Origin: Actinomycetota bacterium
GTDB lineage: Bacteria > Actinomycetota > Actinomycetes > Streptosporangiales > Streptosporangiaceae
Direction of reading: 5' to 3'
DNA length: 64,000 nt
Assembly (NCBI GenBank): GCA_027313705.1
Contig: DAHVDE010000005.1
Location: 1 to 64,000 of the forward strand
Below the pieces are notes generated by a model that saw nothing but the letters and a program-made list of their open reading frames with translations, ran no database searches and was not told where the DNA came from. A program made the translations under genes and the position numbers. Positions within the stretch are counted from its first letter, which is position 1; each line of letters opens with the position of its first letter. Of this stretch, positions 1 to 64,000 are shown in pieces.

Positions 1-142
1 TCCAGATCGCGTCCGGGTCGGCCTCGAACGTCGTCTCGCATTCGAACAGGTGCATGACTGTTCCCTGCAGCCCGGCCGGGATGCGGACTAGCTGGCCATG
101 TGCCAGGAAGCCCCGCGCCTGCATGCTGTACGCGGCACGCAC
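1..142 (-). CDS. Partial hypothetical protein, C-terminus beyond left edge
   Basis: An open frame on the minus strand runs off the left edge. It reads sensibly from a GTG at 142 or an ATG at 124, giving MQARGFLAHGQLVRIPAGL and then a stretch ending in ETTFEADPDAIW. The pattern G-x-L-V-x-I-x-x-x-L-x-G-T-V suggests a small beta-barrel or SH3-like start, but no family is recognised. It lies downstream of the cytochrome b gene on the same strand and beyond that gene's terminator, so it is probably a separate unit. No convincing ribosome binding site is visible, and the start is uncertain. Confidence 0.4.
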   Translation of the reverse strand, partial: MRAAYSMQARGFLAHGQLVRIPAGLQGTVMHLFECETTFEADPDAIW

Positions 143-245
143 CGCAGCCGTCGTAATGGTCTCGCGGACCGATGCCGGATGGCAACCCGATGCGGCATCC
201 GTTCGCGACCTCGTAATGCGATGGCCTGGCCGGCCGTTTGCGAGG

Positions 246-284
246 TGGCCCGGGTGTCACCGGGTTCTCCGGTGACACCCGGGC
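246..284 (-). terminator. Perfect 17-bp inverted repeat, terminator of the cytochrome b gene
   Basis: The arms GGCCCGGGTGTCACCGG (246–262) and CCGGTGACACCCGGGCC (268–284) are perfectly complementary around a 5-nt loop. The structure starts 38 bp past the stop of the minus-strand cytochrome b gene. There is no T-run, as is common for actinobacterial hairpin terminators. Confidence 0.8.
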
Positions 285-322
285 CATAACCTGGCGTCAG
301 CGCCTGCGGGTGCGCACGGCTG

Positions 323-2209
323 TCACTTCTGTCCGGCGGGCTCCGGCCTGGTGCCGGACTGGTCCACCGGACCGGCCGGCCGCCGGTTCCAGTCCCGCCA
401 GACCAGCCGGTGCACCGGGATCCACCTCGGGATGTCGCGCAGGCCCGGGATGAACGGGACGAACAGCAGCAGCAGGGTGGCCAGGCCGGTCATGAAGATC
501 GCGATCAGGTCGATGTTGTCGGAGTTACCCCAGCCAGGCTGCATGTGGTACCACATCTGGAACAGCCACAGCCAGGGCTGGCCGGGGTAGTTGCCCGTCT
601 CGTTCATCACGCCCCACTGGCTGCCTTGCAGGTGCTGCGCGGCTGCCAGGTCGCCGAAGTAGGCGCCGTCCTCGAGGAAGAGCAGCGGCTTGGTGTAGTC
701 GGTGCCGTAGAACTGGCGCTGCGCGAGCAGGTCGGTGTCGAGCGCGCCGCTCTTGGCCATGGCCAGCTCGTAAGACATCATCACGGGCACCGGCCCGGCC
801 GCTGGCAGGCTCAGGTCGCCGCCGTTGAACGGCAACCTGGTGGTCGTTCCCTCGGTGGCCTTGTCGTAGGCGGAAGCCCATTTCAGCTGCGTGGCCGCCG
901 GCGCGCTCTGGTAAGCGGACAGCGCGGCAGCCAGCCGCGGCGTGGTACGCGCCAGCGAGGACAGCGGGGCGAGCACGAACGTCGAACCCGCGTTGATGTG
1001 CTGGGTTATGCCGGACAGCTTCTGCCAGCTGATCGGCCCTAGCTGCTGCACGGAGGCGGTGCCGTTGTTGTACGGCGGGCCGTAGGCCGCCGTCTCGCTC
1101 GAGCCGTCGAGCTCCGCCGCTGCGGTGTTGACGAAGCCGAGCTGGTCGTGCTGTGCCCAGGACTGGACGGTGACGGCGGGGATGTCAGGCGAGGAGAGCA
1201 GGCCGGCCAGGATCATCGTCAGCGCGCCGACGATCAGGGTGGCCACGGTGGCTTCCTTGACAATGTCATAGCGCCTGGTGGGTCCGCGCCACGGTGCCGC
1301 GTCGGTCCTGGCGGCAGCCCGGCGGGCGGCACGGTCAGCGGGGCGTGACTGCGGCAGCGGGTGGCTGACGCCGCGAGCCCTGACGAGCAGGATGTGGGCA
1401 CCGATAATGGCGATGAGCGCCAGTGGCATCAGCACGATGTGCCACATGAACATCTGGCCGAAGTCCATCGGGTTGAAGAACGCGCCGACGCCAGAGGCGT
1501 TGAACGCGTCCTTGGCACTGGTGGAGATCCACTGCGAGTCGAAGTTCTGCTGGGACAGATAGCCGGTGAACGCGGTGACGATCGAGGCAAGGAAGGCCAC
1601 CACGCCGGTGATCCACGTCATCGTGCGGCGGCCGCGCCAGGCCGCCATCCAGAACTTGCCCCACAAGTGGATGACCAGGAAGGCCATGAAGAGCTCGACC
1701 GACCAAAGATGCAGGCTGTTGAAGAAATGACCGACCGGGTTGGTGTGCCACCAGTCAGAGCCGCCGAGCGCCAGGGCGAAACCTGACGCGATGACGATGC
1801 CGAGCGCTGCCAGCGAGGCCACACCGAAGGTGTAGATCCACGATGCCACGTACGCGGGCTGGCGGTCAGGCAGCAGTTTCTTTGGCGGCAGTACCCGCGC
1901 CGCCGTGGTGCGGATCCTGGCCGTCCACATGTCTGAGTCGCCAGGCTCGGGTTCCGCCGCCGTAACGGCGGCGGCGGCAGCGGAATCAGGCCCGTCGTCG
2001 TGGCCGGCCTGGTCATCGCCGCCTGCGGCAGGCAGGCTGGCCCGGTGCGGGAAAGGCATGAGCAGAGCGGCCATGAAGATGACGACCATCACCGCGATCA
2101 CGATCAGGTTGGCCAGGGTGATATTGATAAATGACCACTGCAGAACGTGACTGGGATGATTCAGGTCGATCGCTTCCGCAGCCCGGCCGCCCGCCGCGAA
2201 GATGTACAT
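323..2209 (-). CDS. Cytochrome b/b6-family membrane protein
   Basis: This 628-residue integral membrane protein is probably a quinone-linked di-heme cytochrome b. A single N-terminal TM helix (about 17–50) is followed by a linker and a four-helix cytochrome b core (about 120–300). Two histidine pairs in the core are placed to bind hemes: one spaced H-x13-H (HLWSVELFMAFLVIH) and one H-x14-H (HIVLMPLALIAIIGAH). The second spacing is like cytochrome b6 rather than bc1. A fifth helix, a long extracytoplasmic domain of about 230 residues and a C-terminal helix follow. No Rieske protein or cytochrome c gene is adjacent, so the partner is unknown. ATG is preceded by AGGAG. The divergent intergenic region contains DosR-like boxes. 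Confidence 0.8.
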   Translation of the reverse strand: MYIFAAGGRAAEAIDLNHPSHVLQWSFINITLANLIVIAVMVVIFMAALLMPFPHRASLPAAGGDDQAGHDDGPDSAAAAAVTAAEPEPGDSDMWTARIRTTAARVLPPKKLLPDRQPAYVASWIYTFGVASLAALGIVIASGFALALGGSDWWHTNPVGHFFNSLHLWSVELFMAFLVIHLWGKFWMAAWRGRRTMTWITGVVAFLASIVTAFTGYLSQQNFDSQWISTSAKDAFNASGVGAFFNPMDFGQMFMWHIVLMPLALIAIIGAHILLVRARGVSHPLPQSRPADRAARRAAARTDAAPWRGPTRRYDIVKEATVATLIVGALTMILAGLLSSPDIPAVTVQSWAQHDQLGFVNTAAAELDGSSETAAYGPPYNNGTASVQQLGPISWQKLSGITQHINAGSTFVLAPLSSLARTTPRLAAALSAYQSAPAATQLKWASAYDKATEGTTTRLPFNGGDLSLPAAGPVPVMMSYELAMAKSGALDTDLLAQRQFYGTDYTKPLLFLEDGAYFGDLAAAQHLQGSQWGVMNETGNYPGQPWLWLFQMWYHMQPGWGNSDNIDLIAIFMTGLATLLLLFVPFIPGLRDIPRWIPVHRLVWRDWNRRPAGPVDQSGTRPEPAGQK

Positions 2210-2242
2210 GAGAGGCTCCTGCTTTGTGTTATCCGGTTCGGC

Positions 2243-2256
2243 CGGAGTAAAGCCCC
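2243..2256 (-). promoter_or_regulatory. Weak DosR-like box before the cytochrome b gene
   Basis: On the minus strand GGGGCTTTACTCCG resembles GGGAC-N4-GNCCC in its left half only. It lies 33 nt before the cytochrome b ATG and inside a larger GCCGG…CCGGC inverted repeat (2241–2260). This is a tentative site. Confidence 0.3.
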
Positions 2257-2372
2257 CGGCTTAGCCAACTGTCGCCGGTCAGTCAGGCCCGCCGGCAGGG
2301 AACTAGGTCTCTCCTCGGCGGGACTGACGTCCTCAACCGGTCAACCGCCAGGAGACCGGCCATCCCCATTAA

Positions 2373-2386
2373 AGGACTTTCGGCCC
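2373..2386 (+). promoter_or_regulatory. DosR/DevR-like box
   Basis: AGGACTTTCGGCCC matches the DosR-type palindrome (GGGAC, four bases, GNCCC). It ends 37 nt before the ATG of the gene at 2424, which has no ribosome binding site. That spacing would put the box at the -35 region of a leaderless transcript. It could also act on the divergent cytochrome b gene. Confidence 0.6.
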
Positions 2387-2423
2387 TGCGTGACCAGGCC
2401 GCCATTGCGCCATCCTTGGACCC

Positions 2424-2966
2424 ATGTTCGTCAGCCAGCACCTCCCCTTGCTGGTCAGTGCTGAGGTGGCGCAGGCGCGCCTGGTCGATATGGCCGTAGG
2501 CGGCGCGCTTGGCAGCGCCGCGCGCACCGCCTACGAGGGCGCCATCGAGCAGTTCTTCAAGGTAGGCCCTTTCGGCCGGGCGCCAGGACCCGCCAAGCTT
2601 GTCCGCGCCCTGTTCCTGCCGCCGGCCTACCGTGACGGCACTGTAGTGATCGGGATGCGCTGGGAAGCCACCGGCCCGTCGGGCGGCTTGTTTCCCGTGC
2701 TCGACGCGAACATCTCAGTAGCGCCGGCGGCGGACGCAGGCACGGCCATGCTGATTCTCGAGGGCAGTTACCGGCCGCCGCTCGGCGCCCTGGGCGCCGG
2801 CCTGGACCGGGTCGTGCTCAACAAGGTGGCGACGGCGACGGTCCGCGCGATGCTTGGCGACGTCGCCATGGTGCTGCTTAATCCCGGCGCGGTCGTTGAC
2901 CGCGCCGCTCCGCGCCGCCCGGTGCCGCCTGAACCAGCGAGCGAACCAGGTACCGAGCCTGCCTAG
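2424..2966 (+). CDS. Hypothetical protein, probable DosR-regulon member
   Basis: This 180-residue soluble protein belongs to no family I recognise with confidence. The middle alternates likely strands (VVIGMRWEATG, ANISVAP, MLILEGSYRPP) and is followed by a helix (DRVVLNKVATATVRAMLGDVA). A polyketide-cyclase/SRPBCC-like fold is possible but unproven. The last 25 residues are Pro/Glu-rich and look disordered. There is no signal peptide or TM segment. The start ATG lacks a Shine-Dalgarno sequence and lies 37 nt after a DosR-like box, suggesting leaderless hypoxic expression. It converges on the V-ATPase operon with a 108-bp gap. Confidence 0.7.
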   Translation: MFVSQHLPLLVSAEVAQARLVDMAVGGALGSAARTAYEGAIEQFFKVGPFGRAPGPAKLVRALFLPPAYRDGTVVIGMRWEATGPSGGLFPVLDANISVAPAADAGTAMLILEGSYRPPLGALGAGLDRVVLNKVATATVRAMLGDVAMVLLNPGAVVDRAAPRRPVPPEPASEPGTEPA

Positions 2967-3074
2967 CCGCCGTTTCCCCTGATCGGCGTCCCGCCGTTTT
3001 CCGTGGGCGTTCTTCGCCAAGATCGCGGCGTCGCGGTCGCGGGCCAAATGCCCGCCGGCGCCCGGCCTGGTGGT

Positions 3075-3692
3075 CTACAGCAGGTCCTGTCCCCCGTTCC
3101 AGGCCAGCCTGACCCTGGCGCCGTCTGACCGCTCGAGTTCGTCTATCGCCGCCGCGACCTGGTCCCTGGCCTGCTCGAGGCCGGGTATCAGCCGGTCTTT
3201 GACGGCGCGCAGCCTTACCCTGGTGGCGGCGGATTCCGCCGTCATGATCTGGAGCGCCCTGGCGGCGGCCGCGTACCTGACTGCGGCGTCTAGCGCCGCC
3301 TGGTGCGCCTGCCTTGCGCGTGTCACCGACGGCCCGCTCCAGGGGACCTGGTCATCGGGCGGGGTGCAGGTGGCGCCGGCCGGCCGCCTGACCCCCATCG
3401 TGGTGGCGAAGCGAACGGAGACGTCGGCGTAGCCGCGGCCGGCCGCCAGGCGGATGTCTTGCTGGCCGCCGAGCAGCGACGCGATCAGCAGTGCGCGGTC
3501 GGCGTCCCTGGCGCGGTCGTGCCATTCGCGCTCGGCCTGCGCGGCGGCAGCGGCCAGCCCGGCCAGGTCCGCCTGGAGAATGCGGAGCTTGCGGTCAAGC
3601 AGGTCCGCGCCGCGGCTGGCGGCCGCCAGCCGCCGTTCCAGCCACAGCCGCCCGGCGCGGCCGGGCGGGGCGGTGATCTTCCGGCCGGTCAC
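3075..3692 (-). CDS. V/A-type ATPase subunit D (central stalk)
   Basis: This 205-residue protein matches the V/A-ATPase D subunit. That subunit forms the antiparallel coiled-coil rotor shaft inside the A3B3 head. The N-terminal pattern GRAGRLWLERRLAAASRGADLLDRKLRIL is the usual conserved opening helix. A second long helix (RVRLRAVKDRLIPGLEQARDQV) occupies the C-terminal third. It is the last gene of the nine-gene operon, and its ATG overlaps the stop of subunit B by 4 bp (ATGA). The order A–B–D is the standard one for bacterial and archaeal V/A-ATPases. Confidence 0.88.
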   Translation of the reverse strand: MTGRKITAPPGRAGRLWLERRLAAASRGADLLDRKLRILQADLAGLAAAAAQAEREWHDRARDADRALLIASLLGGQQDIRLAAGRGYADVSVRFATTMGVRRPAGATCTPPDDQVPWSGPSVTRARQAHQAALDAAVRYAAAARALQIMTAESAATRVRLRAVKDRLIPGLEQARDQVAAAIDELERSDGARVRLAWNGGQDLL

Positions 3693-5077
3693 GGGTAGTA
3701 CCTGTCCACGGCGCTCGCGGAGATCATCGTCAGGTCGCGCCTGGGCAGCACGCCGAGCACCTGCCAGGCAAGGCGCAAGGTTTCCGCTAGCGTGCGTGAC
3801 TCGGCCGGGCCCTGGTTCATCAGCGTCGTCTCGAATGCCTGCTCGAACCGGATCGCGCGGCGGTCAGAGTCGCCGAGCGCGGCCGACCCGATCAGTTCAG
3901 AAAGCTCGCGGGCGCGGCGGGCTGCAGCCAGGGCGGCGAGCGTCTGGGCGGCGACATCGAGGTGATCGTCCCTGGTGCGGCCGGGACCGGCACCGTGCCG
4001 CATCAGCCTTGACAGCGAGGAAAGCGCGTCGACCGGCGGGTAGATCCCCCGTGCGTGCAGGTCGGCGGACAGCACGAGCTGCCCTTCTGTGATGTAGCCG
4101 GTCAGGTCGGGCACCGGGTGCGTGATGTCGCCCGACGGCATGGTGAGCGCGGGCACCATGGTCAGCGAGCCTGGCAGCCCTTCGATCCTGCCGCACCGCT
4201 CGTAGAGGGAGGCGAGGTCGCTGTACAGGTAGCCGGGGTAGGCGCGCCTGGCGGGCAGTTCCCCCCTGGCCATCGACACTTCGCGCAGCGCCTCGCAGTA
4301 GCTGGTCATGTCCGCCATCACCACCAGTGCGTGCCTGCCGAGGGTGAACGCCAGGTGCTCGGCCACGGTCAGGGCCAGCCTCGGGGTGAGGATGCGCTCG
4401 ATGACCGGGTCGTCGGCCAGGTTGATGAAAAGCACCAGGTCGCCGGCCGCCGACCGTTCTTCGAGTATGGCCCTGATCACCGCCGCGTCGGCGTGCGTCA
4501 GCCCCATCGCGGCGAAGACGACGCTGAACGGCTCGCCCTGCGCTGACGCCTGCGCGGCGATCTGGCCGGCGAGTTCAAGGTGAGGCAGCCCCGCCACCGA
4601 GAAGATCGGCAGCTTCTGGCCCCTGACCAGGGTGGTCAGCTCGTCAATGACCGAGATGCCGGTCAGCACCGGCTCGGCGGGCGGCAGCCGCAGCGCAGGA
4701 TTGACAGGGAAGCCGGCGACCGGCATGGTCAGCTCGCCGGTGACCGGCGGCCCGCCGTCCCTCGGCTCGCCGCGGCCCGAGCACACCCGCCCAAGCCACT
4801 GCGGGCCGACCGCGATGCGCAGCGGGCTGCCGGCGAACTCGATGCTCGTGTCATTCGGGTCCATGCCCGCCGTGCCTTCGAGGACCTGGATCACCGCGAG
4901 GTCGCCGTTGACCTCGAGCACCAGGCCGTGCCTGAGCTCGCCGGCGCCAAGCCTGATGGAAGCGAACTCGTCCCACCCGACGCCCTTGACGCCGCGCGCG
5001 ATCAGCAGCGGGCCCCTGAGCTGCTCCACGGCGGTGAACTCCGGCCTTGCCCACCCGCCGCCCGCCGTCTCAGTCAT
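3689..5077 (-). CDS. V/A-type ATPase subunit B (non-catalytic head subunit)
   Basis: This 462-residue homologue of the V/A-ATPase B subunit forms the regulatory nucleotide interface with subunit A. Typical segments are GISVIDELTTLVRGQKLPIFS, VVFAAMGLTHADA, MADMTSYCEALREVS and GYLYSDLASLYERCGRIEG. A Walker A motif is absent, as expected for B. The ATG at 5077 gives MTETAGGGWARPEF and overlaps the 3' end of the A gene by 8 bp. A longer in-frame extension exists, but it lies inside the A gene and has no family similarity, so it was not used. Confidence 0.93.
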   Translation of the reverse strand: MTETAGGGWARPEFTAVEQLRGPLLIARGVKGVGWDEFASIRLGAGELRHGLVLEVNGDLAVIQVLEGTAGMDPNDTSIEFAGSPLRIAVGPQWLGRVCSGRGEPRDGGPPVTGELTMPVAGFPVNPALRLPPAEPVLTGISVIDELTTLVRGQKLPIFSVAGLPHLELAGQIAAQASAQGEPFSVVFAAMGLTHADAAVIRAILEERSAAGDLVLFINLADDPVIERILTPRLALTVAEHLAFTLGRHALVVMADMTSYCEALREVSMARGELPARRAYPGYLYSDLASLYERCGRIEGLPGSLTMVPALTMPSGDITHPVPDLTGYITEGQLVLSADLHARGIYPPVDALSSLSRLMRHGAGPGRTRDDHLDVAAQTLAALAAARRARELSELIGSAALGDSDRRAIRFEQAFETTLMNQGPAESRTLAETLRLAWQVLGVLPRRDLTMISASAVDRYYP

Positions 5078-6830
5078 GACCGGGCTCGCGCTGGCCAGGT
5101 GCGGTGATCGGTTTCTCGCGCAACTCGGCGAGCACCGCGTCGGCGATCTCGCGGACGCGCCCGGCGGACGGGGCGTCTTCCTTTGCCCGCAGCAGCGGCG
5201 AGAAATCATGGTCCTCGAGCTGGTCTGCGGGCACTCCGAGACCGGCGAGTTCCAGGCAGCGGCCGGAAACGGCGAGCACCGCGTCGGCCAGCGCGGCCGC
5301 GCGCGCCTGATCGCAGTAGGCGTCGGCCTGGCTGAGCGCGCTCTGCTGCAGCACCCCCTCGCGTACCAGGCGCCCGGCCAGTATCGCGATCCGCTGGCGC
5401 GGCGGCAGCGCGGAAGCGCCCATCAGCTCGGCAAGCTCCCCCGCCCGGTCAGCCTCGGCCAGCAGCGCGGTCAGGCTGGCCCGTCGCGCAGCCCAGCCGG
5501 GATCGCCGTTCCTCGCGTGCCAGCCGGCGATAAGGCCGGCGTCGCGGGCGAACGACCCGGCCCAGGATACCGCCGGGTAATGCCTGGCGTAGGCCAGGTC
5601 GCGGTCGAGCGTCCACAGGCTGCGCACGAACCGCTGGGTGTAAGAGGTCACCGGTTCTGTCATGTCGCCGCCGGCCGGCGAAACCGCGCCGATGATCGTG
5701 ATCGAGCCTTCCTGGCCGCCGAGCGTGGTGAACCTGCCTGCCCGTTCGTAGAACGCGGCCAGTGCCGAAGCCAGGCTCGCCGGGTACCCTTCCTCCGCGG
5801 GCATCTCGCCGTTGCGCGAGGAAAACTCGCGCAGGGCCTCGGCCCATCTGGACGTGGAATCCGCGACCACGACCACGTGCAGCCCCATGTCCCTGAAGTG
5901 CTCGGCCACCGCGGCGGCGCTGTAAATGCTGGCTTCCCTGGCCATCATCGGCATGTTGGAGGTGTTGGCGATGATCACGGTGCGCCCGGCCAGCCTGCCT
6001 CCGGTGCGCGGGTCGGTCAGCCCGGCCAGTTCGGTAAGCATCTCGGCCAGTTCGTTGCCGCGCTCGCCGCAGCCGACATAGACGATGACGTCGGCATCGC
6101 ACCATTTGGTGATCTGCTGAAGCAGCACTGTCTTGCCGGTGCCGAACCCGCCGGGCACGGCGCTCGTGCCGCCGCGAGTGACAGGGAAGAGCACGTCGAT
6201 CACCCGCTGGCCGGTCTGCAGCGGCGCGTCAGGGCCAAGCCGCCGCGCCACCGGCCTGCGCTGCCTGACCGGCCAGGAGCTGACCAGCGGCACCTGCGTG
6301 CCGCCGACGACGGCGATGACGTCCTGCCCGGTCACCTGGCCGGCCGGACGCAGCCGCCGCACCTGGCCGGAGGCGTCCGGCGGCACCAGGACGAGGTACC
6401 TGACGCCGCCGGGGGCGGACACCGCGCCGAGCGCCGCCCCCGGCCCGAGATGGTCCCCTTCCCTGGCGGAAGGCGTGAACGCCCAGGCGAGGTCCTGACC
6501 TGAACTGGGCAGGGAACTGGCCGCCGGGTCGAGCCAGGCGGGCGCGCCCGCCAGCGGCCTCAGCAGCCCGTCGAATACGGCGCCGAGCAGGTGCGGCCCG
6601 AGCCTGCCAGACAGCTGCTCGCCCAGGCTGACTGCCTCGTCGCCGGGTGCCACGCCGCCGGTGTACTCATAGGCCTGGACAGTGGCGGTGCCGCCGTTGA
6701 TCGCGACGACCTCGCCCGGCAGCCGGTGCTCGCCCACCTGCACGATCTGCGACATGGCGATCCCGGTGAGCCCTGTCACCTCAACCAGCGGGCCGCTGAC
6801 CCGGCTGACCTGCGCGGCCGTTCCGCTCAT
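5070..6830 (-). CDS. V/A-type ATPase subunit A (catalytic)
   Basis: This 586-residue catalytic subunit hydrolyses or makes ATP. The P-loop GGFGTGKT lies at about 227–234, with the catalytic lysine at 233. It is followed by YVGCGERGNE, NTSNMPMMAREASIYS and DSTSRWAEALREFS, all diagnostic of V/A-type A subunits. The characteristic non-homologous insertion of about 90 residues lies between the N-terminal barrel and the P-loop. The start ATG at 6830 overlaps the subunit E stop (ATGA). Full length and intact motifs argue for an active enzyme. V/A-type enzymes are uncommon in Actinomycetota, which normally rely on F-type ATP synthase. Confidence 0.95.
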   Translation of the reverse strand: MSGTAAQVSRVSGPLVEVTGLTGIAMSQIVQVGEHRLPGEVVAINGGTATVQAYEYTGGVAPGDEAVSLGEQLSGRLGPHLLGAVFDGLLRPLAGAPAWLDPAASSLPSSGQDLAWAFTPSAREGDHLGPGAALGAVSAPGGVRYLVLVPPDASGQVRRLRPAGQVTGQDVIAVVGGTQVPLVSSWPVRQRRPVARRLGPDAPLQTGQRVIDVLFPVTRGGTSAVPGGFGTGKTVLLQQITKWCDADVIVYVGCGERGNELAEMLTELAGLTDPRTGGRLAGRTVIIANTSNMPMMAREASIYSAAAVAEHFRDMGLHVVVVADSTSRWAEALREFSSRNGEMPAEEGYPASLASALAAFYERAGRFTTLGGQEGSITIIGAVSPAGGDMTEPVTSYTQRFVRSLWTLDRDLAYARHYPAVSWAGSFARDAGLIAGWHARNGDPGWAARRASLTALLAEADRAGELAELMGASALPPRQRIAILAGRLVREGVLQQSALSQADAYCDQARAAALADAVLAVSGRCLELAGLGVPADQLEDHDFSPLLRAKEDAPSAGRVREIADAVLAELREKPITAPGQREPGHD

Positions 6831-7369
6831 GGCCCGGCCGCCCGGCTCGTCCGCTGGCAAAGGGCGGCCATGTCAGGCCCGAGCGCGCTGATCGCGCGAT
6901 CAGCCAGCCTGGGCAGCGAGCAGTCGACCGTAACCCCTGCCGCCGTGGCCACGGCACCGCCGTCTGGCGGCTCCCTGATCAGCGCGCCCGGGCCGGCGGC
7001 GCCCGCCGCGAACCTGGCCAGCCGCGCCGCAAGCGCGGGATAGTCAGGCGCGGAACGCAGGCCGAGCACGGCGTTCCTGATCCGCCCGGCCAGGTACTGA
7101 TACGCGGCCAGGTCAGAGCCGAGCAGGCGTTCCCTCGCTGACCTGCGGCTGGCGCCGAGCCGCGCCGAGGCGATCAGGCGCGCCTGGGCCCGTCCGTCGT
7201 CGCCGGCCAGCGCGGCCGCACGTGCGGCGTCCTGCTCCGCCCGGCCAACCATCGCGCCTGCCGCGTCGCGCGCCTGCTGCACGATGGAGTCTGCCCGCTC
7301 TTCCGCTTGCCGCAGAAGTGCCGCCCTCACCGGTTCGATGGCCTCTTCCTGCCAGGAACGCGGCGTCAT
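6827..7369 (-). CDS. V/A-type ATPase subunit E (peripheral stalk)
   Basis: This 180-residue protein has an Ala/Arg/Glu-rich N-terminal helix of about 75 residues (RAALLRQAEERADSIVQQAR…). A compact C-terminal domain follows (LAAYQYLAGRIRNAVLGLRS…), the layout of subunit E. With the G/H-like coiled coil it would form the stator connecting head and membrane part. The sequence itself is only weakly conserved, and the call leans on position between subunits F and A. It overlaps both neighbours by 4 bp. Confidence 0.75.
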   Translation of the reverse strand: MTPRSWQEEAIEPVRAALLRQAEERADSIVQQARDAAGAMVGRAEQDAARAAALAGDDGRAQARLIASARLGASRRSARERLLGSDLAAYQYLAGRIRNAVLGLRSAPDYPALAARLARFAAGAAGPGALIREPPDGGAVATAAGVTVDCSLPRLADRAISALGPDMAALCQRTSRAAGP

Positions 7370-7608
7370 GACGGCGACCAGTCACTTGCCTGCGGCAGGA
7401 CCACCGGCATCACATCTGGCCGCGAAGGCAGTTCTGCTGCCAGCCAGTCAGCCGCCTGCGGTGTCAGCACGACGACGGCGACATCGGCAGGAAGCGCCCG
7501 CCATCCGCGCAGCGCCTCGGGCTTGCCCGAGGCCGGGCATAGCAGCGCGCCTGCCAGTCCGTAGCCGAAGATGCGAAGCGGCTCCCCGATCACTGCGGCT
7601 CTCGCCAT
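7366..7608 (-). CDS. V/A-type ATPase subunit F
   Basis: This 80-residue protein resembles the small F subunit, which sits on the central rotor and modulates activity. The N-terminal strand-turn ARAAVIGEPLRIFGYGLAGA and the strand VAVVVLTPQAADWL fit the CheY-like fold of this family. At 80 residues it is shorter than the usual 100 or so, lacking part of the C-terminal helix. It overlaps subunit E by 4 bp and lies 4 bp after subunit K. Confidence 0.72.
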   Translation of the reverse strand: MARAAVIGEPLRIFGYGLAGALLCPASGKPEALRGWRALPADVAVVVLTPQAADWLAAELPSRPDVMPVVLPQASDWSPS

Positions 7609-7612
7609 CGGC

Positions 7613-8035
<423 letters not shown>

Positions 8036-8046
8036 TCACGCCTCCT

Positions 8047-9429
8047 TCAGGAAACGCCGGCGGAGCCGGCCAGATCGTTAGTGCCCCTATCGATTCTCGG
8101 CCGCCAGGGCCTGAAAGCCCGGCCTTGAGTGACGAACACGCGGGAGAAGAGCTCGTAGTACTCAAGCCGCAGTGCCTGCACGGCCGCGACCAGCCCTTCG
8201 AGCGCGAAAGCCAGGGCACCACCCGCCAGGAAGAGGACGACCGCGAGCACGGCCATGACTCCGCCGCGGTGCCAGAGCGCCCGTGTCCCCTCCCACACCA
8301 GCAGTCCGAGCGCCGCGTGCGCCAGCCCGAATGCCGCCAGCCTGGCGAACGAGGCGATATTGGCGCCAAGCCGGATGACCAGGTCGAACAGCTCGACGCT
8401 GGCCTGCAGGTACCCGTACCCGCCGCCGCCCGCGCTCGCCGCGGACCCGGTGAAAGCCACGGCGAGCGCCGCCACCGCGAGCGCCGCGCCGCCGGCGGCC
8501 AGCACGGAGTGGTGAAAGTAATAGCCGGCGCCGGCCAGTCCGATGGCAGCGAACAGCGCCGCGCCTGCCAGTCCTGACGGGGCGTAAAGGGCCGCGGCCA
8601 AGCCGCCTTCCAGCCACCTGTTGATCACCCCGAGCAGGTATGCGCCCGCGAGCAGCACCACCCCCGCGGCGAGGCCGGCGACCAGCAGGCGCACCGGGCT
8701 GGCGATGGGGCTGAGCCAGAGCACGGGCAGCAGTCCGGTCGGCCCGAAGAACTCGCCGTAGGCGAAGCCGAACAAGATGGCGGCCACGCCGGCTCCGGCC
8801 GCGAACGGCCAGGCGGAACGGTAACGCCTCGCCAGCCGCGGCCGGCCTGCGGCCATCGCCACGGCGGCGGCGATCAGCAGCAGGCCGTCTCCGACGTCGC
8901 CGAACATCATCCCGAACATGAGCGCGTAACTCCCCCAGGCCAGCCAGGCGGGATTCACGTCCCGGTAGGGCACGGTGCCGTAGGCGGTGACCAGCGGGGT
9001 GAGTGCCCGGCGCCCGGCCGGGCCTGTTACCAGAGTCGGCGGATCGGCGGCGGCCGGCCAGCGGAGCGGGACGACGGCGCAGCCGATGACGGCAAGTTCG
9101 GCGCGCAGCGGCGCTACCTGGCTGGCCGGGATCCAGCCCGTGAGGGCGGCGGCGCCGTGCCTGCTGGCGGCCCCGGCCGCGTACTGCCTGAGCTGCGTCT
9201 CACCAGCGACCAGGTCCGCCCGGCCGCCCGCAGCGGGTTCACGCAGTTCCAGAGTCCGCAAGGACAATGCGGCCCGGTCGCCGCTTGCCTGCGGCGGCGG
9301 CTGGGCGGTGTCGATCTCCACCGTTCCTGCCGCCGCCACCTTGACCAGCAGGTCACGCAGTGACCCGGACGGCGCCACCAGGGCTACCCTGGTCATCCGG
9401 GCCGGCAGAAACCGGTCAGACCACCGCAT
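8047..9429 (-). CDS. V/A-type ATPase subunit I/a (membrane stator)
   Basis: This is the 460-residue homologue of the 116-kDa/I subunit, which forms the ion half-channels against the c ring. The cytoplasmic N-terminus (about 170 residues) is followed by seven or eight TM helices. Conserved features are GMMFGDVGDGLLLI, FGFAYGEFFG and the helix SFARLAAFGLAHAALGLL, whose arginine (about 363) corresponds to the essential channel Arg. It is clearly shorter than the usual 630–680 residues because the N-terminal stator-binding domain is reduced. The start ATG at 9429 overlaps the preceding gene by 14 bp; a second ATG at 9396 is possible. Confidence 0.9.
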   Translation of the reverse strand: MRWSDRFLPARMTRVALVAPSGSLRDLLVKVAAAGTVEIDTAQPPPQASGDRAALSLRTLELREPAAGGRADLVAGETQLRQYAAGAASRHGAAALTGWIPASQVAPLRAELAVIGCAVVPLRWPAAADPPTLVTGPAGRRALTPLVTAYGTVPYRDVNPAWLAWGSYALMFGMMFGDVGDGLLLIAAAVAMAAGRPRLARRYRSAWPFAAGAGVAAILFGFAYGEFFGPTGLLPVLWLSPIASPVRLLVAGLAAGVVLLAGAYLLGVINRWLEGGLAAALYAPSGLAGAALFAAIGLAGAGYYFHHSVLAAGGAALAVAALAVAFTGSAASAGGGGYGYLQASVELFDLVIRLGANIASFARLAAFGLAHAALGLLVWEGTRALWHRGGVMAVLAVVLFLAGGALAFALEGLVAAVQALRLEYYELFSRVFVTQGRAFRPWRPRIDRGTNDLAGSAGVS

Positions 9430-10363
9430 CGAACACCTCGATCGAGCCGCCGCCGCGCGCGGCGAGTTCAAGTGCCGACCGCACCCTTCTGGCGTCGGCG
9501 GCCAGCACCGCGACCGAGCCGATGACCGGCTTGGGGTCAAGGCCGGTCCCGGAGAGCAGCCGCTGGCCGTCCTGCTCGACGCGGTGCCACCAGGCCGCCT
9601 CACCCTGCCATGGCTGCCATGACCCCGGCGTGTCACCGAGGACCCAGCGGACCCGGGCCGGAAGGTCGCGCGCCAGCACGGTCACCGTGCCCGCGCCCGC
9701 CGCCGTCGGCCCGAGCAGCCTGGACGCGACGGTCGCGAGCACCGGGCTGGCCGGCCGCCTGCCGCAGGAGAGCTCCCCGGCCAGCAGCAGCGCCACCGCG
9801 GCCGCCGCCCAGGTGCCTGCCGGGTCGCCGAGAGCGGAGACCCGCTCAGCCCAACGAGCCCGCAGGCCGATCATCAGGGCACCGGCCGTGTCACCGCCAG
9901 GATCCCGCCATGCGGAAGCCGCAAGCACCGTCCTGACGGCGGCCAGGTCATGGCAGTCGCGTAGCCTCGGCCAGGCGGTGGCCAGCGCGCCAAGATCGAA
10001 GTAGCTGTCCTGGCCGCCGCCGGGCGGCGAGGCCAGCCGCTCGGCCAGGTTGGCGATCTCGAACCATCCGGCAAGCGCCCGCATCAGCGGTGTGCCGCCC
10101 CTTGGCAGCCAGCCGGCCAGTACCCGCAGGTTCCACAGCAAGCCAGCCCCGATCGCATGCTGCCGCGCCGCGAGCAGTTCCCTGACGTCGAGGAGTGGCG
10201 GCGGCTGTCGTTCCTGCGGCTGGTGATATGCGGTCGTGGCGAGCATCGAGAGCGCGGCGGCGAGCGAGCCGCAGCCGGCCACCCGCCTGGCCTCGCCCGC
10301 GCCGATGCGCCGTCGGGCAAGCACCCGCGCCCTGACGCTGCCTGCTGCCCAGCCCGCGCTCAC
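9416..10363 (-). CDS. Probable V/A-type ATPase subunit C/d
   Basis: This 315-residue, mostly helical, Ala/Leu/Arg-rich protein starts at a GTG that overlaps the previous stop (GTGA). Its position and size suit subunit C, the socket that links rotor shaft and c ring. It shows recurring helices with the pattern of that family (RELLAARQHAIGAGLLWNLRVLAGWLP…). Similarity is faint, so the assignment rests mainly on operon context and on no other gene in the cluster filling this role. The order C before I differs from the common I-K-E-C-F arrangement. Confidence 0.6.
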   Translation of the reverse strand: MSAGWAAGSVRARVLARRRIGAGEARRVAGCGSLAAALSMLATTAYHQPQERQPPPLLDVRELLAARQHAIGAGLLWNLRVLAGWLPRGGTPLMRALAGWFEIANLAERLASPPGGGQDSYFDLGALATAWPRLRDCHDLAAVRTVLAASAWRDPGGDTAGALMIGLRARWAERVSALGDPAGTWAAAAVALLLAGELSCGRRPASPVLATVASRLLGPTAAGAGTVTVLARDLPARVRWVLGDTPGSWQPWQGEAAWWHRVEQDGQRLLSGTGLDPKPVIGSVAVLAADARRVRSALELAARGGGSIEVFDAVV

Positions 10364-10782
10364 GGCACGGACTTCACGAATTCGATGGCCTGGTCGATCA
10401 GCGCCAGGACGTCGGTTTCCGCTGGCAGTGCCCTGGCTCGCACGGCCTCGTCGGCGGCCTGCAGCAACTGGCTCTGCCGTGCCCCCGCCAGCGCCATGAC
10501 CTCGGCGGCCGCCGTCTTCCTTGCCTCGTCCGCCTGCCGGCTGCCCAGGGCCGTGATACCTGCCGCCTTCTGCGCCGCCTCGCTCATCAGCCTGGCGGCT
10601 TCCTGCTCGGCTGCCGCGATGACGCCTGCGCACCGCTGATCGGTGCTCGCCAGCAACTCGAGCACCGGATCAAGCTCGGCGGCCAGCGCCGCCGCCTTGT
10701 CTGCGGGCACGGCCGCCGCGGCGGCCGAGCCAGGCACGCTGGCTGGCCTGAATCTCGTCAGGAAATCGCTGAACTGCGCCAC
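10360..10782 (-). CDS. V/A-type ATPase G/H-like peripheral stalk subunit
   Basis: This 140-residue protein opens the ATPase operon. GTG at 10782 is preceded at 6 nt by GGAGG. Residues about 45–120 form an unbroken Ala/Glu/Gln-rich helix with heptad character (GVIAAAEQEAARLMSEAAQKAAG…). That matches the coiled-coil G/H subunit that pairs with E. The short C-terminus DVLALIDQAIEFVKSVP is also typical. The upstream region is shared with the divergent hsp20 gene and contains two DosR-like boxes. Confidence 0.72.
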   Translation of the reverse strand: MAQFSDFLTRFRPASVPGSAAAAAVPADKAAALAAELDPVLELLASTDQRCAGVIAAAEQEAARLMSEAAQKAAGITALGSRQADEARKTAAAEVMALAGARQSQLLQAADEAVRARALPAETDVLALIDQAIEFVKSVP

Positions 10783-10885
10783 TCCTGGCCTCCTTCGGCG
10801 GCATTTTGTCGCCTGAGTACCTGGCGGGCGGAGCCGCCTGCGCCATTTCTCCATCAGATCAGCACCGGCAGGCAGGAAGGCAACA

Positions 10886-10899
10886 GGGCCAATGGACCC
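10886..10899. promoter_or_regulatory. DosR/DevR-like box, distal site in the ATPase–hsp20 divergent region
   Basis: GGGCCAATGGACCC (reverse GGGTCCATTGGCCC) has two-fold symmetry and the 5-4-5 layout of DosR boxes. It lies 103 nt upstream of the ATPase operon start and 88 nt upstream of hsp20. Confidence 0.5.
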
Positions 10900-10906
10900 G
10901 CCGGGC

Positions 10907-10920
10907 GGGACTTTCGGCTC
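10907..10920 (+). promoter_or_regulatory. DosR/DevR-like box, hsp20-proximal
   Basis: GGGACTTTCGGCTC has a perfect left half-site and one mismatch in the right half-site. It lies 67 nt before the hsp20 ATG, and hsp20 has a leader with an AAAGGAG ribosome binding site. Together with the box at 10886 it forms a tandem pair, as seen at strongly DosR-dependent promoters such as mycobacterial hspX. Confidence 0.6.
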
Positions 10921-10987
10921 TGCCGGCCGGGCACCGGCCGGCGATCCGATGAAGACGTGGCTAGGCACTCTGCGAAAGGAGATAGTC

Positions 10988-11404
10988 ATGCCCAAGCTGG
11001 CACACAGAGGGTCAAGGTTTCCCGACCTGCTCGACTGGGGCGAATCGCCCTGGGCGACGATGATGCCGTTCTTCCCAGGGCAGAGCTTCAGGATCGAGGA
11101 CTTCGAGACTGAAGGCCGCTATGTCGTCCGGGCCGAACTCGCAGGCCTTGATCCGGAGAAAGACATCGATGTCCTGGTTCAGGACGGCATCTTGTCGATT
11201 CACGCGGAAAGGCGCGAGGAGAAGAAGGAGAACGGCCGTTCTGAGTTCCGCTACGGGTCGCTGAGCCGCTCGGTGTCCCTGCCGCCTGGCGCTGAGCCCG
11301 ACAAGGTGACGGCGAACTACGACAAGGGCATTCTCGAGGTGTCCGTCCCGGTCTCGCCTGCCAGGGCAGGAGGCCTGCACGTGGAGATCGAGAAATCTGC
11401 TTGA
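10988..11404 (+). CDS. Small heat shock protein, Hsp20/alpha-crystallin family
   Basis: This 138-residue ATP-independent holdase chaperone has an alpha-crystallin domain spanning about 35–130 (SFRIEDFETEGRYVVRAELAGLDPEKDIDV…). It includes the closing strand pair YDKGILEVSVPV. The N-terminal arm is short (PKLAHRGSRFPDLLDWGESPW), as in mycobacterial HspX/Acr-type proteins. ATG at 10988 has AAAGGAG 6 nt upstream. Two DosR-like boxes precede it, and it is divergent from the ATPase operon. HspX is a hallmark of the DosR dormancy response in mycobacteria, so this is probably a functional counterpart. Confidence 0.93.
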   Translation: MPKLAHRGSRFPDLLDWGESPWATMMPFFPGQSFRIEDFETEGRYVVRAELAGLDPEKDIDVLVQDGILSIHAERREEKKENGRSEFRYGSLSRSVSLPPGAEPDKVTANYDKGILEVSVPVSPARAGGLHVEIEKSA

Positions 11405-11418
11405 ACCGCAGATAACCG

Positions 11419-11456
11419 CCCGCCAGGCGACTGCGGGGGGCATGCTGCCTGGCGGG
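11419..11456. terminator. Bidirectional hairpin between hsp20 and the hydrogenase operon
   Basis: The arms CCCGCCAGGC (11419–11428) and GCCTGGCGGG (11447–11456) are perfectly complementary. They lie between two convergent transcription units. No T-run follows. Confidence 0.6.
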
Positions 11457-11475
11457 ACGGCGGCTGCCGTCGTGT

Positions 11476-11925
11476 TCATGCCTGACGAAGCTCGGCTAGT
11501 ACCGATCGCACCAGGCCAGGCAGGGCGGCAGCCGCCGGCGCGCTCAGCCCTGGCCCGAAGCCGCGGTCGCCGGCTTCGGCCGCGAAGAGCACCAGCCGTC
11601 CCGGCATCGCGCCGAGCGCCGTTCCCAGCCTGACGGCCTCGGCGATGCCCAGCCCGTGCGTGCTTGCCGAACCTGCGGCGGCCCACGTCGCCGGGTGCTC
11701 GCTGCGGTGCATCCGGCCGGGTACCGGCTCATCACAGGCCATGGCATCGACGATCACCGCCAGGCTGGCGCCGGTCCAGGCTTCGATGAGCAGGGTCGGC
11801 TCGCCGTCGCAGCTCACGGTGGCAACGCCGGGCAGTGCGCGCCAGGCGATCATCTCGGCGACGGCCGGGCCGATGCCGTCGTCACGCCTGAACGGGTTGC
11901 CCACGCCGATCAGCACCGACCTCAC
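11476..11925 (-). CDS. [NiFe] hydrogenase maturation protease
   Basis: This 149-residue endopeptidase of the HycI/HybD/HoxW family opens with the hallmark VLIGVGNPFRRDDGIGPAVAE. The acidic residue after the GNP motif and the Asp in VIVDAMACDEP are in positions used for nickel recognition. It should cleave the C-terminal tail of the large subunit encoded immediately upstream. GTG at 11925 overlaps the large-subunit stop (GTGA), so the two are translationally coupled. It is the last gene of the hydrogenase operon. Confidence 0.9.
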   Translation of the reverse strand: MRSVLIGVGNPFRRDDGIGPAVAEMIAWRALPGVATVSCDGEPTLLIEAWTGASLAVIVDAMACDEPVPGRMHRSEHPATWAAAGSASTHGLGIAEAVRLGTALGAMPGRLVLFAAEAGDRGFGPGLSAPAAAALPGLVRSVLAELRQA

Positions 11926-13205
11926 CCGCGATCCACCCGCATCGTGAGGAAGTGGGCGGAGCAGGAGATGCAGGGATCGTAGTTCCTGATCGTCCGCTCG
12001 CACAGGGCGGTGAGTTCGTCATCTGGCAGGTCGATCCCCGCCTGGGCGGTTGCGAGGAGGTCGGCTTCGATGGCGGCCTGGTTCTGCGATGTCGGCGGCA
12101 CGATCGTGGCCGCCTCGATGCGCCCGTCTGAGCCGATCAGGTAGCGGTGGTAGAGCAGTCCCCTCGGCGCCTCGCTGACCCCGTGCCCGGTGCCCGGTGC
12201 CGGGGGAACCTCGACGCAGGGGACCGCTGGCCGCCGGTAGCTGCCGATGATCGCGAGCGCCTGCTCGATGGCGTAGACGATCTCCACGGCGCGGACCACG
12301 ATGCTGCGGTAAGGGTTGCGGCAGGTGTCACCGAGCCCGGCCGCCGCGGCGGCCTGACGCGCGACCGGCGAAAGCCGCGCCGAGCTGATCGTGTACCTGG
12401 CCAGCGGGCCGGTCAGGTACGTCGCGCCGTCCAGGGTCGCGTGCAGCGCGGTCGAGTGAGGCACCTGCCGCTCGGTCACATGGCTGCCGAAATCCGCGGG
12501 CGGGAAGGTGAGCCCTCGTGCCGTGGCCGGCTCGCCTGACTCGATCGCGTACCGGTCAGGCTCGGCCGCGGCCAGCAGGTCACAATCCAGTTCCCGGTCA
12601 GGGAAGTCGAACCCGGCCACCCACGCCACGGTCGCCAGCGCGTCATCGAGCGCCCGGGCAAGCTGCTGCGCCAGCGGCTTCAGGTCTGCCCCGGCAGGCG
12701 TGGCGTAAAAGCCGCCCGCCTTCGGGTTCACCGGATGGATCGCCCGGCCGCCGATCGCCTCGAGTACCGCGTTGCCTGCCTTTTTTAGCCGCAGGCCGCG
12801 CTCCACGGCAGGACGGTCGGCGCGCGCCAGGGCGACCGCGTCAAGATAGCCGAGGAAATCCGGCGCATGCAGCAGGTAGATGTGCAGGGCGTGGCTGGAG
12901 ATCCACTCGCCGCAGTACAGCAGCCTGCGCAGGGCGGCGATCTCGGCTGGCACGCTGACTCCGCAGGCGTCCTCGATGGCCCGCCAGGCCGAGGTCTGGT
13001 AGGCAACTGGGCAGATGCCGCAGATCCGCGAGGTGATGTCGGCGACCTCGGTGTACTGGCGGCCGCGCAGGAACGCCTCGAAGAACCTGGGCGGCTCGTA
13101 GATCCGCAGCTGTGCGGCCGTCACTTTTCCTTCCTCGATCGCGATGCGGAGCGCGCCCTCACCTTCTACCCGCGTGAGCGCGCGCACCTGAAGCTCACGG
13201 TTCAC
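11922..13205 (-). CDS. [NiFe] hydrogenase large (alpha) subunit, group 3b type
   Basis: This 427-residue catalytic subunit binds the NiFe(CN)2CO centre. The four metal-ligating cysteines are present: RICGICP (C62, C65) and DPCISCSAH (C412, C415). The protease site follows H418, leaving a 9-residue tail to be removed. Gene order with the iron-sulfur, flavin and small subunits matches soluble bidirectional group 3b (sulfhydrogenase-like, NADP-linked) enzymes. GTG at 13205 overlaps the small-subunit stop by 4 bp. Genes hypA–F for cofactor assembly are not in this window and must lie elsewhere if the enzyme matures. Confidence 0.92.
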
Positions 13206-13969
13206 CGGTCCTCCCTGTGCTCCGCGAAGCCTGGAGCAGCCACGTTGAAGGTACGCAGGACCAGGTCGACCTCTCGCGCGCTCATGCCGCCCTGGCGCAG
13301 CTGCCTGGTGAGGGCGGGCAGGTTGGCGCCGGCCATCGGGCCGAAGCAGCCGTAGCAGCCCCGGTCGACGGCCGGGCAGAGCGCTCCGCAGCCCGCGTGG
13401 GTCACCGGGCCGAGGCAGGGCGTGCCGTGCGCGACCATGACGCAGGTCAGCCCGCGGCGCTTGCACTGGGTGCAGACGCTGGTGTCGGGTATCTCCGGCC
13501 GCCGGCCCGCCAGGAACGCCGTGATCAGCTCGAGCAGCTGGTGCTTGTCGATCGGGCAGCCGCGCAGTTCGAAGTCCACCCGCACGTGGTCGGCGATGGC
13601 GGTGGAGGTGGCCAGGCTTTCTATGTACTGCGGGCTGGCGTAGACGGCCGAGCGGAACTCCTCGAAGTCGGCGTAGTTGCGCAGGGCCTGGATGCCGCCG
13701 CTGGTCGCGCAGGCACCGATCGTGACGAGCAGCCTGGACTGCTCGCGCACCTCGCAGATCCGCAGCGTGTCTGCGGGCGTGCTGATCGAGCCCTCGACCA
13801 GTGACAAGTCGTATGGCCCCGCCAGCACCTCACTCGACGCCTCGAGGAAGTGCGCGATCCGCACCTGACCGGCCAGGGAGAGCAGTTCGTCTTCGCAGTC
13901 GAGCAGCGTGAGCTGGCATCCGTCGCACGAGGCGAACTTCCATACCGCCAGGGTCGGCAGGTTGCTCAT
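13202..13969 (-). CDS. [NiFe] hydrogenase small (delta) subunit
   Basis: This 255-residue iron-sulfur subunit starts with [23 protein letters not shown]15 and C18 would bind the proximal 4Fe-4S cluster, along with the cysteines in GACATSGG and [12 protein letters not shown]. The C-terminal half has [30 protein letters not shown] and GCYGCFGP for the remaining clusters. There is no Tat signal, so it is a soluble cytoplasmic enzyme, consistent with group 3. ATG at 13969 has AAGGAG about 11 nt upstream. Confidence 0.92.
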
Positions 13970-13985
13970 GGATCTCACGGCTCCT

Positions 13986-14816
13986 TCACAGTTCCCTGAC
14001 GGCGAGCAGCGGCTGCGCCGTCTCGTAGTCCACGATCGGGCCGTCACGGCAGATAAGCAGCGGGCCGAGCTGGCAGTGACCGCAAAGGCCGACGCCGCAC
14101 TTCATGTTGCGCTCTAGTGAGAGCCTGATGCTGGCCGCAGGGATCTGCCTGGCCATCAGTGCCTCGGCGGAGAACCGCATCATCGGCTCAGGGCCGCACA
14201 GGAAGGCGATCGTGCGCGCCGGCTCTGTTTCCTGCCTGGCCAGCGGTTCGGTGACGAAGCCGACCTGCCCGTGCCAGTGTGCCGCGGGCTGGTCGATGGT
14301 GAGCGTGACCTCAAGGCGCGGATCGTCAGCCCAGCCGGCTAGCTGCTCGCGGAACAGGAACTCGCGCGGGTTCCTGGCACCGGTGATGACGACGACCCGG
14401 CCGAATTCCGCGCGCCTGGCGAGAGCGCCGAGCACGACGGGGCGCAGCGGCGCCAGGCCGACTCCCCCGGCCACGACCACCAGGTCATGGCCGGCCGCCG
14501 ATTCCAGGTCCCAGCCGGTGCCGAACGGCCCGCGCACGCCGACGATGTCACCTGGCTCGCAGCGGCAGAGCGCGCGGCTCACCGCCCCGACATCCCTGAT
14601 CGTCTGGGTCAGCGACCCGTCGGCCGCCGACGGGTCGCCGCTCACCGAGATCGCGATCTCGCCGACACCTTGCCGGTACAGCATGGTGAACTGGCCGGGC
14701 CTGAAGGCGGGCAGTGGCTCGCCCGCCGGGACGATGCGCAGCGACACCGAGTCATGGGTCTCCCGCCTGGTGTCCGCGACCAGGTACCTGGCAGGCAGCA
14801 TCGGGTCAGCGTTCAC
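13986..14816 (-). CDS. Hydrogenase FAD/NAD(P)-binding (gamma) subunit
   Basis: This 276-residue ferredoxin-reductase-like flavoprotein passes electrons between the hydrogenase and NAD(P)H. The N-terminal FAD barrel (about 5–105) contains [10 protein letters not shown] and [14 protein letters not shown]. The NAD(P) domain has [16 protein letters not shown] and FLCGPEPMM. The C-terminus carries a 2Fe-2S motif, [23 protein letters not shown], with the cysteines in C-x4-C-x2-C-x8-C spacing. This matches the sulfhydrogenase gamma subunit. It overlaps the cNMP-binding gene upstream by 11 bp. Confidence 0.9.
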
Positions 14817-15270
14817 GCGGGTTCCCGTACAGGTCGAGCAGCCGCGACCTGGTGTTCTGCAACCTGGCCACCACGACTTCGAACAGCTTGAGCGCCAGCG
14901 GGTAGCCCAGGGCCGGGTCGGTCTCCGCGAGCGCGCGCAGCCGCGTCGTGTCGAATTCGATCGCGGTCACCCCGGTCACCGCGATCGCAGTGAAATGCCA
15001 GCAGTGCGGCGGCACCAGCCAGGACCAGCCGAGCATGTCGCCTGCGCCTAGGGTCTGCACTACCACCTGGCCCCGGCCGGGCATCTGGCTGCCGAGCGCC
15101 ACCTGTCCGGACCTGATCAGCCAGCACCCGAAGGCCGGCTCTCCCTCTGAGAACAGTATTTTCCCCGCAGGGAACGACACGCTGGCGGCAGTGGACGCGA
15201 CGGCGGCCAGGTGTTCGGCGCTCAGCTGGTCGAACGGCGGAAGGCCAGCCAGCAGTTCCGCGTCAGTCAC
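14806..15270 (-). CDS. Cyclic-nucleotide-binding domain protein without a DNA-binding domain
   Basis: This 154-residue protein consists of a single CRP/FNR-type cNMP-binding beta-roll. Seen are [27 protein letters not shown] and a phosphate-binding-cassette-like [20 protein letters not shown]-terminal helix follows ([32 protein letters not shown]). The chain ends where a CRP protein would begin its helix-turn-helix, so it cannot be a conventional transcription factor. It sits between the beta and gamma hydrogenase subunits, overlapping both, which suggests a regulatory or structural role in the complex. I recall the same arrangement in the mycobacterial hypoxia-induced hydrogenase operon, but that is from memory. 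Confidence 0.88.
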
Positions 15271-16396
15271 CCGCTGCCTCCCCCGCGCCTTCTTCCCGCA
15301 GCGCGACCAGCGTGGCTATCTCCTCGGTGATGTCGATCCCCACCGGGCACCAGGCGATGCAGCGGCCGCAGCCGACGCAGCCCGAGCGGCCGAACTGGTC
15401 GTGCCAGGTGCCGAGCTTGTGGGTGATCCACTGCCGGTAGCGGCTCTCCCCCGAGGACCTGACGCTGCCGCCGTGCAGGTAAGAGAAATCAAGCTCGAAG
15501 CAGGACGCCCAGTGCTGCCAGCGCTCGGCGTGCTCGCCGGTCTCCCCTGAGCTGTCCCGCGTGGTTGTGCAGAAGCACGTCGGGCAGACCATCGTGCAGT
15601 TCCCGCAGGTCAGGCACCGCTCGGCCACCTGTTCCCAGGACACAGAGTCCCGGCTGGCCGCAAGCAGGCCGGCGAGGTCGACGGCGGGCATCTGGCGTCC
15701 CATCGCCGCCGCCGCGGCATCCACGGCGGCGCGAGCCGCGATCAGTTCGGCTTCCCCGGCGGCGCGGTGGCTGATCCTGGCGATCACCTGCGCGCCTGCC
15801 TCGGTGCCGGCTTCTACGACGAAGCGGTGCCCGGCCTGGTCGATCTGCTCGGTCAGCGCGAGGTCATAGCCTGGCCCAGGTCGCGGCCCGGTGCCCATCG
15901 AGGCGCAGAAGCAGACGCCGCCAGGTTCCGTGCAGCCCGCCGCGACGACGAAGAGGCCGCGGTATCGACCGCGGAAAGAACGGTCGGGCCAGGCGCCGGC
16001 GCCGAGCACGCCGGCGAGGGTGTCAATGGCCGCCAGGTCGCACGCGCGCACGCCGAGGAAGGCGAACGGCGGTTGCTGGCGGTCATCGGCCGGATGGAAG
16101 CCGTCCCTGTCCGCTGACCAGAGCTTGCGGTCAGGCGGATGCAGGAACTGCTTCCACGACTGCGGGCCTGCCGAATGGCAGAAGACCGCGCTGTCCGCCC
16201 GGCGCTTCAGCCGGTACGTGCCCGGCCCGGTCTGAACGGCCCACCCGGCCGGCAGGTCGCCGGCCGAGGTCAGCTCGGCGAGCACGATGGCCTGATCCCT
16301 GAGGGTCGGCCCGACGACACGGTAGCCGTCGCCGGCCAGCGTCGAGATGAGCTCGTCGAGGCCTGCCATGGAAAGAACCGCAGCCGGGAACGTCAC
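15263..16396 (-). CDS. Hydrogenase 4Fe-4S (beta) subunit
   Basis: This 377-residue iron-sulfur protein is like the sulfhydrogenase beta subunit. It relays electrons between the flavin subunit and the small subunit. The C-terminal third has two ferredoxin-like motifs, [16 protein letters not shown] and [15 protein letters not shown]. The N-terminal two thirds include [15 protein letters not shown] and [10 protein letters not shown], typical of this family. The first gene of the operon starts at GTG (16396) without a ribosome binding site, 36 nt after a DosR-like palindrome. An internal ATG at 16372 is an alternative start. Confidence 0.88.
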
Positions 16397-16432
16397 GGCT
16401 CACCAGCCTGGCGTACCCGGCCTGCCCTTGGC

Positions 16433-16446
16433 ATGGCCTTAGGCCC
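16433..16446 (-). promoter_or_regulatory. DosR/DevR-like box before the hydrogenase operon
   Basis: On the minus strand GGGCCTAAGGCCAT contains the symmetric core GGCCTAAGGCC. It ends 36 nt before the GTG of the beta-subunit gene, the same distance as the boxes at 2373 and 16941 have to their genes. The right half-site is degenerate, so recognition by DosR is less certain. Confidence 0.45.
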
Positions 16447-16462
16447 GCGCTATACCAGGACT

Positions 16463-16873
16463 TTAACCTGTGCGTACTCTCCGGCCGGAAACCCGCACCG
16501 GGCTGATCTTGATGAACTGATCGTGTTCGCCGCCCGGCCAGGCTTCCACGCCGAGCGACAGCGCCAGCTTCCTGTCATCGCCGTCGTCCAGGTGGCTGGC
16601 GGGGCCCTGCACAAGCACGCTCCAGCCCTCGCGGGTGGCCGGATCGAAATCGTCTACCTCGAAGGCCACCCGGTACTCGGCGTCCTTGATGCCGGTGCGC
16701 AGATCCGCGGCCGTGAGACTGTACTCAGAGGTGCGGAAGTAGATCGCGCCCTCGTGCAGCTTGTAGTTCACCGGCAGGACGGTCAGGTCGTAGCGGCCGG
16801 TGTAGGCGATCCTGCCGATGCCGCCGGGCGCGATCAGCCGCAGGCACTCGGACTCGTCCAGATGCTCAAGCAA
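16463..16873 (-). CDS. Pyridoxamine 5'-phosphate oxidase-like flavin/F420-binding protein
   Basis: This PNPOx-fold protein has about 136 residues from the chosen start. The family opening ESECLRLIAPGGIGRIAYTGRYDLTVLPVNYKLHEG is clear, followed by IYFRTSEYS and VAFEVDDFDPATREGWSVLVQG. Such split-barrel proteins bind FMN, F420 or heme. Rv0080 of the mycobacterial DosR regulon belongs to the same broad group. A TTG at 16873 follows AAAGGGGG, gives the usual N-terminus and leaves a normal divergent promoter region. An ATG at 16972 would extend it by 33 residues that do not match the family. Confidence 0.8.
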   Translation of the reverse strand: MLEHLDESECLRLIAPGGIGRIAYTGRYDLTVLPVNYKLHEGAIYFRTSEYSLTAADLRTGIKDAEYRVAFEVDDFDPATREGWSVLVQGPASHLDDGDDRKLALSLGVEAWPGGEHDQFIKISPVRVSGRRVRTG

Positions 16874-16940
16874 GGCCAGGCCCCCTTTCTGCTCCGATGT
16901 CCGGGCTGGCCGGCTTTGGGTGCGAAGGCCTCCGGCGCGC

Positions 16941-16954
16941 CGGACCTTGGTCCC
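16941..16954 (+). promoter_or_regulatory. DosR/DevR-like box before the pyruvate oxidoreductase operon
   Basis: CGGACCTTGGTCCC is a near-perfect palindrome (reverse GGGACCAAGGTCCG) with the 5-4-5 DosR layout. It ends 36 nt before the ATG at 16991, which has no ribosome binding site. It lies in the divergent region and could also act on the PNPOx-like gene. Confidence 0.65.
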
Positions 16955-16990
16955 TACGTCGGCAGCCGCCATGACAGTAGCGTCTCATGT

Positions 16991-18637
16991 ATGGCGCTGA
17001 CCGGTGCACCCAAAGACCGCGACCTGACGCCCCTGGTCGACCTGCTGCACGGGCGGGCCTTCACCGGGCCGGCCAGGGACCAGCGGCCGGTGTACGTGGA
17101 CTTGCTGCCGCCTTGCAATGCCGCCTGCCCGGCCGGGGAGAACATCCAGGCCTGGCTGGCGCACCTGCAGGCAGGCAGGCCTGAAGAAGCCTGGCGCCAG
17201 CTCACCGCGGACAATCCGATGCCCGCCGTCCACGGCCGGGTCTGCTATCACCCGTGCGAAACCGCGTGCAACCGTACCGGCCTGGACAGCGCGGTCTCGA
17301 TTCACGCGGTCGAGCGGTTTCTCGGCGACCTGGCCATCGACCGGGGCTGGCGGTTGCGCAGGCCGGCCAGCAAGACAGGCAAGCGGGTGCTCGTGATCGG
17401 CGCGGGCCCTAGCGGGCTCTCCGCCGCCAGCCACCTTGCCATGGCCGGCCACGAGGTCGAGATCAGGGACTCGGGCGGCGAGCCAGGCGGGATGATGCGG
17501 TACGGCATCCCCGCTTACCGGCTGCCCAGGGACGTTCTCGATGCCGAGATCGCAGCGATCACCGCTCTCGGCGTCGTGATCACCTGCGGGCACCGGGTCG
17601 AGGACCTGGCCGCGGAACGGCGCGACGGCCGGTTCGACGCGGTGTTCGCGGCCGTCGGCGCGCACCTGTCCAAGCGAGTCGACATCCCGGCCAAGGACGC
17701 GGGCAGGATCGTCGATGCCCTGGCCTTCCTGCACAGCGTCGCGGAAGGCGATCGGCCGGCGATCGGCAGGCGGGTCGCGGTGTACGGAGGCGGCAACACC
17801 GCGATGGACGCGGCCAGGGTGGCCAGGCGGCTCGGCGCGGACGACGCCCTGATCGTCTACCGGCGCACTCGCGCCCAGATGCCCGCTCACGCGCAAGAGG
17901 CGGAAGACGCCGAGCAAGAAGGGGTGCGCATCAACTGGCTGCGCACCATCACCGCCTTCGACGGGCCTGAGCTGACCGTCGAGGAAATGGAACTTGACGA
18001 GCACGGGTTCCCCAGGCCTACCGGCAGGCTGGAAAACCTCGCCGCCGACACCGTGATACTGGCGCTCGGCCAGGACACCGACGCCAGCTTCCTGCGCCGG
18101 GTGCCTGGCGTGGAGTTCGAGCGGGACGGAACGGTGCGGGTGTCGCCTTCGATGATGACCGGATGCGCTGGCGTCTTCGCGGGCGGCGACATGGTACCCG
18201 CCGAGCGCACCGTCACCGTCGGCACCGGCCACGGCAAGAAGGCCGCGGCCAACATCGACGCCTGGCTGCGCGGCGCCGCGCCGCCAGGGCACGACAAGCA
18301 CCCGCTGGTGGCCCTTGACCAGATGAGCCTGTGGTATTTCGGCGACGCGGCGCGACGCGAGCAGCCGCAGGTGCCAGCGCAGTGGCGCACCAGCGGCTTC
18401 GCCGAGGTGACCGGCGGGCTCACCGAGGAACATGCGGTGTACGAGGCGGGCCGCTGCCTGTCCTGCGGCAACTGCTGCGAGTGCGACGGCTGCCTGGGTG
18501 CCTGTCCCGAGGACGCCGTCATCAAGCTCGGGCCAGGGCACCGTTACCGGTTCGACTACGACCGCTGCACCGGCTGCGGAATCTGCTACGACCAGTGCCC
18601 GGTGCACTCGATCGAGATGATCACGGAGCGTGGGTAA
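16991..18637 (+). CDS. GltD/NfnB-like NAD(P)H oxidoreductase with C-terminal ferredoxin domain
   Basis: This 548-residue iron-sulfur flavoprotein is homologous to the glutamate synthase small subunit. The N-terminal cluster-binding segment has PPCNAACPAGENIQAWL and CYHPCETACNR. Two dinucleotide folds follow: RVLVIGAGPSGLSAASHLAMAG at about 138 and VAVYGGGNTAMDAARVARR at about 264. The C-terminus carries 8-iron ferredoxin motifs CLSCGNCCECDGCLGACP and CTGCGICYDQCP. No GltB is present. The gene is coupled (TAATG) to pyruvate:ferredoxin oxidoreductase, so its likely job is electron transfer between reduced ferredoxin and NAD(P). It starts without a Shine-Dalgarno sequence downstream of a DosR-like box. 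Confidence 0.88.
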   Translation: MALTGAPKDRDLTPLVDLLHGRAFTGPARDQRPVYVDLLPPCNAACPAGENIQAWLAHLQAGRPEEAWRQLTADNPMPAVHGRVCYHPCETACNRTGLDSAVSIHAVERFLGDLAIDRGWRLRRPASKTGKRVLVIGAGPSGLSAASHLAMAGHEVEIRDSGGEPGGMMRYGIPAYRLPRDVLDAEIAAITALGVVITCGHRVEDLAAERRDGRFDAVFAAVGAHLSKRVDIPAKDAGRIVDALAFLHSVAEGDRPAIGRRVAVYGGGNTAMDAARVARRLGADDALIVYRRTRAQMPAHAQEAEDAEQEGVRINWLRTITAFDGPELTVEEMELDEHGFPRPTGRLENLAADTVILALGQDTDASFLRRVPGVEFERDGTVRVSPSMMTGCAGVFAGGDMVPAERTVTVGTGHGKKAAANIDAWLRGAAPPGHDKHPLVALDQMSLWYFGDAARREQPQVPAQWRTSGFAEVTGGLTEEHAVYEAGRCLSCGNCCECDGCLGACPEDAVIKLGPGHRYRFDYDRCTGCGICYDQCPVHSIEMITERG

Positions 18638-21600
18638 TGCGAGCCGCCGTTGACGGCAACGAGGCCGCGGCCAGCGTCGCCTACCGGCTGAACGAGGTGT
18701 GCTGCATCTATCCGATCACCCCGTCATCGCCGATGGCGGAACTGGCCGATGAGTGGTCGAGCAGGAAACGGCAGAACCTGTGGGGCACCGTCCCCGTCGT
18801 GATCGAGATGCAGAGCGAGGGGGGCGCGGCCGGTGCCCTGCACGGCGCGCTCCAGGGCGGCGCGCTCGCGACCACGTTCACCGCCTCCCAGGGCCTGCTG
18901 CTGATGATCCCGAACCTGTACAAGATCGCCGGCGAGCTGACCTCGGCGGTCATCCACGTGGCGGCCCGCTCGCTGGCCGCCCAGGGGCTGTCGATCTTCG
19001 GTGACCACAGCGACGTGATGGCGGTCAGGCAGACCGGGTTCGCGCTGCTTGCCTCGGCATCGGTGCAGGAGGCGCACGACCTGGCGCTGGTCGCGCAGGC
19101 CGCCGCGCTCCGCGGCCGGGTGCCTTTCCTGCACTTCTTCGACGGGTTCCGTACCTCACACGAGCTCAATACGATCGAGTTGCTTTCCGACGACGACCTG
19201 CGCGCGCTGGTTCCCGCCGAACTCGTCCGCGCTCACCGGGCTCGCGCCCTGTCGCCTGACCACCCGTTCATCAGGGGAACCGCGCAGAACCCTGATACCT
19301 ACTTCCAGGCCCGCGAGACGGTCAATCCTTACTATTCGGCGCTTCCAGGCATCGTGGCGAGGGAGATGAACGCGCTGGCCGCCCGCACCGGCCGGAAGTA
19401 CGAACTGGTCAGCTACGCCGGCGACCCGCAAGCGGACCGGGTGATCATCTCGATGGGCTCGGCCGCGCAGACCGTCGGCGAGACCGTGCGCTACCTGTGC
19501 GGACGCGGGGAGCGGGTCGGCGCCCTTACGGTCAGGCTGTTCCGGCCATTTCCCGCGGCGGCGCTGCTCGGCGCCTTGCCGCCGTCGGTAAGCAAGATCG
19601 CCGTACTCGACCGCACCAAGGAACCGGGATCGGCTGGCGAGCCCTTGTTCCTCGACGTGACCGCCGCCCTCGCGGACAGCAGGGACTTTTCGCCGCCAGG
19701 AAGCTTTCCGCTGATCACCGGCGGGCGATACGGGCTGTCGTCGAAGGAGCTCACCCCGGCCATGGTCCTCGGCATCTTCGCCGAGCTGGCCAGGGACGTC
19801 CCGAGGCGGCGGTTCACGATCGGGATCGAAGACGACGTGACCGGCATCAGCCTGCCCTACCGGCCAGGACTCGACATCGAGCCGCCAGGCACGGTCCGCG
19901 CCGTCTTCTTCGGACTCGGCTCTGACGGCACGGTCGGCGCGAACAAGAACACGATCAAGATCCTCGGCGCCGAGCAAGACCTGCACGCCCAGGGCTATTT
20001 CGTCTACGACTCCAAGAAGTCGGGCTCGCAGACGGTCTCGCACCTGCGTTTCGGCACGGCACCGATCCTGGCGCCCTACCTGGTGGAGCAGGCCGGCTTT
20101 GTCGGCTGCCACCATTTCGGCCTGCTCGACCGGGTGGACGTGCTCGGCCGTGCCGCGCCGGGCGCAACCTTGCTGCTTGACTGCCCGGCGCCGCCTGAGG
20201 CGGTGTGGGACGCGCTGCCCCGGCCGGTCCAGGAGAAGATCATCGCCAAGCAGGTCAGCGTCTACGCCATCAACGCCAGCCAGATCGCCCGCGAGGCCGG
20301 CCTGCCAGGCCGGACCAACACCGTGCTTCAGACCTGCTTCTTCGCCATCTCGGGCGTGCTGGCGCGTGACCAGGCAATCGCGAAGATCAAGGACTCGATC
20401 ACCAGGACTTATGCCAGGCGCGGCGCCGAGGTGGTCAGGCGCAACCACGACGCCGTGGACCGCGCGCTCGACGGGCTGCACAAGATAGCGGTTCCCGGCC
20501 TGGTGACCTCGGTCAGGGAACTGCCGCCCGCCGTGCCTGCTACCGCGCCCGCGTTCGTGCGCGAGGTGACCGCGCAGATGCTGGCCGGCCGGGGCGACGA
20601 ACTGCCGGTCAGCGCGCTGCCCGCCGACGGGACCTATCCGAGCGGCACCGCCGCCTACGAGAAGCGCAACGTCAGCGACCTGGTCGCCTGCTGGGAGCCC
20701 GATCTGTGCATCCAGTGCGGCAACTGCAGCTTCGTCTGCCCGCACGCCGTGATCAGGTCGACCTACTACGACAAGGAACTGCTCGCCGGAGCCCCCGCGG
20801 GCTTCCAGTCCGCGCCTTTGGACGCGCGCGGGCTGCCAGACACCAGGTACACGCTCCAGGTGTACGCGGAGGACTGCACCGGCTGTGAACTGTGCGTGCA
20901 GGCGTGCCCGGTATCGGCGCCTGGCGGCGGCCGCAAGGCGATCAACCTGAAGGAACGGCCGCCGATCGTGGAAGCGGCCAGGGAGAACATCGCCTTCTTC
21001 GAAACCCTGCCGGTCGCCGACCGGTCCAGGGTAGATTTCGGCACGGTTCGGGGCACTCAGTTCCTCCAGCCGCTCTTCGAGTTCTCCGGCGCCTGCGCGG
21101 GCTGCGGCGAGACGCCCTACCTGAAGCTGCTCTCCCAGCTTTTCGGCGACCGGCTGCTAGTGGCCAACGCCACCGGATGCTCCTCCATCTACGGCGGCAA
21201 CCTGCCGACCACGCCGTGGACCTTCAACAGCGAAGGCCGGGGTCCTGCCTGGTCGAACTCGCTGTTCGAGGACAACGCCGAGTTCGGCCTCGGGTTCAGG
21301 CTGGCCGCCGACCGGCACGCGGAGATCGCGAGGACCAGGCTGGCCGAGCTAGGCGACCAGGTCGGCGCCGGGCTGGCCGCCGAGATCCTGGCCGCTCCGC
21401 AGCTGCGCGAGTCGGAGTTGCGTGACCAGCGTGACCGGGTCGCCGAGCTCAAGCGCCGCCTCGATGACCTGCGAGATCTCGGCCAGCCCGTGGCTGACCT
21501 GCTCAGCGTGGCCGACCATCTGGTGCGGCGGAGCGTCTGGATCGTCGGCGGTGACGGCTGGGCTTATGACATCGGGGCAGGCGGCCTGGACCACGTGCTG

Positions 21601-22218
21601 GCCAGCGGGCGGGACGTGAACGTGCTCGTGCTTGATACCGAGGTCTATTCGAACACCGGCGGGCAGGCATCCAAGGCCACGCCGCTCGGCGCGGTCGCCA
21701 AGTTCGCGGCGGCAGGCAAGACCATGCCGAAGAAGGACCTGGCGCTGCAGGCCATCGCCTACGGGTACGTCTACGTCGCCAGGGTCGCCATGGGCGCCGA
21801 CCCGCAGCAGACCCTGCGCGCGTTCCGCGAAGCCGAGGCTTACGAAGGTCCGTCGCTTGTCATCGCCTACAGCCACTGCATCGCGCACGGCATCGAGATG
21901 CGCGACGGCCTTGACCAGCAGTACCGGGCAGTGGCCAGCGGCTACTGGCCGCTGATGCGCTACGACCCCGTGCTGCGCACCCGAGGAGACAACCCGTTCC
22001 TGCTCGATTCGCGAAGGCCGCGCATCCCGCTGGCCGACTACACCGGCAGGGAGCTTAGGTACCGCGCCCTGGCCACCAGCGACCCGGCCGAAGCCGAGCG
22101 GCTCGGGCTGCTCGCGCAGCAGGCCGCCGACCAGCGCTGGGACGTCTACGAGGAGATGGCAGGGCGCGGTCCGGCCAGTTTCCAGGCCGATGCGAGGAAG
22201 GCTGGCCAGAGCCGATGA
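18637..22218 (+). CDS. nifJ: Pyruvate:ferredoxin (flavodoxin) oxidoreductase, single-chain
   Basis: This 1193-residue fused enzyme converts pyruvate + CoA + oxidised ferredoxin to acetyl-CoA + CO2 + reduced ferredoxin. The N-terminal domain I has EVCCIYPITPSSPMAE, then domains II and III (GLGSDGTVGANKNTIKIL). A 2x4Fe-4S ferredoxin domain follows (CIQCGNCSFVCPHAV, CTGCELCVQACPVSAP). The C-terminal TPP domain contains GDGWAYDIGAGGLDHVL and the Mg/TPP site NVLVLDTEVYSNTGGQASKATP. All domains and cysteines are intact. The enzyme is oxygen-sensitive and typical of anaerobes. Its ATG overlaps the upstream stop by 1 nt and its end overlaps the next gene by 4 bp, indicating one operon. Confidence 0.97.
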   Translation: MRAAVDGNEAAASVAYRLNEVCCIYPITPSSPMAELADEWSSRKRQNLWGTVPVVIEMQSEGGAAGALHGALQGGALATTFTASQGLLLMIPNLYKIAGELTSAVIHVAARSLAAQGLSIFGDHSDVMAVRQTGFALLASASVQEAHDLALVAQAAALRGRVPFLHFFDGFRTSHELNTIELLSDDDLRALVPAELVRAHRARALSPDHPFIRGTAQNPDTYFQARETVNPYYSALPGIVAREMNALAARTGRKYELVSYAGDPQADRVIISMGSAAQTVGETVRYLCGRGERVGALTVRLFRPFPAAALLGALPPSVSKIAVLDRTKEPGSAGEPLFLDVTAALADSRDFSPPGSFPLITGGRYGLSSKELTPAMVLGIFAELARDVPRRRFTIGIEDDVTGISLPYRPGLDIEPPGTVRAVFFGLGSDGTVGANKNTIKILGAEQDLHAQGYFVYDSKKSGSQTVSHLRFGTAPILAPYLVEQAGFVGCHHFGLLDRVDVLGRAAPGATLLLDCPAPPEAVWDALPRPVQEKIIAKQVSVYAINASQIAREAGLPGRTNTVLQTCFFAISGVLARDQAIAKIKDSITRTYARRGAEVVRRNHDAVDRALDGLHKIAVPGLVTSVRELPPAVPATAPAFVREVTAQMLAGRGDELPVSALPADGTYPSGTAAYEKRNVSDLVACWEPDLCIQCGNCSFVCPHAVIRSTYYDKELLAGAPAGFQSAPLDARGLPDTRYTLQVYAEDCTGCELCVQACPVSAPGGGRKAINLKERPPIVEAARENIAFFETLPVADRSRVDFGTVRGTQFLQPLFEFSGACAGCGETPYLKLLSQLFGDRLLVANATGCSSIYGGNLPTTPWTFNSEGRGPAWSNSLFEDNAEFGLGFRLAADRHAEIARTRLAELGDQVGAGLAAEILAAPQLRESELRDQRDRVAELKRRLDDLRDLGQPVADLLSVADHLVRRSVWIVGGDGWAYDIGAGGLDHVLASGRDVNVLVLDTEVYSNTGGQASKATPLGAVAKFAAAGKTMPKKDLALQAIAYGYVYVARVAMGADPQQTLRAFREAEAYEGPSLVIAYSHCIAHGIEMRDGLDQQYRAVASGYWPLMRYDPVLRTRGDNPFLLDSRRPRIPLADYTGRELRYRALATSDPAEAERLGLLAQQAADQRWDVYEEMAGRGPASFQADARKAGQSR

Positions 22219-23222
22219 ACCTCACGACCAGGTACCTGGGCCTCGAGCTGCGCAACCCGCTGGTTGCCTCTGCGTCACCGCTGTCGAACACGCTGGCGGG
22301 CATCCGCCAGCTTGCCTCCGCTGGTGTCGGCGCGATCGTGCTCTACTCGCTGTTCGAGGAGCAGGTACGGCGCCAGGCCGAGGAGGACGCGGCACTGGCG
22401 CGGGCGGGAACGGAGAGCTTCGCCGAGTCCCTGACCTACTTTCCTGACACGGCAGGCGATGACCTGGGTCCCCGGCACTATCTCAGCCTGCTTGAACGGG
22501 CCGCGGCCGCAGTGGACATCCCCGTGATCGCGAGCCTCAGCGCGGTCAGCGCCGGCGGGTGGACCGGCTACGCGTCGGCACTCGAGCGGGCCGGCGCCGC
22601 GGCGATCGAGCTGAACATCTATCACCCGTTCGGCAGTGCCCGGCAGGCGGGGCGCGATATCGAGCAGCGTCACATCGAGATACTCGCGGCGGTCAAGCAA
22701 GTGGTCAGCGTGCCAGTCGCGGTCAAGCTACACCCGTACTTCAGCTCGGTAGGTGAGTTCGCGCGACGGCTCGAGGATGCCGGGGCCGACGGGCTCGTCC
22801 TGTTCAACCGGTTCCTGCAGCCGGACATCGATCCGGAAACCCTGACCGTCACGGCCGGGTTCGGCTTGTCGAGCCCAGCCGAGGCGCGCCTGCCCAGGGC
22901 CTGGATCGCGTTGCTTTCCGGTCGGCTGCGCGCCTCGCTCGCGGCCACCACGGGGGTGTACGACGCCGTCGACGTGGCCACGTACCTGCTGGCGGGCGCC
23001 GATGTGGTGATGACCGCGTCGGCACTGATCAGGCACGGGCCAGCCTACGCCGCCGCGATGCTCGACGGGCTTTGCGCCTGGATGTCGCGCAAGGGTTTCG
23101 CCGGCGTGCCCGAGTTCCGCGGCCTGATGCGCGTCCCGCTCGGCGTCGACGAGCAGGCGGTCGAGCGCGCGGGCTACGTGTCGTTCCTGCAAGAAGCCAA
23201 CCGCGGGCTCGGCCCGTGGTGA
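22215..23222 (+). CDS. Dihydroorotate dehydrogenase-like FMN protein
   Basis: This 335-residue TIM-barrel flavoprotein resembles class 1 dihydroorotate dehydrogenase (opening LTTRYLGLELRNPLVASASPLS). Later segments AAIELNIYHP, VAVKLHPYFSSV and GADGLVLFNRF match strand ends that hold FMN and substrate. The usual DHODH phosphate-binding and active-site details are altered, so pyrimidine synthesis is not its likely role. Such DHODH-like genes often sit next to nifJ. The start overlaps the nifJ stop (ATGA). A redox partner or accessory role for the pyruvate oxidoreductase is inferred from this coupling. Confidence 0.85.
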   Translation: MNLTTRYLGLELRNPLVASASPLSNTLAGIRQLASAGVGAIVLYSLFEEQVRRQAEEDAALARAGTESFAESLTYFPDTAGDDLGPRHYLSLLERAAAAVDIPVIASLSAVSAGGWTGYASALERAGAAAIELNIYHPFGSARQAGRDIEQRHIEILAAVKQVVSVPVAVKLHPYFSSVGEFARRLEDAGADGLVLFNRFLQPDIDPETLTVTAGFGLSSPAEARLPRAWIALLSGRLRASLAATTGVYDAVDVATYLLAGADVVMTASALIRHGPAYAAAMLDGLCAWMSRKGFAGVPEFRGLMRVPLGVDEQAVERAGYVSFLQEANRGLGPW

Positions 23223-23270
23223 TCAGTACCGTGGCTTGCGGTAAACCCGCAGCCGGATGAGGAGATCTCG

Positions 23271-24290
23271 ATGAGCGTCTTCGATTCGCCGTCCGATGTC
23301 TTGCCTGATCAGGCAAGCAGCCCAGAGGAAATCGCCAGGTTCGTCGTCGAGGCGGCGATCAACGCGCCTTCGGTCAATAACACCCAGCCATGGTGGTTTT
23401 ATGGCATTGACCGCGAGATCGGGATGCATGCCGACACCGAGCGCAGTCTGCCGGTCGCCGACCCTGACGGCAGGGAAATGATGATCAGCTGCGGCGCGGC
23501 GCTCTTCACCGCCAGGGTCGCGCTCCGCTATCTGGGGGTCGTCCCGAAGGTGCGGGTGCTGCCCGAGCAGGATCTGCCCACCCTGGTGGCCAAGATCAAC
23601 TGGTCGGAGAGCGTACCCGCGGTCGGCTACGAGCGGGAACTGTTCGCCGCGGTACCCAGGCGGCACACCCACAGAGGCGGCTTCGGCCCCGAGCCGCTCC
23701 CGGCGGGCGCGCTAGCCGCGCTGCAGATCGAAGCGGCGAAGGAAGGCGCCAAGCTCCTCGTCCTGGCCGGGGAAGATCAGCGAGACGCCCTCGCCGCCGT
23801 GGTCGAGGCAGGCGACTACGCGCTGAGGCATGACGAGGCCCGCGCCCGCGAGCAGGCTCACTGGGGCACTGGGCCAGGGAGCAGGCGACGTGACGGAGTG
23901 CCGCCGAGTGCCTACCCGGCCAGGCAGGCGAGGATCGAGCCGAACTTCCCGGCCAGGGATTTCGCGCACGGCCACGACTGGGGCCTGCCGCCGGACAGCG
24001 GCGATCATCTGGCCAGGTCAGCGGGCATCGTCACGGTGCTGACGACTAGCTCGGACCGGCCGCATGACTGGATCAGCGCCGGGCAGGCGCTGCAGCGAGT
24101 CCTGCTCTTTGCGGCCAGCAGCGGACTGGCGGCCGCCTTGCACAGCCAGCCGCTCGAGGTGCCGCAGTTGCGCGACTTCAGCAAGGTCCACCTCTGCGAC
24201 GGCGCGTACCCGCAGATGGTGCTGAGGTTCGGCGCCGCCGGCCAGACCGGGGCCAGCGTCCGCCGGCCAGTGCAGGACGTGCTGCTCTAG
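23271..24290 (+). CDS. Acg-family nitroreductase-like flavoprotein
   Basis: This 339-residue protein matches the actinobacterial Acg/Rv3131/Rv3127 group, double-length nitroreductase-fold proteins induced by DosR in mycobacteria. Seen are EIARFVVEAAINAPSVNNTQPWWF at the N-terminus, DREMMISCGAALFTARVALRYLG-like packing (GREMMISCGAAL), and AVPRRHTHRGGF. The C-terminal half has LLFAASSGLAAALHSQPLEV. Mycobacterial Acg is thought to bind FMN without reducing nitro compounds and may store flavin. It starts 48 bp after the DHODH-like gene with GAGGAG 6 nt upstream, so it probably belongs to the nifJ operon. Confidence 0.88.
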   Translation: MSVFDSPSDVLPDQASSPEEIARFVVEAAINAPSVNNTQPWWFYGIDREIGMHADTERSLPVADPDGREMMISCGAALFTARVALRYLGVVPKVRVLPEQDLPTLVAKINWSESVPAVGYERELFAAVPRRHTHRGGFGPEPLPAGALAALQIEAAKEGAKLLVLAGEDQRDALAAVVEAGDYALRHDEARAREQAHWGTGPGSRRRDGVPPSAYPARQARIEPNFPARDFAHGHDWGLPPDSGDHLARSAGIVTVLTTSSDRPHDWISAGQALQRVLLFAASSGLAAALHSQPLEVPQLRDFSKVHLCDGAYPQMVLRFGAAGQTGASVRRPVQDVLL

Positions 24291-24304
24291 CGGCGCAAGC
24301 GCGC

Positions 24305-24339
24305 GTGCCCCCCGCGACCGCAGTGCCTGCGGGGGGCAC
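24305..24339. terminator. Bidirectional hairpin between nitroreductase and Usp genes
   Basis: Arms GTGCCCCCCGC (24305–24315) and GCGGGGGGCAC (24329–24339) are perfectly complementary. They lie between two convergent genes that end at 24290 and 24363. Confidence 0.75.
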
Positions 24340-24362
24340 TCAGGCCGGACCGCCGAGGCCGG

Positions 24363-24797
24363 CTATGGCACGACAACGATCGGGCACTTCGCGTGGTGCG
24401 TCACCTGGCTGCTTACCGACCCGAGCCGCAGCTTGGCGAAGCCGCCGTGGCCCCGTGCCCCCACCGCAAGCAGGTCAGCGTCGCTCGACGCCTCGATGAG
24501 TTCCCTGGCGGCCGATCCGCTGACCGCCATGACCGTGACAGGGGGAACCTCCTCGCCGGTCAGTGCCAGTTCGCTCCTGGCCTTGGCGATCGCCTCTTCC
24601 GCGACCTCGCGGGCACGGTCGAGCGAGGTCTCGTCGGCGGCCGGTGCGTGGCCGGCCGGTGCGTGGGCGGCAGGTACGTGATGACTGACTGACAGCACCG
24701 TCAGGCCCGTGCGCATCACCGTCGCCTCCCTCATTGCCCAGGTAAGTGCCTTCTGGGAGCCTTCAGACCCGTCGACTCCCACGATGATTCCCTGCAT
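24363..24797 (-). CDS. Universal stress protein (UspA family), single domain
   Basis: This 144-residue Usp domain opens with IIVGVDGSEGSQKALTWAMREA. It has the ATP-binding signature GARGHGGFAKLRLGSVSSQVTHHAKCPIVVV (G-x2-G-x9-GS). An insertion of repeated HAPAGHAPAAD-like residues sits after the second strand. ATG at 24797 has GAAGGAG 6 nt upstream. It is divergent from the GNAT–acyl-CoA synthetase gene and shares a DosR-like box with it. Several mycobacterial Usp proteins belong to the DosR regulon. Confidence 0.93.
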   Translation of the reverse strand: MQGIIVGVDGSEGSQKALTWAMREATVMRTGLTVLSVSHHVPAAHAPAGHAPAADETSLDRAREVAEEAIAKARSELALTGEEVPPVTVMAVSGSAARELIEASSDADLLAVGARGHGGFAKLRLGSVSSQVTHHAKCPIVVVP

Positions 24798-24878
24798 CGC
24801 TAGCTCCTTCACTCGCGGCCGGCCGGCGCTGCGGCGGCACCTAGGTACAGCTTTCGCCGGCCAGGGAGGGACAGGCAG

Positions 24879-24892
24879 GGGCCGAAGGTCCC
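24879..24892. promoter_or_regulatory. DosR/DevR-like box in Usp–synthetase divergent region
   Basis: GGGCCGAAGGTCCC is the core of a 21-bp inverted repeat (24875–24895, GCAGGG… to …CCCTGC) with one mismatch. It is the most symmetrical of the boxes here. It lies 58 nt before the ATG at 24951 and 81 nt before the Usp ATG at 24797, so it can serve both. Confidence 0.7.
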
Positions 24893-24950
24893 TGCGGCCA
24901 GGGACGGACTGCTCCTGCCCGCGCTGGCCGCGGCGGGGCACCCTTGACCT

Positions 24951-27671
24951 ATGAGCCCCGCGCCCGAGCCCGAGCCCACCGGCAAGTCCGGAAAAGAACC
25001 TGACGGCTATTCCCTGCTGACCGATGGCACTTCTGTCCTGATCAGGCAGGCTCGGCCCGCGGACTTCGACGCCGTGCGCGACCTGCACCACGCGATGTCG
25101 TCCGACAATATTTACCTGCGGTTCTTCAGCATGAGCCCGGTTAGCGCGGATCGTGAGGCCCAGCGGCTGTGCCGGCCGCCTGAGCCGGGCCACGTCGCGC
25201 TGATCGCCGCGCAGGGCGACGCGGTCGTGGGCGTGGCAAGCTATGAGATGACCGGGCAGGACAAGGCAGAGGTCGCGTTCGCGGTCGCCGACGAGATGCA
25301 CGGACGAGGCGTCGCCACCTTGCTGCTCGACTATCTCGTATCGATCGCCAGGCAGCATCACGTGCGCGGGTTCACCGCCCAGGTTCTCGCCGACAACTCC
25401 GCGATGCTCAAGGTATTCGCCGACGCCGGCCTGCCGGTCCGGCGCCGCGTGGACGCCGGGGTCATCGAGATCGACATACCGCTTCCAGCCGGTGAAGCCG
25501 ATGCCAGCCTCGCCGACTACCTGGACGCGGTATCACGCAGGGAGATCGGCTCGGGCGTCGCCAGCCTCACGCACCTGCTCAGGCCGGCCAGGGTCGCGGT
25601 GATCGGCGCCAGCCGCCGCGAGGACTCGGTCGGGGCGCGGATCTTGAGCAACATCGTGAGCGCGGGCTACCAGGGAACCGTTTACCCAGTAAACCCGCAC
25701 GCTAACACCCTGCACGGCCTTACCTGCCTCAGGTCGGCGAGCGAGTTGCCGCGCGATGTCGACCTGGCGGTGGTGGCGGTGCCTGCCGATGCGGTAACGG
25801 ACGTCGCAGGGCAGTGCGGCCGCCGCGGCGTGCGCTCGCTCCTGGTCATCACCTCAGGGCTAGGCGCGGACGGCGCCCGGCTGCTTGCCACCTGCCGCAG
25901 GCACGGGATGCGGCTTGTCGGCCCTAACTGCTTCGGGCTTGCGGTTCCCGGCCTGGGACTCGACGCCACCTTCGGGCGCGATCACCTGCTGTCAGGCCGC
26001 GCAGGCCTCGCGGTGCAGTCGGGCGGAATAGGGATCTCCATCTCCGAGCACCTGTCGCGGCTTGGCATCGGCGTGTCCTCCTTCGTCTCCGTCGGCGACA
26101 AGCTCGACGTTTCCGGCAATGACCTGCTTACCTGGTGGGAGCAGGACGGGTCGACCACGCTGGCGGTCTTGTACCTGGAGTCATTCGGCAACCCGCGCAA
26201 GTTCGCCAGGAACGCGCGCCGTGTCGGCCAGCGGATGCCGGTCATGACCGTGATCGGCGGCCGGTCAGCCGCCGGGCAGCGGGCCGCCGCCTCGCACACG
26301 GCTGCGGCCGCCACCCCGCTGGTGACCAGGGAGGCGCTGTTCGGCCAGGCAGGCATCATCGTCGCCGCGAGTCTTGGTGAACTGATCGGCACCGCAGCGT
26401 TGCTGTCCTGCCAGCCGCTTCCGGCCGGAGGCAGGGTCGCGGTCGTGTCCAACGCCGGGGGCGCGGGGGTCCTGGCCGCCGACGCCTGCGGCGACAGCGG
26501 CCTTGAGCTCGCGGCATTCTCCGACCCGACGCTGCGGCGGCTGGCCGGCATCCTGCCCGCCGCCGCGACGATAGCGAACCCGCTTGACACCACGGCCGCG
26601 GTCAGCGCGAGCACCTTCCGCGCCTGCCTGGAAGCGGTCGCGGCGGACGAGTCGGTCGACGCGGTGATCAGCGTGGCGGCACCGACGGCGATGGCCGACC
26701 TGACTGGCGCGATGGGCGCCGCCTCGACCGGCAAGCCGCTCTGCGCCGTAGTACTCGACCAGCTAGAAGAGGTATGCCTGCGGCCGGAAAGGGGCAGCGC
26801 GGCCGACGGCGGGTCACCGCAGGCCACGCCAAGCTACGCCTATCCTGAGGACGCCGCGGCGGCGCTCGGGCACGCCGCCAGGTACAGCGCCTGGCGCGGC
26901 CGTCCGCAAGGCAAGGTGCCCGCGCTCGACGGCGTTCGCGGTGACGACGCGCGCGAGCTGGTAGCCGGCTTCCTGGCGGGCAGTCAGGCCGGCGGCTGGC
27001 TGCCCGCGACCCTGGTACGCGAACTGCTCGACTGCTACCAGATCCCGCAGGTCTCCACCGTCCTGGTCGGGCCGGGCAGCGAGCGTGACGTGCTCGCCGC
27101 AGCGGCGGCGCTTGCCGGGCCGGTCGTGCTCAAGGCCGAGGTGCCCGGCCTGGTGCACAAGACCGAGGCGGGTGCGGTCAAGCTCGACCTGCGCAGCCGG
27201 GACGAGGTCGCGCTCGCCTACCGCGACCTGTCGGCAAAGTTCGGCGATACGCTCGCTGGCGTGCTTGTCCAGCCGATGGCGCGCGAAGGTGCCGAGGTGC
27301 TGATCGGCGTCGCCCACGACCCGGTGTTCGGGCCACTCGTGGTGTTCGGGCTCGGCGGTGTCGCGACCGACATCCTGCACGACCACGCGGCCAGGCTCAC
27401 GCCGCTGACGGACACCGACGCCCGCGAGCTGATCCGCGGCGTGCGGGCCGCGCGGCTGCTTGACGGGTACGCAGGCCGGCCCCCCGCCGACGTCGACGCG
27501 CTCGCGGATGTCTTGCTGAGGGTCGCCAGGCTCGCCGATGACGTGCCTGAAGTGGCCGCACTCGACCTGAATCCCGTGCTCGCCCGCGCAGACGGCTGTG
27601 TCGCCGTTGACGCCCGCGTCCGGGTCTTTCCTGTCCAGCCCGCAGACCCGTACCTGCGGCAGCTTCGCTGA
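24951..27671 (+). CDS. GNAT–ADP-forming acyl-CoA synthetase fusion
   Basis: This 906-residue protein has an N-terminal GNAT acetyltransferase domain (about 20–175; ADEMHGRGVATLLLDYLV is the acetyl-CoA loop). A CoA-binding Rossmann domain (about 205–295), succinyl-CoA-synthetase-like domains (about 300–480) and a C-terminal ATP-grasp domain (about 680–900) follow. The phosphohistidine position is kept: SHTAA with H449. Two roles are possible: ATP-forming conversion of acetyl-CoA to acetate, or protein lysine acetylation as in Pat enzymes. The retained His favours, but does not prove, the first. Beside pyruvate:ferredoxin oxidoreductase it would yield ATP from acetyl-CoA. There is no clear ribosome binding site. 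Confidence 0.9.
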   Translation: MSPAPEPEPTGKSGKEPDGYSLLTDGTSVLIRQARPADFDAVRDLHHAMSSDNIYLRFFSMSPVSADREAQRLCRPPEPGHVALIAAQGDAVVGVASYEMTGQDKAEVAFAVADEMHGRGVATLLLDYLVSIARQHHVRGFTAQVLADNSAMLKVFADAGLPVRRRVDAGVIEIDIPLPAGEADASLADYLDAVSRREIGSGVASLTHLLRPARVAVIGASRREDSVGARILSNIVSAGYQGTVYPVNPHANTLHGLTCLRSASELPRDVDLAVVAVPADAVTDVAGQCGRRGVRSLLVITSGLGADGARLLATCRRHGMRLVGPNCFGLAVPGLGLDATFGRDHLLSGRAGLAVQSGGIGISISEHLSRLGIGVSSFVSVGDKLDVSGNDLLTWWEQDGSTTLAVLYLESFGNPRKFARNARRVGQRMPVMTVIGGRSAAGQRAAASHTAAAATPLVTREALFGQAGIIVAASLGELIGTAALLSCQPLPAGGRVAVVSNAGGAGVLAADACGDSGLELAAFSDPTLRRLAGILPAAATIANPLDTTAAVSASTFRACLEAVAADESVDAVISVAAPTAMADLTGAMGAASTGKPLCAVVLDQLEEVCLRPERGSAADGGSPQATPSYAYPEDAAAALGHAARYSAWRGRPQGKVPALDGVRGDDARELVAGFLAGSQAGGWLPATLVRELLDCYQIPQVSTVLVGPGSERDVLAAAAALAGPVVLKAEVPGLVHKTEAGAVKLDLRSRDEVALAYRDLSAKFGDTLAGVLVQPMAREGAEVLIGVAHDPVFGPLVVFGLGGVATDILHDHAARLTPLTDTDARELIRGVRAARLLDGYAGRPPADVDALADVLLRVARLADDVPEVAALDLNPVLARADGCVAVDARVRVFPVQPADPYLRQLR

Positions 27672-27707
27672 TCGTGGTGAATTCTGGTGGAGAAAGGATC
27701 GTAGAAA

Positions 27708-28202
27708 ATGTCCGGTACCAATGGCAGTAATTTCCGGCGCATCGTCGTCGGGGTGGATGGATCGCCGTCGTCGCAGGCCGCGCTGAGCTGGGCCATCGGG
27801 CAAGCGGAGCTGACCGGCGACACGGTACTTGCCGTCGCCGCCTGGGAGTACCCGATTGCGGCAGGCGGCTACGGCTGGGGGCCTGTCGTCATGGCGCAGG
27901 ACCTGGACATGGAATCGGTCACCAGGAAGTCCCTGGCCGATGCCGTCGCCCGCGCGCGGCCCGCCGGCAGCCAGGTAACGGTAGAAGAGCAGGTGACTGA
28001 GGGCTACCCGCCGAGCGTGCTGATCGACGCGTCGGCCAGGGCCGACCTGCTTGTCGTGGGCAGCAGGGGGCACGGGACGTTCGCCGACGCCCTGCTCGGA
28101 TCGGTCAGCCAGCACTGCGCGCACCACGCGAAGTGCCCGGTGGTAATCGTGCGCGCCAGGCCAGGCGATCAGCAGGTTCAAAGGACGAGCAGCCCTGGTT
28201 AA
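27708..28202 (+). CDS. Universal stress protein (UspA family)
   Basis: This 164-residue single Usp domain opens with RRIVVGVDGSPSSQAALSWAIGQA. It has the nucleotide-binding signature GSRGHGTFADALLGSVSQHCAHHAKCPVVIV. The middle segment (AAWEYPIAAGGYGWGPVVMAQD) is the type found in actinobacterial tandem Usp proteins. ATG at 27708 is preceded by AAAGGA. The gap to the synthetase gene is 36 bp, so cotranscription with it is likely. Confidence 0.93.
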   Translation: MSGTNGSNFRRIVVGVDGSPSSQAALSWAIGQAELTGDTVLAVAAWEYPIAAGGYGWGPVVMAQDLDMESVTRKSLADAVARARPAGSQVTVEEQVTEGYPPSVLIDASARADLLVVGSRGHGTFADALLGSVSQHCAHHAKCPVVIVRARPGDQQVQRTSSPG

Positions 28203-28203
28203 T

Positions 28204-28222
28204 CTTGCCTATAGCAGGCAAG
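28204..28222 (+). repeat. Short inverted repeat between two Usp genes
   Basis: CTTGCCT (28204–28210) and AGGCAAG (28216–28222) form a 7-bp stem with a 5-nt loop just after the first Usp stop. No T-run follows. It may be an mRNA-processing or stabilising hairpin within the operon. Confidence 0.35.
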
Positions 28223-28257
28223 CATTGCCCGAGCCAGAGCGCACAGAAGGAGGAGGC

Positions 28258-28695
28258 ATGGCCGGAATAGTCGTAGGCGTCGATCAGTCGGTGCACGCGC
28301 ACCGCGTCCTTGACTGGGCGATGCGGGAGGCCGCCGTCAGGGGAACCACCTTGACCGTGCTCTCCGTCATCCCTGCCATGGCCAGTCCGTGGACCGGGCA
28401 CGCGCTGACCGTGCCCGATGCCGGCCATGCCATCGCGCAGGCACGTGAGGTGACGGAGGAGGCACTCGCCAAGTCGGCGGGCAGGCTCGGCGAGCTGCAG
28501 CCGTCCTCAGTCACCGTCAGAGCCTTCACCGGCTTCCCTGCGCAGGCGCTGGTTGACGCCTCCCGCGACGCTGACCTGCTCGTGGTGGGATCGCGCGGCT
28601 CAGGCGGCTTCGGCGAGCTTCTGCTCGGCTCGGTCGCCAGCCAGGTGTCTCATCACGCGAACTGCCCGGTAGTGATCGTGCCCTCTGGGCGCTAG
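28258..28695 (+). CDS. Universal stress protein (UspA family)
   Basis: This 145-residue Usp domain starts AGIVVGVDQSVHAHRVLDWAMREA and has the ATP motif GSRGSGGFGELLLGSVASQVSHHANCPVVIV. It is most like the Usp at 24363, with which it shares the spacer arrangement (a Pro/His-rich middle). This suggests duplication. ATG at 28258 directly follows a strong GGAGGAGG. It lies 14 bp before dosR. Confidence 0.93.
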   Translation: MAGIVVGVDQSVHAHRVLDWAMREAAVRGTTLTVLSVIPAMASPWTGHALTVPDAGHAIAQAREVTEEALAKSAGRLGELQPSSVTVRAFTGFPAQALVDASRDADLLVVGSRGSGGFGELLLGSVASQVSHHANCPVVIVPSGR

Positions 28696-28709
28696 CGAAA
28701 TAAGGAAAA

Positions 28710-29381
28710 ATGAGTACTACCCCCATCAAGGTGTTCTTGCTCGATGACCATGAGATCGTCCGCCGCGGCGTGCGCGAGCTGCTCGAGGCGGAAGAAGACA
28801 TCGAAGTCATCGGCGAGGCGGGCACAGCGGAATCGGCGCTGGCCAGGATCCCCGCCCTGCGGCCGGATGTCGCGGTGCTTGACGTCCGGCTGCCCGACGG
28901 CGACGGGGTCAGCGTGTGCCGTGACATCCGGTCGAAGATGCCCGAGGTGGCCTGTCTCATGCTGACCTCGTTCGGCGACGACGAGGCGCTATTCGACGCG
29001 ATCATGGCCGGCGCGTCAGGCTACGTGCTCAAGCAGATCCGCGGCATCGACCTGGTCGGCGCGGTACGATCGGTCGCCGCAGGCGCCTCGCTGCTCGACC
29101 CGCAGGCCGCCAGCCGGGTGATGCGGCGGATGCGGGACCAGGCTGCCAGGGCCGACCCGCTGGCAGGCCTGACCCCGCAGGAAAGGCGCATCCTCGAGCT
29201 CATCGGCGACGGGCTGACCAACCGGCAGATCGGCGAGCGGATGTTCCTCGCCGAGAAGACGGTGAAAAACTACGTGTCAGCGCTGTTCGCCAAGCTCGGC
29301 ATGGAACGGCGCACCCAGGCGGCCGCCTACGCCGTCCGCGTGCTCGGCGAAAGCGAGCACGGCAGGGAACCTCATCTCTAG
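28710..29381 (+). CDS. dosR: DosR/DevR-type response regulator
   Basis: This 223-residue NarL/LuxR-family regulator closely resembles mycobacterial DosR over its full length. The receiver domain has acidic residues D12–D13, phospho-acceptor D58 ([16 protein letters not shown]), T86 and K108. The C-terminal HTH contains [23 protein letters not shown] followed by [12 protein letters not shown]. The recognition-helix core EKTVKNYVS is the same as I recall for DosR. It probably senses oxygen or NO status through a heme histidine kinase, but no kinase gene is present in this window. It follows the Usp gene by 14 bp with AAGGAAAA before ATG, and is probably transcribed with the regulon genes it controls. 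Confidence 0.92.
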
Positions 29382-31126
29382 CGGATCCTGACCTGATCGG
29401 ATTCGGGCTTGGGCACGCCGCGAAGCACCGTGATCGCCTCGAGCGTCGACTGGTAGACGAAGCACTCGCGCTTGGGGCTGGCCAGGAACCTGGCGGCGGC
29501 CGCGACCGGTTCCGCCGCGCCAGGCGCCTGGCCAAGTGCACGCGACTCCCCGACCGCCGCGCAGGCGGTCTTGACCGCATGCGCCACCATGATCGGCGAA
29601 ACCGAGTGATCTTCAGCCGCCGCCTGGATGAGTGATCGCTCGAGTTCCTCGCGCGGCCCCTGGTAGCCGCGCGCCAGGGCGGCCGCCGCCTGCGGGTCCC
29701 GGCCGACGATCGCTTGACGCACCTGCGCGGAGTCTTCCGTCACGTGCCGTTCCTGGCCGCCGCCTGGCGCGCGGACGTCCGGATGGTCGAACTGGCCGGT
29801 CCACTGCACGAACCAGGCCGCGTGGAACAGCCCGCGCAGCACCTGCGGCGACGGGTCAGCCGACCAGGCCCAGCGCAGCGCGTTCAGGTATGTCAGCGTG
29901 TGGGTGACGTCCAGCCATCCCCACTCGTTGGTGTCGTCGAGGTCCAGGTCAATATCGAACCTGGCCAGCCGCTGTGACGCGGCCAGGCTAGTCGCGTCGA
30001 TGACCGCGCGGACCGGCGCGCCGCCCTCCAGCGCCCCGATCAGCGCCGCCGCGGCTTCCTGCGGCGAGCCGTCGGTCAGTGCGCGCTGGTAAGCGGCTGA
30101 CCCGAATGTGCCGGTCCCGTCGAGCCTGACGAGCGAGGCCAGATCGGGCGCCGCGGCTTCCCATACACGCAGGAACTTGCGCATGTAGGGCAGTTTGTCG
30201 TACCTGGTCCCCCAGGTCATCTCGGGTGCCAGCGGCGAGAGCACCGTGTCGGCCTCCTGCCAGCCGAGCCGGCCGAGCATCTCGAACGCCTTCTGCGTGA
30301 AGATCATCGAGTGCCCGTAGGCCAGGAAGTGGTCGGTCACCGCGGTGAGCAGCAGGTGCCTGATCGCGGCCGGGCTGACCCGCGCCGCGATCAGCCCGCG
30401 CAGCAATGCCTCGGCCTCATCGGCCCTTTCCTCGTCGACGAGCACCGGGTAGGCCGCCATGGCATCGGCGAGGGATCCGTAGTCCGCGACCGGGTCTGCC
30501 GGGTCCGGCCGCGACCGCGCGGGGCGGCGTACCTGACTCTCTGATGCGACCGCCAGGCCCTGGATGACAGGGAGCGCGCGCAGCGACTCGTCGAAGAACT
30601 CGCTCATAGCCAGGCAGTCGGCCAGCGTGGCCAGCGAATGATCCCAGCCGTACTCGGCCCGCGGCGCGGCATACCTGACCCCTTCGCGCACCACGTCGGC
30701 CAGTGGCGTGCCGATCCGCTGCAATCGCATCGCGTCCCTGGCCATCCGGCCGATGTCCAGGTCGTCCATGGCGGCGACCAGGCTGGCGAACAACTCCGGC
30801 CTGATCTCTTCCGCCGACGGGTCAGTGACGTCGACGAATACCTGGCCATCGCGGACCTGGACCGGGTAGATCCTGATGTTCTCGCCGCCGTGGCGGCACG
30901 CGCCGGTCTTCAGGTCGAACTTCCAGTTGTGCCAGGCGCAGGTGAGCATCTGCCCTGTCACATCACCGCGCACGAGCGCGTACCCCTGGTGCGGGCAGCG
31001 GTTGTCGCAGGCGAAAACCCCGGCCGCGGTGCGAAACAACGCGATCCTCTTGTCCAGGTACGCGAACGACTTCGCGCCGCCATCCCTGATGTCCTCAAGC
31101 GCCGCCGCGTGCACCCAGCCGCTCAC
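29378..31126 (-). CDS. Rieske 2Fe-2S protein with large helical C-terminal domain
   Basis: In this 582-residue protein residues 1–100 form a Rieske domain with CPHQG and CAWHNW (C44, H46, C63, H66), close to ferredoxin-type Rieske proteins. The remaining 480 residues are helical and histidine-rich: [36 protein letters not shown] and [16 protein letters not shown]. That could form a metal or cofactor site, perhaps related to questin-oxidase-like proteins, though this is only a guess. There is no signal peptide. GTG at 31126 follows AGGAGG. Its stop codon overlaps the dosR stop in a shared CTAG. A half-conserved DosR-like site lies 38 nt upstream. Confidence 0.8.
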
Positions 31127-31164
31127 GTCTGCCTCCTGGTGTTCTGATGCCGAGTCAGACGCTA

Positions 31165-31178
31165 GTTCTTAAAGTCCG
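31165..31178 (-). promoter_or_regulatory. Weak DosR-like half-site before the Rieske gene
   Basis: On the minus strand CGGACTTTAAGAAC has the left half-site (GGACTTT) but a poor right half. It ends 38 nt before the GTG start, a spacing like that of the stronger boxes. It is tentative. Confidence 0.3.
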
Positions 31179-31222
31179 CTTGAAGTCAAGTGGCTCGCTC
31201 GTTCCGCTTCTGGTCGCGCGAG

Positions 31223-31723
31223 TCAGGGTGTGAGGCCGAGGGCGGCGTGGACGTCGAGGTCGTCCATCTCGTCCTCGTCCTGCGCTACGTCCCTGCGCCG
31301 CCATCGGCCAGGGATGACCAGCGGGATGATCATGGCCGCGCCCAGCATGGCGAGCACGCCGCTGAAAAGAAGATCGGTGAGGCCTTTGGCGAAGGTGCTG
31401 CCCGCCAGCGGCAGGTACCTGACCGCGTAACTGCTGTGCGCTGCTACCAGCGCCGACCAGCCGAGCAGCACGAGCCCTGGCAAGCCGGTAGCCAGTGCCG
31501 ATACGCGGGGCATGGCCAGCAGGAAGCCGAGCAGCAGTCCGGTGCCCGCTACCGCGCCGACAGCGGTCAGGCCTTCGGTGCTGGTGAGCGCGTGCCCGTG
31601 CAGCCCGATGATGCGCTCAGTACCCCAGCAGCCCGCGAAGAACAAAGACGCAAGCAGTACCAGCGCCAAGACCAATCCAGTGAAGTGCCGCATCGATCGC
31701 CACATCCCTCCGGTCAAACGCAT
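31223..31723 (-). CDS. Small four-helix membrane protein, unknown function
   Basis: The protein has 166 residues, or 155 if it starts at the internal ATG at 31690. Four TM helices are predicted at about 14–33, 48–70, 78–95 and 112–137. An acidic cytoplasmic tail ends in DVAQDEDEMDDLDVHAALG. No family is recognised. It lies 96 bp after the Rieske gene start region on the same strand, reading toward it, and so could be transcribed ahead of that gene. Confidence 0.65.
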   Translation of the reverse strand: MRLTGGMWRSMRHFTGLVLALVLLASLFFAGCWGTERIIGLHGHALTSTEGLTAVGAVAGTGLLLGFLLAMPRVSALATGLPGLVLLGWSALVAAHSSYAVRYLPLAGSTFAKGLTDLLFSGVLAMLGAAMIIPLVIPGRWRRRDVAQDEDEMDDLDVHAALGLTP

Positions 31724-31923
31724 CCGAGGACCTGGCTCCCCAACGCCGGCCGGTTAAGCAGAAGCTCCCGGCCTGCGGCCGCCCGGCAGGCGGCACCCGC
31801 AGCCCGCAACGCCGCCACTAAAGGAAACGGCGCGCGCGGCTTAGCCAACTGGCACATTACCGACCTGCCGCCTGCCGGACGGCGATATGCCGATAGTCGG
31901 CTGCCGCTCGCTAACCGGCAGAA

Positions 31924-32979
31924 TCAGCGGTTCAGCAGGCTCACCCGCAGCCGGTTGACCGGCTCAAGCAGTTCGTAGGCGAGGTAGTCGCCCCGCTTGA
32001 CCAGCGTGAACTTAATGCCGCGTGCGCCCGGGGGCACCTGGTAGCCGGCGGGCTGGTAACGCTCGAAGTCGTCGTGCATGCGCTGGAAAAATTGCCTGCG
32101 CTTGTCACGCGGGACCAGGCCGGGCAGGCCGACTCGCGCGACCCCGAACCCGGTCGTCTGGAGTATGGCGCTGTAGTGCCAGATCGCGCGCTCGAACACG
32201 GCGGACCGCACGGCGCTGGTCGCGACCGGATCACCGTCGGCGGCCAGCTTGTTCAGCAGGCAGAAGACCTCTTCGTAGGCGCAGAAAACGGCCAGGTGAT
32301 CGGCGCTCGTGGTCGCCATGAACGAGCCAGGCCTTGACTTTCGGTAGCAATAGCACTCCTGGTCGAGCGCCGCGAGCCGGCCGGCGAAGAGCGCGGCGCA
32401 GGTGACAGGGATGTCTTCGTGAATGCCGGCGCGGAACCGCTCCCCCAGGCCGGCCAGGAACTCACGGCGGAACAGCTTGCTCCATGCCGTCATGGTCAAC
32501 TCGATCAGCCTCGGGTCGTCGGCTAGCGTGAACACGCCGGCCGGCGCCGACCTGAGCAATTCGCCGCCAGGGCCAGGTGCCGACCCGCCGTCAGGAAACA
32601 ACTCGCGGAAGCCGATCAGCAGCACGTCGGGCCGGCCGGCCGCCAGCTTCGCGCTGATCGCGCCGAAGGCCGTCGGCGTGACCATGTCGTCCCCGTCGAC
32701 GAACCACACATAGCTGCCGCCCGCCAGGTCGAGCCCGGCATTGCGCGCGTTGCCAGGGCCGCCTGGACTGGCCAGGTGCACTACCTTCAGCCTGCGGTCC
32801 GTGCGAGCGCGCTCGTCGAGCAGTTCACCGCACCCGTCGGGCGACGCGTCATCCACGGCGATCACCTCAACGCTGACCGCATCCTGGCGCAGGACGGAAT
32901 CGAGGCAGTCGCCGAGGTGGCGGCGAACCTCGTGAACGGGGATGACGACGCTGACCAGCGGCGCTTCCTCAGCCGACAT
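31924..32979 (-). CDS. Family 2 glycosyltransferase
   Basis: This 351-residue GT-A fold protein has the N-terminal domain PLVSVVIPVHEVRRHLGDCLDSVL and AVDDASPDGCGELLDE. The metal-binding DGDD motif is in YVWFVDGDDMVTP. The acceptor half ends without TM helices. It resembles CDP-glycerol/teichoic-acid-type or exopolysaccharide GT2 enzymes; the donor is not predictable. ATG at 32979 overlaps the MMPL gene end by 11 bp, so transport of a lipid or glycolipid by the partner is a reasonable inference. Confidence 0.88.
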   Translation of the reverse strand: MSAEEAPLVSVVIPVHEVRRHLGDCLDSVLRQDAVSVEVIAVDDASPDGCGELLDERARTDRRLKVVHLASPGGPGNARNAGLDLAGGSYVWFVDGDDMVTPTAFGAISAKLAAGRPDVLLIGFRELFPDGGSAPGPGGELLRSAPAGVFTLADDPRLIELTMTAWSKLFRREFLAGLGERFRAGIHEDIPVTCAALFAGRLAALDQECYCYRKSRPGSFMATTSADHLAVFCAYEEVFCLLNKLAADGDPVATSAVRSAVFERAIWHYSAILQTTGFGVARVGLPGLVPRDKRRQFFQRMHDDFERYQPAGYQVPPGARGIKFTLVKRGDYLAYELLEPVNRLRVSLLNR

Positions 32980-35431
32980 GACCGGCTTGCGGCTCCACCG
33001 CGTCTGGCTTTCCGGCCGGCACGTCTGGCTCGTCCACCGTGATCTTGGAAGGCCACCAGTTCCACCGGCCAAGAAGCACCACAGTAGACGGCACAAGCAG
33101 GGTGCGGACCAAGAAGGTGTCCATGACGATGCCCAGGGCGAGGCCGATGCCGATGTCGAGGATCTGGCTGCTGCCGCCTGTTCCCGTCCCCCCGACGACG
33201 GCCAGCACCAGGAAGGTACCTGCCAGCACCATGCCGGCCGACGTGACCGTCGTCCCGGTGACGCTGAGCGCCCTGGCAACCGCCTGCCTGAGCGGAAGCT
33301 TGTGAGCCTCTTCCCTGATCCTCGTCATCACGAGGATGTTGTAGTCCTCGCCGAGTGCCAGCAGGAAGATGAACATCAGGAACGGCAAGAAGAACACCAG
33401 GCCGCCTGAATTGCCGAGCTTGATGAACAAGAGCACGGACAGGCCAAGCGCCGCCAGGTACGACACGCCGACCGAGGCGATCAGGTAGAGCGGCGCGACC
33501 AGGCTGCGCAGCACGATAGCCAGCAGAAGGCCGATGACCAGGATCGCGACCGGGATGATCCGCTTCAGGTCACTGTCAGAGATGCTGCTGATGTCGTAAA
33601 GCGCGGGCGCCTCACCGGCCACGCCAGAAGCGCTGGCATGAGCCGCGTTCGCGACCAAGGTGGTCTCTGCCCTGATCGCAGGCACCGCGTTGATCGCCGT
33701 CGTGCCGCCGGGATCACCGGCCGCCAGACCGACAGAGAACAGCACGGTGCGTCCGTCGACGCTGACGTAGTTGCCGGTCGCACGGTAAAGCTGATAGGCG
33801 GCGGCCGGGATCTTGCTTCCGGCAGGCGGGGTAGGCGGCAGTGCTTTGGCCGGGCCGAGCGCGGCGTGCAGTTCGGCGAGCTGAGTCGGCGTCAAGGTGA
33901 CGCCGACGGGGTTGAGCGGGCCGGTCACCTGGGTGAACAGCTTGCTCGACTGAAGCCGGCCGGTCGCGGTCTTAAGGACTGCTGGGTCGTTCCATACCGG
34001 CTGGCTGAACCTGAAGATCAGGTTGGTGGGGTTGGCTGACGCCTGCGGGAAATACTTGCTGAGCAGCGCCTGGCCGGCGGCTGAGTCACTGCCTGCGGGC
34101 GCCGCGGTGCTGCCGCCGAACCCGCCCGCCTTGTAACCGGTGACGCCAATGGCGAGGCCGCCGAAGAAGACCAGGCCGACGAGCAGCGTGGGCAGCGGGT
34201 ACCTGACGATGCGGTTCGCCACCTTGCCCCAGGTCCCCGGCTTTCCTGTGCCCTGAATAGTCCACGGCGCCAGCTTGGCCCTGCCGAACCAGGCGCTGAA
34301 CAGGGTGCGCTTGACGCCGAGCAGCGACAGCCTGATCGACAGCAGCGCGGGCAGCAAGGTAAGCGCCGCTGCCAGGGTTACGACCAGCGCGATCGCGAAC
34401 GGGATGCCAAGGTCGGCGTAAAAGGAGAAAGATGCGAGCAGCAAGGTGAGCACGGCCGCTATGACGGTCGCCGCGGAGAAAGTGATCGACTCGCCCACCT
34501 TGGTCACCGCCGTGACGATGGCGGTCCGCGCCGGATCGCGCGGCCGCCGCAGGTCGGCGAGCAGCGCACGGCCAAGCCCGGGTTCCGCGTTCAGGTTGCG
34601 CGGACCGCCGTCATATTCGGCTACCCGCAACTGTTCTCGCACCCGGAAGACAAGGAACAGCCCGTAGTCGGTGCCCGCCCCGAGCACGAGCACGATCATC
34701 AGGAGCTGCGCGATGGGCGATACCTGGAGGCCGTGGTGAGCGGCCTCGGCGACCAGGGGTCCTGAGATGAGCACTGACATGAACGCAGGTATCAGCGTCG
34801 TCAGCGCCAGCGTCAGCGACCTGAAGATGAGGACGAGCAGCAGAATGATGAAGACCGCGGAGAGGTTCTGTACCCTGGAGCCCTGATTGCCGTTGGCTTT
34901 CTGCTGGTCAACCTGGGTAGCCAGGCTGCCGGCCAGGTGCGCGCTCAGCCCGGCGGGCAGCCCGGTGTCGATCTTGGCGCGCATATTGTCGACGAGAGTG
35001 GTAGCCGCGCTGGCATTGCCGCCGATCTGGGTCGCCAGCGCCAGCAGCTGATCAGCCTGGCCAGGCGTGGACGGCTTCAGCGGCGAAGTACCCAGGTCGA
35101 TAACGCGCTTAATGCCAGGCACCGACCTGAGCTCGCTTGCCAGCTTGGTGATCGCCGCCGTGTCGGCGCTGGTCAGCGGTCCGGTCGTCCTCGCGATCAC
35201 CACCGGGATCGGAATCAGGTTCTGCGTGCCGAACGGCGCGGCAAGCGCGGTGGCCTTCTCGACCGGCGCATTCGCGGGCAGGAATTTGGTGTTGTCGTTC
35301 TGGGTAACGCTTGACAATGAGGGCAGGTACGTGACGGCCGCTACGGCGCCGACGATCCATACGAGCGTCGTAAGCCAGCGAAATCGGACGCTGAAGCGCC
35401 CGATGCTGCCGAAGATCGCGTCGACGTTCAT
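32969..35431 (-). CDS. MMPL-family RND transporter
   Basis: This is an MMPL/RND-type exporter of about 820 residues with 12 TM helices in two halves. Each half has one helix followed by a large extracytoplasmic loop and then a five-helix bundle. The first bundle has DYGLFLVFRVREQL and the second EDYNILVMTRIREEA. These aspartate-containing motifs correspond to the proton-relay residues of MmpL proteins. Actinobacterial MMPLs export lipids or siderophores. The ATG at 35431 gives MNVDAIFGSIGRFSVRFRW; a GTG at 35455 is possible. It is coupled to the downstream GT2 gene. Confidence 0.9.
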   Translation of the reverse strand: MNVDAIFGSIGRFSVRFRWLTTLVWIVGAVAAVTYLPSLSSVTQNDNTKFLPANAPVEKATALAAPFGTQNLIPIPVVIARTTGPLTSADTAAITKLASELRSVPGIKRVIDLGTSPLKPSTPGQADQLLALATQIGGNASAATTLVDNMRAKIDTGLPAGLSAHLAGSLATQVDQQKANGNQGSRVQNLSAVFIILLLVLIFRSLTLALTTLIPAFMSVLISGPLVAEAAHHGLQVSPIAQLLMIVLVLGAGTDYGLFLVFRVREQLRVAEYDGGPRNLNAEPGLGRALLADLRRPRDPARTAIVTAVTKVGESITFSAATVIAAVLTLLLASFSFYADLGIPFAIALVVTLAAALTLLPALLSIRLSLLGVKRTLFSAWFGRAKLAPWTIQGTGKPGTWGKVANRIVRYPLPTLLVGLVFFGGLAIGVTGYKAGGFGGSTAAPAGSDSAAGQALLSKYFPQASANPTNLIFRFSQPVWNDPAVLKTATGRLQSSKLFTQVTGPLNPVGVTLTPTQLAELHAALGPAKALPPTPPAGSKIPAAAYQLYRATGNYVSVDGRTVLFSVGLAAGDPGGTTAINAVPAIRAETTLVANAAHASASGVAGEAPALYDISSISDSDLKRIIPVAILVIGLLLAIVLRSLVAPLYLIASVGVSYLAALGLSVLLFIKLGNSGGLVFFLPFLMFIFLLALGEDYNILVMTRIREEAHKLPLRQAVARALSVTGTTVTSAGMVLAGTFLVLAVVGGTGTGGSSQILDIGIGLALGIVMDTFLVRTLLVPSTVVLLGRWNWWPSKITVDEPDVPAGKPDAVEPQAGHVG

Positions 35432-35857
35432 GCCGCGAAGCGTAGTAGACGCCACTGTCAGCTTGGTTCACCGGGCAAGCGGGTCGGCGGGTCGGCCGCC
35501 GCTGTAGGCCGATTATCCGGGTTAAGTGCCCTGCGGTCTGACAGGATGAATAGTCTCCCATCAGTGCTGGCCAACCGTCAGTGCTGGCCAAGGGCAGGAT
35601 CGGGGTAGAGGTGATGGCCGGAAGGCGAGCAATGCGGCGGGCACGGCGGCGGGCAAGGCAGTGATTGCCGGGTGATTCGTTGACCAGTTGCGTGACTCAC
35701 CGCCTTCGGTGCTGGCTAGTCGGGCCTTTGCCGGTCAGACTCAGGTGCGGAGGTGTCCAAGCTTCGCCTGGGGCAGCAGGTCCGCAAGGGCCAGGGCGGC
35801 ATTCGTGAGCAGGCGATCACGGAAACGTCGCCGAGAAGCAGCGCGAAAGGGGCGCTG
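35432..35857. other. Intergenic region between MMPL and sepH with a 14-bp direct repeat
   Basis: This is the divergent promoter region for MMPL (left) and sepH (right). TCAGTGCTGGCCAA occurs at 35561–35574 and again at 35578–35591, a 17-bp period, with a looser third copy near 35709. The spacing suggests an operator for a regulator binding on successive helical faces. No RNA gene or ORF of convincing quality is seen. Confidence 0.5.
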
Positions 35858-37177
35858 ATGCAGGAACTGCGACTCGTCGCAGTCAGCGAGGACGGCAGCT
35901 ATGCCGTGCTCGTGGTTCCCGGCCGTAGCGGGCGCTTCGCGCTGCCCATTGACGAGCGGCTGAGGACTGTGGCGCGTGGGCAGTTCTCCCGGCTAGCTCA
36001 GTACGAGATCGAAGTGGAGAGTCCGTTGCGACCCAAGGAGATCCAGGACCGGATCCGTGCTGGAGAAACTGCCGAGGAGATCGCCGATGCCGCCGGCCTG
36101 CCGGTGGACAGGATCCGCCGGTTCGAAGGACCGGTGCTGGCCGAGCGTGAATTCAGGGCAGCCGAGGCGCAGCGTGCGACCGTGCGCGCACCAGGGGAAG
36201 CCGGGCCAGGACAGCGGCTTGGCGACGTGGTCGTGCAGCGCCTGACTGGCCTCGGGGCAAGCTCGGAAGACCGGGAATGGGACTCCAGAAAGCGCCAGGA
36301 CGGCAACTGGCAGGTGCAACTCGCCTACACGGTGGCTGGTCGCATGTATGTGGCCGAGTGGGTCTATGACCCGAAGAGCAAGCATGTCACGCCCGTCGAC
36401 GACGAGGCGGTCAGGCTGAGCCTGGATGAGAGCCACTGGCCTTCGCCCCGATCGCAAGGCCAGGCAGTCAAGGCCACCGTTACGCCGATCGGCTCGCGCC
36501 TGGCTGGCAGTCACCACCCGTCCGAGACTCGCGGCGATCCAGATCGGCGAGCCTTGCAGCACCCATCACGCACAGGCAGCACGGGAGTCGCGGGTGCGCC
36601 GAGTATGCCTGGCGCTCAGCCTGCGCCCGCCCAGGCCGCGCCAACCCCGCCGGCCGCAGCCATTGCCCAGGCTAAGCAGGCGCAAGCAGCACACCTGCGA
36701 GCGGGCCAGACGGAAACTGAGGCGGCGGGTGCTGCGCAAGCCACCATGCCTGCTAGCACGGCGTCAGCAGGCACCGGCCAGGCGGGCGCGGGCCAGGCGG
36801 GCGCGGGCCAGGCGGGCATGGCGCAGGAGGATGCGACGCGGGCCGGTACTGAGCGGCAGGGGCCCGATCCAGCCAGCGCGGCCCGCGCGGCGCAAGCGCA
36901 GGCACCGGCCGCAGGCGGGCCGCATGCCGCGGGCATCAGCCCGCAGGACCAGGATGTGCGCCGTTCGGCCGCGGCGGACGTCGCCGCCGAACCCGCGCCG
37001 CCCGCCGCGGACCAGTTGACAGCTGATCCGCATTCTCCCGACTCCCGCGCACCCGAGCCGGAACGCGAGGCGCAGCAGCCGGCCAGGCCGGCCCGCAGGA
37101 CCAGCGGTCGCTCGCGCCGATCTTCCGTGCCCTCCTGGGACGAGATCATGTTCGGCACTTCACGGCAGCCCGAGTAA
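35858..37177 (+). CDS. sepH: Septation protein SepH
   Basis: This 439-residue actinobacterial cell-division protein binds FtsZ and promotes Z-ring assembly. The conserved N-terminal domain begins QELRLVAVSEDGSYAVLVV and PIDERLRTVARGQFSRLAQYEIEVES. It contains the helix-turn-helix-like segment AEEIADAAGLPVDRIRRFEGPVLAERE (about 72–97). Beyond residue 200 it is an Ala/Gln/Pro-rich linker with GAGQAGAGQAG repeats, ending in a short conserved tail (RRSSVPSWDEIMFG). ATG at 35858 has AAAGGGG upstream. An upstream extension of 35 residues to GTG 35753 is possible but is not family-like. Confidence 0.93.
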   Translation: MQELRLVAVSEDGSYAVLVVPGRSGRFALPIDERLRTVARGQFSRLAQYEIEVESPLRPKEIQDRIRAGETAEEIADAAGLPVDRIRRFEGPVLAEREFRAAEAQRATVRAPGEAGPGQRLGDVVVQRLTGLGASSEDREWDSRKRQDGNWQVQLAYTVAGRMYVAEWVYDPKSKHVTPVDDEAVRLSLDESHWPSPRSQGQAVKATVTPIGSRLAGSHHPSETRGDPDRRALQHPSRTGSTGVAGAPSMPGAQPAPAQAAPTPPAAAIAQAKQAQAAHLRAGQTETEAAGAAQATMPASTASAGTGQAGAGQAGAGQAGMAQEDATRAGTERQGPDPASAARAAQAQAPAAGGPHAAGISPQDQDVRRSAAADVAAEPAPPAADQLTADPHSPDSRAPEPEREAQQPARPARRTSGRSRRSSVPSWDEIMFGTSRQPE

Positions 37178-37308
37178 TAGGCTGGCCGGGCGGGCCTGGT
37201 GGGGCGGCCGCATGCCCGCGCTCCAGGGTCGGCGCACCGGTCCAGGCTGGCAGTGCACATAGGCTCCGAGCACAAGGCCGTGCCATTGATCAGGTTAGGG
37301 GACGATGC

Positions 37309-37878
37309 TTGGCCGGTAATGCCCGCCACGTCGGCGTCATGCGGCGATTGGCGATCCTCGCAGCACTTGTTCCGTTGCTCACCGGCTGCGGAGTGTTCAA
37401 CGGGCTAAGCGATACTCGCCTGAACTCCCCTGAGTCAATGACGGTGACGAGTCCGGTGTTCGGGGTCACGGTCAACTTGCCGAAGATCTATACCTGCCAC
37501 GGGCCAGGGCTGAGCCCGCCCTTGCAGTGGTCAGGTGCCATTTCGCCTGCGCCCAGGTCATACGCGATCGTCGTCGACGATGCGGGTGCGCCAATCAGCC
37601 CGTACGTGTACTGGCTGGTGTTCGACCTTAGCCCGAACACAGTCGCGATCGGCCAGAACCAGCTTCCCACCGGCGCAAAGCAAGCACAGAACAGCGCCGG
37701 GCGGGCTAGTTACGATCCGCCTTGCCCGCAGACCAGGAGCCACAAGTACCGGTTCACCGTCTATGCGCTCAACGCGAGGATCAACCTGCCAAGCGGAACG
37801 AGTTTGCGATCAGCCTGGTCCGCGATCGCCAGTCATGTGATCGCGGCGGGCCGCCTCACGGCCGATGCCTCTCCGTAA
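37309..37878 (+). CDS. PEBP-family (YbhB/YbcL-like) lipoprotein
   Basis: This 189-residue secreted lipoprotein has a signal peptide RRLAILAALVPLLTGCG with lipobox LTGC. The mature part is a phosphatidylethanolamine-binding-protein fold: PPLQWSGAISPAPRSYAIVVDD and YWLVFDLSPNTVAIGQ. The motif YDPPCPQTRSHKYRFTVYAL carries the ligand-pocket residues. TTG at 37309 is preceded at 6 nt by AGGGGA; ATG at 37339 is the alternative but lacks a ribosome binding site. The function of bacterial PEBP lipoproteins is not well defined. Confidence 0.85.
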   Translation: MAGNARHVGVMRRLAILAALVPLLTGCGVFNGLSDTRLNSPESMTVTSPVFGVTVNLPKIYTCHGPGLSPPLQWSGAISPAPRSYAIVVDDAGAPISPYVYWLVFDLSPNTVAIGQNQLPTGAKQAQNSAGRASYDPPCPQTRSHKYRFTVYALNARINLPSGTSLRSAWSAIASHVIAAGRLTADASP

Positions 37879-38067
37879 TCACGCAGATGCTTATCGTATA
37901 CAGACCTGGTGAAACTTCGCGAAACTCCAGACAGAGAGCATAGTCTTCGACAGAATCGGCATTTAACGATTGATCCGGAAACTGTCCAGGGCGCTTGAGG
38001 TTGCTGGCGTGATCGTGCCGATGGCCGGCGCGAGCGCTGCGAGCGCCACTCTCAGGCCAAGACCGCG

Positions 38068-40863
38068 ATGGATGGTGTGATGCACAAGACGGTGCTGATC
38101 ATTCTGGCAGCTGTGGTTGCCTTGATTGTGATCGTCGTCTTGCTTGGAATGCGATTCCTGCGGGCGGACGACGAGGACGACTTCGAAGAGGGCACGGCCG
38201 AGCAAGGGCACTTCCGCGGTCACGGTGATCACCCGTCGCGTGATCACTCGCGTTTCCGGCACCACGATGATGGCGCGGGATCATCGCGGTCTCGTGACGA
38301 CTACGATGACTCGATGCCGGCGCCGAGCCGGACGGCAGCCTCTCGCGACGGTTCAGGCAGAAGCAGGAGCTCAGGCGTTAGCGGAACTGGCGCCAGCGGA
38401 GCAGGCAGGGGCGAGGACGCCAGAGACCGGGCCGGCCGGGACGGCGCGGGCCGAGGGAGCAGGAACAGCACCAGCCGGGATGGGGCGGCCGCGACCAGGC
38501 CGGGCACCGGGCGCGGCAGTGTCTCGCGCGATGGCGGCCGGCCTGGCGGATCTGAGTTCGAGGATCCAGGCGGAGTGGCCGCACGCGGTTCGCTGCCGGC
38601 TCGTGATGAGACAGTGCGGATGACTGCCAGCCGCGGCGCGAGCCGGAGCGGCGGCGGCCGGGACAGTCTCAGCCGGGACAGTCTCAGCCGCGACGGCCTC
38701 GGTCGCGACGCTTCACGCCGTGATGAGACCGACAGGGACGCAAGGGACTCCCTGCCCGGCAGGGAAAGCCCGGGCAGGGACAGTACTTCGCCAGGTACCC
38801 AAGGGCGCGGTAGCCGGTCGCTGACTGGCCAGGATGCCGCGCGGGTGAGCGGACGTGACGGCAGGGCCGCTGATCGTGGCTGGGATGAGTTCGGGTCAGG
38901 CAGCCGTGAGGACCGCGGCAGGAACTCGGGACCGCACCGCCGTGTCGCAGGGACGCGTGACTACGAAGACGAGGACAAGGACTTCGACGGTCCTGACTTC
39001 GAGGCCAGCGACTTCGACAGTGGCGGTCATCGGCTTGATGACCAGGAAGAAAGAATCACGCGAACGCGCGGCAGAAGCGGCAAGGACCGGTCACCAGGGG
39101 CGACCAGGGACGAGGCGCCTACCGGACAGCAGGACAAGGAACGCCGCGGCAACACGGGGCCGAACGCCAGGCCGGACAGCAGAAAAGGTCCGTCAGGGTC
39201 TGGCAAGCGCGAGGAACCGTTGCCAGATGTCAAGCCGCGGGCCGGCCGGAGCAAGCGTGACGATGATGGCGAGTGGCCGAGCACGGAGTGGGACGAACTC
39301 TCTGACGTCGACTACTGGGCCGAGCTTGCTTCAGAAAAGCCGCTGACCACGACGCTTCAGGCCGTCGCCCCTGCCGAGCGGCCAGAGCGGGACCGGCCAG
39401 AGCGGGACCGGCCAGATGCGCGCGACACCGACGCTGGTTCCAAGCGCGCCGAGCGGCGCGAGACCTCAGATCGCCGGGACGCCAGCGACCGCCGGGGAAG
39501 CAGCGACCGCCGGGATTCTCGTGATGCCGCCGACCGGAGGTCGGGTACCGAACGGGCGGGTACCGAACGGCGGCCGGGTATCGAGCGGCGTGAGGACGCT
39601 GACCAGCGCGACAGTGCGGATCGCCGCGAGAGCGGTGCCGAGCGCCGGGCAAAGCCGCTCGCGCCGGCGGCCAGGAGTTCGCGGCCAGCCCAGGACCGCG
39701 CCTTCTCGGCGGCCGCGAGCGGAACGGCCGAGGCCGGATACGGCAGCCGCGGCGACACGTACGGCCCCGCGGAGCAACGTCGGCCGGCCGCATCGGGAAG
39801 CGATGCGCTGCGGACGGCGCCCGCCGCGAGAGCTGCGGCAGGGGCGGCCCGACCGCTCGACGATGACCCGTTGACTAGTCCGTCCTTCCCGCGGATCACC
39901 GATGACGGCCGGTCGTACCGGCGCGGCCGCGGCGAAGCGGTCAGCGGTGCCAGGTCTCCGAGCGGCCAGTTCGGAAACGGCGACGAAGACTATGGCGCGC
40001 TTCCGCCTGCGCTGCCACTCGCGAGTACCGACAGCCAGGCGACCGCGGCCTACGCCAGGCCAGCGCGCGGTACGGCGGAGTACGCCGCAGCTCCGGCCGA
40101 GCCCTATCAGCCGCAGAACACGCCAGCGGAAAGCCGGCATCTAGGCGGCGCGTCAGCCAGTTACCCACCACCTTCGGTACCTGACGGCGGGTATCTGCCT
40201 CCCGGCGGGCTCAGCTACCACCGAGAGCCGGCCAGCGGCGGATACCAGGTGTCACAACCGGCTCCTGATTACCGTCAGGAGCTTTCCGCCCCGGCTGCCT
40301 ACGGCACTCATGAGCGGCCGGCCTACAACTACCCGACAGGCCAGGAGGACAGCAGATACCCGGCCGCTCCGGTCACCTCGGGGTACGCGGCGGCGAGCTT
40401 GCCGAGCTACCCTGGCGGGCCGGCCGATCAGCCCGGATACACGGACTACAGTGCCGCTGCCGGCCAGGGCTCGCCTGCGCCAGCGCCGGCGAGCGGGTAT
40501 TCTTACGCGCAGGAACCGGCCGTGAATTACCAGCAGTACCAGGTCCCTGGTCCGGCCGATGCGAGCATGCCCTATTCTTCCCACGACGTGCTTCCTGGCT
40601 ACTCCCCTACCCAGTACACCGCGCAATACGAGCCAACCGGATACCCGGCACCTGGCTACGAGCCCGAGGACGGCTACCCGGCCGACCCTTATGCGGTTGA
40701 TCCTTACGGCTACCCCGGCTACGGAACGGGTCAGTTATCCGGGCATTTCCCGGCAGATCAGCCGCGCTTACCTGACCAGGAACGGGACGCGCCGAACTGG
40801 CAGGCGCAGTCCTGGGATGACCAGTTACCCCAAGGTTCCCGGCTGCCGGACGACCCGGCTTAG
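38068..40863 (+). CDS. Large disordered protein with N-terminal membrane anchor
   Basis: This 931-residue protein has one TM helix at about 8–28 (TVLIILAAVVALIVIVVLLGM). The rest is low-complexity. Residues about 30–560 are a highly charged Arg/Asp/Ser region with many imperfect repeats such as RDSLSRDGLGRD, ERDRPERDRPD and DRRDSRDAADRR. Residues about 560–931 are Pro/Tyr/Gly/Ala-rich with recurring GY-x-PA patterns. Similar architectures occur near division and wall-growth genes in Streptosporangiales and Streptomyces, but no named family is recognised. The mixture of charge-block and Tyr/Pro-rich segments would suit condensate or scaffold behaviour; that is an inference. Confidence 0.75.
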   Translation: MDGVMHKTVLIILAAVVALIVIVVLLGMRFLRADDEDDFEEGTAEQGHFRGHGDHPSRDHSRFRHHDDGAGSSRSRDDYDDSMPAPSRTAASRDGSGRSRSSGVSGTGASGAGRGEDARDRAGRDGAGRGSRNSTSRDGAAATRPGTGRGSVSRDGGRPGGSEFEDPGGVAARGSLPARDETVRMTASRGASRSGGGRDSLSRDSLSRDGLGRDASRRDETDRDARDSLPGRESPGRDSTSPGTQGRGSRSLTGQDAARVSGRDGRAADRGWDEFGSGSREDRGRNSGPHRRVAGTRDYEDEDKDFDGPDFEASDFDSGGHRLDDQEERITRTRGRSGKDRSPGATRDEAPTGQQDKERRGNTGPNARPDSRKGPSGSGKREEPLPDVKPRAGRSKRDDDGEWPSTEWDELSDVDYWAELASEKPLTTTLQAVAPAERPERDRPERDRPDARDTDAGSKRAERRETSDRRDASDRRGSSDRRDSRDAADRRSGTERAGTERRPGIERREDADQRDSADRRESGAERRAKPLAPAARSSRPAQDRAFSAAASGTAEAGYGSRGDTYGPAEQRRPAASGSDALRTAPAARAAAGAARPLDDDPLTSPSFPRITDDGRSYRRGRGEAVSGARSPSGQFGNGDEDYGALPPALPLASTDSQATAAYARPARGTAEYAAAPAEPYQPQNTPAESRHLGGASASYPPPSVPDGGYLPPGGLSYHREPASGGYQVSQPAPDYRQELSAPAAYGTHERPAYNYPTGQEDSRYPAAPVTSGYAAASLPSYPGGPADQPGYTDYSAAAGQGSPAPAPASGYSYAQEPAVNYQQYQVPGPADASMPYSSHDVLPGYSPTQYTAQYEPTGYPAPGYEPEDGYPADPYAVDPYGYPGYGTGQLSGHFPADQPRLPDQERDAPNWQAQSWDDQLPQGSRLPDDPA

Positions 40864-40896
40864 TGTTCTGCGCCGGCTGAAAGGGCGCTGCTTCTT

Positions 40897-43446
40897 ATGG
40901 ACGATGCTCTGGCAAGCGATAAGCGCGTGTCGATGATCGTTAACGGCACCACCCGGCAAGCGCCGCCTGAGACGCTCCTGCTTGCCGTGCTCCGTGACCA
41001 GCTTGGCCTGACCGGCGCTAAGCCCGGCTGCGGCGAAGGCGTCTGCGGTGCCTGCACGGTGCTGCTCGACGGCGAGCCGGTCAGGTCCTGCCAGCGCACG
41101 GCCTCGTCGGTTGCTGGCGGCACGATCACGACGATCGAAGGACTCGGCGCGGGCGCTTGCCTGCATCCGGTGCAATCGGCGTTCGCGGACGAAGGCGCCG
41201 CACAGTGCGGCTATTGCACGCCAGGGTTCGTCTTGTCGGCCGCGGCTTTGCTCGCGCGGGAGACCGACCCCGATGACCTGGCCATCGATGCCGCGCTGGC
41301 CGGGCACATCTGCCGATGCGGCGGTTACCCGAAGATCCGCCGTGCAGTGCGCCTGGCAGCCAGGCTCGCCCGCCAGGGTCAGGATCTGGACCAGAGCCGG
41401 GCACGGGACCTGGAGCCGGTTACGTCGCCAGGCGTGCCAGAACCTGACCTGTGGGGGCCGCCAGGACCTGGCGAGCCACGTTACCGGCCAGAGCGTCCTT
41501 GGGACCTGACCGACTTGCGGGAACGTGACTGGTTCTGGGTACTCGGCGACGGACTGATGGTGGTGCTTGAGTCAGGTCACGGCGAACCGGGAGGCTGGAC
41601 GACGGCGCGCGGCGCCTGGCTGCATATCAGCGCCGACCGGGTGGTGACCGCGTTTACCGGCAAAGTTGACGTCGGCCAGGACAACAGGACAGCTCTGCGG
41701 TTGCTGGTGGCAGAGGAACTCGGCCTGCCAGCAGGCATGGTGCGGCTCGCGATGGGTGACACCGACCTGTGCCCGTATGATCGCGGTACCTTCGGCAGCC
41801 GCTCCATGCCGGACGCGGGCAGCGCGCTTCGGCGAGTCGCCGCCTTCGCTGCCAGCCTGCCCCCGCCAGGACCTGGCGACCGCGAGGTCAAGATCGTGAC
41901 CGGAGAGCCCGTCCTGAGCGATCCTGCCAGCTGGCGGCAGGCTGGCCAGGTCTGCCTGGCTCCGGGAATGGCCGCCGCAGTGACCGGCGCACGGCGGTTC
42001 GCTGGTGACCTGACGGCACCGGGAATGTGGCACGGGGCAGTGCTCAGGCCTGCGGTGCCAGGGTCGGTGCTGCTGTCGTGCCAGACTGGCGTGCTTGCTC
42101 GCTGGCCTGCCGCTCACCTTGTCGAGGAGGACGGGCTGACCGGAGTGGTCGCTCCCGATCTGGCATCGGCCGCAGGCGCGGTCGCCGCCCTGGCCGCGAC
42201 CGCGCGCTGGGATGCGCCGCAGGCTCCTGGTGACAGCAGCATCGGCGAGTACCTGAGAACCCATCCCGGCGGTGCGGCGCAGTCAGGGACCGGGCAGTTT
42301 CCCGACCAGGCGGGCTCGGCCGCGACCGCGCTAGAGGTCGCCGCCGTGCGCAGCGAGGCCACTTACCAGGCCGCCTACATAGCGCATGCCGCGCTCGAGA
42401 CGAGGTCGGCCCTGGCCATCTGGGACGCTGACGGCCGGCTGACCGTATGGACGGGGACGCAGACACCGTTCGGTGTCCGGACGGAAGTTGCCGCCGCGAT
42501 GAAGGTCGACGAGGCTGCGGTTCGGGTCATCGTGCCGCCGACCGGCGGCGCATTCGGCGGCAAGCATCCCGCGACGATCGCGATCGAGGCCGCGACGCTG
42601 TCTAGGCATGCCAGGCGCCCTGTGCGGGTGACGTGGAGCCGGGCCGAGGAGTTCGCGGCGGGCGGGCTGCGCCGGGCGGCCGTGATCGACGTTGCCGCGG
42701 GCGCTACCGCCGACGGCAAGCTGTCCGGCTGGAGCTTCATTAACATCAACGCTGGAACGGCCGGCCTGGCCATTCCATACCTTGTTACCGACCGCCGGAT
42801 CGAGTACCAGCCTGCCGTAAGCCCGCTTATCCAGGGGTCTTACCGCGGTCTCGCCGCGACGGTCAACAACTTCGCCAGGGAGTCTGCTATTGACGAGCTG
42901 GCTTGCCGGCTCGGCACCGACCCGGTCGAGTTCCGGCTGGGCAACCTGGCCGATGATCGCCTGGCTGCCGTTCTGCGCGCCGTGGCCGAGCACGTCGGGT
43001 GGAGCGGTCGCAGTCCTGGCGACGGATGGGGAATCGCCTGCGGCACCGATAAGGACGGGCGGATCGCCACCGCCGTGCGGGTCGAGGTCGGGCCGGATCT
43101 GCACATCCGGGTGCTGCGGCTGGTCAGCGGGTACGAGTGCGGCGCGATCGTGAATCCGAGGGCGGTTAACGCGCAGGTCGAGGGGGCAGCCGTCATGGCA
43201 CTCGGCGGCGCGTTGCTGGAGAAGATCGAGTTCTCCGGCGGGGTGATCACCAATGGCGCGTTCTCCGGCTACCGGGTCCCGAGGATCGGCGACGTGCCGC
43301 CTATCGAGGTCCTTCTGCTCGACCGGCCCGACCTGCCCTCAGCCGGCGCCGGCGAGACCCCGATGATTGCCGTCGCACCGGCCATCGCGGCGGCGGTCTT
43401 CGACGTGACAGGCAGGCGGCTGCGCTCACTGCCGCTAACCCTCTGA
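40897..43446 (+). CDS. Xanthine dehydrogenase-family Mo-hydroxylase, 2Fe-2S and Mo domains fused
   Basis: This 849-residue protein joins two subunits that are usually separate. Residues 1–165 form the 2x[2Fe-2S] part (CGEGVCGACTVLLDGEPVRSC; CGYCTPGF…ICRCGGYP), with all eight cysteines present. Residues about 200–849 form the molybdopterin part in the isoquinoline-oxidoreductase IorB style. Examples are TGKVDVGQDNRTALRLLVAEELGLP, MGDTDLCPYDRGTFGSRS and GGAFGGKHP. The catalytic Glu is in SAGAGETPM near the C-terminus. No FAD subunit is nearby, so electrons probably go to a cytochrome or other carrier. It hydroxylates an aromatic heterocycle or aldehyde; the substrate is unknown. Confidence 0.9.
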   Translation: MDDALASDKRVSMIVNGTTRQAPPETLLLAVLRDQLGLTGAKPGCGEGVCGACTVLLDGEPVRSCQRTASSVAGGTITTIEGLGAGACLHPVQSAFADEGAAQCGYCTPGFVLSAAALLARETDPDDLAIDAALAGHICRCGGYPKIRRAVRLAARLARQGQDLDQSRARDLEPVTSPGVPEPDLWGPPGPGEPRYRPERPWDLTDLRERDWFWVLGDGLMVVLESGHGEPGGWTTARGAWLHISADRVVTAFTGKVDVGQDNRTALRLLVAEELGLPAGMVRLAMGDTDLCPYDRGTFGSRSMPDAGSALRRVAAFAASLPPPGPGDREVKIVTGEPVLSDPASWRQAGQVCLAPGMAAAVTGARRFAGDLTAPGMWHGAVLRPAVPGSVLLSCQTGVLARWPAAHLVEEDGLTGVVAPDLASAAGAVAALAATARWDAPQAPGDSSIGEYLRTHPGGAAQSGTGQFPDQAGSAATALEVAAVRSEATYQAAYIAHAALETRSALAIWDADGRLTVWTGTQTPFGVRTEVAAAMKVDEAAVRVIVPPTGGAFGGKHPATIAIEAATLSRHARRPVRVTWSRAEEFAAGGLRRAAVIDVAAGATADGKLSGWSFININAGTAGLAIPYLVTDRRIEYQPAVSPLIQGSYRGLAATVNNFARESAIDELACRLGTDPVEFRLGNLADDRLAAVLRAVAEHVGWSGRSPGDGWGIACGTDKDGRIATAVRVEVGPDLHIRVLRLVSGYECGAIVNPRAVNAQVEGAAVMALGGALLEKIEFSGGVITNGAFSGYRVPRIGDVPPIEVLLLDRPDLPSAGAGETPMIAVAPAIAAAVFDVTGRRLRSLPLTL

Positions 43447-43474
43447 CCGCGCCCAGGATGCGTCCCCCAGGGGG

Positions 43475-44854
43475 TCAGTGGTGGAAGCCGGTGGTTCTGC
43501 GACCTTCGTGTGGCAGCGGGCCGCTGAGGCCGTCGAGATAGCTGACTGACTCCTTGATGCGCTCGAGCAGCCGGTCGGCCAGGTCGAGCGAGAGGCCGTT
43601 GCGTACCACGATGCGCTGCACGGTGACGTCGGCCAGATTATCTGGCATCGGATAGGCGGGAACTTGCCAGCCGCCTTGGCGGAGCTGATTGCCAAGATCG
43701 TACAAGTCCCATTTGTCGGTGTAGCCGTCTTTCAGTCGCCAGGCGAAGACAGGCAGCTCAGGGACTTCGCTCCACAGCTCGAAGGGCGCCAGCTTCGCGA
43801 TCTCGCCGGCCAGGTGCCTGGCGACATCATGGCTTGCCCGCTGTACCGCGCGGTAGCCGTCGCGGCCAAGGCGGAGGAAGTTGTAGTACTGGAGCAGCAC
43901 CTGCGCCCCTGGCCTGGAGAAGTTCAGTCCGAACGTCGGCATCGAGCCGCCCAGGTAGCTGACGTTGAAGATCAGGTCGTCGGGAAGGTAGCCGGTGTCG
44001 CGCCAGAGCACCCAGCCGAGTCCGGGGTAGACGAGGCCGTACTTGTGCGCGCTGGTGCTGATCGAGTGAACACGGCCGATGCGGAAGTCCCACTCAAGTT
44101 CTGGCTGCAAGAACGGGGCGACGAACCCTCCCGAGGCGGCGTCCACGTGGATCGGGATGTCCAGGCCGGTCGCGGCCTTGATCCGGTCGAGCGCCGCGGC
44201 GATCTCGCGAACCGGCTCGTACATGCCCGTATACGTCACGCCAAGAATCGCGACCACGCCGATCGTGTTCTCGTCGACGTACCCGTCCAGGTTATGGCCG
44301 TCAAGCGTCCTGTGGTCCGCGCTGATCGGCACCAGCCTGGCCTCGACATCCCAGTAATTGGCGAACTTCTCCCAGCAGACCTGTACCGCAGAGCTCATGA
44401 CCAGGTTCGGCTGGCTGGCCGGCTTGCCCGCTGCCCGGCGCGCCTGCTGCCAGCGGCGCTTGAGTGCCAGGCCAGCCAGCATGCACGCCTCGGACGAGCC
44501 GATCGTCGAAGTGCCGATCGCCGCGCGAGGGTCAGGCGCGTTCCACAGCCTGGCCAAGATCTCCCAGCACCTGGTCTCGATCGCCGCGGTTGCCGGGTAC
44601 TCGTCCTTGTCGACGATGTTCTTGTCGAAGGTCTCCTGGTACAACCGGGAAGCAGCCTCGTCCATCCAGGTACCCACGAAGGTGGCAAGGTTGAGCCTGG
44701 CGTTGCCGTCGAGCATCGCCTCGTCGTGCACAACCTGGTAGGCAGTCTCTGGCAGCATTGAATCGTCGGCCAGTTCGAACCTCGGCCGCTCGGTCGCCTC
44801 GCCAGGACGGGAAAAGAGCGGATTGATCTCGATGCTTCTTCGCCTCGGCGCCAT
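43475..44854 (-). CDS. gadB: Glutamate decarboxylase (PLP enzyme)
   Basis: This 459-residue group II PLP decarboxylase makes GABA from glutamate while consuming a proton. Diagnostic segments are NLATFVGTWMD, GTSTIGSSEACMLAGLALKRRW, HVDAASGGFVAPF and SISTSAHKYGLVYPGLGW, where K271 binds PLP. The C-terminus ends in HEGRRTTGFHH, resembling the pH-gating tail of GadB. ATG at 44854 follows GGAG. No GABA/glutamate antiporter is adjacent. Roles in acid tolerance or the GABA shunt are both possible. Confidence 0.95.
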   Translation of the reverse strand: MAPRRRSIEINPLFSRPGEATERPRFELADDSMLPETAYQVVHDEAMLDGNARLNLATFVGTWMDEAASRLYQETFDKNIVDKDEYPATAAIETRCWEILARLWNAPDPRAAIGTSTIGSSEACMLAGLALKRRWQQARRAAGKPASQPNLVMSSAVQVCWEKFANYWDVEARLVPISADHRTLDGHNLDGYVDENTIGVVAILGVTYTGMYEPVREIAAALDRIKAATGLDIPIHVDAASGGFVAPFLQPELEWDFRIGRVHSISTSAHKYGLVYPGLGWVLWRDTGYLPDDLIFNVSYLGGSMPTFGLNFSRPGAQVLLQYYNFLRLGRDGYRAVQRASHDVARHLAGEIAKLAPFELWSEVPELPVFAWRLKDGYTDKWDLYDLGNQLRQGGWQVPAYPMPDNLADVTVQRIVVRNGLSLDLADRLLERIKESVSYLDGLSGPLPHEGRRTTGFHH

Positions 44855-44907
44855 GATCTGCTCCAAAAAGTCAGAAACGTAGATTCGCTACGGAGAGGGC
44901 TTACCCA

Positions 44908-45417
44908 ATGAGAACAGCAGAAGTGCTTGAAGACGGGTTCAGCCGGGTCCGCGAGGTGGTGCACAACGTGGTCTCCGGGCTGACCACCGAGCAGCTAGCC
45001 TACCGGCCAGGCCCAGGCGCCAACTCGATCTGCTGGCTGATCTGGCACTTGACCAGGGTGCAAGACGATCACGTGGCGGAGGTGGCCGGCACCGAGCAGG
45101 TGTGGACGGGCGACGGCTGGTCAGGCCGGTTCGGACTGCCCTTCGGCGAGGACGTCACCGGGTACGGCCAGAGCAGCGCCGACGCGGCCAAGGTGGCGGT
45201 GCCCTCCGGCGACGTGCTGACCGGCTACTACGACGCCGTGCATGCCAAGACGCTCACGTACGTGCGCGCGCTCACCGATCCCGATCTCGACCGGGTCGTG
45301 GACGAGCGGTGGGATCCGCCGGTCACGCTTGGCGTCCGGCTGGTGAGTGTCATCGACGACGACGCGCAGCACGCCGGCCAGGCCGCGTACGTGCGCGGCC
45401 TGCTGCTCGGCACGTAG
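44908..45417 (+). CDS. DinB/DUF664-type putative thiol-dependent metalloprotein
   Basis: This 169-residue four-helix-bundle protein of the DinB/mycothiol-transferase superfamily has histidines placed to bind one metal: SICWLIWHLTRVQDDH and DAQHAGQAAYVRG. Related actinobacterial proteins use mycothiol or act in detoxification, but the substrate is unknown. It is divergent from gadB with 53 bp between starts. A GGAGAGGG lies about 9 nt before ATG. Confidence 0.85.
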   Translation: MRTAEVLEDGFSRVREVVHNVVSGLTTEQLAYRPGPGANSICWLIWHLTRVQDDHVAEVAGTEQVWTGDGWSGRFGLPFGEDVTGYGQSSADAAKVAVPSGDVLTGYYDAVHAKTLTYVRALTDPDLDRVVDERWDPPVTLGVRLVSVIDDDAQHAGQAAYVRGLLLGT

Positions 45418-45493
45418 CGTCAGGCGGGCGGCGCTGCCAGGGCGGCGGTAAAGCCGGCGGGGGCGGGGGCGACGAGGCGATAAACTTCGGCGC

Positions 45494-48595
<3,102 letters not shown>

Positions 48596-48667
48596 GCGGC
48601 GCGGTGGCCAGTTCGCCACTTAATCGCTACCTTGCCGGTTTAATTCATCACGCGAGCTACCCCGGCG

Positions 48668-48715
48668 TGGCGCGCCTGAAGGCGCTACGCCCAGGAGCAG
48701 ATTGGCGCGCCTGAA
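48668..48715 (+). repeat. 13-bp direct repeat upstream of secreted-protein gene
   Basis: TGGCGCGCCTGAA occurs at 48668–48680 and 48703–48715, a 35-bp period, in the 177-bp gap before the gene at 48773. It may be an operator for that gene. Nothing else is visible in the gap except a weak GTGGC/GCCAC hairpin just after ileS. Confidence 0.4.
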
Positions 48716-48772
48716 AAAGGTTTCACGGTTAAAGTTGCTATTTGGCCTGTCATCGAAGAAACGAGGTCAAAT

Positions 48773-50461
48773 ATGCGACGACGTCACGGTGCCCGCCTGA
48801 GGACGATGCTGAGCGCGCCGGTACTCGGGGCTGTTGCCCTGGCCGCCGGCGTGCTCGCCCCCGGCATGGCCCACGGTGCGGTCCCCCGCCCTGGTGGCCA
48901 GCGCCAGGTGGCTGCGTATGCGCCGAAGTCGGTTGGCGAGCTTGACTGCAACGGGCTGAGCCCGATCCAGCGGCCGGCCAGGATCAGCATGCTATGTGCA
49001 GACCCGCGCGGTTCCTGGGGCGGCAGGTTCTACGAGAACGGGCACTACATCGGCCACGACGAGCCCTCGGTCAGGTTCATCTCCAGCGTCAAGGGATCAG
49101 GCCGCAACTTCACCATCACCGAGAAGCTTCCCGCCGACCCGGTCGCGCTCCCGACCGTCGCCCATCCGGGCAAAGACGTCACGCACTGGTTCGAACTATC
49201 GGTCGCGCCGTGGTTCTCCACGGACGTCTGCGACCCGAACTCCGCGCCGCTGCTGCCCTGCACCCCGGGTTCTGACTCGAACGCGCCGCACGGCAACTAC
49301 CCGGGCGCCGGCGCCGCGTTCGTAGAGCTTCAGTTCTACCCGCCCGGCTTCGCGCCGCTCGACGACAACATCAGCTGCGACGACTCGCACTGGTGCTCGG
49401 CGCTGACCATCGACAGCCTGGAGTGCACCGGCAATGGTTCAGGGCCTTGCAACAACAACTGCGTCGAGCCGGTCAACTTCGCGTTCATCCAGAACGGCGG
49501 CGTGCCGACTGGCCCGCCGAGCCCTCAGCTGGCCGACGCCGCCACGTTCACCCCGAATTCCAGCACGCTGCTGATGAATCCTGGCGACTCGATCACGGTC
49601 CGGATGTTCGATGCGACCATCAAGGGCGGTCATGCGCTTGAGGTGGTGGAGACCGACCATACGACGGGGCAGAGCGGCTTCATGATCGCTTCCGGCGCCA
49701 ACGGATTCATGAACACCAACCCGTTCGACTGCTCGGGCACCAGGTTCAACTTCCAGCCCGAGTACAACACGGCCAAGGCAGGCAACTACCTTCCCTGGGG
49801 CATCGGCCCTTACATGATGAACACCGAGTATGAGATCGGGCATTTCGAGGCTTGCACCAAGGTCACCGGGGCGGCCACGACCACGATCGGCAAGGTCAAG
49901 GACACCTATTACAAGAACTGCCTGGGTCCTTACGAGACCGCCAAAGACGGAACCAAGGCCTTCGAGCCCGACGACGCTCCGTGCTTCAAGTTCGGTGACA
50001 CGCACTCGGGACTGGCAGCCAAGAACCTGGTCACCGGCTGCGACGTGTTCTTCGACGCGATCGGCGACCTGAACTACGACGGATCTCCTTACCGGGCTGA
50101 CTGGCCTGACTCGCTTTCGGTAAACGCGGCTAACCCGTTCCCGACGCCGTTCGAGCAGCAGCAGCCGACTACAACAGGAGGTGCGCATTATTCATCGATC
50201 CAGTTCGAGACCGACGCGAGTGCCACCGAGTTCAACACCAACTGCAAGCTGACCACGGGCCAGGGCTGTGTCTTGCCGCCGAAGGGGCCAGGTCACTTCT
50301 ACCCGTACTTCACGCTCGCGAAGGTGGCGGACACCTGCGTGTGGGAATTCGGCAATATGACTAACGGCAACACATTCGGCGGTGACGCGCAGTACGGCTC
50401 GATCGGGCCGAATACCATCGGCGCTTTCGCCAGCCGGATCCAGCGCAACCCGGGCTGCTGA
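48773..50461 (+). CDS. Secreted Cys-rich protein, unknown function
   Basis: This 562-residue exported protein has a signal peptide covering about 1–36 (RRRHGARLRTMLSAPVLGAVALAAG… ending AHG-A). The mature protein has 16 or more cysteines, often paired (CDDSHWCSALTIDSLEC, CNNNC), suggesting disulfide-stabilised beta domains. Recurrent segments such as AAFVELQFYPPGFAPLDDNISC and PGDSITVRMFDATIKGGHALEVVETD look like a beta-sandwich or lectin-like fold. I recognise no named family. It is followed by a strong terminator and faces the secreted GH5-like gene, so both may act outside the cell. Confidence 0.8.
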   Translation: MRRRHGARLRTMLSAPVLGAVALAAGVLAPGMAHGAVPRPGGQRQVAAYAPKSVGELDCNGLSPIQRPARISMLCADPRGSWGGRFYENGHYIGHDEPSVRFISSVKGSGRNFTITEKLPADPVALPTVAHPGKDVTHWFELSVAPWFSTDVCDPNSAPLLPCTPGSDSNAPHGNYPGAGAAFVELQFYPPGFAPLDDNISCDDSHWCSALTIDSLECTGNGSGPCNNNCVEPVNFAFIQNGGVPTGPPSPQLADAATFTPNSSTLLMNPGDSITVRMFDATIKGGHALEVVETDHTTGQSGFMIASGANGFMNTNPFDCSGTRFNFQPEYNTAKAGNYLPWGIGPYMMNTEYEIGHFEACTKVTGAATTTIGKVKDTYYKNCLGPYETAKDGTKAFEPDDAPCFKFGDTHSGLAAKNLVTGCDVFFDAIGDLNYDGSPYRADWPDSLSVNAANPFPTPFEQQQPTTTGGAHYSSIQFETDASATEFNTNCKLTTGQGCVLPPKGPGHFYPYFTLAKVADTCVWEFGNMTNGNTFGGDAQYGSIGPNTIGAFASRIQRNPGC

Positions 50462-50473
50462 CAGTCCGGTTAG

Positions 50474-50524
50474 CGGGCAGGCCGGGTGGGCGCGTTACGC
50501 CGCGTCACCCGGCCTGCCCGTTTT
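50474..50524. terminator. Strong bidirectional terminator
   Basis: Arms CGGGCAGGCCGGGTG (50474–50488) and CACCCGGCCTGCCCG (50506–50520) are perfectly complementary, and TTTT follows. An inner GGCG/CGCC stem extends the structure. It separates the convergent secreted-protein and GH5-like genes. Confidence 0.92.
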
Positions 50525-50527
50525 GCC

Positions 50528-51760
50528 TCAGCGGGACCGGTAGTCGGCGTGCAGCAGCGCGCCGATGCCCTCGTCGAGGTTGTTCGAGCAGCGCCACTTC
50601 CTGCGTCCGGAGGCGTAGATGCGGGTCGGCGCGTCCAGGTTGGTGTTCCTGATCAGGAGGCCCTTCTTGAGCTGGTAGGCGGTCAGCCCGATGCCGCGGA
50701 CCCGAAGGTAGCGCAGGTAGGCGGGCACGGCTTCCGGCGCGTCGGCCCAGCACTCCGACTTGGCCGCCGCGTAGTTCGTCCACTCGGCATCCACGACCGC
50801 GCCGACATGCTTGAAGAGTGCCCAGCCGAAATCCGAGTACCACTGGCGGGCATCATGCGGTCCGCGCGGATGCTCGAAGGCATAGACGATGTCGCGTCCG
50901 CTGATCCGGTGCGACCTGAGGCCGCTCAGCGAGTTCGCGAAGCACGGACCCTCGATCCAGAGCACGTTCTGGGCACCATCCCTGCGGATGTCGTCCGCCA
51001 GTGCCTGCATGCCGACATAGGTCTTCCGCTGGTAGCGACCGCCGCGCTGCCAGAAAGCCCAGTCTCTGCCAGCACCGCAACGAGCGTAGCGCTCGATCCT
51101 CGGCTGGTTGAACAGGTCGAACATGACCTGCGGATCGTGCCCGTATACCCGGCTCAGGTCCTTCCAGAAGATCACGGTGACCTTTGTCGGAGCTGGCTGG
51201 AAGCCGACGTCCTCGGTCTGGTCGTTCAGCACCACGACGAGGCCATGTTTCTCGGCGAGGGTCACCTCGGCCTCGATAGCGTGCAGGAACCGGCGCGAGA
51301 GCGAGTGACCGTCGCCGCCGACGAGGGTGTCCTGGCTGACCTGCAGCCTCACCAGATTGGCGCACCAGTAGCCGGCAGTTGCCCTGATCTTCGCATGGTC
51401 GATCGAAATCGTGCCCAGGTAGGTGGGGTTGGCGAGGCCGCTGACGGTGAGGCCGGCCGGGATGAAGAGCCGGCGGTGCGCACCGATGATCTTGGTGCCG
51501 CGCACGTGAAATGGCCCCCTTGCCTTCTGGCAGGAACCCGCTGGGCTGGCCGGCCAGGCCAGCGGGGCCCGTGCGACCGGTCCGCCTGATGCCGGCTGGG
51601 CCGTGAAAGGCAGCGCCGCGGCGAGCAGCGCAGCCAGGGAGAGCGCCTGGACGGGCCGTACGGTGAGCCGCCGTACGGTGAGATGCCGTGTCGTAGCCGG
51701 CGCTTGAGGCGAGCGGGTTCGGCTAGTCGTTAAGACGAATCTGGCATGGCGCGGTGTCAT
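50528..51760 (-). CDS. Secreted GH5-like glycoside hydrolase homologue with NQP in place of NEP
   Basis: This 410-residue protein has an N-terminal signal segment (about 36–60, VQALSLAALLAAALPFTAQPASG). A TIM-barrel of the cellulase (GH5) type follows: NLVRLQVSQDTL, HGLVVVLNDQTE, VTVIFWKDLSRVYGHDPQVMFDLFNQP. At the acid/base position the usual Asn-Glu-Pro reads N218-Q219-P220. The nucleophile Glu seems kept in VVDAEWTNYA (E326). A Glu-to-Gln change normally abolishes or greatly lowers hydrolysis, so this may be a carbohydrate-binding pseudo-enzyme. ATG at 51760 follows AGAGGGA; an upstream ATG at 51790 has no such site. Confidence 0.8.
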   Translation of the reverse strand: MTPRHARFVLTTSRTRSPQAPATTRHLTVRRLTVRPVQALSLAALLAAALPFTAQPASGGPVARAPLAWPASPAGSCQKARGPFHVRGTKIIGAHRRLFIPAGLTVSGLANPTYLGTISIDHAKIRATAGYWCANLVRLQVSQDTLVGGDGHSLSRRFLHAIEAEVTLAEKHGLVVVLNDQTEDVGFQPAPTKVTVIFWKDLSRVYGHDPQVMFDLFNQPRIERYARCGAGRDWAFWQRGGRYQRKTYVGMQALADDIRRDGAQNVLWIEGPCFANSLSGLRSHRISGRDIVYAFEHPRGPHDARQWYSDFGWALFKHVGAVVDAEWTNYAAAKSECWADAPEAVPAYLRYLRVRGIGLTAYQLKKGLLIRNTNLDAPTRIYASGRRKWRCSNNLDEGIGALLHADYRSR

Positions 51761-51917
51761 CGGCGTTTCCCTCTCGCTTGGCGCGCTCATGCTGTGGCGC
51801 GACTGTTACCTGTGGGACCGGCGGTCTCAGATCGTCACGGTAGCGGGATGCGAGCGTTCCTCGAAAATAGATCATGATCGCGGCGTGATCGCTGGCCGGC
51901 GCGGGCAAGCAGAGGTG

Positions 51918-53066
51918 CTAGACCCGGCCAAGTGCCGAGATCGCCGGTCCGAGCACGGGCCGCTCGACCAGGGCAGGGAAGGCGAGCTCGCCCCGGCAGA
52001 ACCTCGTGAATACCCGCCAGCCCGGCCCGGAGGCGACGCCCGCGTGCACGATTCCCGGATGCCTGGTGAACAAGGCCAGGATGCGGCGCCCGGCGTCCAT
52101 TTCCCTCGCCAGCGTGCGGTGTACCTCCTCTGCATAACTGTCCAGGTCGGCTGGCCGCAGGTCACGTCCAGCGGCCGCCTTGGCTGCGGCCGCGCCGGCC
52201 AGCGAGCCTGACCTGAGCGCGAAGCTGATTCCCTCGCGCGTCCAGGGCTCGAGCAGGCCAGCCGCGTCCCCGGCAACCATGACACGACCGCGGCGCAGCG
52301 GCGAGGTCGCGCTACGGCACCTGGTCAGGTGACCAGAGTCGTGCAGGGCCGGGTAAGAGCCGAGGCCGAGCCTGTCGATGAACGTCCGCAGGTACCTCTT
52401 CATCTGCTCGCTGTGACCGCGCGGCGCGATCACGCCGACCGTGAGCCTGTCGGCCTTGGGGAACACCCAGCCGTAGGAACTAGCGATCGGACCCCAGTCG
52501 ACGAGGATTCTGCCGCGCCACTCCTCCAGGACCCCGGCAGGGGCGGCGACCTCTACTTCCAGGCCCAAGTCGACCTGATTGAACTCGACGCCGACGTATT
52601 TCGCTGTGACGCCGGCCGAGCCGTCGGCGCCGATGATGACCTTGGCGGGCACGTCTGTGCCATCGGCCAGCCTGGCACGGGCGCCGTGCTCGTCCGCGTC
52701 CACCGCCCGGACGACGGCATGCGGCCTGACCTGCGCCCCGGCGCTGACGGCCGCGAGGCGGAGTGCGTCGTCGAACTCCGCGCGCAGCACCATGGTGAGG
52801 AGGCCGCCGTCCTGCCTGCGGGTGAACGCACGCCGACCGCGAAGGGTGAACGTCGCGGCGTCAACCCGCTCCCTGACCGGAACCCGCACCTCCGGGCCGA
52901 GCGCGGCCAGCGAGGTTCCGATCAGCCCGCCGCCGCAGGTCTTGTACCTGGGGTGGGCAGCGCGCTCAAGCACGAGCGTGCGCGCCCCAGCCCCGGCCGC
53001 CGCGCCGGCCGCCGCCAGTCCGGCCGGACCGGCACCGACAATCACCACATCCCAGTCAGCGTTCAT
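51918..53066 (-). CDS. Geranylgeranyl reductase-family FAD-dependent oxidoreductase
   Basis: This 382-residue flavoprotein has an N-terminal FAD fold DVVIVGAGPAGLAAAGAAAGAG. The family motif RYKTCGGGLIG follows, then the second FAD site RVMVAGDAAGLLEPWTREGISFALRSG. Members reduce isoprenoid double bonds (menaquinone, phytol, archaeal lipids) or act as monooxygenases. No quinone or isoprenoid gene is adjacent, so the substrate is open. The preceding 138 bp contain only the 3' flank of rnpB. Confidence 0.88.
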   Translation of the reverse strand: MNADWDVVIVGAGPAGLAAAGAAAGAGARTLVLERAAHPRYKTCGGGLIGTSLAALGPEVRVPVRERVDAATFTLRGRRAFTRRQDGGLLTMVLRAEFDDALRLAAVSAGAQVRPHAVVRAVDADEHGARARLADGTDVPAKVIIGADGSAGVTAKYVGVEFNQVDLGLEVEVAAPAGVLEEWRGRILVDWGPIASSYGWVFPKADRLTVGVIAPRGHSEQMKRYLRTFIDRLGLGSYPALHDSGHLTRCRSATSPLRRGRVMVAGDAAGLLEPWTREGISFALRSGSLAGAAAAKAAAGRDLRPADLDSYAEEVHRTLAREMDAGRRILALFTRHPGIVHAGVASGPGWRVFTRFCRGELAFPALVERPVLGPAISALGRV

Positions 53067-53204
53067 CGCAGCCCAGCGTAAGGCACCCAGCCAAGGCAGC
53101 TCGGGGTCAGTGCCGCAGACCCGTATCCTGACCCGGCTCGAAGCCTACCGGCCCGACGGCGAGAGCCAGCGCCGAGACCGCAACCAGCAGGTCAGAACGT
53201 CAGG

Positions 53205-53629
53205 TGACGGGCGAGTCGGCCTGTAGGCCGGGTTCTGTGCACCCGCTTGCGCGGGCCGGCGGTCATCCATCTAGGGCTGCCGTTGCCGGCAGTCTCGTGC
53301 GGTCTACCCGCGAGCTCGGGCGGGCCGCCCTCGAACGCTCGCGCAGGTCTCCCGGCCGAAGCCAAGAAGCCCTTGTGACCTTGCTCCGGGTGGGGTTTAC
53401 CGAGCCGCCGCAGTCACCTGCGGCGCTGGTGGTCTCTTACACCACCGTTTCACCCTTCCCGTCAGCGCACGGCGAACCGTGCGCTGACGGCGGTCTGCTT
53501 TCTGTGGCACTTTCCCGCGGGTCACCCCGGGTCGGCGTTACCGACCACCCTGCCCTGTGGAGCCCGGACCTTCCTCGGCGATCCCGGTATACCGGGACCG
53601 ACGCGACCGCCCGGCCAACTCGCCCGTCA
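53205..53629 (-). ncRNA. rnpB: RNase P RNA, bacterial type A
   Basis: This catalytic RNA matures tRNA 5' ends. On the minus strand it begins GACGGGCGAGTTGGCCGGGC and contains GAGGAAGGTCCGGGCTCCAC and CAGGGTGGTCGGTAACGCCG. It also has GGGGTGACCCGCGGGAAAGT and GCCACAGAAAGCAGACCGCC. These are the universally conserved P4 and J regions. It ends ...GGCCGACTCGCCCGTC, which pairs with the 5' end to form P1. Ends are approximate to a few nucleotides. Several open frames across this stretch on the plus strand are spurious. Confidence 0.96.
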
Positions 53630-53699
53630 CCAATGGAAGTCTAGCCCGGTCATGGCGGTCAATCTTCATACAATTGCGCGAGTGAGCGGGGAAGCTAGT

Positions 53700-53760
53700 T
53701 GAGGCGGGGCAGTGAGTGAGCGGGGCAGTGAGTGAGCGGGGGCAGTGAGTGAGCGGGGGG
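53700..53760 (+). repeat. Short tandem repeat at the 5' end of the RsmF-like gene
   Basis: About three copies of a 16–17-bp unit (CAGTGAGTGAGCGGGG) run into the start of the methyltransferase gene. Each unit holds GTG triplets and a G-rich stretch that could act as ribosome binding site. Copy-number change would shift the available starts. Confidence 0.7.
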
Positions 53761-55251
53761 AAGGTGAAGGCAGCGAGGCGTCGCTCGCTGGCGATGACCG
53801 GGTCTGCCGCGGCGGGCGACCTGCCTGCGCCGTTCGTCAGCAGGGAGCGGCAGGTTCTCGGCGACGCCGCCGGCGCGTTCCTGGCCGCCCTCAATGGCGC
53901 GCCGGTGCGGGCGCTGCGGGTCAACGAGCATAAGGCCAGTCTCGGTCAGGTTGCGGCTCGGCTCGGGCTTGCGGTGGACCAGGTGCCCTGGTGCCAGACA
54001 GCGACCTATCTTCCGCAGGAGGCGCTACCCGGCGACAGCGTCGAGCACCGGGCTGGGCTTTTCTACCTGCAGGAACCATCGTCGATGGCGGTCGTGGAGG
54101 CCCTTGTAGTGCAGCCGCACCACCTGGTGCTCGATGTCGCGGCCGCGCCTGGCGGGAAGTCGACGCACGCGGCGTCCAAGCTCGGCCCGGACGGGATGCT
54201 GCTCGCCAACGAGATGGTCGGGACCCGGCTTGGTCCGCTGCTGGCCAACCTGGATGCCTGGGGTTACCGGAACGTGGCCATCGCGAGCGCAGCCCCGCCC
54301 AGGCTCGCCGAGGCGCTTCCCGCCAGTTTCGACCGGGTGATCGTCGACGCGCCGTGCTCTGGGGAGGCGCTGTTCAGGCGCCAGCCTGCCCTCCGCGCAG
54401 AATGGAGCGAGGCCCAGGTCGCCGGTGCCGCAAGGCGTCAGGCCAGGCTGCTGGAGTCGTCCGCGCGCACCGTCGCTCCCGGCGGGCTGCTGGCCTACAG
54501 CACCTGCACGTTCGCGCTTGCTGAAAATGAGCGGGTCGTGGAGACCTTCCTTGACCAGCATGCGGACTGGAACCTGCACGATCTCGGGCACCTGCCGTGC
54601 GGTCAGGCATCGGCAATAGGTCAAGCAGGAACCGGTTACGCATTGCGGTTCTATCCGCACCTGTTCCGGTGCGAAGGCCAGTTCGTGGCCGTGCTGCGCG
54701 CGCCTGGCCGCGAGCACGACCGCTGGCACGACCGGGGACTGACCGGAGCCCGCCGGCCCGCGAGGCCAAGGCGAGAGCGGGACATGCCTTACTCTGCCTG
54801 GGCTGATTTTGCCGCGCAGGTGCTGCGCGCGAATTTTGATCCCGCGCGGGTCGATTTCAGGGGCGCGACCTGCTACCTCAGGCCGGCCGCCATGCCATTG
54901 CCGGCGAACGTCGCGCTGCGGCCTGGGCTGCCGCTCGGCCGCCTGGTCGGCACCAGCCTGCGCCCGGCGCACGCGCTGGCAATGGCACTTGGCCCGGCCG
55001 ACGTGACCGCGCACGAGGAGCTCAGCGGGGAAGACTTGCGTGCCTTCCGCGAAGGCAGGGCAATCGCCAGGCCGGGACAGCCTGGCTGGGTACTGGTGAC
55101 GACCGGGCAGTGGCCGGTCGGCTGGGCTCGCCGCAAGGCGGGCACTCTGCTCCCGAGGCTCCCCGGCCATGCCCGCGCCCGGTTAGCGGGGGCGAGGGCT
55201 GGCAGAGCGACGACTGCCCGGCTCCTGCAAATGTGCTACGTCGTTGAGTGA
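53749..55251 (+). CDS. RsmF/NOL1-NOP2-Sun family RNA m5C methyltransferase
   Basis: This protein of about 500 residues transfers a methyl group from SAM to cytosine in RNA, probably 16S rRNA. SAM motif I is LDVAAAPGGKSTH. The two active-site cysteines are in DAPCSGE (C203) and YSTCTF (C253). The C-terminal third (PYSAWADFAAQVLRANFD… to QPGWVLVTTGQWPVGWARRKAG) matches the RsmF C-terminal PUA-like domain. The start lies in a tandem repeat; GTG 53749, GTG 53764 and ATG 53794 are all candidates. The 3' end overlaps the convergent phosphatase gene by 69 bp. Confidence 0.9.
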   Translation: MSGGKVKAARRRSLAMTGSAAAGDLPAPFVSRERQVLGDAAGAFLAALNGAPVRALRVNEHKASLGQVAARLGLAVDQVPWCQTATYLPQEALPGDSVEHRAGLFYLQEPSSMAVVEALVVQPHHLVLDVAAAPGGKSTHAASKLGPDGMLLANEMVGTRLGPLLANLDAWGYRNVAIASAAPPRLAEALPASFDRVIVDAPCSGEALFRRQPALRAEWSEAQVAGAARRQARLLESSARTVAPGGLLAYSTCTFALAENERVVETFLDQHADWNLHDLGHLPCGQASAIGQAGTGYALRFYPHLFRCEGQFVAVLRAPGREHDRWHDRGLTGARRPARPRRERDMPYSAWADFAAQVLRANFDPARVDFRGATCYLRPAAMPLPANVALRPGLPLGRLVGTSLRPAHALAMALGPADVTAHEELSGEDLRAFREGRAIARPGQPGWVLVTTGQWPVGWARRKAGTLLPRLPGHARARLAGARAGRATTARLLQMCYVVE

Positions 55252-55902
55252 GCGCACCACGGCCGACCCGGAGCCGGCACCTGACCCGGGTTCTTCTTCG
55301 AACCAGTCCACCCGGCACACCGATGCCACGTCCAGGTTCATGCGGAACATGGCTTCAGGCGGGGCAAGCAGCGCCAGGCACAGCAGCGTCTTGATCGGAG
55401 TCACGTGGCTGACCAGGACTACTGTTTGATGCCGGTAGGCGGCGAGCACCTGACGGAGGCCGGCGGTCACCCGCAACGCCACCATGGCGAAGCTCTCGCC
55501 CCCTGGCGGCGAAGCGTCGGGACTGCGCAGCCAGGCGGCCAGTTCGGCGGGCCACTTCTCCCCCGCTTCCGCGAAACTCAGCCCTTCCCACGCGCCGAAG
55601 TCGGCCTCGGCGAACTCGTCAAAGACCGCCACCGGCGCACCGGTGGCCTCGGCCACGGCCTGCGCGCTCTGCCGTGCCCGCCGCAAGGGCGAGCTGATGA
55701 TGATGTCTGCCCCGGCACCAGCCAGCCGCCGCCCCGCAAGGCTCGCCTGCCTGACACCTTCCTTAGTCAGCGGAATGTCGGCCCGCCCAGCGAACCTGCG
55801 CTCGGGTGACAGCGCGGTCTCGCCGTGGCGCAGCAGCACCGTCGCGGTCGGCTTGCCGAGGCTGCCAGGACCCCAGCCCAGGCCAGGGCTAGCAGCGCTC
55901 AC
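55183..55902 (-). CDS. Histidine phosphatase family protein
   Basis: This 239-residue phosphoglycerate-mutase-like phosphatase has the catalytic motif TVLLRHGETALSP. It also has SPLRRARQSAQAVAE, FAEADFGAWEGLSFAEA and the second catalytic His in VVLVSHVTPIK. GTG at 55902 overlaps the zinc-ribbon stop (GTGA). In mycobacteria the corresponding gene (Rv2228c) encodes an RNase HI domain fused in front of this phosphatase. Here the RNase HI part is absent. The last 23 codons overlap the convergent RsmF-like gene. Confidence 0.9.
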   Translation of the reverse strand: MSAASPGLGWGPGSLGKPTATVLLRHGETALSPERRFAGRADIPLTKEGVRQASLAGRRLAGAGADIIISSPLRRARQSAQAVAEATGAPVAVFDEFAEADFGAWEGLSFAEAGEKWPAELAAWLRSPDASPPGGESFAMVALRVTAGLRQVLAAYRHQTVVLVSHVTPIKTLLCLALLAPPEAMFRMNLDVASVCRVDWFEEEPGSGAGSGSAVVRSLNDVAHLQEPGSRRSASPRPR

Positions 55903-56642
55903 AGGCCTGACTCTGGCGTCCTGACCAGGATCCGGCGGCACTCCTCGCAGCGCAGTACCTCGTCCTCAGCCGCCGCCCTGATCGCGTTCAGGTCGACGGT
56001 GTTCAGCGTCAGATTGCAGCCCTGGCAGCCGCGCTGGCGCAGGGCCGCCGCCCCGACTCCCCCGTGCTGCGCCCGCATCTTGTCATACAGTTCCGCCAGT
56101 TCACCGGGAATCACGTCAGCCACCCGTGCCCGCTTCGCCTCGGCTCCGCTGGCCTGCTCGTCGAGTTCGGCGAGCGTCGCGTCCCGCGCCGCGGTCACCG
56201 CCGCGAGTTGCGAGCCGACCAAGGCGCGCTCTTCCGCCGCCGTCCTGAGATCGGCGGAAGTGGTCTCTCGCCGCTCCATGACGTCGAGGACGATCTCCTC
56301 GAGATCGGACTGCCTGCGCGCGAGGGACTGGATCTCCGACTGAAGGTTCTCGAGCTCCTTCGGTGAGGCGATCATGCCGCCGTCGAGCCGCTGGCGGTCC
56401 CTGTCGATGCGGGCGCGCACCTGCTCCACGTCGGCCTCGGCCTTGGCCTGCTCGCGGCCTAGGTCGCTGGCCTGCGCGGTCATCGCGGCGATGGAATCAC
56501 GCAACTCGGCGTCACGCCCGTCGAGCCTGGTGATCTCGGCGTGCTCGGGCAGCGAGCGCCGCCGGTGAGCGATCCTGCCTAGCTCGGCATCGATGTCGGC
56601 TAGCTCAAGCAGCTTGCGCTGCGCCTCGGGTGAAGCTTTCAC
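55899..56642 (-). CDS. C4-type zinc-ribbon coiled-coil protein
   Basis: The first 170 residues or so of this 247-residue protein form a long antiparallel coiled coil (LLELADIDAELGRIAHRRRSLPEH…). A zinc ribbon with CQGC and CEEC follows near the C-terminus. Homologues (Rv2229c/CT398 type) occur throughout Actinomycetota in front of the RNase H/phosphatase gene. A nucleic-acid or flagellar/secretion adaptor role has been proposed for distant relatives, but the function is unproven. Confidence 0.9.
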   Translation of the reverse strand: MKASPEAQRKLLELADIDAELGRIAHRRRSLPEHAEITRLDGRDAELRDSIAAMTAQASDLGREQAKAEADVEQVRARIDRDRQRLDGGMIASPKELENLQSEIQSLARRQSDLEEIVLDVMERRETTSADLRTAAEERALVGSQLAAVTAARDATLAELDEQASGAEAKRARVADVIPGELAELYDKMRAQHGGVGAAALRQRGCQGCNLTLNTVDLNAIRAAAEDEVLRCEECRRILVRTPESGL

Positions 56643-56712
56643 GGTGCCACGTTAGCCTGCCGCCCGGCCTGCGCGCGCCGCAGACCGGGCGGCAGGTCAT
56701 CATGTTTCGCGG

Positions 56713-57330
56713 CTACCTGGGCGGCAACGGCACCCGGTCGATCACATAGACGGTCGCGTTGGCCGTCTTGATGTTGCCGCACACGATTGTCGCCCGCTCC
56801 ACACGGTAAGAACTGCCGCTCTTGCCGAGCGCCAGCGTCCTTCCCGCCAGCGTCGTAACGGTGCCTCCGGCGGCCATTTGGGCCGGCGTGATCCGCGCGG
56901 GCACCACCAGCCCGCGCACCACCTTGGCCACGTTGGCCCGATTGTGCAGGTAGCTCAGTTCAGCCTTGCTCAGCTCGGTGAAGGCGCTGTTGGAGGGCAC
57001 GAACAGCGTGAACGATCGCATCCCGTTCAGTTCGCCGGTCAGCGAGACCGACTTGACCGCTGAACTGAAGGAGGTCAGCTCCGGATTGCCGGAGATCGCG
57101 TTCACGACCTGCCTGCCAGCCATCCAGTGGAAGCTGCCGGGCCCGTTGCCCGGTATGACACCGCAGTCAGCACCCACGTGCCCGGTCGCCGGGGCTACCT
57201 GACCCGCGGAAGGCACCGGCGGCGATCCGGTCGGCGTTGCCGGAGCCGGCGGTGAGGTGCCGCAGCCGGCCATGACCACTGCGGCCAGGCCGGCCGCCAG
57301 TACCGCGGCGGACTTACCTATGTGCCTCAC
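56713..57330 (-). CDS. Fasciclin-domain lipoprotein (MPT70/MPT83-like)
   Basis: This 205-residue secreted lipoprotein has a signal peptide with lipobox VMAGC, a Pro/Thr-rich linker, and one fasciclin (FAS1) domain (about 65–203). Seen are FTLFVPSNSAFTELSKAELSYL and ATVYVIDRVPLPP. It follows rskA at 50 bp on the same strand. In M. tuberculosis the SigK–RskA system controls the fasciclin antigens MPT70 and MPT83, so regulation by the adjacent SigK is likely. Start GTG 57330 gives the best signal peptide; GTG 57357 is also possible. Confidence 0.9.
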   Translation of the reverse strand: MRHIGKSAAVLAAGLAAVVMAGCGTSPPAPATPTGSPPVPSAGQVAPATGHVGADCGVIPGNGPGSFHWMAGRQVVNAISGNPELTSFSSAVKSVSLTGELNGMRSFTLFVPSNSAFTELSKAELSYLHNRANVAKVVRGLVVPARITPAQMAAGGTVTTLAGRTLALGKSGSSYRVERATIVCGNIKTANATVYVIDRVPLPPR

Positions 57331-57380
57331 GTGAGCCAAGCCTGCCCAGCGCGGCACAGCTCTAACGGCCGCTTACCCGT

Positions 57381-58259
57381 TCATGGCCGCGGTTTGAACA
57401 CCACCACAAGCACGGACGTCGGGTGGCTTGCGCCGCGGGCCGGCTCGACGGTCACCCCGACCATGTCGCCGGGCCGCAAGCCGCGCACCACCTCGGGTCC
57501 GGCCATGCCGCCCGCCTGCGGCGTGACCATGCCGGCTGCCCGGTCACCGGTCGGCCCCATCAGCCAGATCTCGTACCCTTCGGTACTCGGCAGCGCGACC
57601 AGGCCGTGCGCGGTGAACACTGCCGCCCCCGCCTGGTGCGACATGATCAAGGTCGCGGTGCCGCCGGTCATGACCGGCGCGGTCACCATGACCCTGTCCG
57701 GCGCGCTGAGCACCGCGGCGATCAGGTGATCTTGCTGCTTCGAGCGGTCAAGTTGCCGCAACGCGCTGCTGGTCACGCCGCCGAGCACGGCGGCGACCGC
57801 GGCGAGCACCGCGGCGGCGGCCAGCGAGATGCGCGCCGGCGGCCGCATGGCGCCGGCGCGCCCGCGCAGCCGCTGCCAGCCGGTCACGCCGCTCGCCGCC
57901 GCAGCCCCCGGTTCTGGCGCACTTGTGTCCGCAGGCGAGCCAGGCGAGTTCTGCGCTTCGCTGACCAGGTCCTTTTCTGCCAGCAAACCAGGCGGGCTCG
58001 GCGCCGCGGCCGGGACAACCGGCGCCAGCTGCGCGCTGGCGAACGCCGCCCTGAGGGTCTGCTCCCGCAGGTCAGGACGTGGCATGACGGAAGCCGCGAG
58101 ACCGAGCCTGGCCGCGGCCTCCCGCATTTCCCTGACGTCCTCGCGGCACTGCTCGCACTCAGAAAGGTGCGTGGCGAAGCCGGCCCGGTCGGCGTCGCTG
58201 ACCGCGTCAAGCGCATAAGGGCCGGCCAGCGTGTGCAGTTCATGCCGGGAAGCTGACAT
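57381..58259 (-). CDS. rskA: Anti-sigma-K factor RskA
   Basis: This 292-residue single-pass membrane protein sequesters SigK. The N-terminal zinc anti-sigma motif is HLSECEQC (H31, C35, C38). A disordered linker leads to a TM helix at about 145–165 (ISLAAAAVLAAVAAVLGGV). The extracytoplasmic RskA domain contains GYEIWLMGPTGDRAAG and GDMVGVTVEPARGASHPT. ATG overlaps the sigK stop (ATGA), giving tight coupling of sigma and anti-sigma factor. Confidence 0.93.
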   Translation of the reverse strand: MSASRHELHTLAGPYALDAVSDADRAGFATHLSECEQCREDVREMREAAARLGLAASVMPRPDLREQTLRAAFASAQLAPVVPAAAPSPPGLLAEKDLVSEAQNSPGSPADTSAPEPGAAAASGVTGWQRLRGRAGAMRPPARISLAAAAVLAAVAAVLGGVTSSALRQLDRSKQQDHLIAAVLSAPDRVMVTAPVMTGGTATLIMSHQAGAAVFTAHGLVALPSTEGYEIWLMGPTGDRAAGMVTPQAGGMAGPEVVRGLRPGDMVGVTVEPARGASHPTSVLVVVFKPRP

Positions 58260-58861
58260 CACGCCACCCCCAGGCAATCCCTGAGCCTGATCAGCCCGTC
58301 GCGCATTCGCGTCTTGACCGTGCCGGGCGGCAGGGAGAGCAGTTCCGCGACCTCGCGGTAGGTGTATCCGCTGTAGTAGGCGAGCCCGACGCACTCACGC
58401 TGCAATTCGGTCAGCGAGCCGAGGCAGCGCCGCACTCGCTCGCGGTCCAGGCTTGCCTGCACCGCCTCGGTCACGTCGTCGTAGTCGATGACCGCCGTGG
58501 CCGCGCGCTGCTCGCGGGTCGCGTGACTGCGCTCTGACCTCACCCGGTCAACCGCCCGGCGGTGCGCGATCGTCATAACCCAGGCGACCGCGCTTCCCTG
58601 GGCAGGATCGAACCTGCTCGCGCTGCGCCAGATCTCAAGCAGGACTTCCTGCATGACTTCCTCGGCCTGGGCAGGGTCGCGAAGTACCCGCCGTACCGTA
58701 CCAAGGACCCACCCGCAGGACCGGTCATAAAGCGCCTCGTAGGCGCGCTCGTCGCCGAGCGCCACCGCGCTGATCAGGTCGTCGAGGCGCGGCACCGCGG
58801 CCGTCGCGGCCGTCGCTGGCGCGAGTCCTTCGCAGTCCTTGCGCCCGTCCTCTTCGGTCAT
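58259..58861 (-). CDS. sigK: ECF sigma factor SigK
   Basis: This 200-residue ECF sigma factor has region 2 RAYEALYDRSCGWVLGTVRRVLRDPAQAEEVMQEVLLEIWR and SRFDPAQGSAVAWVMTIAHRRAVDRVR. Region 4 contains LTELQRECVGLAYYSGYTYREVAELLSLPPGTVKTRMRDGLIRLRDCLG. Cysteines in the RRCLGSL/QRECVGL stretch and near the C-terminus could be redox-active, as proposed for mycobacterial SigK. ATG at 58861 is chosen over ATG 58909 because AGGAA lies upstream and the family begins here. It is divergent from the molybdopterin oxidoreductase gene, a likely target. Confidence 0.93.
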   Translation of the reverse strand: MTEEDGRKDCEGLAPATAATAAVPRLDDLISAVALGDERAYEALYDRSCGWVLGTVRRVLRDPAQAEEVMQEVLLEIWRSASRFDPAQGSAVAWVMTIAHRRAVDRVRSERSHATREQRAATAVIDYDDVTEAVQASLDRERVRRCLGSLTELQRECVGLAYYSGYTYREVAELLSLPPGTVKTRMRDGLIRLRDCLGVA

Positions 58862-58950
58862 CCACACGCTTCCTATTCGTCGCGAAGAGCGTTCCGGCTT
58901 GGGTGGCATCAGCCGCCAATCCGCTGCCGTCCCTGGTACGAATATCCAGT

Positions 58951-60549
58951 GTGATCAATTCCTACCGCACGCGCATGCTCAGCGTGCTCGCTGGCTTGCT
59001 GGCCGGAGCTGCCGGGGTCTGCGTTGGCTTCCTGGTCGCCGGGTTCACCGGGCCGGAGAGCTCTCCGGTCGTCGCCGTCGCCGAACTCGCCATCGATCTC
59101 AGCCCGCCCGCCGTCAAGAACTTCGCGATCAGGGAATTCGGCAGCCAGGACAAGGTCGCGCTGCAGATCGGCGTGCTTGTCCTGCTCGCCATTTTCGCCG
59201 CCTTCGTGGGCCTCGCGGCGCAGCGACGGCGCAGGAACGGGCTGATCGGGGTCGCCATCTTCGGCCTGATCGGCGTGATAGCGGCGCTCACCAGGCCCAC
59301 GGCGACGCCGTATTACCTGCTGCCCGCGCTGGCAGGCTCGGCTGCGGCCGCCGCCGCGATCTACTGGCTCGCTGGTGCCCTGCCTGCCGCGGGCCGGCCG
59401 GCCGGAGGCACGAGTCAGGCAACCGGCGAAGGCACCGCGCGCGGCTCGCGCCGGCGTGCGGCCAGCCTGACGGTGAACGAGCCGCCGCGCCGCGAGTTCA
59501 TCAGGGGCGGCGTGGTCGTTGCGGGCGTCACCGCGGCCGCGTACTTCGGCGGGCGGCTGCTCGGCGAGCAGGCGAACGTCACGGCGGCCGAGGAATCGAT
59601 GAAGCTGCCGGCGCCGTCGGTAAGCGTGCCGCCTGTGCCGTCAGGCGCCAACCTCGGCGTGCCGGGCCTCGCCTCGTTCATCACGCCGAACTCCCAGTTC
59701 TACCGGGTCGACACGGCGATCGTGCTGCCGCAGATCCCGCCGTCGAACTGGCAGCTCCGCGTGCACGGAATGGTCGGCAAGGAGCTGACACTGACCTTCG
59801 ACGACCTGATCAGGCGACCGCTGATCGAGGATTACATCACGCTGACCTGCGTGTCCAACCCGGTCGGCGGCCCGTATATCGGCAACGCCAAATGGCTGGG
59901 GGCCAGCCTGCGCGCACTGCTGCGCGAGGCGGGCATCAAGGCAGGGGCCGACCAGCTTTTCTGTACCTCCTTCGACGGCTTCACCTCAGGCATCCCGGCA
60001 GCCGCGGCGATGGACGGCAGGGACGCGCTGCTTGCGGTCGCGATGAACGGCAAGCCGCTTCCCGTCGCGCACGGCTTCCCCGTCCGCACCGTGGTGCCTG
60101 GCCTGTACGGCTATGTATCGGCCTGCAAGTGGATCACCGACATCAACGTCACCACCTACGCGGCCAATCAGGCCTACTGGGCTCAGCGCGGCTGGTCCGC
60201 GCAGGCGCCGATCAAGACGCAATCGCGGATCGACGTCCCCTCTGGCCAGAGCCCGATCAAGGCAGGCCGCACCGCGATCGCCGGTGTCGCCTGGGCGCAG
60301 CACAAGGGCATCGACGCCGTGCATGTCAGGGTGGACCGCGGCCCGTGGCAGCAGGCCACGCTGGCCGCCGTGCCCGGCATCGACACCTGGCGGCAGTGGG
60401 TGCTGTACTGGGACGCGCCCCCTGGACAGCACGTGATCGAGGCCCGCGCCACCGACGCCACCGGCTACACGCAGATCGCGCTTCAGTCCGCGCCTGAGCC
60501 GAACGGCGCGACCGGGTACCCGATCGTGCAGGTGAGCGTCACCGGCTAA
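58951..60549 (+). CDS. Membrane-anchored sulfite-oxidase-family molybdopterin oxidoreductase
   Basis: In this 532-residue protein four TM helices occupy about residues 9–140. A Tat-like RREFIRGG segment with another helix follows (about 170–195). Then comes the molybdopterin domain (about 230–430) with the Mo-ligating cysteine in YITLTCVSNPVGGPYIGNAKW (C300). A C-terminal Mo-co dimerisation domain ends the chain. The substrate is probably a sulfoxide or sulfite-like molecule on the outer face. GTG at 58951 lacks a ribosome binding site; ATG 58975 is an alternative. The 89-bp divergent gap with sigK suggests SigK control. Confidence 0.92.
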   Translation: MINSYRTRMLSVLAGLLAGAAGVCVGFLVAGFTGPESSPVVAVAELAIDLSPPAVKNFAIREFGSQDKVALQIGVLVLLAIFAAFVGLAAQRRRRNGLIGVAIFGLIGVIAALTRPTATPYYLLPALAGSAAAAAAIYWLAGALPAAGRPAGGTSQATGEGTARGSRRRAASLTVNEPPRREFIRGGVVVAGVTAAAYFGGRLLGEQANVTAAEESMKLPAPSVSVPPVPSGANLGVPGLASFITPNSQFYRVDTAIVLPQIPPSNWQLRVHGMVGKELTLTFDDLIRRPLIEDYITLTCVSNPVGGPYIGNAKWLGASLRALLREAGIKAGADQLFCTSFDGFTSGIPAAAAMDGRDALLAVAMNGKPLPVAHGFPVRTVVPGLYGYVSACKWITDINVTTYAANQAYWAQRGWSAQAPIKTQSRIDVPSGQSPIKAGRTAIAGVAWAQHKGIDAVHVRVDRGPWQQATLAAVPGIDTWRQWVLYWDAPPGQHVIEARATDATGYTQIALQSAPEPNGATGYPIVQVSVTG

Positions 60550-60558
60550 CGTGACCTG

Positions 60559-61224
60559 GTGAGCGAACCTGAGATCGCCGCCGTGGTGTTCGACATCGGC
60601 GGCGTGCTGCTCGACTGGGATCCCCGTTACCTCTACCGGGAGTTGTTCAGCGACGACGCCGAGCTTGACTGGTTTCTCGGCACGATCTGCACGCGCGACT
60701 GGCACCGGGCGCACGACCTGGGCGCGGACACCGAGACGTCCTGCTGTGAGCTGGCGTTGCGGTATCCCGGCTACGCGGCACCGATCATGGCCTGGTCGCG
60801 GCGCAGCGAGGAGATGGTGGCCGGCCAGTTCGACGATACGGTCGAGGTGCTGACCGAGCTGGCCGGGGCGGGAGTACGCTGCCTGGCGCTCAGCAACATG
60901 GAGCCAGACAAGTACGAACTGCGCCGCGCGCGGTTCGGGTTCTTCGGGGTGCTTGCTGGCTGCGTGATCTCCGGTCTCGAAGGGGTCGCCAAGCCTGAGC
61001 CGGAGATCTTCGCGATCCTGCTGGCCAGGTACGGCTTGGCTGCGGCCGCGACGGTATTCATCGACGACCTGGCGGCCAACGTCGACGCCGCGGCGGAACT
61101 TGGCCTGATCGCGCTCAAGTTCACGACCGCAGGGCAGCTCAGGACCGACCTTCGCGACTTGGGGCTGCCGCTCGGCCGGGCGAGCCGTCTCCCCGGCGCG
61201 GCGGCGCGGACGGCGTCACAGTAG
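60559..61224 (+). CDS. HAD-superfamily hydrolase
   Basis: This 221-residue HAD-IA phosphatase (YihX-like) opens with VVFDIGGVLLDWDPRYLY, where D12 would be the nucleophile. Motif II is LALSNM, motif III lysine is in GVAKPEPEIFAILL, and motif IV is VFIDDLAANVDAA. The helical cap covers about 20–90. GTG start lies 9 bp after the molybdopterin oxidoreductase stop, so the two are probably cotranscribed. The substrate is probably a small phosphometabolite. Confidence 0.92.
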   Translation: MSEPEIAAVVFDIGGVLLDWDPRYLYRELFSDDAELDWFLGTICTRDWHRAHDLGADTETSCCELALRYPGYAAPIMAWSRRSEEMVAGQFDDTVEVLTELAGAGVRCLALSNMEPDKYELRRARFGFFGVLAGCVISGLEGVAKPEPEIFAILLARYGLAAAATVFIDDLAANVDAAAELGLIALKFTTAGQLRTDLRDLGLPLGRASRLPGAAARTASQ

Positions 61225-61917
61225 CTGGTCGCGCACCTGGCCGTACATGTAAGCGCCGAGCCAGCGGCCCATCTCGTCGAACAGGCGCCGGCGCGAGGGC
61301 GCTGGCAGCGTGCCAGGCGGCCCGTCCTGGCCAGCGGCCGCGTCGATGTGCAGCCAGGTCACATGCTGGCCGAGCCTGACGCCCGTCCCCCGCCTTTCCC
61401 TTCTGGTGTCCCGCCACGGCCGGGCAGTCGAGATCACCAGTACCGGGCAGGTGATGTCCAGCCTGGCCCGCAAGCTGCCGAAGTCGGGACTCGACAAGAT
61501 CAGGGCCTCGGCGGGCCGCAGTCCGAGCTGGGCGTCGCACCACAACGCCGCGGAAAGGGCGCTCTGGCCTTGCGCGCTCAAGATGATCGCGTCGATCCCT
61601 TCGGCTTCGCGCAGGTAGGCACACGCGGCGTCAAGGGCGGCGAACGCGGCCTTGTGCGGCCTCGCGCCGCGGCGCCTGGCCGGCGCGTCGGCATACTCCA
61701 CGTCGGCCAGGTAGAAGTGAAACCCCCGCTCGTTGTACCAGCGCACCAGGTCGGCCGGGGCGAGCGAGTCGGCTAGCTCGTGCAGGTGAAGCACGGCCCG
61801 CCGGCTTGGCCGCGCCGAACGGCGCACGAACACCGCCGAGCTGAGGTTGTCCTGAGCGGGCAGCGCGATCGCCTCGTACTCGTCCGCTGGCCCGTCGTGA
61901 TCGGTGATGACGCCCAT
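61216..61917 (-). CDS. Alpha/beta hydrolase-fold protein
   Basis: This 233-residue protein lacks a signal peptide. The nucleophile elbow ILSAQGQSALSAALW has Ser in a G-Q-S-A context. VLISTARPWRD-like (VLVISTARPW) and HVTWLHIDAA provide plausible acid and His positions. Weak similarity to serine aminopeptidase/lysophospholipase-type hydrolases is seen. It converges with the HAD gene, overlapping by 9 bp. The physiological substrate is unknown. Confidence 0.78.
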   Translation of the reverse strand: MGVITDHDGPADEYEAIALPAQDNLSSAVFVRRSARPSRRAVLHLHELADSLAPADLVRWYNERGFHFYLADVEYADAPARRRGARPHKAAFAALDAACAYLREAEGIDAIILSAQGQSALSAALWCDAQLGLRPAEALILSSPDFGSLRARLDITCPVLVISTARPWRDTRRERRGTGVRLGQHVTWLHIDAAAGQDGPPGTLPAPSRRRLFDEMGRWLGAYMYGQVRDQLL

Positions 61918-62651
61918 CTACCTAGCTGTTCCTGCCCGCACGCCCGGCTGACTCCTCGTGGTCCTGAGTACCTGCACGCCACCTCGTGCGCGGATCGTCA
62001 CGCAACAGTGTCGCACCGTAACCAAGCTCTCGTCCGGCAAACACGCGGAGTGATCGTGTCCGCATGACGGATCGGCCCTGGCGCCGGTGCCGCTGCGGCA
62101 AGGGAGCCGTGCACGGGAAGCAAACCCTTACAGGCTTAAAGCCCGGCCGTGACCTTGTAGGCCCGGCGCTTGGCTAGCTGTCCCCAGGAGCAACGTTACT
62201 TTCGGGTAACTTGATGGCGAGCCGGTGTGGACGCCGACAGAATGGCGAGGAAGCTGAGCGGAAGGGGCTTTGAAACCAGGAGCCCCTCCACGTATGAGAT
62301 GGAGGGGCCCCTGCGGCCCGGCGCGTTCGCTCGCCGGTGACCCGGCGGCAGGTGCGCAGCGTAACCGCCCACCAGGCCAGACGTCCGCCGAGGTCACCGG
62401 TGGTCCGGCCGTCCCAGCGATCTGCCCGTTTCAGTGGTGAGTGCAGTTCTACTGCCTGGCCGGCGCCAGCACAAGGTCTTCGGCAACTAAAGACAAGATT
62501 CTTTTGCCTGTCCACAGCGCAAGCCGTGCTTATCCACCGAACGCGAGCCCGGGAGACCGATTGTCCACAGGACTATGCACAGAGGCTGTGAATCCTTTTT
62601 CTTCGTGGTTCTGTCCTGGTACGCGGACTAGGCGAACACCTTTCGCGCTGG
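61918..62651. other. 734-bp intergenic region with hairpin and DnaA-box-like sites
   Basis: No convincing gene is seen here. A strong hairpin with arms at 62279–62290 (GGAGCCCCTCCA) and 62300–62311 (TGGAGGGGCCCC), one mismatch, lies in the middle and could be a terminator or part of a small RNA. The right part (about 62480–62640) is markedly AT-richer than the surroundings. It carries CTGTCCACA, TTATCCACC and TTGTCCACA, all in the same orientation. Confidence 0.6.
62508..62569 (+). promoter_or_regulatory. Cluster of three DnaA-box-like 9-mers
   Basis: CTGTCCACA (62508–62516), TTATCCACC (62530–62538) and TTGTCCACA (62561–62569) match the DnaA box TT(A/G)TCCACA with 0–1 differences each. A weaker TATGCACAG follows at 62574. 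They are embedded in a locally AT-rich stretch. No dnaA, dnaN or parAB gene is nearby. Confidence 0.5.
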
Positions 62652-64000
62652 TTACTTTCCATGCCAGGACTGCCACAATGCGGCGTACGCGCCGCCGGTG
62701 ACGAGCAGGTCGTGGTGCGGGCCAGACTCGCTGATCTCGCCGTCCTCCATGACGATGACACGGTCGGCGTCGTGAGCCGTGTGCAGCCGGTGGGCGATCG
62801 CGACCACGGTGCGGCCGTCGAGCACCGCCGAGAGCGACTGCTCGAGGTGGCGGGCCGAGCGCGGGTCGAGCAGCGAGGTGGCCTCGTCGAGCACCAGCGT
62901 GTGCGGGTCGGCGAGCACCAGCCTGGCGAGCGCGATCTGCTGCGCCTGGGACGCCGACAGCCTGATGCCGCCAGAACCGACCTGGGTGGCGAGACCGCAG
63001 GGAAGGGCTTCCGCCCAGCCGAGCGCGTCGACCGCCGCGAGCGCCCCGGCGACGGCGGCGTCGGTCGCCTCCGGATAGCCGAGCGTGACGTTATCGCGCA
63101 GGCTGCCCTGGAAGATGTGATGTTCCTGGGTGACGAGGGCGATCTGGCCGCGCAGCTCCTCTAGCGGCAACTCGATCAGCGGCACGCCGCCGATGCTTAC
63201 CCGGCCGCGGTCTGGCCCGTGGACTCCGGCCAGCAAGCGGCCGAGGGTGGACTTGCCCGCGCCGCTCGGGCCGACGATCGCGATCCGCTCCCCCGGCCGA
63301 ACGTCGAGGCTGATCCGCCTGAGGACATCGTGGCCGGGAACGTAGGCGTGGCTCACCTGCTCGGCGGAAAGCTGGCTGTCGTCAGGGGCGGCCAGCCCGG
63401 GCCGCCTGTCGGCAGGCACTTCGGTCAGGCCGAGCAGCCTGGACAGCGCCGCCGTGCCGGTCTGGAGGTAGTTCAGCCACTGGATCAGCTGGTCCATCGG
63501 CGCGACAAGTGCCCTGGCGTAGAGCGCGGCGGCCGTCACCTCGCCCAGCGTGCACCAGCCGTTCAGGTAGGCAACGCCGCCGAACGCGAGCACGCCGAAC
63601 AGCGGCAGCACGTAAGAGGCTTCCGCGGCCGGCCAGAAGATCGTGCGGAGCCTGAGCGTGTACCGTTCGGCCGCGTAACAGGCCCTGATGTCGGCGTCGG
63701 CGCGCTGGCGGCGTAGCTGGCCAAGCCGCAGTGCCTCGACAGTGCGCGCACCTTCCACGGTCTCCGCGAGGCTGTCGGTCATCACTCCCCACGACGCGCT
63801 CTCGCGCAGGTAGCCCGCCGGGGCCAGGCGCAGGTACCAGCGGGTGACCGCCCAGACCGGCGGCACCACGATCAGGCAGGGCAGCACCAGGACCGGGCTG
63901 TCCAGGGCGACCGCACCCAAGGTGAGGCTCACCGTAAGCACCGCGGTGAGCACGGCGGGCACGCCCTGCCTGGCCGCGAGGCTCAGCGAGTTGACGTCGC
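62652..64000 (-). CDS. ABC exporter (permease–ATPase half transporter), N-terminus beyond right edge
   Basis: At least 449 residues are visible; the frame stays open to position 64000 (…DVNSLSLAARQGVPAVL…), so the start lies outside. The membrane domain part has ESASWGVMTDSLAETVEGARTVEAL and several TM helices. The ATPase domain has Walker A VGPSGAGKSTLGRLLAG, Q-loop LVTQEHHIFQGSLRDNV, signature LSASQAQQIALARLVLADP, Walker B TLVLDEATS and the switch AIAHRLHT. In the signature the usual LSGGQ reads LSASQ. It belongs to the MsbA/multidrug-type exporters and probably pairs with a partner encoded beyond the edge. Confidence 0.92.
   Translation of the reverse strand, partial: DVNSLSLAARQGVPAVLTAVLTVSLTLGAVALDSPVLVLPCLIVVPPVWAVTRWYLRLAPAGYLRESASWGVMTDSLAETVEGARTVEALRLGQLRRQRADADIRACYAAERYTLRLRTIFWPAAEASYVLPLFGVLAFGGVAYLNGWCTLGEVTAAALYARALVAPMDQLIQWLNYLQTGTAALSRLLGLTEVPADRRPGLAAPDDSQLSAEQVSHAYVPGHDVLRRISLDVRPGERIAIVGPSGAGKSTLGRLLAGVHGPDRGRVSIGGVPLIELPLEELRGQIALVTQEHHIFQGSLRDNVTLGYPEATDAAVAGALAAVDALGWAEALPCGLATQVGSGGIRLSASQAQQIALARLVLADPHTLVLDEATSLLDPRSARHLEQSLSAVLDGRTVVAIAHRLHTAHDADRVIVMEDGEISESGPHHDLLVTGGAYAALWQSWHGK

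What the first reader, a model, noticed from the sequence alone, without database searches (positions are those of the whole stretch)
3075..10782. Complete V/A-type ATPase operon in a hypoxia island
Nine coupled genes encode a V/A-type ATPase with intact catalytic and ion-path residues (K233 in A, ring glutamate in K, Arg of subunit I). Actinomycetota normally use F-type ATP synthase. The operon is divergent from hsp20 with two DosR-like boxes between them, so it may be a dedicated dormancy ion pump that maintains membrane energy from fermentative ATP.
Basis: partly seen in the sequence, partly recalled or inferred. Interest (0 to 1): 0.75.

Follow-up and report, generated by a model that had tools for sequence, protein, structure and literature searches.

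The report
Dormancy-island V/A-type proton ATPase in actinomycetes
This actinomycete carries, besides its normal ATP synthase, a second complete rotary proton ATPase of a distinct, slimmed-down type whose genes repeatedly sit among the low-oxygen dormancy genes of different actinomycetes, so it probably helps cells keep their membrane energised when oxygen runs out.

Summary
Observation confirmed. Nine coupled genes (3075-10782, minus strand, order H/G-C-I-K-F-E-A-B-D) encode a complete V/A-type rotary ATPase. Subunits that sequence searches missed were supported by profile (E, H/G; F weakly) or predicted fold (C, I). The genome also has a full F-type operon, so the V/A enzyme is accessory. 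It lies in a real DosR-type hypoxia island: a DevR/DosR orthologue, Acg nitroreductase, three USPs, PFOR, an ACD/GNAT protein and a NAD(P)-type NiFe hydrogenase. New here: it belongs to a monophyletic (100/100), patchily distributed actinobacterial clade, distinct from archaeal/Thermus, clostridial and other-class actinobacterial V/A-ATPases. Its subunit I is shortened (413-514 versus about 650 aa), and the operon recurrently sits in DosR/USP/hydrogenase islands of Streptomyces, Nocardia, Streptosporangium and others (hydrogenase 7/16 genomes versus 0.19 expected; F-type operons, from listed hits, 0/16). DosR control of this particular promoter is only suggestive: two weak boxes here, strong OsdR-type sites before 4 of 21 relatives. 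Direction is untested. Best reading: a reversible proton machine, probably hydrolysing fermentative ATP to hold the proton-motive force while a hydrolysis-latched F-type enzyme cannot. "Actinomycetota normally use F-type" holds for this class, not the phylum.

The parts
10360..10782 (-). Subunit H/G (peripheral stalk), GTG start
   Evidence: Clade profile hits solved V-type subunit G, E 2.5e-6; SD and start
9416..10363 (-). Subunit C (Vo collar, d-like)
   Evidence: No sequence hit; AlphaFold model pLDDT 89 matches yeast Vo d Z 20.9 and Thermus C Z 18.3
8047..9396 (-). Subunit I (a), shortened: N-terminal domain about 120 aa plus membrane domain
   Evidence: PF01496; profile hits E. hirae subunit I 112 bits; fold match to Thermus/yeast a; both Arg conserved
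7613..8035 (-). Subunit K (ring); one C-terminal hairpin with one Glu
   Evidence: PF00137, NF004888; alignment A7
7366..7608 (-). Subunit F (short central stalk)
   Evidence: Clade profile weakly hits solved V-type F, E 0.003; position in operon
6827..7369 (-). Subunit E (peripheral stalk)
   Evidence: Clade profile hits solved V-type E, E 2e-5
5070..6830 (-). Catalytic subunit A
   Evidence: NF003220 629 bits, cut-off 470; catalytic motifs
3689..5077 (-). Subunit B
   Evidence: NF003235 589 bits, cut-off 349
3075..3692 (-). Subunit D (central stalk)
   Evidence: PF01813 81.5 bits, cut-off 25.7
10885..10921 (.). Two weak DosR/OsdR-like boxes (10885-10900, 10906-10921) between V/A and hsp20
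   Evidence: PWM 7.83 and 8.93, below published sites; the second is one of 9 exact GGGACYWWNGKCYC matches in 5.3 Mb
10892..11404 (+). hsp20, divergent from the V/A operon (ORF as listed; the true start may be the ATG at 10988)
   Evidence: PF00011 70.6 bits
11476..16396 (-). NiFe hydrogenase cluster: protease, large, small and NAD(P)-binding subunits, cNMP-binding and 4Fe-4S proteins
   Evidence: PF00374, ShyA/HydA, HydD and HydG-type NCBIfam hits
16991..24290 (+). NAD(P)-binding/PorD-like protein, pyruvate:ferredoxin oxidoreductase, DHODH-like protein, Acg-family oxidoreductase
   Evidence: TIGR02176 1666 bits; NF005741; NF047509 above cut-off
24878..24893 (-). Strong OsdR-type site AGGGACCTTCGGCCCC between USP and ACD/GNAT genes
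   Evidence: PWM 16.0; identical to the site given for S. coelicolor SCO0167 and SCO0216
24951..28695 (+). GNAT-ADP-forming acyl-CoA synthetase fusion and two universal stress proteins
   Evidence: Pfam; both ACD-type His motifs present
28710..29381 (+). DosR/DevR response regulator
   Evidence: Full-length match to M. tuberculosis DevR 3c3w, E 2.3e-82
2372..2387 (.). Strong OsdR-type site 37 bp before the SRPBCC-like gene at 2424, in the cytochrome-b intergenic region
   Evidence: PWM 14.17

Best explanation
The operon encodes a complete, accessory, proton-translocating V/A-type ATPase of a distinct actinobacterial lineage, carried as a module of DosR-type hypoxia/dormancy islands. Shown: all subunits and catalytic residues are present, an F-type synthase is retained, the lineage is monophyletic, subunit I is shortened, and co-localisation with DosR, USP, hydrogenase and nitroreductase genes recurs. 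Inferred: it is made when oxygen falls and uses ATP from the fermentative branch (PFOR, then the ACD-type acyl-CoA synthetase) to pump protons and hold the proton-motive force, a task the F-type enzyme could not do if its alpha C-terminal extension blocks hydrolysis as in mycobacteria. The ring keeps one carboxylate per hairpin, so it should also run as a synthase when respiration (nitrate, H2, cytochrome bd) supplies a modest gradient. My split is about 0.5 ATP-driven pumping, 0.3 low-gradient synthesis, 0.2 other.
For: F-type operon present; F-type alpha in 26 of 27 V/A genomes. Island content, DevR match. Hydrogenase within about 20 kb in 7/16 genomes versus 0.19 expected (P 1.5e-10) and USP in 8/16 versus at most 1.65 (P 6e-5); none of the listed hits lies near the F-type operons of the same genomes (read). 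DosR homologues 59-72% identical beside V/A in Nocardia alder85J, G395, G343, Streptomyces NBC_01450 and BHT-5-2. Strong OsdR-type sites before 4/21 operons versus 1.3% background, P 1.4e-4. cydAB next to V/A in G067; nitrate reductase and USP near it in S. fungicidicus. F-type alpha aligns with M. smegmatis alpha through residue 545, whose alpha533-545 causes latent hydrolysis (PMC8698299). The Na+ ligand Gln of E. hirae NtpK is not conserved in the ring (the NtpK ligand is from general knowledge).
Against: The window promoter has only weak boxes. Most relatives' upstream regions lack a strong site, and the first 14 tested gave no overall shift (P 0.2). Arthrobacter koreensis shows no dormancy neighbours, and G216 and G294 show no obvious ones. 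Gene neighbourhood is inherited, so the genomes are not fully independent. The F-type alpha extension is weakly conserved in the critical 533-545 stretch. The ring favours neither direction. No expression or activity data exist.
Confidence: 0.6

Rival explanations
1. It works mainly as a low-gradient ATP synthase: under hypoxia, residual respiration (nitrate, hydrogen, cytochrome bd) gives a small proton-motive force and a high proton/ATP ratio of the V/A ring lets it make ATP when the F-type enzyme cannot.
For: Single-hairpin K with one Glu per hairpin, as in the Thermus enzyme; respiratory neighbours: hydrogenase, nitrate reductase, cydAB.
Against: Ring size unknown. Many actinomycetes already run an F-type synthase in hypoxia (general knowledge). 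The island also encodes substrate-level phosphorylation, which would make a second synthase less needed.
Confidence: 0.3
2. The enzyme serves another stress, such as cytoplasmic pH homeostasis or spore/late-development energy supply, and sits in the island only because stress genes cluster there.
For: DosR-type islands hold general stress genes; OsdR also controls development in S. coelicolor (PMC5069765); Arthrobacter koreensis lacks the hypoxia neighbours.
Against: Repeated linkage to hydrogenase, DosR, nitroreductase, cydAB and nitrate reductase is specific to low oxygen.
Confidence: 0.2
3. The operon is a recently acquired, non-functional or neutral passenger of mobile islands and megaplasmids.
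For: Patchy distribution (15/395 in the class); copies on megaplasmids.
Against: All catalytic and ion-path residues conserved at 57-64% A identity across families; genus-wide retention (5/5); the tree broadly groups family members.
Confidence: 0.05

Closest known systems
Thermus thermophilus V/A-ATPase
   Same: Same nine kinds of subunit; single-hairpin proton ring; A, C, I and K homologous.
   Different: About 45% A identity to a Thermus enzyme, separate clade; Thermus uses it as its main synthase (general knowledge); this one is accessory, with subunit I about 200 aa shorter and the order H-C-I-K-F-E-A-B-D.
Enterococcus hirae Na+ V-ATPase
   Same: Accessory V-type enzyme beside an F-type one (general knowledge); closest solved subunit I by profile (8wci).
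   Different: Na+ ligand Gln not conserved here; the E. hirae ring subunit has two hairpins with one carboxylate (general knowledge).
Canonical V/A-ATPases of other Actinomycetota classes, Rubrobacter and Hakuba/OPB41 bacteria
   Same: V/A-ATPase in the same phylum (PMC7325909; OPB41 in PMC9686372, seen only in the search listing).
   Different: Different clade, with archaea and Thermus (the Hakuba sequence itself was not placed); the Hakuba one is Na+-type and without F-type genes (PMC7325909).
A/V-type genes of Melissospora conviva (2025)
   Same: A/V-type ATP synthase genes noticed as a gain in an actinomycete compared with Micromonospora (PMC12451618).
   Different: No hypoxia or DosR link proposed in the passages read; not compared here by sequence.
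OsdR/DevR dormancy regulon islands of S. coelicolor and M. tuberculosis
   Same: DevR orthologue, USPs, Acg-type nitroreductase, similar boxes.
   Different: The S. coelicolor regulon table in PMC5069765 lists no V/A-ATPase, and its text holds neither 'ATPase' nor 'hydrogenase'.

Membership tests
V/A-type rotary ATPase | Catalytic A with P-loop and catalytic Glu, B with arginine finger | tested here: met
   GGFGTGKT and GCGERGNE invariant in the clade, LSSLSRL in the window's B; NF003220/NF003235 above subfamily cut-offs
V/A-type rotary ATPase | Membrane ring subunit with conserved carboxylate and subunit I/a with conserved Arg | tested here: met
V/A-type rotary ATPase | Central stalk D, F and collar C | tested here: met
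   D by Pfam, F weak profile hit E 0.003, C by fold Z 18-21
V/A-type rotary ATPase | Peripheral stalk E and G/H | tested here: met
   Profile hits 2e-5 and 2.5e-6 to solved V-type E and G
V/A-type rotary ATPase | ATP-coupled ion transport | not testable with these tools
   No biochemical data
Known archaeal/Thermus/clostridial/other-class actinobacterial V/A lineages | Groups inside one of these clades | tested here: not met
   Own clade with 100/100 support and a long stem
Na+-type V-ATPase | Gln Na+ ligand in the ring | tested here: not met
   No Gln at the aligned position in any clade ring sequence; the position was set by hand against NtpK from general knowledge
DosR/OsdR regulon member | DosR orthologue in the same island | tested here: met
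DosR/OsdR regulon member | High-scoring DosR/OsdR site in the operon promoter | tested here: inconclusive
   Window 8.9, below the published minimum 12.8; relatives 4/21 strong
DosR/OsdR regulon member | DosR-dependent hypoxic induction | not testable with these tools
   No expression data

The most novel reading that the evidence does not exclude
A previously undescribed clade of V/A-ATPases with a minimal subunit I (possibly only one peripheral stalk instead of two) is the dedicated membrane-energising module of actinomycete dormancy: induced by DosR, it runs on fermentative ATP as a proton pump while the F-type synthase is latched against hydrolysis, splitting synthesis and hydrolysis between two enzymes in one cell.
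Probability: 0.25. Interest if true: 0.85.

Novelty: new variant of a known kind. Interest (0 to 1): 0.63.

Why it matters
How non-growing actinomycetes keep a proton-motive force without oxygen is a long-standing question, because the F-type synthase of their mycobacterial relatives is reported to be latent in hydrolysis. A second rotary ATPase wired into DosR-type islands would be a direct answer in the lineages that have it, and culturable hosts (Streptomyces fungicidicus, S. morookaense, Streptosporangium canum) make it testable. It also adds a distinct branch with a minimal subunit I to the V/A-ATPase tree; the public annotation of the S. fungicidicus copy calls three of its subunits hypothetical.

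Tried and rejected
The literal Mtb DosR consensus TTSGGGACTWWAGTCCCSAA gave no convincing sites. My own pattern GGGACYWWNGKCYC looked enriched upstream of V/A, but it was partly drawn from the same sequences, so I replaced it by a PWM from the published OsdR table. The OsdR PWM on the first 14 operons gave no overall shift (P 0.2). A phylum search with the subunit-I profile found only the window; only four candidates per genome were scored, so this negative is not used. P-loop GGFGTGKT as a clade marker was rejected: other lineages have it, and the search pattern itself favoured it. Na+ pump rejected on ring residues. Assembly artefact rejected: all five genus members have the gene. The first literature query failed on a slash; no paper linking V/A-ATPase to DosR was found in the held library.
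Full report
CHECK OF THE OBSERVATION. The nine genes at 3075-10782 are real, intact and coupled. Pfam and NCBIfam recognise A, B, D, K and I. Profiles built from relatives recognise E and H/G in solved V-type enzymes and F weakly. C has no sequence hit, but its predicted structure (pLDDT 89) is a V-type C/d subunit (Z 20.9 to yeast d, 18.3 to Thermus C). Catalytic residues and the ring and stator residues of the ion path are conserved across the lineage.

ACCESSORY STATUS. The genome (5.3 Mb, 98.9% complete, 4.3% contamination) has a complete F-type operon on another contig. Of 27 genomes with a V/A enzyme examined, 26 have F-type alpha; the exception is a 77%-complete genome. The F-type alpha aligns with the M. 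smegmatis alpha through residue 545. In mycobacteria alpha533-545 is reported as the main cause of latent ATP hydrolysis (PMC8698299). That stretch is only weakly conserved here, so latency of this enzyme is inference.

THE ISLAND. Between 10.9 and 29.4 kb lie hsp20, a NAD(P)-type NiFe hydrogenase cluster, pyruvate:ferredoxin oxidoreductase, a DHODH-like protein, an Acg-family oxidoreductase, a GNAT/ADP-forming acyl-CoA synthetase fusion, three universal stress proteins and a response regulator that matches M. tuberculosis DevR over its full length. This is a DosR-type island.

DISTRIBUTION AND LINEAGE. All five genus members have V/A subunit A (two of them in fragments). In the class 15 of 395 genomes have one. 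Trees of A+B and of A with other-class sequences place the window enzyme in an actinobacterial clade with 100/100 support and a long stem. The clade includes Streptomyces, Streptosporangium, Nocardia, Arthrobacter, Demequina and a Thermoleophilia MAG. It is separate from the archaeal/Thermus/Rubrobacter/other-class group and from the clostridial, spirochaetal and planctomycete groups. Root position and the affinity to a gammaproteobacterial MAG sequence (97/99) are not settled, and the outgroups were gathered by peptide pattern, so sampling is uneven.

ANATOMY. Subunit I is 413-514 aa in the clade versus 662 and 693 in canonical actinobacterial copies and about 650 in solved bacterial enzymes. 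The model keeps the whole membrane domain and a single compact alpha/beta N-terminal domain of about 120 residues instead of about 320. In Thermus the missing part carries a peripheral-stalk attachment (general knowledge), so one peripheral stalk instead of two is a possibility, not a result. K has one C-terminal hairpin with one Glu, no Na+-type Gln, and extra hydrophobic N-terminal sequence.

RECURRENT NEIGHBOURHOOD. In 16 genomes with the clade enzyme, a NiFe hydrogenase large subunit lies within about 20 kb in 7 (0.19 expected, P 1.5e-10) and a USP in 8 (at most 1.65 expected, P 6e-5). A ninth USP is adjacent in Demequina maris. The hydrogenase in G046 is of a different, full-length PF00374 type. 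The F-type operons of the same genomes have none of the listed hits nearby (read; the USP list was truncated). DosR homologues of 59-72% identity lie beside V/A in Nocardia sp. alder85J, G395, G343, Streptomyces sp. NBC_01450 and BHT-5-2. On the NBC_01450 megaplasmid the order is PatA-like, cNMP protein, DosR, V/A, hsp20, USP, hydrogenase. In S. fungicidicus plasmid p1 the operon is followed by a USP and a CBS protein, with nitrate reductase genes upstream; H, F and E are annotated 'hypothetical'. In G067 cydAB and a USP flank it. Phylogenetic non-independence makes the P values optimistic, but gene order differs between lineages.

REGULATION. With a matrix from the published OsdR sites (PMC5069765) the two best sites of the window are 24878 (identical to a site given for SCO0167 and SCO0216) and 2372. 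The V/A-hsp20 pair scores 8.9 and 7.8, below the published minimum of 12.8. Across 21 clade operons, four have a site of at least 12.75 within 300 bp upstream versus 1.3% of random windows (P 1.4e-4); the threshold was set near the published minimum after seeing the first results. The exact pattern GGGACYWWNGKCYC occurs nine times in the genome, among them the V/A-hsp20 region, the USP-PatA region, and just upstream of an SRPBCC paralogue and a P-type ATPase; its reversed control occurs five times, so the count alone is unremarkable. DosR control is therefore plausible, stronger in some relatives, and unproven here.

MECHANISM. The most economical reading is a reversible proton machine made for low oxygen. 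PFOR and the ACD-type protein (both histidine motifs present) would supply ATP, and the V/A enzyme would turn part of it into proton-motive force when the F-type enzyme cannot. Running as a low-gradient synthase with nitrate, hydrogen or cytochrome bd respiration is the main rival. Sequence cannot decide the direction.

PRIOR WORK. V/A-ATPases are known in Actinobacteria of other lineages (PMC7325909; PMC9686372, listing), and A/V-type genes were noted as a gain in Melissospora conviva (PMC12451618). I found no description of this clade or of its link to DosR islands in the held library; subscription papers are not covered.

Noticed in passing
window 2372-2966; L133:1501-2024: An SRPBCC-like protein (2424-2966) has a strong OsdR-type site 37 bp upstream; its 42%-identical paralogue on contig C6 also has an exact DosR-like box just upstream: a candidate DosR-regulated family.
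   Followed up: partly
L138:970-983 (G000:C59): A DosR-like box GGGACTTTCGTCCC lies about 59 bp before a P-type ATPase gene, reminiscent of ctpF in the Mtb DosR regulon.
   Followed up: partly
G648:C69, G678:C69, G501:C14, G610:C3, G696:C57: V/A subunit A of small-genome Actinomycetota is split into two hits inside one 1068-1151 aa frame near the P-loop, as expected for VMA-type inteins.
   Followed up: no
G651:C1:1504499-1506241: Subunit A of a canonical V/A-ATPase with one in-frame TGA.
   Followed up: no
G555 (C1:25903 and C1:1212713) and many other genomes: Many Actinomycetota of other classes carry two canonical V/A subunit A genes; in G555 they fall in different sub-lineages.
   Followed up: partly
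window 24951-27671: The GNAT/acyl-CoA synthetase fusion keeps both ACD-type histidine motifs (SHT, HKTEAGAVKL), so it could be an active ADP-forming enzyme and not only a protein acetyltransferase.
   Followed up: no
L072: A gammaproteobacterial MAG V/A-ATPase branches alone, nearest the actinobacterial clade (97/99).
   Followed up: no

Follow-up and report, generated by a model that had tools for sequence, protein, structure and literature searches.

A GNAT acetyltransferase fused to a probably functional ADP-forming acyl-CoA synthetase in a predicted dormancy regulon of Streptosporangiaceae

Does an acetyltransferase that is fused to an acyl-CoA synthetase carry a synthetase that still works? 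Proteins with an N-terminal GNAT domain followed by an NDP-forming acyl-CoA synthetase (ACD) are defined as type II KATs (class I-alpha; PMC6456759, PMC8556138), and the available part of a review describes the ACD domains of types I and II as inactive, regulatory binders of acetyl-CoA, those of type II being without the catalytic histidine (PMC8556138). The question is raised by one gene in a 64,000-nucleotide stretch of DNA from a member of the Streptosporangiaceae (hereafter, the window, meaning the whole stretch that we analyzed). A search of freely accessible papers, below full-text level, found no report of an intact type II synthetase.

The gene product contains, in order, GNAT, CoA-binding, Succ_CoA_lig, ligase-CoA, and ATP-grasp_5 domains, and its Pfam matches all exceed their cut-offs, Acetyltransf_7 excepted (Table 1). 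The fusion of a GNAT with an acyl-CoA synthetase that a sequence-only reading had proposed is borne out by Pfam as an N-terminal GNAT followed by a full-length NDP-forming ACD, which is the type II KAT architecture. Subdomains 1, 2, and 5, the ATP-grasp domain, the swinging-loop histidine (in a loop reading RAAASHTAAA), the relay histidine, and the power-helix glycines that characterize an ACD are all present. The GNAT half matches the GNAT of Streptomyces lividans PatA (SlPatA; PDB 4nxy, phmmer E-value 4e-18) and Mtb Pat (4ava, 8e-13). A sequence search of the PDB ranked Nmar_0206, a 4-hydroxybutyryl-CoA synthetase (8wzu), at the top, followed by the Nmar 3HP-CoA synthetase, E. coli PatZ, and Korarchaeum ACD1.

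Table 1. Features of the GNAT-ACD gene and its surroundings, in window coordinates.
Feature	Position	Strand	Details
Pyruvate:ferredoxin oxidoreductase (PFOR), acetyl-CoA source	18331..22218	+	POR_N, POR, EKR, TPP_enzyme_C, Fer4; true start probably internal
Nitroreductase-family protein	23271..24290	+	PF00881
Divergent universal stress protein (USP)	24363..24797	-	PF00582, E 4e-27
OsdR/DosR-type palindrome GGGCCGAAGGTCCC	24879..24892		58 nt before ATG, between GNAT-ACD gene and divergent USP
GNAT-ACD fusion gene	24951..27671	+	Complete ORF, ATG to stop, 906 aa
GNAT acetyltransferase domain	25035..25430	+	Residues 29-160, Pfam
Candidate GNAT base E107	25269-25271	+	P-loop region HGRGVA = residues 117-122
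CoA-binding domain, ACD subdomain 1	25590..25943	+	Residues 214-331, Pfam CoA_binding_2
ACD subdomain 2	25995..26405	+	Residues 349-485, Pfam Succ_CoA_lig; holds first power-helix Gly358 and E410
Swinging loop	26268..26318	+	Residues 440-456; putative phosphohistidine H449 at 26295-26297
ACD subdomain 5, ligase-CoA	26436..26672	+	Residues 496-574 matched, Pfam Ligase_CoA_2
Second power helix G503-G504	26457-26462	+	Mapped on 8wzu
ATP-grasp domain	26988..27626	+	Residues 680-892, ATP-grasp_5, E 9e-67; holds K728, K737, N874, D887
Second phosphohistidine H736 (putative)	27156-27158	+	Aligned with Nmar_0206 H535
USP directly downstream of GNAT-ACD gene	27708..28202	+	PF00582, E 5e-31
Second downstream USP	28225..28695	+	PF00582, E 1e-30
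DosR/OsdR-type response regulator	28710..29381	+	PF00072 and PF00196

An AlphaFold2 model built from 12 sequences (pLDDT 76.6, pTM 0.77) has pLDDT below 50 at residues 446–454, as expected of a swinging loop that is mobile. In VIA-align 2 the model matches Korarchaeum ACD1 (4ybz; Z 41.2, 435 residues, rmsd 2.1 Å), Nmar_0206 (8wzu; Z 41.1, 596 residues, 5.3 Å), and PatZ (9it0; Z 36.4, 672 residues, 5.5 Å), matches that speak for the modeled fold and not for function. The window protein resembles ACD1 and Nmar_0206 in its ACD fold, both phosphohistidines, and the ATP-site residues, and has the subdomain order 1-2-5-4/3 in common with Nmar_0206, but it differs from these enzymes in its N-terminal GNAT and is 31–37% identical to them in structural alignments.

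We scored each synthetase on a panel of ten positions (G358, E410, H449, G503, G504, K728, H736, K737, N874, and D887), mapped from a MAFFT alignment of 92 rows; the roles of K728 (ATP), N874 and D887 (metal ligands), and E410 are assigned by analogy with succinyl-CoA synthetase and ACDs. According to the available part of the Nmar_0206 study, H535 takes phosphate from ATP and hands it to H256 on the swinging loop, and a sulfate is held by G163, A164, G310, and G311 at the two power helices (PMC11494057). In our alignment, H256 corresponds to H449 of the window protein, H535 to H736, G163/A164 to G358/G359, and G310/G311 to G503/G504, whereas PatZ (9it0) has N, H, A/A, and A/A at these places. 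The window protein and Nmar_0206 both score 10/10 and PatZ 5/10. E. coli PatZ and Salmonella Pat (type I) likewise carry GNAT and ACD on one chain, but the domain order is reversed, and PatZ has H for N874 in addition to the replacements just given. The sequence-only reading was therefore right that H449 is retained in an SHTAA motif, aligned with H256 of Nmar_0206 where PatZ has N, and right that the ATP-grasp domain is complete, with H736, K728, K737, N874, and D887 all in place; no second catalytic residue proved to be missing on alignment with Pat proteins and archaeal enzymes. With H449 and the nine other panel residues present, the protein departs from the review's description of type II as lacking the catalytic histidine.

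Nor is this protein a single retained oddity, since the intact type is a widespread subfamily. Among the 48 full-length proteins of the window's group (clade A1, defined below, plus a class-wide hold-out), 44 score 10/10, the exceptions being L049 (8), L051 (6), L044_4651 (3), and L130 (9, ending with its contig). L130 is also the one member of the hold-out, the 20 best class-wide matches, fetched later, that does not reach 10/10. This retention is not chance, because only 15% of 670 columns overall are conserved at ≥95%, against eight of the ten panel columns (hypergeometric p 7e-6). In the GNAT half of the same 48 proteins, position 107 is E in 43 and D in 5, and G120 is kept in 47.

Matches to the GNAT-ACD protein occur in all 61 searched genomes of the host's family, and the homologues split into A1 (window-like), A2 (a second, intact-looking type), and B, which is present in most genomes. 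The roughly 40 B proteins score 3–6/10, with L149, another B-like protein, at 7. In B, the power-helix GG has become DS or DA, N874 is D in 35/40, D887 is G in 31/40, and H736 has in most cases given way to another residue or been deleted. H449 alone was rejected as a discriminator of intact from degraded proteins, since 37 of the 40 degraded homologues also have His there, in a shortened GHA loop; for this reason we adopted the ten-residue panel, and B is, judging from these sequences, better described as having lost the whole relay and not just the catalytic histidine. Hence the idea that the catalytic histidine marks a live synthetase stands only in part: it is kept here, but its column is shared with most degraded relatives. 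The bifunctional reading fares similarly, in that every tested catalytic residue is kept, unlike in SlPatA-type proteins and PatZ, but H449 is not the separating feature. When H449 is counted only if T or S follows and H736 only if K or R follows, both are present in 38 proteins, neither in 41, and one alone in 4 and 4, and the two characters change 8 and 10 times on the tree; their co-loss on the tree was not significant (5 pairs the same way, 0 opposite, independent-pairs p 0.0625).

Group B contains SlPatA. Its orthologue, the B protein L153 from a Streptomyces-type genome, has a GNAT that matches 4nxy end to end (1e-110), is on average 52% identical to B and 39–40% to A1 and A2, and shows the panel string GEHESKHREG (5/10); its sister L152 reads GEHESKHRED (6/10). 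SlPatA resembles the window protein in having an N-terminal GNAT (fold 4nxy/4u5y) and a C-terminal NDP-forming synthetase, but belongs to a degraded clade, with an orthologue at 5/10, whereas the window protein has 10/10, an OsdR box, and dormancy-type neighbors. From its sequence, the inactive-synthetase view of the review would hold in outcome for B and not for A1. A B protein from Tsukamurella is named by NCBI 'bifunctional GNAT family N-acetyltransferase/acetate--CoA ligase family protein', an annotation based on architecture.

A first tree joined long branches and did not separate A1, A2, and B at its base; five partial proteins were dropped from it. We then used a mixture model on 46 chosen rows, with the panel and loop columns removed, the decayed A1 paralogues left out, and the root placed on intact enzymes; NMAR6 and L003 are still long branches in this tree. 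All degraded ACDs fall into a single clade (support 100) that requires one change of state, while the intact side holds the GNAT-free outgroups and several lineages. The GNAT-ACD protein of the window does not group with SlPatA in this tree, L153 falling inside the degraded clade (support 100) and the window protein outside it. The ancestor of the fusion was probably intact on this sequence evidence, and, given the single degraded clade and its one state change, the simplest history is that an intact fusion decayed once toward SlPatA.

Decay of the ATP-grasp domain recurs within A1. Five A1 paralogues, L002 (a second copy in the host itself), L087, L102, L103, and L105, are without 37–72 residues, in a deletion ending at residue 774–778 of the window protein, and keep the GNAT motif, which indicates that the fusion can be maintained after synthesis is lost; L051 and L044_4651 lack panel residues but do not have that deletion. 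Of the 296 genomes of the class, 25 by hand count contain a match that covers ≥80% of the query at ≥45% identity, and a few of these matches are A2. The same kind of hand count for the 61 genomes of the host's family found A1 and B together in 7, A1 only in 14, B only in 39, and neither in 1 (Fisher p 7e-8, a test that ignores the relatedness of the genomes, several of which are incomplete, and counts L086 as degraded although its placement is unsure). That A1 and B rarely share a genome is a hint that the Pat role can pass to A1.

Upstream of the gene lies a palindrome resembling the OsdR consensus, AGGGCCGATCGGCCCT in the available part of its source (PMC5069765). The core GGGMCNNNNGKCCC has one exact match in the 64-kb window, and the box alone proves nothing, since about one match is expected by chance (mean 1.41 per window). 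The group is more telling: the exact box stands upstream of 20 of 51 intact-group genes (31 A1 plus 20 hold-out) versus 0 of 40 degraded genes. It occurs in 10 of the 31 A1 upstream regions, where shuffles gave a mean of 0.64 and a maximum of 3 in 200, and in 10 of the 20 hold-out genes against 0 in the next 20 matches. Near-copies account for two of the ten boxed A1 genes (L107 and L108). The count leaves out three A1 rows in which the match begins beyond residue 30 or less than 250 nt of upstream DNA is present. Seven control patterns (spacer, half-site, permuted) occurred 0–3 times per set, the half-site control reaching 3/31 in A1 and 3/20 in the hold-out, and the shuffles allow for the difference in upstream GC (65% for B vs 72%). 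The exact box is absent from the other 31 of the 51 intact-group genes, from the intact members outside A1 (L132, L138, and L142), and from 7 of 8 A2 genes, with A2 taken as eight rows and L044_7892 and L086 outside the clade as cut. Taken over the group, the enrichment ties the intact GNAT-ACD genes to a predicted DosR/OsdR-type control.

The neighborhood has the same character. A USP, DosR, nitroreductase, or PFOR gene lies within 3.5 kb of 19 of 28 A1 loci, 1 of 5 A2 loci, and 1 of 29 B loci, counts that exclude the window's own locus and those whose flanks are short. A DHOD-like protein is also encoded near the GNAT-ACD gene, and near other group members are genes for CBS-BON, cyclic-nucleotide-binding, pyridoxamine-oxidase, flavodoxin, and PPDK proteins and a GAF-HisKA_3 sensor kinase. 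With the box, the USPs, the nitroreductase, and the DosR-type regulator, the GAF kinase and PPDK near group members make the likeness to an OsdR/DevR (DosR) regulon. The regulator downstream is presumably an orthologue of DosR/OsdR, by its likeness to Mtb DosR; it carries a nearly unchanged counterpart of the 14-residue Mtb DosR K182 peptide. Phosphoketolase and then acetate kinase genes lie directly downstream in L038 and L041, and phosphoketolase also adjoins L087, L125, and L128. Clustering of neighbors by all-against-all BLAST gave useful A-only families and also antisense-frame artefacts from GC-rich genes. An AcuC gene adjoining the degraded type, as seen in Tsukamurella, is not general (2 of 29 degraded loci). 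The available part of the S. coelicolor OsdR regulon table contains no GNAT-ACD gene (PMC5069765).

The host genome has two Acs over the cut-off and one sirtuin, and so has the usual acetylation circuit at its disposal. An acetate kinase is also encoded, on the same contig (G000:C46:94806-95729), and the ACD is therefore not the sole possible route to acetate; the absence of acetate kinase was discarded as an argument for the ACD, the enzyme being present in 54 of the 61 family genomes, the host included. Acetate as the substrate is itself an assumption, since the protein reaches no NCBIfam equivalog cut-off (TIGR02717, acetate-CoA ligase alpha, 388 vs 567 bits; NF045494, 397 vs 1200). These shortfalls lower the case for an acetate-CoA ligase of the kind those models describe, not for a protein that works like one. 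The proposed link between fermentation and regulation is partly supported overall: DosR, the USPs, and PFOR, and the phosphoketolase–acetate kinase pairs in relatives, provide a setting that fits it.

The architecture, residue set, group conservation, box, and neighborhood, all observed in the sequence, lead us to regard as probable, with appreciable room for doubt, an intact ADP-forming acyl-CoA (probably acetyl-CoA) synthetase joined to a lysine acetyltransferase within a DosR/OsdR-type dormancy or hypoxia regulon. We infer its activity, direction, use of acetate, and acetylation targets as follows. At low oxygen, acetyl-CoA derived from PFOR, with ADP and phosphate, would yield acetate, CoA, and ATP; phosphate would pass onto H449, the loop would swing to the ATP-grasp site, and H736 would relay the phosphate to ADP. 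The GNAT half would draw on the same acetyl-CoA pool to acetylate lysines, likely those of AMP-forming Acs and of the stress proteins or DosR encoded alongside, and acetylation of Acs would keep acetate from being reactivated at the expense of the ATP just made. That the GNAT acts on DosR or a USP is a guess by analogy with mycobacterial Pat (Rv0998/MSMEG_5458), which has a related GNAT and a cAMP-binding domain where the window protein has the ACD. In the available parts of the reports, Mtb Rv0998 acetylates DosR at K182 (PMC5861037) and M. smegmatis Pat acetylates a USP (PMC6640162), targets that match the types of gene found next door.

The ACD half might instead be a sensor, as reported for PatZ and SePat, binding acetyl-CoA and tuning the GNAT with no net turnover of acyl-CoA, perhaps with ATP bound too and H449 phosphorylated as an energy signal. 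We consider this unlikely, if to be taken seriously: the recurrent ATP-grasp decay in A1 paralogues that keep their GNAT indicates that the fusion can work without catalysis, and the review, in its available part, calls type I and II domains inactive acetyl-CoA binders (PMC8556138), but the very residues kept here are the ones missing from the sensor-type relatives, and mere binding leaves unexplained why the relay histidine, N874, and D887 persist in 44 of 48 roughly half-identical full-length proteins. A working synthetase could also run the other way. An acid, ATP, and CoA might give an acyl-CoA that the fused GNAT uses in cis for lysine acylation (acetyl, propionyl, or another group). ACDs are reversible, and no model cut-off fixes the substrate; the enzyme of 8wzu works in this forming direction, by the available part of its description (PMC11494057). 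The ATP-forming direction is favored by neighboring genes (PFOR, phosphoketolase, acetate kinase) that provide acetyl-CoA or acetyl phosphate, and two Acs already activate acetate, which makes the acyl-forming direction improbable. Least likely of all is a protein in which only the synthetase matters and the GNAT is a small-molecule acetylator or vestigial module; E107 is D in 5 of 48 proteins and a tandem homologue in L044 (gene at 7892) is without the AE motif, but the best solved GNAT matches, SlPatA 4nxy and Mtb Pat 4ava, are protein acetyltransferases, and decay of the ACD has left the P-loop and E107 in place.

The intact synthetase joined to a lysine acetyltransferase, our preferred reading, can be extended to a stronger one that we offer tentatively and with more doubt than belief, in which a single polypeptide carries out substrate-level phosphorylation from acetyl-CoA, acetylates targets whose genes lie within its regulon or close to it (the DosR regulator, stress proteins, and Acs), and is also a living ancestor-type of SlPatA. 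Substrate-level phosphorylation from acetyl-CoA by such synthetases is known from archaea and Entamoeba. If the stronger reading is true, acetyl-CoA and ATP status would feed straight back on the hypoxia response, and the protein would be a living intermediate to the 'dead-synthetase' acetyltransferases of the SlPatA type, with A1 paralogues repeating the decay by deleting the same ATP-grasp segment. The intact set runs counter to the review's general statement that the synthetase domains of type II GNATs are inactive, and it provides a clear, testable set of proteins. It suggests, at the level of sequence, that working enzymes gave rise to the regulatory ACD domains of SlPatA-type proteins. 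If active, the protein would couple energy conservation with protein acetylation in a single enzyme governed by a DosR-type dormancy switch, in Streptomyces, Kitasatospora, and Streptosporangiaceae hosts that are usually regarded as aerobes.

In-frame losses from a single segment of the ATP-grasp domain (about residues 703-778 in the window protein) recur across the family of GNAT fusions to NDP-forming acyl-CoA synthetases (ACD). They occur both in A1, the window gene's own group, in which most ACD parts are intact (L002, the host's own second copy, and L087, L102, L103 and L105), and in group B, whose ACD parts are degraded (L075, L076, L077, L079, L084 and L085). The losses look independent. 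In genome G032, three GNAT-ACD genes lie in tandem (L044, 594-10621): one has an intact ACD, another combines a degraded ACD with an intact GNAT motif, and the remaining gene has a changed GNAT motif and an intact ACD.

The hypoxia island, comprising the window genes around the fusion, has V/A-type ATPase genes close by. The NAD(P) oxidoreductase may take up electrons from PFOR ferredoxin. The 931-aa open frame, for which a Pfam search returned no matches at 1e-5, may not be a real gene.

Energy and redox genes, and a long open frame, in the window
Feature	Position	Strand	Details
V/A-type ATPase genes	3692-9636	-	two ATP-synt_ab subunits with V/A C-terminal domain; one V_ATPase_I subunit
NiFe-hydrogenase large-subunit-like protein	11925-13466	-	PF00374
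NAD(P) oxidoreductase	16139-18637	+	DPYD-type Fer4_20 and Fer4 domains; immediately 5' of PFOR
Open frame	38068-40863	+	
Molybdenum dehydrogenase-like protein	40897-43446	+	MoCo subunit and 2Fe-2S small subunit fused

In both Streptomyces and Kitasatospora, intact members of the group are found on large linear plasmids (NZ_CP081497, NZ_CP109481 and NZ_CP108290; L095-L097), and the GNAT-ACD module may therefore be mobile between strains.
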